Counted from the first letter of the stretch, positions 1 to 36,479 are shown. The stretch is 36,479 bases of DNA from Nitrosomonadales bacterium (GCA_016218445.1 JACREC010000073.1:1-36479), one strand, 5' to 3'. The notes: a model not told the origin generated them from the letters alone. Translations and numbers: made by a program.

Positions 1-112
1 AATCTCCAGCAGCAGGAAAGCTGCCAGACTGCACGAAGGCGTGTACGCCGTTCAAGTCGGAGACACTATAAGAATCTCCGAATGCGGCATCAAATAAGGA
101 TTTCAGAGTCAT
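1..112 (-). CDS. Partial unknown ORF running off the window start
   Basis: The minus strand is open from an ATG at 112 to the window edge, giving 37 codons that begin MTLKSLFDAAFGDSYSV. I recognise no family. It is divergent from the HNH gene at 150. The gap between them contains the string ccggacacta followed by gtgatag, which resembles the outer end of some insertion sequences, so this could be the start of a transposase or passenger gene. Real coding status is uncertain because only a short piece is visible. Confidence 0.3.
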   Translation of the reverse strand, partial: MTLKSLFDAAFGDSYSVSDLNGVHAFVQSGSFPAAGD

Positions 113-149
113 TGGGTCATTTTTAACCGGACACTAGTGATAGTCCTTC

Positions 150-821
150 ATGGATATTCGCGAATTTTTCATACAATTTCAAGATTATTTGGCTCCAAAG
201 CTAGATGTATACGAGCAGGCGATCTATTTGTACATCTTTCGGCATAGCCGTTTGCTAGGGTTGGATGAGGTGACGGTTGCCTTTAGATCCGCTCGTGTTC
301 GTATGGCATGCGGCACTGGCGCAAAAGGCATTCCAATGGCAGATGTTACGGCTTACACAAAGCTCTCATCTCTTCAAGAGAAGGGCTGTCTGGAAATTGT
401 GCGCACAACTCACACTGGGCAGTTGCTACGGTTGCGCCTTCCCTCTGAAATTACCGGAGTGATTCCATCTGCACCTGCTGTAGTTGAAACCGACTTAGAG
501 GCAATAGACTTTTTTAACGTGCCGGAAAATCGGATATTGCTTCTCAAGCGCGAAAATTACCGTTGTTTCTACACGCTTAAAAAATTGGATGAAAGCAACT
601 TTGTTGTTGAGCATGTAGTTTCACGCCCTACTGGGAACAACAGTTATCGTAACTTGGTAGCAGCCTCCCGCGAAGCAAACAATAAGAAAGGCGCAACGTC
701 TGCAGAAGATTTTCTGCGCCGCCTTTTTAGAGATGGCTTGCTTAACGAAGAAGAATTCAAAGATCGGCTTCATCATCTTGAGCTACTCAAGGCAGGTGAG
801 CTTAAGCCTCCTGTTTTTTGA
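150..821 (+). CDS. HNH-endonuclease-like hypothetical protein
   Basis: This 223-residue protein has two parts. The N-terminal half (about 1-110) is helical, with a stretch near residues 60-100 that could be a winged-helix-like fold. The C-terminal half (about 125-185) looks like an HNH nuclease core: RILLLKRENYRCFYT, then VVEHVVSR with the conserved His, then NSYRNLVAASREANNKKG, which matches the usual Asn-Leu-Val and CN-x-x-K end of HNH domains with Cys replaced. The zinc CxxC pairs typical of many HNH enzymes are mostly missing. It is visibly AT-richer than folC downstream, which suggests acquired DNA. Possible roles are a restriction, phage-defence or homing-type nuclease; the sequence does not decide between them. 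Confidence 0.55.
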   Translation: MDIREFFIQFQDYLAPKLDVYEQAIYLYIFRHSRLLGLDEVTVAFRSARVRMACGTGAKGIPMADVTAYTKLSSLQEKGCLEIVRTTHTGQLLRLRLPSEITGVIPSAPAVVETDLEAIDFFNVPENRILLLKRENYRCFYTLKKLDESNFVVEHVVSRPTGNNSYRNLVAASREANNKKGATSAEDFLRRLFRDGLLNEEEFKDRLHHLELLKAGELKPPVF

Positions 822-867
822 CAATCAGCGGAAGGCGCTACGCTTTGCCACCCTTGATAAATAGTGA

Positions 868-890
868 AAGGGCGTATTGCCGTACGCCCC
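868..890. repeat. Short palindromic repeat upstream of folC
   Basis: GGGCGTA (870-876) and TACGCCC (883-889) form a perfect 7-bp stem around a 6-nt loop. It lies directly upstream of the folC start at 899. It looks like one of several intergenic palindromes scattered in this genome. No T-tract follows, so it is not an obvious terminator. Confidence 0.5.
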
Positions 891-898
891 TACGATAA

Positions 899-2320
899 AT
901 GCCATCTACCTTGGCCGACTGGCTTTCCTATCTCGAATCCCTGCACCCCAAGACCATCGCGCTCGGCCTGGAGCGGGTGGCGCAACTCAAGCAGCGGCTG
1001 AACCTCCGGCCTGGTTTCCCCATCATCGTGGTTGGCGGCACCAACGGCAAAGGTTCGGTGTGCGCGATGCTGGAAAGCATGTTGCACGCCGCCGGATACC
1101 GCGTCGGCTGCTACACCTCGCCGCATCTGCTGGATTACAACGAGCGTGTGCGCATCGCAAAAAAGCAGGCAAGTGATGCTGAGTTGTGCGCGGCATTTGA
1201 GAAAATCGAGCGGGCGCGCAGACAACAATTGACAGATTTCAAGCTAGAGTCCCCTCCCCCTTGCAGGGGGGGGGCTAGGGAGGGGGTAGAAGCGCAGCAT
1301 CCCCACCGTGCCTACCCCCATCCTAACCTTCCCCCTGCAAGGGGGAAGGAACTGTCGGCGGAGTCTGTTGAAGTACTCTGGACCTATGTCGAGTTCGGCA
1401 CGCTGGCGGCGATGCAGTGCTTCATCGAGCACAAGGTGGAGGTCGCGATCCTCGAGGTGGGGCTGGGCGGCAGGCTGGATGCGGTGAACGTGTTCGACAA
1501 CGATTGTGCGGTGGTCACCAATGTGGACATAGACCACACCGATTATCTGGGTGACACGCGCGAAAAAATCGCCTATGAAAAGGCGGGAATTTTTCGCGCG
1601 GGCAGGGTGGCGATTTGTGCCGATGCGGATGTGCCACAGGCGATTACAGATCATGCTGAGAAAATTGGCGCGCAACTCTGGCGGATCGGGCGGGAGTTTG
1701 GTTTTACGACACACCAAGGGCAGTGGGACTACCGCAGCGCAGTCGGTGCGCGCAATTCCATGCCCTATCCCGCCCTGCGCGGGGCATTCCAGTTGCACAA
1801 CGCCAGCGCGGCGCTGGCGGCGCTGGATGCGCTCAGGGAAAAATTGCCGGTGGGCATGGAAGCGGTGCGGCGCGGGCTGGTCGAAATTGCACTACCGGGG
1901 CGTTTCCAGGTGGTGCCGGGCAAGCCGATGCCGATGCTGATTCTGGATGTGGCGCACAATCCCCACGCGGCGCGCTCGCTGGCGCAGAACCTGGCCAGTT
2001 TGCCGCCCTGTCCGCGCACTTACGCGGTGTTCGCCATGCTCAAGGACAAGGATATGGCCGGGGTGGCGCGCGCGCTCAAGGATCAGGTGGATGTGTGGCT
2101 GGTGGCGGGCATCAGCGCGCCGCGCGGGGCAACCGCCGCTGAGCTGGCCCAGGTGCTGCATGCCGAAGAGGTGAAGGGGGCAATACTGACATTTGCCACG
2201 GCAACGGATGCCTTGCAGCATGCCTGCAATGAGGCCACCGAAAATGATAGAATTGCGGCCTTTGGTTCATTCTATACGGTAGCGGAAGTGATGCGCGCGC
2301 GCGGCTTACGCTACGGTTGA
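899..2320 (+). CDS. folC: Dihydrofolate synthase / folylpolyglutamate synthase
   Basis: FolC adds glutamate to dihydropteroate and to folates in the cytoplasm, using ATP. The Mur-ligase-type P-loop GGTNGKGSV is at about residues 46-54. It is followed by LEVGLGGRLDAVN, HTDYLGDTREKIAYEKAGIF and LDVAHNPHA, all family hallmarks. The protein is 473 residues, longer than the usual ~420-430. The excess is explained by an in-frame palindromic repeat at 1250-1349 (residues ~118-151, Pro/Arg/Gly-rich), placed just before the conserved VEFGTLAAM segment. The frame is intact on both sides. The ATG at 899 puts the N-terminus where the family normally starts. Gene order folC-dedD-cvpA-purF is a common proteobacterial cluster. 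Confidence 0.95.
   Translation: MPSTLADWLSYLESLHPKTIALGLERVAQLKQRLNLRPGFPIIVVGGTNGKGSVCAMLESMLHAAGYRVGCYTSPHLLDYNERVRIAKKQASDAELCAAFEKIERARRQQLTDFKLESPPPCRGGAREGVEAQHPHRAYPHPNLPPARGKELSAESVEVLWTYVEFGTLAAMQCFIEHKVEVAILEVGLGGRLDAVNVFDNDCAVVTNVDIDHTDYLGDTREKIAYEKAGIFRAGRVAICADADVPQAITDHAEKIGAQLWRIGREFGFTTHQGQWDYRSAVGARNSMPYPALRGAFQLHNASAALAALDALREKLPVGMEAVRRGLVEIALPGRFQVVPGKPMPMLILDVAHNPHAARSLAQNLASLPPCPRTYAVFAMLKDKDMAGVARALKDQVDVWLVAGISAPRGATAAELAQVLHAEEVKGAILTFATATDALQHACNEATENDRIAAFGSFYTVAEVMRARGLRYG
1250..1349. repeat. Inverted-repeat element inserted in frame in folC
   Basis: The left arm (1250-1290, ccctcccccttgcaggggg core) and right arm (1311-1349, ccccctgcaagggggaagg core) are imperfect reverse complements around a ~20-bp centre. 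This is a G/C-run palindrome of the kind usually found between genes. Here it lies inside folC and is translated without a stop. A related but shorter palindrome is at 5111-5134. Confidence 0.8.
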
Positions 2321-2338
2321 TTTTTGCGGGAACACGCG

Positions 2339-2914
2339 ATGGCAAAACAGTTGACGGATGACGAGGCCAGCCTGAAGCGGAAGGCAAGACGCAGATTGAT
2401 CGGCGCTGTGGCGCTCACCATCGCCATCGTGGTGTTGCTGCCCATGCTGCTGGATAGCGAACCCAGACCGGTGGGGCGGGACATCGAGTTGCGCATTCCC
2501 GATAAAGACAAGGTCGGCGAGTTCGCGCCCAGAATTGGTTTGCCGTCCGCGAGCGCGCCTGCCGCTGCGCTTCCCGCTGCCACCCCTGCTCCCGCTCCCG
2601 TAATTGCCGATACAGCCATCGCTGCATCGCAAGTGGTTGCTGCATCGAAAGCATCAGAAAGCAAGCCTGCTGAACAAGCACAGGCTGAGCCGCAGCAAAG
2701 TTTTGTGGTGCAGATCGGCGCATTTACCAAGACCGAATCCGCGCATTACTTGCAGAAAAAATTGAGCAAGGAGGGCTTTAAGGTTTATACCGAAAAGGCG
2801 GGTGACAAGACTCGTGTACGCGCCGGGCCTTATGCCACGCGCGAAGCTGCGGACAAGGTGATCCGCAAGCTTGAGGCGCAGGGACTGCATCCGGTAGTCA
2901 TACCGGAGCAATAA
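2339..2914 (+). CDS. dedD: DedD-like SPOR-domain cell-division protein
   Basis: This is an inner-membrane protein with a short basic cytoplasmic N-terminus (SLKRKARRR), one transmembrane helix (about residues 22-41, LIGAVALTIAIVVLLPMLL), a Pro/Ala-rich periplasmic linker, and a C-terminal SPOR domain (QSFVVQIGAFTKTESAHYL ... RVRAGPYATREAADKVI). SPOR domains bind denuded septal peptidoglycan, so the protein is expected at the division site. An upstream TTG at 2324 is in frame, but the ATG at 2339 gives the normal MAKQ start. The stop overlaps the cvpA start by one base, indicating translational coupling. Confidence 0.88.
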   Translation: MAKQLTDDEASLKRKARRRLIGAVALTIAIVVLLPMLLDSEPRPVGRDIELRIPDKDKVGEFAPRIGLPSASAPAAALPAATPAPAPVIADTAIAASQVVAASKASESKPAEQAQAEPQQSFVVQIGAFTKTESAHYLQKKLSKEGFKVYTEKAGDKTRVRAGPYATREAADKVIRKLEAQGLHPVVIPEQ

Positions 2915-3402
2915 TGACCTGGTTTGATTACACCGTCATCGCGATTGTTGCATTGTCGATATTGCTTGGATGGTGGCGCGGTCTGGTGTATGAAGTATTG
3001 GCGCTGCTTGGCTGGGTGGTCGCGTGGGTGGTGGCGCGCCTGTTTGCCGCCAAAGCCGCGCCTTACATACCTGCCGCGCTGGGTGCGGAAGCCGCCAGAA
3101 CTGCCGTGGCCTTTACCGCACTGTTCATCAGCATCTTGATTGTCGGCGGCATCGTGGCATGGCTGCTGTCGAAACTGGTCAAGTGGGTTGGACTAGGCTG
3201 GCTGGATGGCTTGCTCGGTGCGCTGTTCGGCATGTTGCGCGGTGTGCTGGTGGTATTGGCGCTGGTGTTGCTGGCAGGGCTGACCGGCTTGCCGAAGGAA
3301 CCATCCTGGCGCAATGCAGCGATGAGCAAACCGTTGGAAAATGTTGCGCTGGCGGCCAAAGGCTGGTTGCCGGAGAGTGTGGCGCAACGCGTGCATTATT
3401 GA
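2914..3402 (+). CDS. cvpA: CvpA family membrane protein
   Basis: A 162-residue integral membrane protein with four hydrophobic segments (about residues 5-20, 27-48, 64-85 and 100-125). It has the family pattern FDYTVIAIVALSILLGWWRG near the start and GLLGALFGMLRGVLVV later. CvpA is linked to colicin V export and envelope or purine-operon phenotypes; its exact activity is not settled. It starts inside the dedD stop and is followed 28 bp later by purF, the usual arrangement. Confidence 0.9.
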   Translation: MTWFDYTVIAIVALSILLGWWRGLVYEVLALLGWVVAWVVARLFAAKAAPYIPAALGAEAARTAVAFTALFISILIVGGIVAWLLSKLVKWVGLGWLDGLLGALFGMLRGVLVVLALVLLAGLTGLPKEPSWRNAAMSKPLENVALAAKGWLPESVAQRVHY

Positions 3403-3430
3403 ATTCAAGATTGAATACCGGGACTAAATC

Positions 3431-4951
3431 ATGTGTGGCATTCTAGGCGTCGTTGCGCATTCACCGGCCAACCAGATTTTGTATGACGGCTTGCTGGTGC
3501 TGCAGCACCGCGGGCAGGATGCGGCGGGCATTGCGACCCTGGATGGCAACACCTTCCATATGCACAAGGGCAATGGGCTGGTGCGCGACGTGTTCCGCAC
3601 CCGCAACATGCGCGCGTTGCAGGGCAATGCGGGCATCGCGCATGTGCGCTACCCCACCGCCGGTTCCGCCATCGACCATAACGAGGCGCAGCCGTTCTAT
3701 GTCAATTCTCCGTTCGGCATCGTGCTTGGCCATAACGGCAACCTGACCAACACCAGGCAGTTGCAGGAAGAACTATTTCTGGAAGACCGGCGCCATGTGA
3801 ACACCAATTCCGACTCGGAAGTGCTGCTCAACGTCTTGGCGCACGAATTGCAGGAAAAGGCCAAAAAATATCGCCTCGACGTCCAGACCATTTTTGCCGC
3901 CGTATCCGGCGTGCACCGCCGCTGCCATGGCGCTTACGCAGTGGTGGCGATGATTGCTGGTTATGGCCTGCTGGCGTTCCGCGACAGTTATGGCATCCGC
4001 CCGCTGGTAGTGGGCAGCCATCAAACCGAACAAGGCACGGAATATCTGGTGGCGTCGGAAAGCGTGGCGCTGGATACGCTGGGCTTCAAGCTGCTGCGCG
4101 ACATCGCACCGGGTGAGGCGGTGTTCATTGACTTCGACGGCAACTTTCACAGCCAGCAGTGTGCGAAGAATCCCACGCTCAACCCTTGCATTTTCGAGTA
4201 TGTCTATCTGGCGCGCCCCGATTCGGTGATTGACGGTATTTCGGTGTATGAAACGCGCCTGAATATGGGCGAAAACCTGGCTGACAAGATTGCGCGCATC
4301 TGGCCGCAGGCGGATATTGACGTGGTCATTCCCATTCCGGATTCCAGCCGCCCCAGCGCCTTGCAGCTTGCCAACCGCCTTGGCATCCCGTTCCGCGAGG
4401 GCTTCGTGAAAAACCGCTACATCGGCCGCACCTTCATTATGCCGGGGCAGGAGATGCGCAAGAAATCGGTGCGGCAGAAACTGAATGCAATCGGCATGGA
4501 ATTCAAAAACAAGAACGTGCTGCTGGTGGATGACTCCATCGTGCGCGGCACCACCAGCCGCGAGATCGTGCAGATGGCGCGCGATGCCGGGGCGCGCAAG
4601 GTGTATTTCGCCTCCGCCGCGCCGCCGGTACGCTTTCCCAATGTGTACGGCATTGACATGCCGTCGCGCCGCGAGCTGATCGCCACCGGGCGCAGCGATG
4701 AGGAAATCTGCCGCGAAATCGGTGCGGACAGGCTGGTCTATCAAGACCTGGACAGCCTCAAGGCGGCGGTAAGCAAGGCCAATCCGGCCATACAGTATTT
4801 TGAGGCATCATGCTTCGACGGCGACTACATCACCGGCGACATCACGCCCGAGTATCTTGATGAGATCGAGACGGCGCGCGAAAATGGAAATGCCAACAAG
4901 AGCCATGATGTCAACCAGCTCGATCTCGACCTGGCGACCGGCGAAGGTTGA
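3431..4951 (+). CDS. purF: Amidophosphoribosyltransferase
   Basis: PurF catalyses the first committed step of purine synthesis, PRPP + glutamine to 5-phosphoribosylamine. MCGILGV at the start supplies Cys2, the N-terminal nucleophile of the class II glutaminase domain. The glutaminase domain continues with [11 protein letters not shown] and GHNGNLTN. The phosphoribosyltransferase domain carries the PRPP loop [16 protein letters not shown] at about residues 360-376. At 506 residues the length is typical. A strong hairpin terminator follows at 5041. Confidence 0.97.
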
Positions 4952-5040
4952 CAATATCGGAAGGCAGATGATAACTTGCAACCTGCGCCGATTTGAGGAA
5001 CAGCTTGCGGGCGCGTAATAAATACAGCTAAAGCGCGGGA

Positions 5041-5073
5041 AACCCGGTTTAGCGCAAGCTATCCGGGTTTTTT
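5041..5073 (+). terminator. Rho-independent terminator after purF
   Basis: AACCCGG, then TAGC-GCAA-GCTA, then CCGGGTT form a long stem closed by a GCAA tetraloop and followed by a T6 run. This is a textbook intrinsic terminator. It ends the folC-dedD-cvpA-purF transcript before metZ. Confidence 0.88.
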
Positions 5074-5110
5074 ACATTATCGTAAGCGTCGCGTAGCGAC
5101 TCCTCATCAC

Positions 5111-5134
5111 TCTCTCCCACTTGTGGGGGAGAGA
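5111..5134. repeat. Palindromic repeat between purF and metZ
   Basis: CTCTCCCAC and GTGGGGGAGAG flank a very short loop, followed by a G-rich tail (atggagaggggg). It resembles the G/C-run palindrome found inside folC. Confidence 0.5.
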
Positions 5135-5215
5135 TGGAGAGGGGGAACGGACAAGGTGTCAGCGACGTTAATCATCCGGCGTGGTGCTGACACCATGACC
5201 GTTAAGGGGCAATGC

Positions 5216-6391
5216 ATGTCGGAACCATCCTACCAACCGGAAACACTTGCCGTGCATGCAGGCACGGTGCGCAGCCAGTTCACCGAGCACAGCGAGGCGA
5301 TGTTTCTCACTTCCAGCTTCGTGTTCGACAATGCCGCACAAGCCGCCGCGCGCTTCATCGGCGAAGAGCCGGGCAACATCTACTCGCGCTTCACCAACCC
5401 CACCGTCACCATGTTCGAGGAGCGCCTGGCTGCCATGGAAGGTGCGGAACAGTGCGTGGCGACTGCATCCGGCATGTCGGCGATACTGGCCTGTTGCATG
5501 GGCTTGCTGAAGAGCGGCGACCACATCGTTGCCTCGCGCAGTATTTTCGGCGCGACGGTGAACCTGTTCGGCGGCATCCTGAAAAAATTCGGCGTGGAAA
5601 CGACGTTCGTTTCCGCCACCGATGTCAGCGAATGGAGCGCTGCCGTGCGCCCGCAAACGAAATTATTCTTTCTGGAAACACCGTCCAATCCGCTGACCGA
5701 AGTGTCCGACATCGCGGCGATTGCAGCGGTGGCGAAGAAGTGCGGCGCATTGCTGGCGGTGGACAACTGCTTCTGCACGCCCATCCTGCAACGCCCGCTG
5801 GAACTGGGCGCGGACATCGTGATCCACTCGGCCACCAAGTACCTTGATGGGCAGGGGCGGGTGCTGGGCGGTGCGGTGCTGGGCAGCAAGAAGAATATGG
5901 AAGGCGTGTACCAGTTTCTGCGCACGGCTGGCCCGACCATGAGCGCGTTCAACGCATGGATATTCCTGAAAGGTCTGGAAACGTTGAAAATCCGCATGGA
6001 CGCTCACAGCGCCAATGCGCTGCAACTAGCGCGCTGGCTGGAAGCGCAGCCGAATGTGGCGCGCGTGTATTACCCCGGCCTGGCGTCGCATCCGCAGCAC
6101 CAGTTGGCGATGCAGCAACAAAAGACCGGCGGCGGCATCGTGTCGTTCGAAGTGAAGGGTGGCAGGGAAGCGGCATGGCGTGTGGTTGACAGCACACAAC
6201 TGGTTTCCATTACCGCCAACCTGGGCGACACCAAGACCACGCTTACCCATCCGGCCACCACCACGCATGTGCGCATCACGCCGGAAGCGCGCGCGGCAGC
6301 GGGCATTACCGAAGGCCTGCTGCGCATTGCCATGGGGCTGGAAGCGGTGAGCGACATCCAAGCTGATCTGGCGCGTGGCTTGGGTAACTAA
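5216..6391 (+). CDS. metZ: O-succinylhomoserine sulfhydrylase
   Basis: A PLP enzyme of the Cys/Met metabolism family that makes homocysteine from O-succinylhomoserine and sulfide. Visible features are TLAVHAG near the start, YSRFTNPTVTMFEERLAAME, the PLP lysine in HSATKYLDGQGR (K208), and the C-terminal SLGDTKT-like segment ANLGDTKTTLTHPATTTH. The frame is open further upstream, but the ATG at 5216 follows an AAGGGG ribosome site at the right distance and gives the normal MSEPS start and 391-residue length. Placement after purF is usual in betaproteobacteria. Confidence 0.93.
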   Translation: MSEPSYQPETLAVHAGTVRSQFTEHSEAMFLTSSFVFDNAAQAAARFIGEEPGNIYSRFTNPTVTMFEERLAAMEGAEQCVATASGMSAILACCMGLLKSGDHIVASRSIFGATVNLFGGILKKFGVETTFVSATDVSEWSAAVRPQTKLFFLETPSNPLTEVSDIAAIAAVAKKCGALLAVDNCFCTPILQRPLELGADIVIHSATKYLDGQGRVLGGAVLGSKKNMEGVYQFLRTAGPTMSAFNAWIFLKGLETLKIRMDAHSANALQLARWLEAQPNVARVYYPGLASHPQHQLAMQQQKTGGGIVSFEVKGGREAAWRVVDSTQLVSITANLGDTKTTLTHPATTTHVRITPEARAAAGITEGLLRIAMGLEAVSDIQADLARGLGN

Positions 6392-6412
6392 CATGGAACG
6401 GGAAAACAATTC

Positions 6413-6498
6413 GAGCCACAGAGGTCACAGAGCACACAGAGAACGACGATGGGTTTATGGGGTTGCTTTCCTCTGTGAACTCTGTGTTCTCTGTGGCT
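6413..6498. repeat. CACAGAG/CTCTGTG inverted repeat array
   Basis: The left arm (6413-6443) holds repeated CACAGAG words and the right arm (6468-6498) repeated CTCTGTG words, so the transcript could fold into a long hairpin. This is a widespread type of intergenic repeat. It lies between metZ and pncC and ends just before the pncC ribosome site. Confidence 0.75.
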
Positions 6499-6514
6499 AA
6501 AGGGGGTTCAAAAA

Positions 6515-7006
6515 ATGGACATCCTCGCCGCACAAGTCGGTGGCGCACTCAAAGCGCACGGTCTCAAGCTGGCGACGGCGGAGTCCTGCACCGGCGGCGG
6601 TGTGGCGCATGCCATTACCGATGTGGCGGGCAGCTCAACATGGTTTGAGCGCGGCTTTATTGCTTATTCCAACCAAGCCAAACAACAGATGCTGGGGGTG
6701 AGTGAAGCGACACTCAATCAACACGGCGCGGTGTCTGAGGCGACGGTGCGCGAGATGGTGGCGGGCGCATTGCAACACAGTACCGCACAGGTTGCACTGG
6801 CGGTGAGCGGCATCGCCGGGCCGGATGGCGGCACAGCGGACAAGCCGGTAGGTACGGTATGGTTTGCGTGGGGTATCAAACACGGCGCGGCCCATGCGCG
6901 GCGGCACCAGATTAACGGAAACCGCGCCGAAGTGCGCGCCCAGTCGGTGCATATCGCATTGCAGGGAGTGGTGGACTTGCTGAACCAATTGACCGAAACG
7001 GCCTAA
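6515..7006 (+). CDS. pncC: Nicotinamide-nucleotide amidase (CinA C-terminal domain family)
   Basis: PncC deamidates NMN to nicotinic acid mononucleotide in pyridine-nucleotide recycling. The 163-residue protein is the stand-alone CinA C-terminal domain: TAESCTGGGVAHAITDVAGSS with the catalytic Ser, a central GFIAYSNQAKQQMLGV, and AVSGIAGPDGG. A strong AAAGGGGG ribosome site precedes the ATG. Location immediately upstream of recA is conserved in many proteobacteria. Confidence 0.93.
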   Translation: MDILAAQVGGALKAHGLKLATAESCTGGGVAHAITDVAGSSTWFERGFIAYSNQAKQQMLGVSEATLNQHGAVSEATVREMVAGALQHSTAQVALAVSGIAGPDGGTADKPVGTVWFAWGIKHGAAHARRHQINGNRAEVRAQSVHIALQGVVDLLNQLTETA

Positions 7007-7017
7007 AAACAACAAAA

Positions 7018-7031
7018 AGAACGAACGTTCT
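7018..7031. promoter_or_regulatory. Candidate SOS-type operator upstream of recA
   Basis: AGAAC-N4-GTTCT is a dyad 57 bp upstream of the recA start. It fits the GAAC-N4-GTTC layout of LexA sites in some bacteria, but not the CTGT-N8-ACAG site expected in beta- and gammaproteobacteria. It is reported only because of its position; its function is uncertain. Confidence 0.28.
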
Positions 7032-7087
7032 GTACAAGTGCGAATTGATATGCCACAATCCTGCATCACTATTGAAAGGGGATCGAA

Positions 7088-8158
<1,071 letters not shown>

Positions 8159-8191
8159 CTTTTGATGGAACCACTGATAAGGCTACTGATG

Positions 8192-8395
8192 AAACTTCTA
8201 GCCATCTGGCTAAGCTGCAAAAGCCGCAGCAAGCCATTGGTTATAGCCATTCCGCTGAGCCCCAAAGTGCTGGGCAAGCGGCTGGTTATAGCCATTCCGC
8301 TAGGTAGCCAAACAGCTTTGCATAGCCAATCGACTAGGCAACAAGTTGCAAGTCGCTGGTTAACGGCAACCAAGCGGTTGGTTATGGCCGGGTGC
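8192..8395. repeat. Tandem REP-like palindromic repeats between recA and recX
   Basis: About four degenerate units have the form TAGCCATTCCGCTAGG, then a small variable hairpin, then CAAGCGGCTGGTTATAG. The two halves of a unit are imperfect reverse complements (TAGCCA..CCGCT against AGCGGCTGGTTA). Their tandem order creates a long repetitive spacer that happens to be open in one frame. A single further unit forms the 3-prime end of frdA (12655-12705). Confidence 0.75.
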
Positions 8396-8399
8396 ACGG

Positions 8400-8879
8400 G
8401 TGAGGAAAAAGCCTGAGCCAAGTTTACGCGCGCGCGCCCTGCAATACCTGGCACGGCGCGAATACAGTCGCGCCGAGTTGCGCGGCAAGTTGTTGCCGCA
8501 TGTGCAAGCCGACGAAGATTTCGAGCAGGTGTCTCCGGTAAATCTGGATGCGCTATTGGACGATCTGACCGCGCGCGGCTGGTTGTCAGATGCACGCGCC
8601 GCCACGCAATTGGTACACGCCAAACGCAGCCGTTTCGGCACGCAACGCATCACGCATGAGTTGCGGCAAAGAGGTATCGCCGAGGAGTTGATCAGCGCTG
8701 CGTTGCCCGCTTTAAAAGAAAGCGAACTGGAAGCAGTGCGCGAAGTATGGCAAAAAAAATTCGGTACGCTGCCGCAAGATGCCAGGGAAAAAGCCAGGCA
8801 GATGCGTTTCCTGCAATCGCGTGGCTTTGGGTTTGACGTGATTTTTCAAGTGTTGCGTAGTGAGTCTGACATTGAATAG
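8400..8879 (+). CDS. recX: Regulatory protein RecX
   Basis: RecX modulates RecA filament growth. The 159-residue protein has the three-helix-repeat pattern of the family: RALQYLARREYSRAELRGKL, LLDDLTARGWLSDARAATQLVHAKRSRFGTQRI and LRQRGIAEELISAAL. The start is a GTG at 8400, placed right at the end of the repeat array; no ATG gives a family-like N-terminus. The repeats between recA and recX could affect read-through and so the RecX:RecA ratio. Confidence 0.92.
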   Translation: MRKKPEPSLRARALQYLARREYSRAELRGKLLPHVQADEDFEQVSPVNLDALLDDLTARGWLSDARAATQLVHAKRSRFGTQRITHELRQRGIAEELISAALPALKESELEAVREVWQKKFGTLPQDAREKARQMRFLQSRGFGFDVIFQVLRSESDIE

Positions 8880-8880
8880 C

Positions 8881-8903
8881 GGCCAGCGCCGATGGCGATG
8901 GCC
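8881..8903 (+). terminator. Hairpin after recX
   Basis: GGCCAGCGCC and GGCGATGGCC pair over ten positions with one mismatch around GAT. Only a short GTTT follows, so it is a weak intrinsic terminator or a stabilising hairpin. It lies one base after the recX stop. Confidence 0.4.
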
Positions 8904-8905
8904 GT

Positions 8906-8934
8906 TTGATTAGCTATTTACTTTGGGGTGTAAT
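8906..8934 (+). promoter_or_regulatory. Candidate sigma-70 promoter for vapBC
   Basis: TTGATT (8906-8911), a 17-bp spacer, then TGTAAT (8929-8934). The predicted start of transcription falls at about 8941, directly before the palindrome at 8945. Confidence 0.5.
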
Positions 8935-8944
8935 GTCGTTAGGA

Positions 8945-8956
8945 TGTACGCGTACA
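8945..8956. promoter_or_regulatory. Candidate VapB operator palindrome
   Basis: TGTACGCGTACA is a perfect 12-bp palindrome between the candidate promoter and the vapB ribosome site (AGGAGG). Antitoxin-toxin complexes of this family usually repress their own promoter through such a palindrome, so this is the likely autoregulatory site. Confidence 0.5.
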
Positions 8957-8973
8957 CACATAGGAGGCGCATT

Positions 8974-9210
8974 ATGGCCATGACGAAGATATTCAAAAAC
9001 GGCAATTCACAGGCAGTCCGCATCCCCGCGGAGTTTGCTTACGCACGTAGCGATCTGGACGTTGAAATAGAACGTATCGGTGACGAGATACGGATACGCC
9101 CGGCATGCCGCAGCCTGGATCAGCTATTGCCAAAATTTGCGGCCTTCTCTGCGGATTTCATGGCGGATGGGCGCGGTGATAATCAAGAATCCAAGCGGGA
9201 TGTGCTATGA
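8974..9210 (+). CDS. vapB: VapB-type antitoxin (AbrB/MazE-like domain)
   Basis: This is a 78-residue antitoxin. The N-terminus MAMTKIFKNGNSQAVRIP is the SpoVT/AbrB swapped-hairpin DNA-binding motif, and the C-terminal ~35 residues would wrap the toxin. The frame is open further upstream, but the ATG at 8974 follows a perfect AGGAGG and gives the canonical start. It overlaps vapC by four bases (ATGA), so the pair is translationally coupled. Confidence 0.88.
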   Translation: MAMTKIFKNGNSQAVRIPAEFAYARSDLDVEIERIGDEIRIRPACRSLDQLLPKFAAFSADFMADGRGDNQESKRDVL

Positions 9211-9617
9211 CACCCAAGTACATGTTGGACACCAACATGTGCATCTACCTGATGAAGCACCATCCGCCGGAAGTCGCTGCGCGATTTGCCCAGTGCTACG
9301 TTGGCGAGGTAGTGATTTCCGCCATTACACTGGCTGAGTTGGAATACGGTGTGGCCTGCTCCGGCAACAAAGCATCTCGGAACCGGAAAGCGCTCGCTGC
9401 CCTGCTGGAAGACATCGCTGTCGCTCCCTTTGACCTGAAAGCGGCAGGGGCTTATGGCCCAATCCGTTTAGCTACCCGGGACAGGAAGCGTGACGCGCTG
9501 GACAAGCTGATCGCGGCTCATGCAGTTGTGCTCGATGTGGTGCTCGTAACTAATAACGAAGCTGACTTTGTCGGTTATCCCGGTTTATGCGTCGAAAATT
9601 GGGTGAGCAATCATTGA
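9207..9617 (+). CDS. vapC: VapC-type PIN-domain ribonuclease toxin
   Basis: A 136-residue PIN domain. MLDTNMCIYLMK carries the first acidic metal ligand, LAELEYGV the second, and RDRKRDALDKLIAAHA plus VTNNEADF the last acidic group, as in active VapC toxins that cut tRNA or other RNA. The gene is intact. The pair sits exactly at the border between the recA-recX core and the metabolic island. Confidence 0.9.
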   Translation: MTPKYMLDTNMCIYLMKHHPPEVAARFAQCYVGEVVISAITLAELEYGVACSGNKASRNRKALAALLEDIAVAPFDLKAAGAYGPIRLATRDRKRDALDKLIAAHAVVLDVVLVTNNEADFVGYPGLCVENWVSNH

Positions 9618-9985
9618 TACATTTTTCCGCAATCGCGTGGTTTTTCGCTGGAAACAATCTGCAAGATATTGCGCGTGGCGGAAACGGGGGATTGACGATG
9701 CCCGATATATTGCAGAACTTGGCGAGCTCTATGTCGCCTAAATTGCGTTGAACTAAACCGCTAACGCGGTGGCGCTCCGATTCCACTGCTCCACTCACCC
9801 TTTGCTGCAATATTTTTTTATTTCCTGGTTGCGCTCATCAGGTAATGCTCTCCGTTTGCGCGCTTCGATGCGCTTCAGAAATACGCCCATCACTTCGCGG
9901 TAACCGCGTCTAAATGTCTGTGCTGGTTGCACTTATTTCTGACGGTGATTTATATTACCAGCGGGGGAAAAGCGGACCTTAATAC
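9618..9985. other. Gene-poor spacer with a possible minus-strand ORF remnant
   Basis: No convincing gene is present. On the minus strand, 9932-9795 reads as 45 codons from GTG to a stop, with a natural-looking basic composition (for example GYREVMGVFLKRIEARKRRA). I recognise no family; it may be the 3-prime end of a decayed gene. The plus strand also has short open stretches after vapC without start signals. This spacer separates core genes from the island. Confidence 0.4.
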
Positions 9986-10019
9986 TCGGGATTAACATTA
10001 ATTTTTACCCGATTTTTTT
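9986..10019 (+). terminator. Terminator-like hairpin upstream of the island promoter
   Basis: TCGGG (9986-9990) pairs with CCCGA (10008-10012), followed by T7. The stem is short and the loop is AT-rich, so the call is tentative. It would insulate the island operon from vapBC transcription. Confidence 0.35.
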
Positions 10020-10026
10020 AATCCTC

Positions 10027-10054
10027 TTGTCAATATTTTGAACTTCTTTATAAT
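10027..10054 (+). promoter_or_regulatory. Near-consensus sigma-70 promoter of the fumarate reductase/KOR/Hdr operon
   Basis: TTGTCA (10027-10032), a 16-bp AT-rich spacer, then a perfect TATAAT (10049-10054). The predicted transcription start is near 10061, leaving a ~115-nt leader before frdB at 10176. The leader shows no clear riboswitch. This is the best promoter I see anywhere in the island, and it precedes eleven closely packed genes. Confidence 0.7.
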
Positions 10055-10175
10055 CCGCCGTTCACAGAAAAAACGAGCGATGGAGTCGTCTGACTCACCT
10101 CACTCAAGATATTTGGCTCCTGTCGCAGTGCGGCTGAGGATTCCGGTGTGGGAACAAGATATTAAGGTACTTATT

Positions 10176-10919
10176 ATGGCGAGCATGCCGGCAGCAGCAA
10201 CAAACAGTCAACCGACTTCACCGGCTGACAAGAAGCGCGACGCAGCGAAGCAAAACCTGATTACGATTTCTATCATGGGCAAGGCCTATGAGGTGCCGGC
10301 CGATGCAACCATCATGGGCGCCATCGAATATGCCGGGCACCAGATCATCCGCGGCGCCGGTTGCCGCGAGGGCTATTGCGGCGCCTGCGCCACCATCTAC
10401 CGCCTGCCCGGCGACTACAAGATACGCACCGGCCTCGCCTGCATGACTCTGGTCGAGGAGGGCATGTCGCTGACCCAGATACCCTACGTTCCGGGCGAAA
10501 AGGCGATCTACGACATCGAGGAACTCAAGCCCAACGTCAGCGCCATCGAGCAGATGTACCCGTCGGTTTTCCGTTGCGTCGCCTGCAATACCTGCACCAG
10601 GTCTTGTCCGCAGGGGCTTCAGGTCATGGATTACGTCCAGGCCGCCAAACGGGGTGACATTGCGACAGTGATGGACCTGTCCTTCGACTGTGTTGTCTGC
10701 GGGCTGTGCATGCTGCGTTGCCCCGCCGAGATCACGCAACCCCTGATGGCTATCATGGCGAAGCGTTTGTATGGCCGCTATCTGCGCAAGGACAGCCCGG
10801 AACTGGCGGTGCGGGTCAAGGCCGTGGAGGAGGGTGCCTATGATGATGAATATGCCGAATTGATGGCGATGAGCCGCGAGGCCTTGTCGAAACGTTACTA
10901 CGCCCGCGATTCGGAATAA
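10176..10919 (+). CDS. frdB: Fumarate reductase / succinate dehydrogenase iron-sulfur subunit
   Basis: A 247-residue electron-transfer subunit. The N-terminal plant-ferredoxin-type domain holds a [2Fe-2S] motif CREGYCGAC with a later Cys (C63, C68, C71, C89). The C-terminal domain has two complete four-Cys sets, CVACNTCTRSCP (C134-C144) and CVVCGLCMLRCP (C172-C182), so two [4Fe-4S] clusters are likely, unlike the [4Fe-4S] plus [3Fe-4S] of classical SdhB. The frame is open from 10038, but that lies upstream of the predicted transcription start; the ATG at 10176 follows AAGGT and gives a family-like start. It would pass electrons to FrdA. No membrane-anchor gene is nearby. Confidence 0.85.
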   Translation: MASMPAAATNSQPTSPADKKRDAAKQNLITISIMGKAYEVPADATIMGAIEYAGHQIIRGAGCREGYCGACATIYRLPGDYKIRTGLACMTLVEEGMSLTQIPYVPGEKAIYDIEELKPNVSAIEQMYPSVFRCVACNTCTRSCPQGLQVMDYVQAAKRGDIATVMDLSFDCVVCGLCMLRCPAEITQPLMAIMAKRLYGRYLRKDSPELAVRVKAVEEGAYDDEYAELMAMSREALSKRYYARDSE

Positions 10920-10948
10920 CCAGCACACGGAATTAGAGAGGATTCAAG

Positions 10949-12724
10949 ATGTATCCAGAGTATATGGCGGAGTCGCTCCGCAAAGTGGCTCAAACTCGCC
11001 CCAGACGTTTGGAACTGGCCCGGAAGCCGGACCCCGTCTACCCGCCCATGAACGCGGAGGAGCGTCGTGCCGTGCTGGAGGGCTTCCACCCCGATTTCGA
11101 GCCCAGTGCCCGCCGTACGGTGCGCGTCGGCCCCAATCGGGACGAGTCGTTGACCACCGAGGTGGCCGACCTGCTGGAGTCCCATTCCTGGCTGCGCAGC
11201 GATCAGGTGAATCTTGACAGCCCGGATTTCGAGACTGACCTCCTGATCATCGGCGGCGGCGGCGCAGGCTGCAATGCTGCCCTGGTTGCCATGAAGGAAC
11301 ACGGAATGCGCTCGATAATCGCCACCAAGCTGCGCATGGGCGATTCCAACAGCATGATGTCACAGGGCGGCATGCAAGCCGCCGTGTCACGCACCGACTC
11401 GCCGACCCGGCACTATCTGGATGCCATCGGCGGCGGCCATTTCGAGAACAAGCCGGAGCTGGTCAGGGCGCTTACCGAGGACGGTCCCGGAGTGGTCAAG
11501 TGGCTGGAAGACCTGGGTGTGGTGTGGGACAAGGAAGAAGACGGCTCGATGAAGGTCATGCACGGCGGCGGTACCTCGCGCAAGCGCATGCTGTCATGCC
11601 GCGACTACACCGGCGCGATGATCATGCGCACGCTGATGGACGAGGTGCGCAACCACCCCGACATGATTGAGGTGAAGGAGTTCATGCCGGCCGTGGAGTT
11701 GATCATGGACAACAAGGGCCGTTGCGCCGGCGCGATTCTCTACAGCATGGACAGCGAGGAGTTCTTCACGGTCAAGGCCAAGTCCACCGTGATCGCCACC
11801 GGTGGCTATGGCCGCCTGCACATCCGCGGTTTCGATACTACCAACCACTATGGGGCGACCGGTGACGGGCTGGTGATGGCTTATCGCGCCGGTGCCAAGC
11901 TGATGTACATGGACTCGGTCCAGTACCACCCGACGGGTGTTTCGTTTCCCGAACAGATCGCCGGTTTCCTGGTCACCGAGGCGATCCGCGGCGCGGGCGG
12001 CCAGCCGCTGAACAAGGAAGGCGAACTGTTCGTCTTTCCGCGCGAGCCGCGCGACGTCGAGGCAGCAGCCATCATCCGCGAATGCGCGCAGAACGGCGGC
12101 GGCATCCCGACGCCTTCCGGGCGCGTCGGCGTGTGGCTGGATTCGCCGCTGATCGACATGCTGCACGGCGAAGGCTACACCGACAAGCACTTCCCGGCCA
12201 TGTATCGCCAGTTCATCCGCTATGGCATCGACATCGCCAAGCTGCCGATGCTGATCTACCCGTCGCTGCACTACCAGAACGGCGGCATCGAAATCAATGA
12301 GCGTTGCGAGACAGACATCCCCGGCCTCTACGTGGCTGGCGAGGCCAGCGGCGGCCTGCACGGCCGCAACCGGCTGATGGGCAATTCGGTGCTCGACTAC
12401 AACGTGTTCGGGCGGAGAGCCGGCCGGTATGCCGGCGAGTACGCCAGGACGGTCAAACTCGGCAAGCTTAGCCTGGCTCATCTCGATGCCTACGAGAAGG
12501 AGCTGGCGGATGCCGGCGTGCAAACCAGTCTGGTGACTCCGACCCTGTTGCCGTCTTATGCGCCCGAGGATGTCAAAAAGCGCCAGTTGCTGCGCGGCGA
12601 CAACACGCTGCCCGGCTCTTCGGTGCTGCAAAACCGGCTGCATGATGAAGCCCCTAGCCATTCGACTAGGCCGTCAATAAACGACAGCCAAGCCGCTGGT
12701 TATGATGAAAGGTCCGGCGCCTGA
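10949..12724 (+). CDS. frdA: Fumarate reductase flavoprotein subunit, soluble type
   Basis: This catalytic subunit interconverts fumarate and succinate; the context favours fumarate reduction. The first ~95 residues are an N-terminal extension, followed by the FAD-binding LLIIGGGGAGCNAAL. The active-site segment QYHPTG is present, as are TEAIRGAGG with the catalytic Arg and the dinucleotide-fold end GLYVAGEASGG. At the position where SdhA/FrdA carry the His that bonds FAD covalently (RSHTVAAQGG) this protein has DSNSMMSQGG, with Asn at residue 134, so FAD should be non-covalent. Only ~90 residues follow NSVLDYNVFGR, so the usual C-terminal helical domain is short or missing. The last ~22 residues derive from a REP-like repeat. 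Confidence 0.86.
   Translation: MYPEYMAESLRKVAQTRPRRLELARKPDPVYPPMNAEERRAVLEGFHPDFEPSARRTVRVGPNRDESLTTEVADLLESHSWLRSDQVNLDSPDFETDLLIIGGGGAGCNAALVAMKEHGMRSIIATKLRMGDSNSMMSQGGMQAAVSRTDSPTRHYLDAIGGGHFENKPELVRALTEDGPGVVKWLEDLGVVWDKEEDGSMKVMHGGGTSRKRMLSCRDYTGAMIMRTLMDEVRNHPDMIEVKEFMPAVELIMDNKGRCAGAILYSMDSEEFFTVKAKSTVIATGGYGRLHIRGFDTTNHYGATGDGLVMAYRAGAKLMYMDSVQYHPTGVSFPEQIAGFLVTEAIRGAGGQPLNKEGELFVFPREPRDVEAAAIIRECAQNGGGIPTPSGRVGVWLDSPLIDMLHGEGYTDKHFPAMYRQFIRYGIDIAKLPMLIYPSLHYQNGGIEINERCETDIPGLYVAGEASGGLHGRNRLMGNSVLDYNVFGRRAGRYAGEYARTVKLGKLSLAHLDAYEKELADAGVQTSLVTPTLLPSYAPEDVKKRQLLRGDNTLPGSSVLQNRLHDEAPSHSTRPSINDSQAAGYDERSGA
12655..12705. repeat. REP-like unit forming the 3-prime end of frdA
   Basis: TAGCCATTCGACTAGG, a small GTC...GAC hairpin, then AGCCAAGCCGCTGGTTAT. 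This matches the unit repeated between recA and recX. It is read through in the frdA frame and encodes its final residues. Confidence 0.7.
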
Positions 12725-12733
12725 GGCGCCGGA
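12713..12733 (+). other. Perfect hairpin with the frdA stop codon in its loop
   Basis: TCCGGCGCC (12713-12721) and GGCGCCGGA (12725-12733) form a 9-bp perfect stem whose three-base loop is the frdA TGA stop. No T-tract follows. It lies ten bases before the next start codon and could slow ribosomes or protect the mRNA 3-prime end. Confidence 0.65.
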
Positions 12734-12742
12734 GTCAGACCG

Positions 12743-13276
12743 ATGCCCCATATTGATGACAGAGTGATCGAACTGGCTCGTACCGCGCTCAGTTTCGAGT
12801 TCGGCGAGGAGCACTTCTACCGCCATGCCGCCGAGATGACCCGGAACCCCCGAGGCAAAGCCATGTTCCTGCGTCTGGCTGAGGAAGAGCCGGGGCACAT
12901 GCATGATATGCACAGGTTGTTCATCGCCATCATCGGCAAGGATGAGTGGCAACGTCTTGCCGCCGAAGAAGCGGCGAATGCTTCCCCGTCGAAAGTGGTC
13001 GCCGAGATGGAAGCTGCCGTTGCCCATCGCGGTATGATAGCAGTCGCCGACGACACCCAGGCATTGCGCATGGCCATGGAGCTGGAACGGCGGGTCATCC
13101 ACCTGCTTAAGGATATGGCTGACCACACCCATGACCCGGCCATTATCGAACTGATAGGCAAGATGATCCTGGAGGAATGCTCCCAATACGATGCCCTTCA
13201 GGCACAGCTGGACAGCGTGCTGAACGTCGGGTTATGGCTGGACGTCCCCGAGTTCCGCATGGACGGGAAATATTAA
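12743..13276 (+). CDS. Rubrerythrin/ferritin-like diiron protein
   Basis: A 177-residue all-helical protein. Two helix pairs carry the diiron ligand pattern: EFGEEHFY plus EEEPGHM in the first half, and ELERRVIH plus EECSQYD in the second. The second EExxH is altered to EExxQ. There is no rubredoxin domain at the C-terminus, so it is an erythrin-like ferritin fold rather than full rubrerythrin. It lies between frdA and hdrC and abuts hdrC, so it is co-transcribed. A role in removing peroxide or oxygen to protect the oxygen-sensitive FeS enzymes of the operon is inferred from family and context. Confidence 0.7.
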   Translation: MPHIDDRVIELARTALSFEFGEEHFYRHAAEMTRNPRGKAMFLRLAEEEPGHMHDMHRLFIAIIGKDEWQRLAAEEAANASPSKVVAEMEAAVAHRGMIAVADDTQALRMAMELERRVIHLLKDMADHTHDPAIIELIGKMILEECSQYDALQAQLDSVLNVGLWLDVPEFRMDGKY

Positions 13277-13696
13277 ATGGACACTACCTTGCGTATAACT
13301 TCGGCCCGTGCCGGAAGCGACTTTGTCGCCAGGATCGAAAAGGTCAGCGGCCAGAAGTTGCTGGCCTGTTACCAGTGCGGCAAGTGCTCTGCCGGCTGCC
13401 CGATGGCGGCCTACATGGATGTGCTGCCCAACCAGATCATCCGCCTGGCCCAACTGGGAATGCAGGAACAATTGCTGGCAGCGCGCTCCATCTGGATGTG
13501 TGTGTCCTGCCTGACCTGCAATTCGCGTTGCCCGAAAGACATAAAAATCGCCGAGGTCATCGAATCGCTGCGTATGACAGCTCTGCGCGACGGCCAGCGT
13601 AACGACCACCTTAATATCATGGAATTGTCTCCCGAGGCGCGGGCTGTGTTACCGCCTATCGCCACCATCAGCGCCATGCGTAAACTGACCTCCTGA
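13277..13696 (+). CDS. hdrC: Heterodisulfide reductase subunit C-like ferredoxin protein
   Basis: A 139-residue protein with two [4Fe-4S] motifs, CYQCGKCSAGCP and CVSCLTCNSRCP, in the spacing of HdrC. It should carry electrons between HdrA and HdrB. It starts directly after the preceding stop and overlaps hdrB by one base. Because frdBA lie just upstream, HdrC may link the Hdr core to fumarate reductase (inference). Confidence 0.85.
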   Translation: MDTTLRITSARAGSDFVARIEKVSGQKLLACYQCGKCSAGCPMAAYMDVLPNQIIRLAQLGMQEQLLAARSIWMCVSCLTCNSRCPKDIKIAEVIESLRMTALRDGQRNDHLNIMELSPEARAVLPPIATISAMRKLTS

Positions 13697-14595
13697 TGGG
13701 AAATGAGAACAAACCGATGAAGCTCGTTTATTACCCCGGCTGCACGCTGAAGAACCAGGCGACTAACTTCGATGTGTCCACGGTTTCGTCCATGGCGAAA
13801 CTGGACGTGGAGGTCGAGGAGATGGCTCAATGGAATTGCTGCGGCACGGTGCATGCGCTGGACTCCGACAACGTCATGAACCGGGTGGCGCCGATAACCA
13901 ACCTGATTCGCGTCAAGGAAGCCAATGCCAGTGAATTCATGACTTCCTGCGCGATGTGTTACAACACGCTCAAGCGCGCCAACATTGACGTGAAGCAGCG
14001 CGCCGATGCGCTGGAAACCATCAACGACTTCCTGTCCCTCGAAAAAACTAAATATGAAGGTGATGTTGATGTCCTTCATCTGCTCGAGTACCTGCGTGAC
14101 CGTGTCGGTTTCGACAAACTGGCCGAGAGGGTGACAAAACCGCTCAAAGGTCTGCGCGTGGCCTGCTACTACGGTTGTCTGCTGGTGCGCCCGAAGGAGG
14201 TTGCCTTCGACGATGTCGAGAATCCGATGGTCATGGAAAATCTGGTTCGCGCCCTCGGCGCCACGCCAGTGGATTTTTCATACAAGACCGAATGCTGCGG
14301 CGCCTACCAGACGGTTGACAAGCCGGAGGTCATTGCCGGCCGCACCGACAAGATCATGGGCTCGGCGCACGAGGAGCAGGCCGATCTGGTGGTGGTAAGC
14401 TGCCCGCTGTGTGCCTTCAACCTTGACTTCCGGCAGGATGACGCGAAGCGCCTCAATCCGGACTTCCACAATATGCCGGTGCTCTACTTCACCCAGTTGA
14501 TGGCGCTGGCGTTCGGTTGCGACGAGTCGGCGCTGCGTTTCGATCTCCAGCATATCGATCCGCTGCCAGCCTTGGCGGCTCGCGGACTGGGCTAA
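13696..14595 (+). CDS. hdrB: Heterodisulfide reductase subunit B-like protein (two CCG domains)
   Basis: A 299-residue protein with two copies of the cysteine-rich CCG domain. The first runs YPGC ... WNCCGT ... SCAMCYN and the second CYYGC ... TECCGAY ... SCPLCAFN. In methanogen HdrB these two motifs bind the non-cubane [4Fe-4S] clusters that cleave the heterodisulfide. Here the physiological acceptor is unknown. The methanogen thiol:fumarate reductase subunit TfrB is an FrdB-HdrB fusion, so adjacency to frdBA suggests electron exchange with fumarate reductase. The ATG at 13696 overlaps the hdrC stop; 13717 is an alternative. Confidence 0.87.
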   Translation: MGNENKPMKLVYYPGCTLKNQATNFDVSTVSSMAKLDVEVEEMAQWNCCGTVHALDSDNVMNRVAPITNLIRVKEANASEFMTSCAMCYNTLKRANIDVKQRADALETINDFLSLEKTKYEGDVDVLHLLEYLRDRVGFDKLAERVTKPLKGLRVACYYGCLLVRPKEVAFDDVENPMVMENLVRALGATPVDFSYKTECCGAYQTVDKPEVIAGRTDKIMGSAHEEQADLVVVSCPLCAFNLDFRQDDAKRLNPDFHNMPVLYFTQLMALAFGCDESALRFDLQHIDPLPALAARGLG

Positions 14596-14605
14596 GGAGG
14601 AAGGT

Positions 14606-14869
14606 ATGTTTTTCAACGACCTCAAACAGACTCGCGGCAAGATCTACATCAGCAATGATTGGTGCAAGGGATGCGGCTTCTGCGTGCAATTTTGCCCCAA
14701 AGGGGTGCTGGATACGTCTCCCGAGTACAACGCCAAGGGCTATCATCCGCCCTATGTGAAAAATCCTGATGCCTGCCACGATTGCATGTTTTGCCAGATG
14801 ATCTGCCCGGAGTTTTCCATCTACGTGATAAAGGAAGAAGCAACCAATAAAGGAGAAACAAATAAGTGA
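14606..14869 (+). CDS. korD: 2-oxoglutarate:ferredoxin oxidoreductase delta-type ferredoxin
   Basis: An 87-residue ferredoxin with two [4Fe-4S] motifs: CKGCGFCVQFCP and CHDCMFCQMICP. Small proteins of this type are the delta subunit of 2-oxoacid:ferredoxin oxidoreductases, carrying electrons to or from the TPP site. AAGGAGG precedes the start, and the stop overlaps the korA GTG by four bases, so the stoichiometry is likely coupled. Confidence 0.88.
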   Translation: MFFNDLKQTRGKIYISNDWCKGCGFCVQFCPKGVLDTSPEYNAKGYHPPYVKNPDACHDCMFCQMICPEFSIYVIKEEATNKGETNK

Positions 14870-16032
14870 AAACCGTCACCGCAGATCCCAAAGGGGTCGA
14901 CTCCGGCCCGCATTTCATGGATGGCGACCATGCGCTCGCCGAAGGCGCGCTGGCAGCAGGCTGCCGGTTCTTTGCCGGCTATCCCATCACGCCCTCCACA
15001 GAAACTGCGGAGCGTTTCGCCGAGCGGGCGCCGGAGGTGGGAGCGCTGTTCATCCAGATGGAGGACGAGCTCGCCTCCATCGCCGCCCTGATCGGCGCGG
15101 CATGGGCTGGACAAAAATGCATGACCGTTACCTGCGGCCCCGGCTTTTCACTGATGGTGGAAAACCTCGGCCTGGCTGCCATGACCGAAACCCCGATGGT
15201 GATCGCCAACGTGCAGCGCGGCGGACCGTCCACCGGTCTGCCCACGCTGACCGCCCAGCAGGACATGATGCAGGCAAAATGGGGGCCGCATGGCGACAAC
15301 GCCATCATCGCCCTGTCGCCGGACAGCCCGCAGGAATGTTTTGACCTCACCGTCGAGGCCTTCAATCTGTCGGAATATTACCGGGTGCCGGTCATCATCC
15401 TGACCGACGAAACCGTCGGCCACATGCACGAAAAGGTGGTCATCCCGCCAGCCGACCAGATCAAGGTGGTACCGCGCAACAACTACAGCGGCCCCAAGGA
15501 GGACTGCCGTCCCTACAAGTTCGACAGCCAGGGCGGCCATCCCATGGTGCGTGCGGGCGATGGGTACAACTTCCACATCACCGGCCTGACTCACAATGAG
15601 AAGGGGTATCCGGTCATGACCGTTGAGCAGAGCAAAAAGGTCGTGACTCACTTGATGGAAAAGATCAACGGCAATGCCGACGACATCATCCGCCTCGACG
15701 AGGATCAGGTCGACGGCGCCGATGTGGTGGTGGTGTCGTATGGCATCACTTCCCGGATCGCCGTCAAGGCCATTCAGGATGCGCGCAAGGAAGGTATCAA
15801 GGTTGGCTCGTTGCGCCTGATCACCATCTGGCCATTCTGCGAGAAACGCATTCGTGAAATATCCGCCAAGGTTAAGGCCATCGTGGTACCCGAGATCAAC
15901 TATGGTCAGATGGTACTCGAAGTGGAACGTAGCGCCGCCGGCCGCTGCAAGGTAATCAGTGTCAATCACTGTGGCGGTGCGGTGCATGATCCGCAGGTAA
16001 TCCTGGACGCCATCAGAAAGGCAATCCAATGA
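14866..16032 (+). CDS. korA: 2-oxoglutarate:ferredoxin oxidoreductase alpha subunit
   Basis: KOR carboxylates succinyl-CoA to 2-oxoglutarate with reduced ferredoxin in the reductive TCA direction. This 388-residue subunit has the pyrimidine-binding domain start GCRFFAGYPITPSTE, MEDELASIAALIGAAWAG, and the TCGPGFSLM motif, followed by RGGPSTGLPT typical of KorA rather than pyruvate enzymes. It begins with GTG at 14866 after AGGAG. It overlaps korB by four bases. 2-oxoglutarate as substrate is inferred from subunit layout and neighbours. Confidence 0.88.
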   Translation: MKTVTADPKGVDSGPHFMDGDHALAEGALAAGCRFFAGYPITPSTETAERFAERAPEVGALFIQMEDELASIAALIGAAWAGQKCMTVTCGPGFSLMVENLGLAAMTETPMVIANVQRGGPSTGLPTLTAQQDMMQAKWGPHGDNAIIALSPDSPQECFDLTVEAFNLSEYYRVPVIILTDETVGHMHEKVVIPPADQIKVVPRNNYSGPKEDCRPYKFDSQGGHPMVRAGDGYNFHITGLTHNEKGYPVMTVEQSKKVVTHLMEKINGNADDIIRLDEDQVDGADVVVVSYGITSRIAVKAIQDARKEGIKVGSLRLITIWPFCEKRIREISAKVKAIVVPEINYGQMVLEVERSAAGRCKVISVNHCGGAVHDPQVILDAIRKAIQ

Positions 16033-17321
16033 GCACTGAAATCGGAAAATTCAAGGCAGGCAGTCCCATGTCCGACACCCTGCGCATGGACCGGATGCCG
16101 CATATCTGGTGTCCCGGCTGCGGCATCGGCTCCGAGGTGAATTCCTTTGCAGATGCCGTCAAGCGTAGCGGCATCGACCCCAAGAAGCTGGTCGTGGTGT
16201 CGGGCATCGGCTGCACCGGACGTGTCGCGGGCTATGTCAACTTCGATTCGATCCACACCACGCACGGCCGTGCCATTCCCGTGGCCACCGGCGTCAAGCT
16301 GGCCAATCCCGAACTGACGGTGGTGGTGTTCAGCGGCGAGGGCGACCTGGCCGGTATCGGCGGCAACCACCTGATCCATGCCGCACGGCGCAACATGGAC
16401 CTGGTGGTCATCTGCAACAACAACTTCACCTATGGCATGACCGGCGGCCAGGTGACGCCGACCACGCCCAACTCCGCCGTGGCCTCGACTACGCCCTACG
16501 GCAACTACGAATATCCGTTCAGCCTGCCTTTCCTGGTCGATGCTGCCGGTGCCACCTACATCGCACGCTGGACCTCGATGCATTCGCGCAACGTTACCCA
16601 GTCGATCGAGGAAGCGCTGTTGCGCAAGGGTTTCTCCTTCATCGAGATCATCTCGCCCTGCCCGACGCTCTACCTGCGCCGCAACCGCCTCGGCGACGGC
16701 GTCGACCAGCTGCAGAATTATCAGGATAACTCGATTCTCAAGCATGGCTGCGATACCCGTGAGACGGCTATCGACTACCAGGGCAAGATCGTCATCGGCA
16801 AGTTCGTCGAAAAGAACAAGCCTACGTATCTGGAAGGCGTCGACAAGTGCTGCGTCAAGCTGGTGGGGGACGATTATCAGCTTTACGGCAAGACCATTCC
16901 GGAACGTGAGGCCGAGGAAAAAGCCGAGAAGGAAAGGATCGCCGCTCGCCGGGCTGCGATGGCAGCAGCGGAAGCGCAGGAACAGGCAGTAGCCGCAAAA
17001 CCCCGGAAAACCTCCGCGCCTGCGGTAAAGAAGGCTCCCGCCATGGCTGCGAAAACGAAGTTTCAGAGCAAGGTAATGCCTGCGAAGCAGGCGTTAGCTG
17101 GAACTAAAAAGGCTCCGGCAAAAGCTGCTGCTGCACCCAAGGCAGCGAAGAAGGTTGCGGCAAAAGCCAAGGCCAAGCCCGTGAAGAAAGCCGCGACGAA
17201 AGCCGTTAAAAAGGCCTCGGCCAAGAAGGTCGCGCCAAAGGCTCCGGCCAAGGCAGCAAAAAAGGCCGCATCCAAGGGAACCGTCAAGACCAAGGCCGCG
17301 CCTAAAAAGACCCGCAAGTAG
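16029..17321 (+). CDS. korB: 2-oxoglutarate:ferredoxin oxidoreductase beta subunit with H1-like Lys/Ala tail
   Basis: Residues 1 to ~290 are a standard TPP-binding beta subunit: HIWCPGCGIG, SGIGCTGR, the TPP/Mg motif GEGDLAGIGGNH and NNNFTYGMTGGQ. The family normally ends near here (~280-300 residues). In this protein a further ~139 residues follow (nt ~16902-17321): first a charged helix (EREAEEKAEKERIAARR), then a Lys/Ala/Pro-rich low-complexity tail with repeated KKA, KAPAKAA and KKAATK words, like histone H1 or bacterial AlgP/HctB-type proteins. The tail is in frame with no stop. Its function is unknown; it could bind nucleic acid or polyphosphate, or recruit partners. Overlaps with korA and tight spacing to korC support one operon. 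Confidence 0.88.
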   Translation: MSTEIGKFKAGSPMSDTLRMDRMPHIWCPGCGIGSEVNSFADAVKRSGIDPKKLVVVSGIGCTGRVAGYVNFDSIHTTHGRAIPVATGVKLANPELTVVVFSGEGDLAGIGGNHLIHAARRNMDLVVICNNNFTYGMTGGQVTPTTPNSAVASTTPYGNYEYPFSLPFLVDAAGATYIARWTSMHSRNVTQSIEEALLRKGFSFIEIISPCPTLYLRRNRLGDGVDQLQNYQDNSILKHGCDTRETAIDYQGKIVIGKFVEKNKPTYLEGVDKCCVKLVGDDYQLYGKTIPEREAEEKAEKERIAARRAAMAAAEAQEQAVAAKPRKTSAPAVKKAPAMAAKTKFQSKVMPAKQALAGTKKAPAKAAAAPKAAKKVAAKAKAKPVKKAATKAVKKASAKKVAPKAPAKAAKKAASKGTVKTKAAPKKTRK

Positions 17322-17332
17322 GAATCGAGCGC

Positions 17333-17899
17333 ATGAGCACACAAGAGATCAGATTTTCGGGATTCGGCGGCCAGGGCATCATTCGCTGCGCCCTGATCAC
17401 GGGCAAGGCGCTGGCCCTGTACGACGACAAGTTCGCCACGATGACCCAGAGTTTCGGCCCGGAGGCGCGCGGCAGCGCCTGTGCCGCGCAGCTCGTGGTT
17501 TCCGACGAGCGTGTCCTGTATCCGTATATCACACAACCCGGAATTCTCCTGGCGCTGTCCCAGGAGGCTTACGACAAGTATTACAGTGAGCTGCCCAAGG
17601 GGGGAACGCTGATCGTCGAGCAGGAACTGGTGAAACTGCGCGGCGAGCATCCGGATCTCAGATTGATGCGGGTGCCGGCGACCCGCTATGCCGAAGAACT
17701 GGGCAATCGCCTGTTCACCAATCTCGTGGCGCTCGGATTTTTCACCGCGGTCACCAACGTGGTCACCGCCGATGCCATGAAGAAGGCTCTGCCCGGTCTG
17801 GTTCCCGAACGTTTCCTGAAGATCAACATCAAGGCATTCGACAAGGGCTATGAACACGGCCTCCAAATGATGAGCCAAAACGGAGAAGCCGCGTCATGA
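17333..17899 (+). CDS. korC: 2-oxoglutarate:ferredoxin oxidoreductase gamma subunit
   Basis: A 188-residue gamma domain with the hallmark FSGFGGQGIIRCALITGKAL at the start and SFGPEARGSACAAQLVVSD downstream. It completes the KOR enzyme together with korD, korA and korB. The stop overlaps the hdrA start by four bases, which ties KOR expression directly to HdrA. Confidence 0.88.
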   Translation: MSTQEIRFSGFGGQGIIRCALITGKALALYDDKFATMTQSFGPEARGSACAAQLVVSDERVLYPYITQPGILLALSQEAYDKYYSELPKGGTLIVEQELVKLRGEHPDLRLMRVPATRYAEELGNRLFTNLVALGFFTAVTNVVTADAMKKALPGLVPERFLKINIKAFDKGYEHGLQMMSQNGEAAS

Positions 17900-19848
17900 G
17901 CAAGAAGCGCACCGGCGTTTTTGTCTGCCATTGCGGCACCAACATCGCCGCCACCGTCGATGTGGCGAAGGTGGCCAAGGAGATGGCCGGAGAAGACACC
18001 GTTGCTTTCACCAAGGAATACGTCTACATGTGCTCGGAACCGGGCCAGGAGTCGGTAGTCCAGGCGATCAAGGACAACAAGCTGGACAGCGTCGTTGTCA
18101 CCTGCTGTTCACCGAATTTGCATGAGAAGACCTTCCGCGATAATGCCACGCGGGCCGGCATCAATAATTTCACCTGCGAGATCGCCAATATCCGCGAGCA
18201 GTGCAGTTGGGTTCACAATGACAAAGCCAAGGGAACCGAGAAGGCAATCAAGATTTCGCGCAGCGTCGTGCGGCGGGTTAACCGCAACCAGCCCCTGGAT
18301 GCAATTGCCGTCAATGTCACGCGGCGGGCAATGGTGATAGGCGGGGGTGTCGCCGGTATCCAGGCTGCGCTCGACATCGCGAATGCCGGCGTGGAGGTGG
18401 TGCTGGTCGAGAAACAGGCTACCATCGGCGGCCGCATGCTTCAGCTCTCCGAGACTTTTCCCACACTGGATTGCTCGCAGTGCGTCCTGTCGCCCAAGAT
18501 GGTCGAGGTGAAGCGCCACCCCAAGATCAAACTGATGACCTACAGCGAAGTGCAGGAGCTCACGGGCTCCGTGGGCAACTTCCAGGTCAAAGCCCTCAAG
18601 AAACCCACCTTTGTGGATCCAGACAAGTGCAAGCTTTGCGACGAATGTACCGCAGTCTGCCCGGTAGTGGTGCCGAACGAATACGAACTTAATCTGACCG
18701 CCCGGCGCGCCATCTATATTCCTTATGCACAGGCTATTCCGGCCAGCTTCACGCTCGACGAGAGTGTCTGTCTGGGCTTGAATCCCATCGTCTGCGGCAA
18801 GTGCAAGGATGTCTGCGAGGCCGATGCCATCAACTACGATATGCGGCCCGAGACGGTGACCGAGGATGTGGGCGCCATCGTGGTGGCGACCGGCTTCGAT
18901 CTCTACGGCCAGGAGAATATGGGCGAACTCGGCGGCGGCAAGATCGAGGATGTGCTTGACGGCCTCCAGTTCGAGCGCCTGTGCTCGGCCTCGGGCGCGA
19001 CCAAGGGCCATATACTCCGGCCTTCCGATCATACAGAGCCTAAAAATGTGGTCTTTATCCAGTGCGTGGGATCGCGCGATCCAGCGAAGCATTGCGCTTA
19101 CTGCTCCAAGATCTGCTGCATGTACACCGCCAAGCATGCCCAGCTTTACAAACACCACGTACCGGACGGTCGCGCCTACGTGTTCTACATTGATATCCGC
19201 TCCGGCGGCAAGGGCTACGAGGAGTTCGTGCAGCGCACCATGGAGGACAACGATACCCTCTACCTGCGCGGCCGCGTCTCCAGGCTCTACCGGCATAACG
19301 GCAAGGTTCGCGTGCTGGGCACCGACACTCTGTCCGGCCAGAACGTGGAGATTGACGCCGACATGGTAGTGCTGGCGCTCGCCATGGTGCCCTCGAAGGG
19401 AACCACAGAGATTGCCAAGGTGCTCAAGATCGGCCGCGACAAGGACGGCTTCCTGGCCGAGGCTCACCCCAAACTGAAACCGGTCGAGAGCGTCACTGCC
19501 GGTATCTACCTGGCGGGTGCCGCCCAGGCTCCCAAGGATATCCCGGAGACCGTCGCCCAGGCCGGCGCGGCAGCCGCCAAGGTGATTGCGTTGCTGTCGC
19601 AGGCAACCCTCAGCCGCCCGCCGCTGATAGCCAGGGTACGCCGTTCCCACTGCACCGGCTGCGGCATGTGCGTCGATGCCTGCCCTTTCATAGCGATCCG
19701 GCTGGAGAATGGAAAAGCTGTGGTGAACGAGGCGCTTTGCGAGGGTTGCGGCAGTTGCTCGGCCACCTGCCTGCGCGCCGCCATAGACGTCAAGAATGTC
19801 ACGCAGCTGCAGATCTACGAAATGATCGAAGCCTGCCTGGCTGTATGA
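17896..19848 (+). CDS. hdrA: Heterodisulfide reductase subunit A-like flavoprotein
   Basis: HdrA is the FAD subunit that performs flavin-based electron bifurcation in methanogens and many anaerobes. This 650-residue protein has the N-terminal Cys domain (GVFVCHCGTNIA, CCSPNLHEKTF), the FAD fold VIGGGVAGIQAAL with EKQATIGGRM and LDCSQCVLSPKM, an inserted ferredoxin domain (CKLCDECTAVCP ... CGKCKDVC), the CVGSRDP ... YCSKICCMYTAKHA segment, and two C-terminal [4Fe-4S] sites (CTGCGMCVDACP, CEGCGSCSATC). All expected domains are present. It lies between korC and mvhD/flxD, so reduced ferredoxin made here could go straight to KOR. Confidence 0.9.
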   Translation: MSKKRTGVFVCHCGTNIAATVDVAKVAKEMAGEDTVAFTKEYVYMCSEPGQESVVQAIKDNKLDSVVVTCCSPNLHEKTFRDNATRAGINNFTCEIANIREQCSWVHNDKAKGTEKAIKISRSVVRRVNRNQPLDAIAVNVTRRAMVIGGGVAGIQAALDIANAGVEVVLVEKQATIGGRMLQLSETFPTLDCSQCVLSPKMVEVKRHPKIKLMTYSEVQELTGSVGNFQVKALKKPTFVDPDKCKLCDECTAVCPVVVPNEYELNLTARRAIYIPYAQAIPASFTLDESVCLGLNPIVCGKCKDVCEADAINYDMRPETVTEDVGAIVVATGFDLYGQENMGELGGGKIEDVLDGLQFERLCSASGATKGHILRPSDHTEPKNVVFIQCVGSRDPAKHCAYCSKICCMYTAKHAQLYKHHVPDGRAYVFYIDIRSGGKGYEEFVQRTMEDNDTLYLRGRVSRLYRHNGKVRVLGTDTLSGQNVEIDADMVVLALAMVPSKGTTEIAKVLKIGRDKDGFLAEAHPKLKPVESVTAGIYLAGAAQAPKDIPETVAQAGAAAAKVIALLSQATLSRPPLIARVRRSHCTGCGMCVDACPFIAIRLENGKAVVNEALCEGCGSCSATCLRAAIDVKNVTQLQIYEMIEACLAV

Positions 19849-19862
19849 AAGAAGGAAAATAG

Positions 19863-20297
19863 ATGTCTGAACAACAAGTTTACGAACCCAGGGTCGTCGC
19901 CTTTCTGTGCAAGTGGTGCTCGTCGGCGGGCAGCGATCTGGCTGGCGTTTCGCGCATCCAGTACCCGGCCAACGCGACACCGATCACCGTTCCATGCACC
20001 GGCGCCATATCGCCGATGTACATCATGTCGGCCTTCAACAAGGGGGCAGACGGTGTGCTGGTGTCGGGCTGCCATATCGGCGACTGCCACTACATCGAGG
20101 GCAACTATCTGGCACGGCGCAAGATGCAGTTGATCATGGAACTGCTCGAATTCATCGGCGTCGAGCCGAACCGGTTCCGCATGTCATGGGTCTCGGCCGC
20201 CGAAGGCGCCAAATTTGCCCAGGTCATCACGGACTTCGTCAATGACCTCAAGCCTCTCGGGCCGCAGGAAAAGCTGAAGAAGGCGGAGCACTCATGA
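19863..20297 (+). CDS. MvhD/FlxD-like [2Fe-2S] electron-transfer subunit
   Basis: A 144-residue protein of the MvhD family. FLCKWCSSAGSDLAG, VPCTG and GCHIGDCHYIEGN provide the conserved Cys ligands. MvhD-type proteins dock to HdrA and bring in electrons from a hydrogenase, formate dehydrogenase or Flx module. No hydrogenase genes are here; the following genes encode a NAD(P)H-type module instead, so FlxD is the better label. It overlaps the next gene by four bases. Confidence 0.87.
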   Translation: MSEQQVYEPRVVAFLCKWCSSAGSDLAGVSRIQYPANATPITVPCTGAISPMYIMSAFNKGADGVLVSGCHIGDCHYIEGNYLARRKMQLIMELLEFIGVEPNRFRMSWVSAAEGAKFAQVITDFVNDLKPLGPQEKLKKAEHS

Positions 20298-21325
20298 TCA
20301 ACGTACAGGACATCCGCGACACCGCGAGGGATCTGCTCGCGAAAGGCGAGGTCCGCGCTGTCATCGGCTACCGGCGTGGTTCGCGCGGGATGCTTGCCGA
20401 GCCCGCTTTCATCACCAGCCCGGAGCAGGCTGACGAACTTGTTTGGGATCCCACCTGCTTCCACAACCTGTCCCTGTATCTGGTCCATGACCGCAAATTT
20501 CTGGATCATATTCGCAAGAATCCGGGGGCACCTGTCGCCATCATCGCCAAGGGATGCGACGCGCGCTCTATTGTCGTGTTGCTGCAGGAGCACTACTTCA
20601 AACGCGAGGATGTCTACATTATCGGCGTGTCCTGCGAGGGCACCGGGGTGCTGGATGAGCGCAAGCTGGCTCCCCATTTGAACGGAGCCCAAGCCTCAAA
20701 CGCCGCTTTCGACGGCGACGACTTCGTGTTCACCACCGCCGAAGGCGAGAAGCGGTTGCAAGCCCGCGAGGTGATGGCGGATCGCTGCCTGGAATGCCGC
20801 ATACCCTTTCCCAAGGAGCACAACGCGGTGTTCGGCGAGGACAAGGCAGGGCGCCAAATGGAGGCGCCGTTCGCCGCACTCACCCGTTTCGAAGAGCAGG
20901 GAAGCGGTGAGCGCTGGGACTTCTGGAGCCACCATTTTGATCGCTGCATCCGTTGCTTCGCGTGCCGCTCGGTGTGCCCGATGTGCTACTGTGATGAGTG
21001 CGTGGTGGACAGCATCACCTTCCCGGTAACAACGGAAACCACGGCAGAGGATAAAGCCAATCGCGTACGCTGGATCGAGCGTTCGGCGGTGCGTTCTGAA
21101 AACATCACCTATCTCATGACGCGCGCCATGCACCTTGCTGGCCGCTGCACCGATTGCGGCGAGTGCGAGCGTGCTTGCCCGGTCAATGTCCCGATACGGT
21201 TGCTCAACAATAAAATGGAGCGGGAAGCCCGCGAACAGTTCGGCTTCGAGCCTGGAGCGAGCATTGGAGGGCCGTCGCTGGTAGCCTCTTTCCTCGACAG
21301 CGACCCCGGCGATTTCATCAGGTGA
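20294..21325 (+). CDS. FrhB/FdhB-like iron-sulfur subunit of the Flx module
   Basis: This 343-residue protein has an N-terminal FrhB-like region with IIAKGCDARSIVVLLQE and VSCEGTGV. A Cys pair follows (RCLECR), then a Cys-rich set CIRCFACRSVCPMCYCDEC and a [4Fe-4S] motif CTDCGECERACP. Such proteins are found as FlxB or FlxC components of HdrABC-FlxABCD clusters, relaying electrons between the FAD/NAD subunit and the MvhD-like subunit; which letter applies I cannot say. The TGA stop overlaps the first base of the MITE-like element at 21325. Confidence 0.75.
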   Translation: MINVQDIRDTARDLLAKGEVRAVIGYRRGSRGMLAEPAFITSPEQADELVWDPTCFHNLSLYLVHDRKFLDHIRKNPGAPVAIIAKGCDARSIVVLLQEHYFKREDVYIIGVSCEGTGVLDERKLAPHLNGAQASNAAFDGDDFVFTTAEGEKRLQAREVMADRCLECRIPFPKEHNAVFGEDKAGRQMEAPFAALTRFEEQGSGERWDFWSHHFDRCIRCFACRSVCPMCYCDECVVDSITFPVTTETTAEDKANRVRWIERSAVRSENITYLMTRAMHLAGRCTDCGECERACPVNVPIRLLNNKMEREAREQFGFEPGASIGGPSLVASFLDSDPGDFIR

Positions 21326-21592
21326 GGGCTCATTAATGGATAAGTTGAACATACGTTGCTGCGTATTCGGGATGGATGCAAGGCGCGAAACGCAGCGAAT
21401 GGTTGTTCCATTCGCAAGTTCTGTAATGCCGCAGACGCCCGAATACACAGCAACCCTCCGGGCTGGGGATGTTTTGGGCGCATCCCGGCGTTGCGAGCCG
21501 CTTATTGTGAATGACACAACCGCGCGTCTCGCGCCTTGGCCTGCACCCAAAAAAGCCCCAGCGTATGCCTAACTTATCCATTAATGAACCCT
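21325..21592. mobile_element. MITE-like element with terminal inverted repeats
   Basis: The ends AGGGCTCATTAATGGATAAG (21325 on) and CTTATCCATTAATGAACCCT (to 21592) are inverted repeats of over 20 bp with one mismatch in that stretch, and CATACG/CGTATG pair further in. The ~268-bp interior is itself partly palindromic (AAGGCGCGAAACGC against a matching downstream segment) and encodes no transposase. I see no clear target duplication. It separates two genes of an otherwise tightly packed operon. Confidence 0.75.
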
Positions 21593-21598
21593 GTCAGC

Positions 21599-22633
21599 AT
21601 GGAAAAAATTCTAAACAAGAAACACATTGACGACTGGATCGCCGCATTAGACAGCTGGGATATTCTCGGGCCGGTGCTGGAAGATGGCATCTGGGCGTAT
21701 CAGCCGGTCAGCGGCGCCGTCCGGCTCGATCACCCCAACACCAGGCAATCGCCCAAGGGGCTTGCTTTTCCCCAGCGTGAGATATTTTTCAAGTTCGAGC
21801 AGATCAAGGGCGAGGCGCCACGCCTGACCCAGGTTGTGCCGGACGAGCAGCGTCATGCCGTGTTCGGCGTCCGCCCCTGCGATGGGCGGGGAGTGCCGCG
21901 CATGGACCTGGTGTTCACCGATCATGTCGAGGATAATTACTATCAGGCGCGACGCAAGAATGTGGCCTACGTGGGCCTGGCCTGCAACAAGCCGCCCGGC
22001 CCTAACTGCTTCTGCCTGTCGGTCGGCGGGTCACCGGTTTCCACCGATGGTCTCGACGTTCAGATGACAGACCTGGGCGACCGCTACTTCGTAAAAGCGG
22101 TCACCGAAACAGGCAAGGGGCTGATGACGGCAGCCGGCAAACTGTTCGCCGAACCGTCTGCTGCCGATCAGAAACAAGTGGAACAGGTGCATGCCGATGC
22201 GGTTGCCCATCCGCAACGCGCGGTGCGCAATGTGGAGGCTGTGCCGGCCAAGTTGAAAGCAAGCTTCAAGTCACCGCTGTGGCAAGAGTTGGCGCGGGCC
22301 TGCATCGGCTGCGGCATCTGCACCTTCCTGTGCCCGACCTGCCATTGTTTTGACATCAACGACGAGGTGCAAAGCAAGGCGCCCCTGAAGGGCATCCGGG
22401 TGCGCACGTGGGACAACTGCCAGTTCCCCGACTTCACCATGCACTCCTCCGGCCACAATCCGCGGGAGAACACCGGCGCCCGGTTGCGCCAGCGGGTGGC
22501 CCACAAGTTTCAGTACTTCCCCGAGAATTTCGGAATGCCCCAGTGCACGGGTTGTGGTCGCTGTGTCAGCGAATGCCCGGTGGGGATTGATATCGTTGCA
22601 GTAGTTAACAAGGTGGTCGAAAATGCCGGATAA
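21599..22633 (+). CDS. 4Fe-4S dicluster subunit of the Flx module (HydB/AsrA-like)
   Basis: A 344-residue protein resembling the beta subunit of sulfhydrogenases and anaerobic sulfite reductase subunit A. The N-terminal region has FGVRPCDGRGVPRMDLVF; the C-terminal region has two ferredoxin motifs, CIGCGICTFLCPTCHC and CTGCGRCVSECP. The frame extends upstream into the MITE (21536), but the ATG at 21599 gives the family start. No good ribosome site lies before it; the element insertion may have separated the gene from its original translation signals. It overlaps the next gene by 11 bases. Confidence 0.78.
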   Translation: MEKILNKKHIDDWIAALDSWDILGPVLEDGIWAYQPVSGAVRLDHPNTRQSPKGLAFPQREIFFKFEQIKGEAPRLTQVVPDEQRHAVFGVRPCDGRGVPRMDLVFTDHVEDNYYQARRKNVAYVGLACNKPPGPNCFCLSVGGSPVSTDGLDVQMTDLGDRYFVKAVTETGKGLMTAAGKLFAEPSAADQKQVEQVHADAVAHPQRAVRNVEAVPAKLKASFKSPLWQELARACIGCGICTFLCPTCHCFDINDEVQSKAPLKGIRVRTWDNCQFPDFTMHSSGHNPRENTGARLRQRVAHKFQYFPENFGMPQCTGCGRCVSECPVGIDIVAVVNKVVENAG

Positions 22634-23447
22634 CATCTACCTTCCAGAACTGGCACGCATCGCTTACATCAAGGATGAGGTATATGGCGAGCGCGCCATC
22701 AAGACCTTCCGCGTCGAGCCTGTGGACGGTGAGCTCTTCGAACACGACTGCGGACAATGCGCGATGCTCTCCATTTTCGGTCGCGGCGAGTCGATGATCT
22801 CGATTGCCTCCTCACCTCTGATCAGGGAGTACAAGCAATTCAGCATCATGCGGGTAGGGCGGGTGAGTTCCGCCTTCCACGATTTGGCGGTGGGCGATGT
22901 CATCGGTTTGCGCGGGCCTTACGGCAACAGTTTCCCGGTCGATGACTGGCGTGGAAAGAATCTTTACTTCATCGGCGGTGGTTGCGGCTTGGCGCCTATC
23001 TGGCCGGTAATCACTACTGCGGTGGCGCAGCGCGCCAATTTCAAGAATATCACCGTATTCTATGGCGGACGCACCTCGCGCGACATCATGTACCGGGCGG
23101 AACTCGAGAAGCTGCGCGAATCTGTTGATGTGCATCTGTCCATAGACAAGGCAGAGGAGGGCTGGAACGAATACTGCGGTTTCGTGCCGGCAGCCGTGAT
23201 GGACAAGGATCCGGTACCCGACAATGCCATCGCGATCACTTGCGGACCGCCGATCATGATCAAGTTCGTGATCCAGAACCTGAACAAGCTCGGGTTCAAG
23301 GATGAACAGATATATACGACCATCGAGAATAAAATGAAGTGCGGCTTGGGAAAATGCGGCCGCTGTAACGTCGGCAAAGACTATGTGTGCGTCAAGGGGC
23401 CGGTCTATTCGTGGGCAGTGCTGAAGAATCTGCCAGAGGAATATTAA
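22623..23447 (+). CDS. FlxA-like FAD/NAD(P)-binding oxidoreductase subunit
   Basis: A 274-residue ferredoxin-NADP-reductase-type protein of the HydG/AsrB/PyrK group. The FAD region contains SIASSPLI; the NAD(P) region contains YFIGGGCGLAPIWPVI and ITCGPPIMIKFVI. At the C-terminus, CGLGKCGRCNVG with a later Cys (YVCVKGPV) is a [2Fe-2S] site. This should be the NAD(P)H entry or exit point of the HdrABC-FlxABCD-like complex. NADH versus NADPH cannot be told by eye. It ends the first operon block and is followed by an inverted repeat. Confidence 0.83.
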   Translation: MPDNIYLPELARIAYIKDEVYGERAIKTFRVEPVDGELFEHDCGQCAMLSIFGRGESMISIASSPLIREYKQFSIMRVGRVSSAFHDLAVGDVIGLRGPYGNSFPVDDWRGKNLYFIGGGCGLAPIWPVITTAVAQRANFKNITVFYGGRTSRDIMYRAELEKLRESVDVHLSIDKAEEGWNEYCGFVPAAVMDKDPVPDNAIAITCGPPIMIKFVIQNLNKLGFKDEQIYTTIENKMKCGLGKCGRCNVGKDYVCVKGPVYSWAVLKNLPEEY

Positions 23448-23451
23448 ATAC

Positions 23452-23539
23452 TAGTCGTTAGTCGCTGGTCGTTAGTTAAACCAAAACCCGCGCAACGGAC
23501 AAAGTCAACTAACGACTAGCGTCTAACGACTAACGACTG
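23452..23539. repeat. GTCGTTA inverted-repeat array
   Basis: The left arm (about 23452-23476) has tandem AGTCGTTAGTCG-type words and the right arm (23509-23539) the complementary ACTAACGACTAGCG words. It could form a long hairpin between the flx genes and aclB. It has no terminator-like T-tract at its end. Confidence 0.75.
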
Positions 23540-23577
23540 GTTTCACAGAATTTGATAAAAAGGGGAGTAAAAAAACA

Positions 23578-24858
23578 ATGAACATCAGTGGAATGCTCTA
23601 CGGAGCACGGCTGCTCAAGATCGTCGATTTCCCGGCCTCCGAGGTGCTCGGACCGGAAGCCAGCGAACACGAGATCCACAGCATGATCGAGCGCTGCGGT
23701 GCGGTCATCGTCAAACCCATCTTCAAGGGCGGCATAGGCAAGAAAGGCAAGTCCGGGTTGATCGGGCGTGCCACTACCCTGAAGGCGGCTTTAGCCGAAA
23801 AAGAGCGCCTGTACTTTGCCGAATATAAGGTTGGGAATGCTGTCTATAAATCGCGTGGTGTAACCTTTGAGGGCGCAGTTCCGGCCGAGCATGAGATTTA
23901 TTTTTCGCTCACCGACTCGACCCGCTACCGCGCGCCGGTCATGACGCTCACCCATCACGGCGGTATGGACATCGAGGAGCTGGACAAGACCCAGATCATC
24001 GAGGTTCCGTTTGACCCCCTGACCGGGCTCAAGTCCTTCATCGTTTCCAACGCACTGTCCGAGCTCGGCGCGCCGCGCGAGATTATCTCTCCGCTGGTGC
24101 AGCATCTGCCGAAGATGTGGGATCTGTTTCATCATTACGGCATGTCGACACTTGAACTGAATCCCATCCGCATGATGGAGGGCAAAACCGGCTCTTTGGT
24201 GCCGGTGGCCTGCGACTTCAAATGCGGTTTTGACCGCGACGACCCGCGCGTGAACCGTTTGAACCTGCCCGTTGACCTTTTCGTTGCCGAGGCCAACGAC
24301 TTCGAGCAGGAGATCAACGAACTCCGCACCTATCAGGGACAGAGCGACGTTTATGTAATCAATGAGAAGGGTACCATCCTGGCGCCCACCTTTGGCGGCG
24401 GCGCAAACTCCCTGGTCACCGAGGTGCTGGGCAACGATGCCATCATTTCCTCCGATTTCGGGGGTAATCCACCCTACGAGAAGATGAAAGAAGTGATGCG
24501 CATCTGCCTCAAGTATTACCTCAAGCAGTCGAACGTGCTGTTCATTATCGGCGGCAAGGCCAACAATACGGATATCTTCGTCACGTTCCGGGCGATGGCT
24601 GATGCGCTGCGCGATTACTTCAGCGAACACGGCCCGACGCCGCTGTATGTGGTGATCGGTCGCGGCGGCCCCAATGTGATACGCGGCATGGGTGTCTTCA
24701 AAGATGTCCTCGACGCGTTGCGGATACCCTACCGGATTTTCGGTTTTGATTCCGCAATGACCGACGTGGTGAACTACGCCCAAGAGGCAGATCGCTGGAT
24801 GAAAAGCGGAGGTCGTGCCCAAGTGGCGAAGATGCTGGGTTTGCCAGCCGACGCCTGA
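23578..24858 (+). CDS. aclB: ATP-citrate lyase small (ATP-grasp) subunit
   Basis: A 426-residue ATP-grasp protein related to succinyl-CoA synthetase beta. GAVIVKPIFKGGIGKKGKSG gives the nucleotide-binding lysine region, LELNPIRM is the family ATP-grasp motif, and GGGANSLVTEVLGND lies in the C-terminal ligase domain. With the large subunit it cleaves citrate to acetyl-CoA and oxaloacetate at the cost of ATP, the key step of the reductive TCA cycle. The ribosome site AAGGGGAG precedes the ATG. SucC is also in this window at 32254, so this is a distinct paralogue. Confidence 0.87.
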   Translation: MNISGMLYGARLLKIVDFPASEVLGPEASEHEIHSMIERCGAVIVKPIFKGGIGKKGKSGLIGRATTLKAALAEKERLYFAEYKVGNAVYKSRGVTFEGAVPAEHEIYFSLTDSTRYRAPVMTLTHHGGMDIEELDKTQIIEVPFDPLTGLKSFIVSNALSELGAPREIISPLVQHLPKMWDLFHHYGMSTLELNPIRMMEGKTGSLVPVACDFKCGFDRDDPRVNRLNLPVDLFVAEANDFEQEINELRTYQGQSDVYVINEKGTILAPTFGGGANSLVTEVLGNDAIISSDFGGNPPYEKMKEVMRICLKYYLKQSNVLFIIGGKANNTDIFVTFRAMADALRDYFSEHGPTPLYVVIGRGGPNVIRGMGVFKDVLDALRIPYRIFGFDSAMTDVVNYAQEADRWMKSGGRAQVAKMLGLPADA

Positions 24859-24863
24859 TTTCT

Positions 24864-24937
24864 GAGCTTGTATCCCGTAGCTTGTAGCAAGTAGCCAACC
24901 GATATTGCTACCCGCTACAAGCTACAAGCTACAAGCT
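24864..24937. repeat. GTAGCTTGTAGC inverted repeat between aclB and aclA
   Basis: The left arm contains GTAGCTTGTAGC and the right arm GCTACCCGCTAC followed by three CTACAAG words. It shares both the GTAGCTTGTAGC and GCTACCCGCTAC words with the element between sucC and sucD (33414-33498). Confidence 0.78.
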
Positions 24938-24978
24938 ATAAATTTGACAAGCTAATGAATTAAGCAAAGGTGATAAGG

Positions 24979-27681
24979 ATGAGAAAGCCTGGTATCGAAA
25001 AATTTAAATATTTCGTTGGCCTTCGCTCGCTGGCCGAGATTGCGACCCGCGAGGATCGCATCTGTGTGTTGAACATTACAGGGAACGAATCACGCGCCGT
25101 GACCCCGGTTAGTCACGCCTATTCCGGAGGTAACGTGGTGTTCGGCACTTCGCCAGGTCGCCGCGGACAAGTCGTTGAGACGCCTGCGGGCAACATCCCG
25201 GTTTACAACAACGTGCGCGAAGGCATGGAAGCCGGGCACAAGTTCAATGTTGGTGTCGTCTATCTGCCGCCCTCGGCGGTGCGCGACGGTGTCGCCGAAC
25301 TGATCCGGATCAATCCCGATGTCGAAAAGGTCATCATCCTTACCGAGAAGGTGGCGGTGCACGATGCCCGCGAAATACGGGCGCTTGGACAGCAGCGCGG
25401 GGTGGACATTTTCGGCGCAAACTGCCTCGGTGTGGCGGATTCATGGAACCATGTGCGCATCGGCGGTGCGCTGGGCGGCGACAAGCCTGAGGAGACTTTA
25501 CGCAAAGGCTCGGTTGCCATCTATTCCAACTCCGGCAACTTTACCACCACGATTGCCAATTACCTGTCGATTGGCGGCTGGGGGACGACAACGCTGATCT
25601 CCAGCGGCAAGGATGTCTACATCAACTTTGCCACCCCCGAGTTTGCATACGGCATGGCCAACGACGAGCGCACCAAGGCGGCGGTGTTGTACTGTGAGCC
25701 GGGCGGGTATTACGAGGAAGCCGTTACCTTCGAAAAACCGGTGGTGGCCTGCGTGGTTGGCCGCTGGAAGGCGAATCTGACGCGTGCTGTCGGTCATGCT
25801 GGCGCCATTGCCGGATCGGGTGATGATGCCCTGGCCAAGGAACGCTGGTTCATGAAGAAATTCGGCGTGACCGACCTCTTCACGCCCGAAAATCCGGTGT
25901 GCTCGAAACTGGGTGCGGTGGTTACCAATATTGCCTACATTCCGCAGGCGCTTACCGAGGTCATGCGCCTGAACGGCGTCGAGCGGGATTTTCCGCCGGA
26001 AGGCAATCTTGAGTTGAAGCCGTGGTTTGGCGACGATCAGGGCCTGAAGTTGCCGGCCAAATTGAATATTCCCGTGGTCAAGGCGATGTCGCCTTACGAC
26101 GAACAAATCGCCGAGCTGCTCAAGCATGTGGGCGCCATTTTCCCGCGCCAGTCGATGAAAGACTGCTCGGGAAGCTCGGTGATGGATGCGAAGACGCAGG
26201 TCACCAAGGTCAACAACATATCCATCCTGGACACCGCCAAGCAACCGCTGGAATCCAACCTGTGCCTGGCACTGGTGCGCGAGCTCAACGATGCCAATGA
26301 TAACGCCCTGTTCAACCTTGCGGTGGCGGCGCGGGTCAACCTGCACGGTGATGCCATGCTGGCTGCCGCCGATGCGGCGCGCGAGGCCGGCAACGCCCCC
26401 AACACGGCGATCAGCGCGGCTGTCGCACTGCTCGGGCCGAAACGCGTGGATGGCGCACGCCAGGCTGCCGATACGCTGGTCGAACTCTTCGCCCACTCCG
26501 GTCTGCTTACGGGCGACGACGAGCAGGCCAAAATCACACCTGCCACGGCCAGCCCCGAGCAACTCGCGACGCTGTTGGGCAAAGCGCCGGATGCGCAAGC
26601 CGAAGCGATGCTCAAGGCTTTCGACAAACGCGGAGCCAAGTCGGTCTTCGTGCGCTACCTGCGCAGCCTGAAAGGCCACCCGACAGCGGATGCGGTAATT
26701 GCCGCACTCACCACCACCATCGCCTGGGAGCCATTGATCCGCAAGCGCATCTCGCGCCTGACCGTGCGCAATTTGCCCTGGTATACCAACCTGTTCTCAT
26801 CCATTATCGGCGCCGCAGCCGAGGGCAAGCACCACCAGCCGGGCAAGTTCTGCGGTGTCGGCACCGAAGAAATGCTGGAGTCCTGGACCACTACCCAGAT
26901 GGCTTATGTCTCGTTGCTTGGCGAACGGCCAACGCCGGAAAATTTGTTCCCGTTCCAGGTCATACTGGGGCTGATCATCTCCAACGGCGTCGGCACCATC
27001 TCGGCCCAGGGCTGCAAGGGCGCGGTATCCGCCGACGGCCCGGAATCGCCGGAGCGGGTGCAGATCAACAAGGGCATGATCGGTTTCCTCACCCACACCG
27101 GCTTCGCCCACGGCGGCAATGGTTACGAGGGCATCCAGTTCCTGATCGAGAGCTTCAAGAATACCTCACTGGCCGATGCCAGCGCCGCCAATCACGGCCT
27201 TGATCTCAAGGCGATGGCCACTGCCTACGCCAATGCATTCAATGATGAGAAGAAAGCCAACAAGGCGCTTGGCCTGCCGGTGCGCAGCATCCCCGGCGTC
27301 AACCACCCGGTATTCAAGGGGCATCTGGTCAACAAGGATCCGCGCGAAGTCTATATCGCAGGCCTGTTCGAGGAGCGTGGCGAGAAAAATATTTTCCACG
27401 ATTATTACCGGACGCTGGTGCAGGCGCTGTTCGACAATGGCGTGACCGCCAATGTGTTCTGCGTCAACATCGATGCCATCATCGCCGCGATGCTGCTGAA
27501 ACTCCTGTGGTCGCGCTACCGCAAGGGCGAATTCAGCGAAAGCTCGATGGAAATGGCGGCATTCACCGCATTCCTGTTCGGCCGCATGGCGGGATGCGCC
27601 GGCGAGATTGACGACCATATCAATCGCGGCCGCAACATGGATACCCGAACCCCGGCTTCCCAGTGCAGCCACGTTTCCTAG
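24979..27681 (+). CDS. aclA: ATP-citrate lyase large subunit (SCS-alpha plus citryl-CoA lyase domains)
   Basis: A 900-residue protein. Residues ~1-330 are succinyl-CoA-synthetase-alpha-like, with the phosphohistidine motif GHAGAIAGSGDDALAKE. The C-terminal ~300 residues are citrate-synthase/citryl-CoA-lyase-like, with FAHGGNGYEG and the active-site His segment VNHPVFKGHLVNKDPRE. The well-known Chlorobium AclA is ~610 residues; the extra ~290 here lie mostly between the two domains (about 360-600), part of which looks like a degenerate citrate-synthase segment. This long layout fits the divergent type II ACL reported for Magnetococcus and Nitrospirae-type bacteria (from memory). The ATG at 24979 after AAAGGTGAT is preferred to the GTG at 24970. 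Confidence 0.85.
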   Translation: MRKPGIEKFKYFVGLRSLAEIATREDRICVLNITGNESRAVTPVSHAYSGGNVVFGTSPGRRGQVVETPAGNIPVYNNVREGMEAGHKFNVGVVYLPPSAVRDGVAELIRINPDVEKVIILTEKVAVHDAREIRALGQQRGVDIFGANCLGVADSWNHVRIGGALGGDKPEETLRKGSVAIYSNSGNFTTTIANYLSIGGWGTTTLISSGKDVYINFATPEFAYGMANDERTKAAVLYCEPGGYYEEAVTFEKPVVACVVGRWKANLTRAVGHAGAIAGSGDDALAKERWFMKKFGVTDLFTPENPVCSKLGAVVTNIAYIPQALTEVMRLNGVERDFPPEGNLELKPWFGDDQGLKLPAKLNIPVVKAMSPYDEQIAELLKHVGAIFPRQSMKDCSGSSVMDAKTQVTKVNNISILDTAKQPLESNLCLALVRELNDANDNALFNLAVAARVNLHGDAMLAAADAAREAGNAPNTAISAAVALLGPKRVDGARQAADTLVELFAHSGLLTGDDEQAKITPATASPEQLATLLGKAPDAQAEAMLKAFDKRGAKSVFVRYLRSLKGHPTADAVIAALTTTIAWEPLIRKRISRLTVRNLPWYTNLFSSIIGAAAEGKHHQPGKFCGVGTEEMLESWTTTQMAYVSLLGERPTPENLFPFQVILGLIISNGVGTISAQGCKGAVSADGPESPERVQINKGMIGFLTHTGFAHGGNGYEGIQFLIESFKNTSLADASAANHGLDLKAMATAYANAFNDEKKANKALGLPVRSIPGVNHPVFKGHLVNKDPREVYIAGLFEERGEKNIFHDYYRTLVQALFDNGVTANVFCVNIDAIIAAMLLKLLWSRYRKGEFSESSMEMAAFTAFLFGRMAGCAGEIDDHINRGRNMDTRTPASQCSHVS

Positions 27682-27736
27682 GAGAAGCCGTCGCCGATTT
27701 CCATTTTTTATGCAATATTCCCGGAGAAGAACGCAA

Positions 27737-27810
27737 GATGGGTGGAGCGCATCGCGGAACCCAATCGTTACAGTTCATCAATCTCCGTGGGTTGCGTTGT
27801 TTCACCCATG
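27737..27810. repeat. Imperfect inverted repeat between aclA and acn
   Basis: ATGGGTGGAGCGC...GGAACCCA (27738-27763) is an imperfect reverse complement of GTGGGTTGCG...CACCCAT (27787-27809). It is another intergenic palindrome, positioned in the 160-bp gap before the aconitase gene. Confidence 0.55.
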
Positions 27811-27841
27811 ACTGATTTTAATTACGCAATTTGGAGAGCAT

Positions 27842-29785
27842 ATGACCGCACTTAACGTCGCACAGAAAATCCTCCTGGCCAATGCGGCCGGAGGTCTGAA
27901 GCAGCTTCCAGCGCCGGGGCAACCGCTGGAAATCCAGTTCACCCACACCCTGTATCAGGACGCCACAGGCACGGCTGCCGCGCTGGCTTTCGAGAAGATG
28001 GGCGTGGACCGGGTGAAGACCACCTCGGTCATCGTAGTGGATCACAAGACATTGCAAGTCGGTTACATCGACGGCGACGACCATCGTTACCTCGAGACCT
28101 TCAGCAAAAAATACGGCTGCTGGTTCTCGCGCGGCGGCAACGGCATCTGCCACAGCGTTTTTCTCGAGGACTTCGCGGTTCCCGGCAAGTCGGTGATCGG
28201 CTCCGACTCGCACACCACCAACGCCGGCGGCATGGGCATGCTGGCTCTGGGGGCGGGCGGCACGGATGTGAGCTTCGCCATGGCCGGTACCTCCTACAAG
28301 ATCGAAATGCCGCAAGTGGTGCAAGTGAACCTCACCGGCGCGCTGCATCCGGGCGTGCTGGCCAAGGACGTGATCCTGAATGTGCTCAAGGTGATCGGCA
28401 TCAAGGGCAACAAGGACCTCTGCCTGGAATACACCGGGCCGGGTTTGAAGAGCCTGAATGTCACCGACCGCGCCACCATCTGCAACATGGGAACCGAGGG
28501 CGGCGTCGCCTTTTCGATCTTCCCCTCCGATGAGGTTACCAAGGCCTACCTCGAAGGCAGGAAGCGCGCAAACGACTACAAGCCGTTGGCCGCCGATGCA
28601 GGCGCAACCTATTCGCGCACTGTCGAGATCGACCTGTCGTCGCTGGAGCCCACCATCGCGCTCTATCCGCGCCTGAAGTCCATGGAACCCGTGTCCAAAC
28701 ACGCCGGGATGCCCATCGATGCTGTGTTCATCGGCAGTTGCACCAACTCCAACTACGAGAACCTGGCACGTGTCGGCGAGCTGCTGCGCGGCAAGAAAGT
28801 CAAGGTTGACACCGCCATTGCGCCCGGCTCGCAAGCCATTGCCCGCCAATTGGCGGCGGCCGGCTATATGGAAGTCTTCTATGCCGCCGGTGTGCGCATT
28901 CTGGAAAACGCCTGCTCCGCGTGTATCGGCCAGGGTTTCAGCCCACCCAGCAACGGCGTGATGCTGTCCACCGCCAACCGCAACTTCGCCGGACGTTCGG
29001 GCACCGAGAGCGCATCCGTGCATCTGGTCAGCCCGGTTACTGCCGCAGCCAGCGCCGTGATGGGCTGCCTGACCGACCCGCGCGATTTATTCAAAGGCGA
29101 TCTTGCCTTCAAGCAAGTCCCGCCGGTGGTCGACATGGGCGCCTATACCGCGCCGTTGCCGCCTGCGGAAGCCGCCAAGGTGGTGATGCGCTACGGCCCG
29201 GATATTGCGCCGCTGCCGACGCTGGACCCATTGCCGGCCAAGCTGGCAGGCGAAGTCATGCTCAAGCTCGGCGACGAAGTTACCACCGACCTGATTCAGC
29301 CAGCGGGCAAATATCTTTCCCTGCGTTCCAACGCGGACGAGTACGCCAAGCAGGCTACCTTCATTCAGGCCGACAAGACTTTCAGCGCAAGGGCTGCGGC
29401 AGTACGCGATGCGGGCGGTCATGGCTTCCTTGTGGCCGGTGACGGCTACGGCATGGGCAGCTCGCGCGAGCACGCCGGACTGTGTCCGCGCATCCTGGGA
29501 ATACGCGCCATCGTGGCCAAGGGTTTCGAGCGCATCCACCTGGCCAACCTCGCCAACTTCGGCATCTTGGGGCTGACCTTTGAAAATCCGGCTGATCTTG
29601 ATCGCATCCAGCAAGGTGCCAAAGTGTCTCTCGATACTTCCGGCCTGGAAAGCGGCAAGCTCAAACTGGTGGTCAGCGGCGTCGGCGAGATTCCTCTCAA
29701 GCTTGCACAAGGGAAGGAAGATATCCCCATGATCCGTGCAGGCGGTGCGCTTTCGTTGTTCGCCAGCCAGATGAAGGCGGCTTGA
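27842..29785 (+). CDS. acn: Aconitate hydratase, short Aquifex-type
   Basis: Interconverts citrate and isocitrate using a [4Fe-4S] cluster. GSDSHTTNAGGMGMLALGAGG, the cluster cysteines in IGSCTNSNYEN and ENACSACIGQGFSP, and the swivel-domain GYGMGSSREHAGL are all present. At 647 residues it is much shorter than AcnA (~890) or AcnB (~860) of most proteobacteria and matches the length of the Aquifex-type subfamily. GGAGAG precedes the start. Position between aclA and icd supports a role in the reductive cycle rather than a general aconitase. Confidence 0.9.
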   Translation: MTALNVAQKILLANAAGGLKQLPAPGQPLEIQFTHTLYQDATGTAAALAFEKMGVDRVKTTSVIVVDHKTLQVGYIDGDDHRYLETFSKKYGCWFSRGGNGICHSVFLEDFAVPGKSVIGSDSHTTNAGGMGMLALGAGGTDVSFAMAGTSYKIEMPQVVQVNLTGALHPGVLAKDVILNVLKVIGIKGNKDLCLEYTGPGLKSLNVTDRATICNMGTEGGVAFSIFPSDEVTKAYLEGRKRANDYKPLAADAGATYSRTVEIDLSSLEPTIALYPRLKSMEPVSKHAGMPIDAVFIGSCTNSNYENLARVGELLRGKKVKVDTAIAPGSQAIARQLAAAGYMEVFYAAGVRILENACSACIGQGFSPPSNGVMLSTANRNFAGRSGTESASVHLVSPVTAAASAVMGCLTDPRDLFKGDLAFKQVPPVVDMGAYTAPLPPAEAAKVVMRYGPDIAPLPTLDPLPAKLAGEVMLKLGDEVTTDLIQPAGKYLSLRSNADEYAKQATFIQADKTFSARAAAVRDAGGHGFLVAGDGYGMGSSREHAGLCPRILGIRAIVAKGFERIHLANLANFGILGLTFENPADLDRIQQGAKVSLDTSGLESGKLKLVVSGVGEIPLKLAQGKEDIPMIRAGGALSLFASQMKAA

Positions 29786-32208
<2,423 letters not shown>

Positions 32209-32253
32209 AAAATTTTTTACCGATTTTTAAATCAACAAATTTAGGAAACTCAA

Positions 32254-33413
<1,160 letters not shown>

Positions 33414-33414
<1 letters not shown>

Positions 33415-33498
33415 CCGGTAGCTTGTAGCCGGTAGCTTGTAGCAAACCGATGCTGACACTGAATTTGCTACCCGCTACTGGCCACCAGCTACCAGCTA
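33414..33498. repeat. GTAGCTTGTAGC inverted repeat between sucC and sucD
   Basis: The left arm has two GGTAGCTTGTAGC words (33417-33443) and the right arm has GCTACCCGCTAC plus CAGCTACCAGCTA (33467-33498). Same family as the element between aclB and aclA. Confidence 0.78.
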
Positions 33499-33524
33499 TT
33501 GAACAATAAATTTAGGGAAATCAG

Positions 33525-34406
33525 ATGAGCATTCTCGTCAACAAAAATACCAAAGTCCTGTGCCAGGGTTTCACCGGCAAGCAGGGCACTTTCCACTCCG
33601 AGCAGGCGATCGCCTACGGCACCAGGATGGTCGGCGGCGTGACGCCGGGCAAGGGCGGGCAGACCCACCTCGGCCTGCCGGTTTTTAACACCATGCGCGA
33701 CGCGGTGCGCGAAACCGGCGCAACCGCTTCGATGATCTACGTGCCGCCCGGCTTCGCCGCAGACGGCATCATGGAGGCGGCGGACGCGGGGGTGAAGGTG
33801 ATCGTCTGCATCACCGAGGGCATCCCGGTGCTGGACATGCTCAACGTCAAGGCCGCGCTCAAAGCCAACGACACCATCCTGATCGGCCCGAACTGCCCCG
33901 GCATCATCACACCGGATGAATGCAAGATCGGCATCATGCCCGGCTTCATCCACAAGAAGGGCAAGGTCGGCGTGGTGTCGCGCTCCGGCACGCTCACCTA
34001 CGAGGCGGTGTTCCAGACCACCCGGCTCGGGCTGGGGCAATCCACCTGCGTCGGCATCGGCGGCGACCCGATCAAGGGGCTGGATTTCATTGACTGCCTG
34101 AAAATGTTCCAGGAAGACCCGGAGACCGAGGCGATCATCATGGTCGGCGAGATCGGCGGCAACCGCGAGGAAGCGGCGGCAGAATATATCAAGGCACATG
34201 TCACCAAGCCGGTAGCCGGTTATATTGCCGGGCAGACCGCGCCCAAGGGCAAACGCATGGGCCATGCCGGTGCGATCATCGCGGGCGGCAAGGGGTTGGC
34301 ATCGGACAAGATCGCCGCGCTCGAAGCGGCCGGCGTGGTGGTGTCCAAATCGCCCGCCGGGCTGGGCGAGGCAGTGGCCGAGGCGATCAGCAGAAAAGCC
34401 AAGTAA
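33525..34406 (+). CDS. sucD: Succinyl-CoA synthetase alpha subunit
   Basis: A 293-residue CoA-binding subunit. [15 protein letters not shown] is the CoA-binding start, [10 protein letters not shown] follows, and the phosphohistidine lies in [12 protein letters not shown]. It pairs with sucC. Normal length; the ATG is preceded by TTAGGGAA. Confidence 0.95.
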
Positions 34407-34416
34407 TAATGCGGCT

Positions 34417-34509
34417 GTAGGTCGGGTTAGGCGCGGTTCCTTGCGCCGTAACCCGACGTTTCGTATCGATCATGTCGGGTTACGCGATAAATCCGCTAAC
34501 CCGACCTAC
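34417..34509. repeat. GTAGGTCGGGTTAG palindromic element
   Basis: GTAGGTCGGGTTAG (34417-34430) and CTAACCCGACCTAC (34496-34509) are a perfect 14-bp inverted repeat; the interior holds further GTAACCCGAC and GTCGGGTTAC words. It is a common style of betaproteobacterial intergenic repeat. It ends just before the fumarase ribosome site. Confidence 0.8.
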
Positions 34510-34534
34510 GTATACTTCCCGGAGTAAAGCCAAT

Positions 34535-36040
34535 ATGACCACCATCCACCAGGAAGACTTCATCGCCAGCGTCGCTGATGCGCTGCAATACATTTCCTAC
34601 TACCACCCGCTCGACTTCATCAAGGCGCTGGGCAAGGCATATGAACGGGAACAGTCGCCTGCGGCCCGCGATGCCATCGCGCAAATCCTCACCAACTCGC
34701 GCATGAGCGCGCAGGGACACCGGCCGATTTGCCAGGATACCGGCATCGTGGCGGCCTTCGTCAAGGTCGGCATGGAAGTGCGCTGGAATGCCAGCATGGG
34801 AGTTGGCGACATGGTCAACGAGGGAGTGCGCCGCGCTTACCTGACCCCCGACAACGTGCTGCGTGCCTCGGTGGTAAGCGACCCGGCCGGAGCACGCAAG
34901 AACACCCGCGACAACACCCCGGCGGTGATCCATTACGAGATCGTTCCCGGCGATAAAGTCGAAGTGACTCTCGCTGCCAAGGGCGGCGGCTCGGAAAATA
35001 AATCCAAGTTTGTCGTCCTCAATCCCTCGGACAGCCTGGTTGACTGGGTGCTGAAGACTGTCCCCGCGATGGGCGCGGGATGGTGCCCGCCGGGCATACT
35101 GGGCATCGGTATCGGCGGCACGGCAGAGAAGGCCATGCTGCTCGCCAAGGAAGCCTTGATGGAGCAGATAGACATCCACGAACTGCAAGCGCGCGGTGCA
35201 AGCAACCGGGTGGAGGAACTGCGCCTGGAACTATACGAGAAGGTCAATGCGCTGGGCATCGGCGCACAAGGGCTGGGCGGTCTCACCACCGTGCTGGATG
35301 TCAAGATCATGGACTATCCGACCCACGCCGCCGGTTTGCCTGTCGCGATGATCCCCAACTGCGCCGCCACCCGCCACATCCACTTCACCCTCGACGGCAG
35401 CGGGCCGGCCACACTGATCCCGCCATCACTCGACGAATGGCCGAAAGTCGAATGGCATCCCTCCGCAGACTCGCGCCGCGTCAATCTCGACAGCATCACG
35501 CGCGAGGAAATTGCCACCTGGAAACCGGGCGAAACGCTGCTGCTGTCCGGCAAGCTGCTCACCGGGCGCGATGCCGCGCACAAGCGCATCTCCGACATGC
35601 TGGCGCGCGGCGAAACCTTGCCGGTGGATTTCACCAACCGCTTCATCTACTACGTCGGCCCGGTTGATCCGGTGCGCGATGAAGTGGTGGGCCCCGCCGG
35701 CCCTACCACCGCGACGCGCATGGATAAATTCACCGACCTGATGCTGGAAAAGACCGGCCTGATCGGCATGGTCGGCAAAGCTGAGCGCGGCCCGGAAGCG
35801 ATAGCCAGCATCAAGCGGCACAAAGCCGTTTATCTGATGGCGGTCGGCGGCGCGGCCTATCTGGTATCCAAGGCGATCAAGGCAGCCAGGGTGCTGGCCT
35901 TCGCCGACTTGGGCATGGAAGCCATCTACGAATTCACCGTGCAGGACATGCCGGTCACCGTGGCGGTGGACAGCAACGGTACCTCAGTGCATGAGACCGG
36001 CCCGGCGGAATGGCGTGTGAAGATCGGCAAGATTTCCTAG
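34535..36040 (+). CDS. Fumarate hydratase, class I ([4Fe-4S])
   Basis: A 501-residue single-chain class I fumarase. RPICQDTG holds the first cluster Cys, GIGIGGTAEKAM and GLGGLTTVLDV are core motifs, and PNCAATRHIHF plus the C-terminal beta domain (LLSGKLLTGRDAAHKR, YYVGPVDPV, GPTTATRMD) complete it. It dehydrates malate reversibly; in this setting malate to fumarate is expected. The frame is open upstream through the repeat, but the ATG at 34535 after GGAG gives the family start. It faces the mdh-ferredoxin pair on the other strand. Confidence 0.92.
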   Translation: MTTIHQEDFIASVADALQYISYYHPLDFIKALGKAYEREQSPAARDAIAQILTNSRMSAQGHRPICQDTGIVAAFVKVGMEVRWNASMGVGDMVNEGVRRAYLTPDNVLRASVVSDPAGARKNTRDNTPAVIHYEIVPGDKVEVTLAAKGGGSENKSKFVVLNPSDSLVDWVLKTVPAMGAGWCPPGILGIGIGGTAEKAMLLAKEALMEQIDIHELQARGASNRVEELRLELYEKVNALGIGAQGLGGLTTVLDVKIMDYPTHAAGLPVAMIPNCAATRHIHFTLDGSGPATLIPPSLDEWPKVEWHPSADSRRVNLDSITREEIATWKPGETLLLSGKLLTGRDAAHKRISDMLARGETLPVDFTNRFIYYVGPVDPVRDEVVGPAGPTTATRMDKFTDLMLEKTGLIGMVGKAERGPEAIASIKRHKAVYLMAVGGAAYLVSKAIKAARVLAFADLGMEAIYEFTVQDMPVTVAVDSNGTSVHETGPAEWRVKIGKIS

Positions 36041-36112
36041 AACTGCGCCAGATTCGCGCGCGGTTCCTGGGAGTGGTGGTTGCCTGCCTTTGGTGAAAGG
36101 GCGGGTTCCGCC

Positions 36113-36337
<225 letters not shown>

Positions 36338-36479
36338 TTACCCCAGCAAATGCATCACATGCTCGCGTTCCTCAACCAGTTCGCGATAGCTGTATTGCAT
36401 ATGCTTGCGCCCCGACTCGCTGATCGGCAGGTCCGGCACGATGTGGTATTCGCCCTGTTTGCACCGCACCGGAAAGCCG
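36338..36479 (-). CDS. mdh: Malate dehydrogenase, C-terminal part
   Basis: Only the last 46 codons are in the window. GFPVRCKQGEYHIVPDLPIS followed by a ...RELVEEREHVMHLLG end matches the C-terminus of NAD-malate dehydrogenases (GFPV...GGEY.IV ... ELxEERxxVxHLL). It would reduce oxaloacetate released by ATP-citrate lyase to malate. The call rests on this short tail, so lactate dehydrogenase-like relatives are not fully excluded. Confidence 0.72.
   Translation of the reverse strand, partial: GFPVRCKQGEYHIVPDLPISESGRKHMQYSYRELVEEREHVMHLLG

Follow-up and report, generated by a model that had tools for sequence, protein, structure and literature searches.

There is no agreed high-potential acceptor for Hdr complexes that operate without coenzymes M and B. 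According to a proposal by Rubin-Blum et al. (2019; PMC6315080), both OGOR and the fumarate reductase encoded by tfrAB are fed by FlxABCD-HdrABC. A 2024 study of Endoriftia, the symbiont of Riftia, supported co-expression of the cluster with the exception of tfrAB (PMC11636981). A single operon of Pseudoclostridium thermosuccinogenes encodes Flx-Hdr together with fumarate hydratase and fumarate reductase, and fumarate reduction was proposed to drive the reduction of ferredoxin (PMC7282089). TFR, OGOR, Mvh and Hdr have been described in the Cloacimonadota (Ca. Celaenobacter; PMC8542988). The FlxABCD-HdrABC of Desulfovibrio vulgaris has been linked to ethanol metabolism (Ramos et al. 2015, as cited in PMC7282089).

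The locus analysed here resembles most of all the reverse TCA cluster of the tubeworm symbionts and Thioflavicoccus mobilis. In the descriptions of that cluster (PMC6315080, PMC11636981), as here, aclAB, korABCD, tfrAB, rbr and flxABCD-hdrABC are found together, korABCD lies between hdrBC and hdrA, and the proposed electron path is the same. In these features, the gene order in the window agrees with the cluster described by Rubin-Blum et al. (2019). RuBisCO is also encoded in the genome, as in the tubeworm symbiont, although the host here belongs to another lineage (Nitrosomonadales, most likely Gallionellaceae). With the succinate operon of P. thermosuccinogenes, compared by its description, the locus shares the combination of Flx-Hdr with a fumarate reductase within a single operon, but that organism is a fermentative succinate producer. 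The cluster of Ca. Celaenobacter has the same FrdBA-Hdr-KOR core, as do the Cloacimonadota loci L095 and L102 discussed below (PMC8542988); its electron input, however, is a hydrogenase and not Flx, and the cluster does not include aclBA. The electron-input and bifurcating modules are those of D. vulgaris FlxABCD-HdrABC, whereas here they are combined with KOR and FrdBA.

The idea that fumarate is the acceptor is not new; it has been published in essence for the same cluster type and its relatives. What is new here is the conservation of the link across phyla, from Proteobacteria to Asgard archaea. In a partial literature search, we found no account of the distribution in Gallionellaceae, of the Asgard members with FrdBA-Hdr-KOR or of the ligand analysis given below. 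RuBisCO is mentioned in a pangenome study of the Gallionellaceae; among the terms looked for in it, citrate lyase and the reverse TCA cycle were not found. The presence of reverse TCA clusters in many MAGs of Gallionellaceae and Nitrosomonadales would revise the carbon metabolism of the family, in which CO2 fixation is usually ascribed to RuBisCO.

Gene organization of the window

The window, i.e. the whole stretch of 36,479 nucleotides that was analysed, makes up all of contig C37 from a MAG of 1.92 Mb that is 85% complete. The carrier is a groundwater-type iron bacterium and most likely a member of the Gallionellaceae. In the window, purF, recA and other housekeeping genes, followed by a vapBC-like pair, lie upstream of a run of genes on one strand that starts at 10176 and leads from frdB to fumarase in the order of Table 1. 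The earlier note had placed frdB and frdA in one operon with hdrC and hdrB, and the genes, their coordinates, their common strand and their order were confirmed. Its gene list was right in its coordinates, but two things were overlooked: the gene for the rubrerythrin-like protein and, elsewhere in the genome, another frdBA pair.

Table 1. Genes of the frdBA-hdr-kor-flx-acl run in the window.
Gene	Coordinates	Strand	Product and domains
frdB	10176-10919	+	247 aa; N-terminal [2Fe-2S] domain and HdrC-like dicluster half; Pfam Fer2_4, Fer4
frdA	10949-12724	+	591 aa; fumarate-reductase flavoprotein; FAD_binding_2 at 97-481
rubrerythrin-like gene	12743-13276	+	between frdA and hdrC; PF02915
hdrC	13277-13696	+	two 4Fe-4S motifs; TIGR03290, 84 bits
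hdrB	13696-14595	+	two intact CCG (noncubane cluster) motifs; PF02754 twice
korD, korA, korB, korC	14606-17899	+	four-subunit 2-oxoglutarate:ferredoxin oxidoreductase; korD Fer4 by Pfam; korA, korB and korC named from translations and synteny
hdrA	17896-19848	+	with flpD, two parts of an HdrA2-type protein; PF02662 within hdrA-flpD
flpD/mvhD	19863-20297	+	second part of the HdrA2-type protein
flxC-like	20294-21325	+	electron-input module
flxB	ends 22633	+	AsrA/HydB-like; electron-input module
flxA	22623-23447	+	AsrB/HydG-like FAD/NAD(P) protein; electron-input module
aclB, aclA, aconitase, isocitrate dehydrogenase, sucC, sucD, fumarase	23578-36040	+	remaining reductive TCA enzymes; named from translations

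The intergenic gaps from frdB to hdrB are 29, 18, 0 and -1 bp, and that from hdrB to korD is 10 bp. Because of these short gaps, the genes from frdB through korD are likely to form a single transcription unit. The vapC-like gene upstream lies 558 bp away from frdB, which is therefore taken as the head of the unit. The FlxABCD-HdrABC gene set is complete in the cluster (hdrC, hdrB, hdrA, flpD, flxC-like, flxB and flxA). HdrA and FlpD together cover one model, NF040770, of which residues 5-648 of HdrA match positions 1-641 and residues 3-136 of FlpD match positions 642-775. KorB has a C-terminal tail rich in Lys and Ala.

Conservation of the frdBA-hdr linkage

Among 399 genomes of the order, five carry an FrdA of the window type (at least 79% identity, an approximate value), and the identical five carry an HdrB of the window type (at least 70%); the next-best HdrB among the 399 genomes has 37% identity. 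The gene order is repeated in the four other genomes of the order, and one of them (G154) keeps it from frdB through the isocitrate dehydrogenase gene. In a wider scan with one genome per species, 64 loci of the FrdA subfamily, at 49-98% identity, were found. Hdr genes are present in the examined flank of 55 of the 64 loci, and KOR genes in that of 45. For eight of the nine loci without Hdr, the contig stops within 4 kb towards the frdB side, on which hdr would be expected; in the ninth, L085, the scaffold has a gap. The linkage is far beyond chance. The linkage of frdBA with hdrCB that the earlier note pointed out is therefore real, and its conservation extends over several phyla of both bacteria and archaea.

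The proteobacterial loci come from many MAGs of Gallionellaceae, Nitrosomonadales and Hydrogenophilales, as well as from Rhodocyclaceae, Rhodospirillales and a Thiotrichales MAG. Other bacterial loci belong to Aminicenantes and other Acidobacteriota, one Rokubacteria, Coatesbacteria, Cloacimonadota and an 'Armatimonadetes' MAG, and the archaeal ones to Heimdallarchaeota and Lokiarchaeota. The gene order differs between these lineages. In Proteobacteria frdBA comes first (frdBA-rbr-hdrCB-kor-hdrA-flx), and the rubrerythrin-like gene is restricted to this group among the 64 loci. In Aminicenantes frdBA comes last (hdrCB-kor-hdrA-flx-frdBA), as it does in Coatesbacteria. The order in Cloacimonadota is kor-hdrCB-hdrA-flpD-frdBA, adjoining Mvh-type [NiFe]-hydrogenase-like genes, and in Asgard archaea frdBA follows hdrCB, with either Flx or a hydrogenase as the input. 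The frdBA-hdr-kor clusters of two Cloacimonadota (L095 and L102) and one Lokiarchaeon (L104) contain no flx genes; their translations point to putative Mvh-type [NiFe]-hydrogenases.

Since both the gene order and the choice between flx and hydrogenase genes vary between lineages, the constant core consists of HdrABC and FrdBA, usually together with KOR, and the input module is exchangeable. The cross-phylum linkage is the strongest evidence for FrdBA working with Hdr, and it speaks for linkage, not for contact. Distance (mirror-tree) correlations among the cluster genes range from 0.87 to 0.98, but they do not separate contact from joint inheritance, because high values are expected for any operon that is inherited as a block.

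Cofactor ligands and predicted structures

Twelve Cys residues of FrdB are invariant in 60 sequences and correspond to one 2Fe-2S and two 4Fe-4S clusters, with no 3Fe-4S pattern. The SdhB/FrdB subunits of canonical enzymes have a three-Cys 3Fe-4S pattern. The second motif of FrdB (C172-x2-C175-x2-C178-x3-C182), all four Cys residues of which are invariant in the same 60 sequences, has one Cys more than the SdhB pattern, and a quinone-side 3Fe-4S cluster is therefore not expected in FrdB.

In an AlphaFold (AF2) model of FrdB with a mean pLDDT of 81, compared per domain with VIA-align, residues 118-204 are predicted to resemble HdrC chains (Z about 10-12; the best among the matches listed has Z 11.6 and 2.1 Å over 87 residues), closely followed by a CODH ferredoxin domain (Z 11.1). 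Residues 27-103 of the model resemble, among the matches listed, the [2Fe-2S] domain of the NuoG/[FeFe]-hydrogenase type (Z about 8). With the whole chain, Foldseek gave weak matches only, none of them at E <= 0.001. Canonical FrdB/SdhB chains are missing among the 50 VIA-align matches listed, which is no evidence of a different fold.

FrdA has an N-terminal extension of about 94 aa and no Pfam match to Succ_DH_flav_C. The fold predicted for this protein resembles that of E. coli FrdA, with an E of 4e-29. The fumarate-site residues H327, T343, E344, R347, R368, H441 and R475, as aligned to E. coli FrdA, are invariant in 36 homologues. The His that binds FAD covalently (His44 of E. coli FrdA) is replaced by Asn134, and this Asn is also invariant in the 36 homologues. 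FrdBA thus shares the fumarate site with canonical SQR/QFR (SdhABCD/FrdABCD), but it differs from them in having no anchor gene in the cluster, no 3Fe-4S pattern and no covalent-FAD His. In the two Hdr subunits, the 10 CCG Cys residues of HdrB (47/47) and the 8 Cys residues of HdrC (48/48) are invariant.

Relationship to thiol:fumarate reductase

The best NCBIfam model for FrdA is TfrA (NF004900), with 341.9 bits against a cut-off of 718. TfrB of methanogens consists of an FrdB-like half and a CCG half, whereas FrdB of the window has no CCG domain by Pfam. Against the TfrB model (NF004898, 488 positions, cut-off 385), FrdB matches positions 19-183 with 30.6 bits and HdrB positions 258-478 with 38.7 bits. 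Since FrdB and HdrB together span TfrB, a split TfrB, as the earlier note put it, is a reasonable description as far as the two halves are concerned, FrdB being the N-terminal and HdrB the CCG half. The curated TfrA and TfrB cut-offs, however, were missed. Because no protein passes its family cut-off, we do not claim membership of the thiol:fumarate reductases. HdrC, which covers positions 128-232 of the TfrB model, is an additional subunit relative to a split TfrB. In a non-exhaustive look at the 64 loci, no fused TfrB-type chain was seen within the FrdA subfamily. A further difference from methanogen TfrAB is that this bacterium is not expected to have the thiols CoM and CoB.

Fumarate as the proposed high-potential acceptor

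On the basis of these observations, we propose that FrdBA, as a soluble fumarate reductase without an anchor, takes the high-potential electrons of HdrABC-FlxABCD, so that fumarate is the acceptor. We assign this reading a probability of roughly two in three. NAD(P)H would reduce FlxA, and the electrons would reach the flavin of HdrA by way of FlxBC and FlpD and be bifurcated there. One branch would lead from HdrA to ferredoxin, or to the ferredoxin-type KorD, and on to KOR, by which succinyl-CoA would be carboxylated. The other would run via HdrC and HdrB to FrdB and then to FrdA; FrdBA would form a complex with Hdr and work in the reductive direction, from fumarate to succinate. SucCD would then turn the succinate made by FrdA into the substrate of KOR. 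Since SucCD links their products, the two reductive TCA steps would run at about 1:1 (2 NADH + fumarate + 2 Fd). Bifurcation would fit this stoichiometry, because fumarate reduction and the KOR reaction each occur once per turn of the reductive TCA cycle.

With standard potentials of -320 mV for NAD and +33 mV for fumarate, dG0' of the reaction of 2 NADH with fumarate and 2 oxidised ferredoxin is about -33 to -49 kJ/mol if the ferredoxin potential is taken as -500 to -420 mV. For a heterodisulfide-like acceptor (-140 mV), it is about 0 to -10 kJ/mol for ferredoxin at -500 to -450 mV. The suggestion of the earlier note that electrons of NAD(P)H are bifurcated to ferredoxin and fumarate is hence exergonic by calculation, although, as described above, the idea itself had already been published.

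The proposal draws on the linkage in 55/64 loci and its survival of rearrangement, the ligands and the HdrC-like dicluster half of FrdB, and the conserved fumarate site. It is further supported by the exergonic dG0', the independent published proposals, and the carriers without SdhB and Sdh_cyt or without DsrC described below. Against it stand the noncubane clusters of HdrB, which are intact as for a disulfide substrate, the DsrC-family proteins encoded in the genome, the second FrdBA without Hdr, and the expression of tfrAB in the Riftia symbiont. If fumarate is the acceptor, the 2-oxoglutarate synthase step of the reverse TCA cycle has its own, built-in means of being driven by NAD(P)H, and fumarate reduction becomes a membrane-free site of energy coupling. 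A broader view, which seems to us possible rather than probable, is that HdrABC-FrdBA is a general and ancient 'fumarate-terminated' bifurcating core of bacteria and Asgard archaea. In such a core, Flx or an Mvh-like hydrogenase would be interchangeable as the input, KOR would join the same soluble unit and thereby fix the 1:1 ratio, and FrdB would dock on HdrB or HdrC in place of the disulfide.

Possible disulfide acceptors and DsrC

It is worth considering another interpretation of the same gene cluster. HdrBC-HdrA-Flx may bifurcate to a disulfide or trisulfide such as that of DsrC, or only make ferredoxin for KOR, and FrdBA may be a separate enzyme that merely shares the operon. DsrC is the usual candidate for the disulfide partner of Hdr. 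The CCG ligands of HdrB are intact, the genome of the window has three DsrC-family matches, and at least one was found in the other tested proteobacterial and Aminicenantes carriers with one exception. The expression of tfrAB in the Riftia symbiont, unlike that of the rest of the cluster (PMC11636981), also fits this interpretation. However, DsrC was undetected in 8 of the 23 carriers, including the tested Cloacimonadota and Asgard genomes and one Acidobacteria genome, all with HdrABC and FrdBA, an absence that, like those of SdhB and Sdh_cyt below, rests on MAGs, most of them incomplete. It is therefore unlikely that DsrC is the general acceptor of this type of Hdr, although it may act as one in the genome of the window. 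In addition, FrdBA has been kept with Hdr despite the changes in gene order and the exchange of the input module. A separate FrdBA is in our judgement unlikely, and fumarate as the acceptor of Hdr is preferred.

A second FrdBA pair and possible direct reduction by NAD(P)H

Contig C7 of the same genome carries the second pair, in the order korAC-korB-frdB2-frdA2-nuoF-like and without Hdr. FrdA2 has about 44% identity to FrdA, with the same fumarate-site motifs and, in the alignment, Asn at the position of the FAD-binding His. The whole order recurs in three other genomes (G080, G365 and G358), and korB-frdB2-frdA2-nuoF was found within the shorter stretch examined in two more (G035 and G062). 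The context shows FrdBA to be a soluble module that may accompany either a plain NADH module or Hdr, in both cases beside KOR, and it makes an obligatory dependence of FrdBA on Hdr less tenable.

Hydrogenobacter has a soluble NADH-dependent fumarate reductase of five subunits, FrdABCDE. FrdBA may likewise be supplied with electrons of NAD(P)H directly by a soluble module, FlxAB in the window and NuoF in the paralogous cluster, without bifurcation. The position of frdBA2 directly before the nuoF-like gene is in line with this, since a plain NADH module is evidently a workable partner for FrdBA. The proteobacterial frdBA, however, adjoins hdrCB and not flxA, and the two Cloacimonadota clusters and the Lokiarchaeota cluster mentioned above have no flx, only the hydrogenase. 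Direct feeding of the FrdBA of the window seems quite improbable to us.

Possible membrane association of FrdBA

The remaining alternatives place FrdBA at the membrane. No membrane-spanning product was found among those of frdB to hdrB and hdrA to flxA; the highest 19-residue Kyte-Doolittle mean is 1.87, over the Fe-S segment of FrdB. This hydropathy scan bears out the statement of the earlier note that the cluster has no membrane anchor gene. An anchor elsewhere that pairs with FrdAB was also looked for, and Sdh_cyt occurs in the genome only beside a canonical sdhA on contig C2. In five carriers (G409-G413: three Cloacimonadota, one Acidobacteria MAG and one chromosome-level Coatesbacteria MAG), neither canonical SdhB nor Sdh_cyt was detected, so that FrdBA in these genomes must work without such an anchor.

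FrdBA with HdrB in the role of SdhE may, alternatively, constitute a membrane-associated type-E quinol:fumarate reductase like MfrABE. An all-Cys 4Fe-4S centre replacing the 3Fe-4S cluster is also known in type-E enzymes, and HdrB scores nearly equally against the HdrB model (TIGR03288, 174.9 bits) and the MfrE/SdhE model (168.8 bits), both below cut-off. The latter score is nevertheless far from its cut-off of 500, as is that of FrdA against the MfrA model (206.4 bits, cut-off 1100). Moreover, HdrB is accompanied by a complete HdrA/HdrC set, the solved structures that match it best are Hdr complexes, and a hydrophobic anchor segment is absent. We regard a type-E enzyme as very improbable.

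A barely plausible alternative is that frdBA serves the SDH of this genome as its dicarboxylate module and pairs with the SdhCD anchor of contig C2. On that contig, sdhC-sdhD-sdhA precedes a tRNA-like stretch and rnr, and sdhB was not recovered there or elsewhere in the assembly. Three relatives with the same cluster (G154, G182 and G067), however, have an intact sdhB beside sdhA, so that its absence here looks like an artefact of the MAG or a loss in this lineage only. Moreover, FrdB does not show the 3Fe-4S pattern that would be expected beside a quinone, and FrdBA is kept in genomes without Sdh_cyt.

Assignment of FrdA as an L-aspartate oxidase (NadB) was considered and rejected: it scores 284.8 bits against TIGR00551, with a cut-off of 452.75, and a separate NadB-like ORF of 514 aa is located on contig C75 of the same genome.

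Other fumarate reductase and Hdr genes of the genome

The genome that contains the window (G000) also carries a second frdBA pair, in a korAC-korB-frdB2-frdA2-nuoF-like cluster with pntB about 4 kb upstream. This cluster, which is kept in several genomes of the order, may encode a soluble NADH:fumarate reductase tied to a two-subunit KOR. In the same genome, a tRNA-like sequence and rnr come after sdhC-sdhD-sdhA. The sdhB gene, which adjoins sdhA in the carriers of the window-type cluster that were checked, was not found anywhere in the G000 assembly; its absence could be either an artefact of the MAG or a real loss.

At two loci with the window's FrdA subfamily (L098 and L099), frdBA is adjoined by glycolate-oxidase-like and HdrA-like/FlpD genes, hinting at additional electron-input modules. 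KOR genes were not found in the flanking stretch examined at each of these two loci.

The other HdrB of G000, 26% identical to that of the window, is encoded with its own HdrC beside a QmoA/QmoB-like pair, and this set of genes likely has a role in sulfur metabolism. The same MAG contains a RuBisCO large subunit and so appears to encode the Calvin cycle alongside the reductive TCA cycle.

Positions of the features discussed
Feature	Location	Positions
korAC-korB-frdB2-frdA2-nuoF-like cluster (L030)	G000 contig C7	5501-11648
sdhC-sdhD-sdhA (L031)	G000 contig C2	331-3279
QmoA/QmoB-like pair with HdrC and HdrB (L032)	G000 contig C46	997-6619
RuBisCO large subunit, 474-aa open frame	G000 contig C46	12931-13827
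FrdA C-terminal extension	window	12660-12724
Rubrerythrin-like gene, between frdA and hdrC	window	12743-13276
korB, C-terminus with Lys/Ala-rich tail	window	16029-17321

Features of the window cluster

The rubrerythrin-like gene holds a fixed place in most proteobacterial clusters, and no match to it was found in the clusters of non-proteobacterial phyla. Its product might protect Fe-S enzymes from oxygen. Most of the Gallionellaceae/Nitrosomonadales KorB copies examined end in a histone-H1-like tail of about 100-140 residues; of the other copies examined, those of Thiotrichales, Aminicenantes and Asgard archaea and the Hydrogenophilales copy L061 lack the tail, and one Rhodospirillales copy has a shorter tail. 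The window FrdA runs about 20 residues past the C-terminal end of most close relatives.
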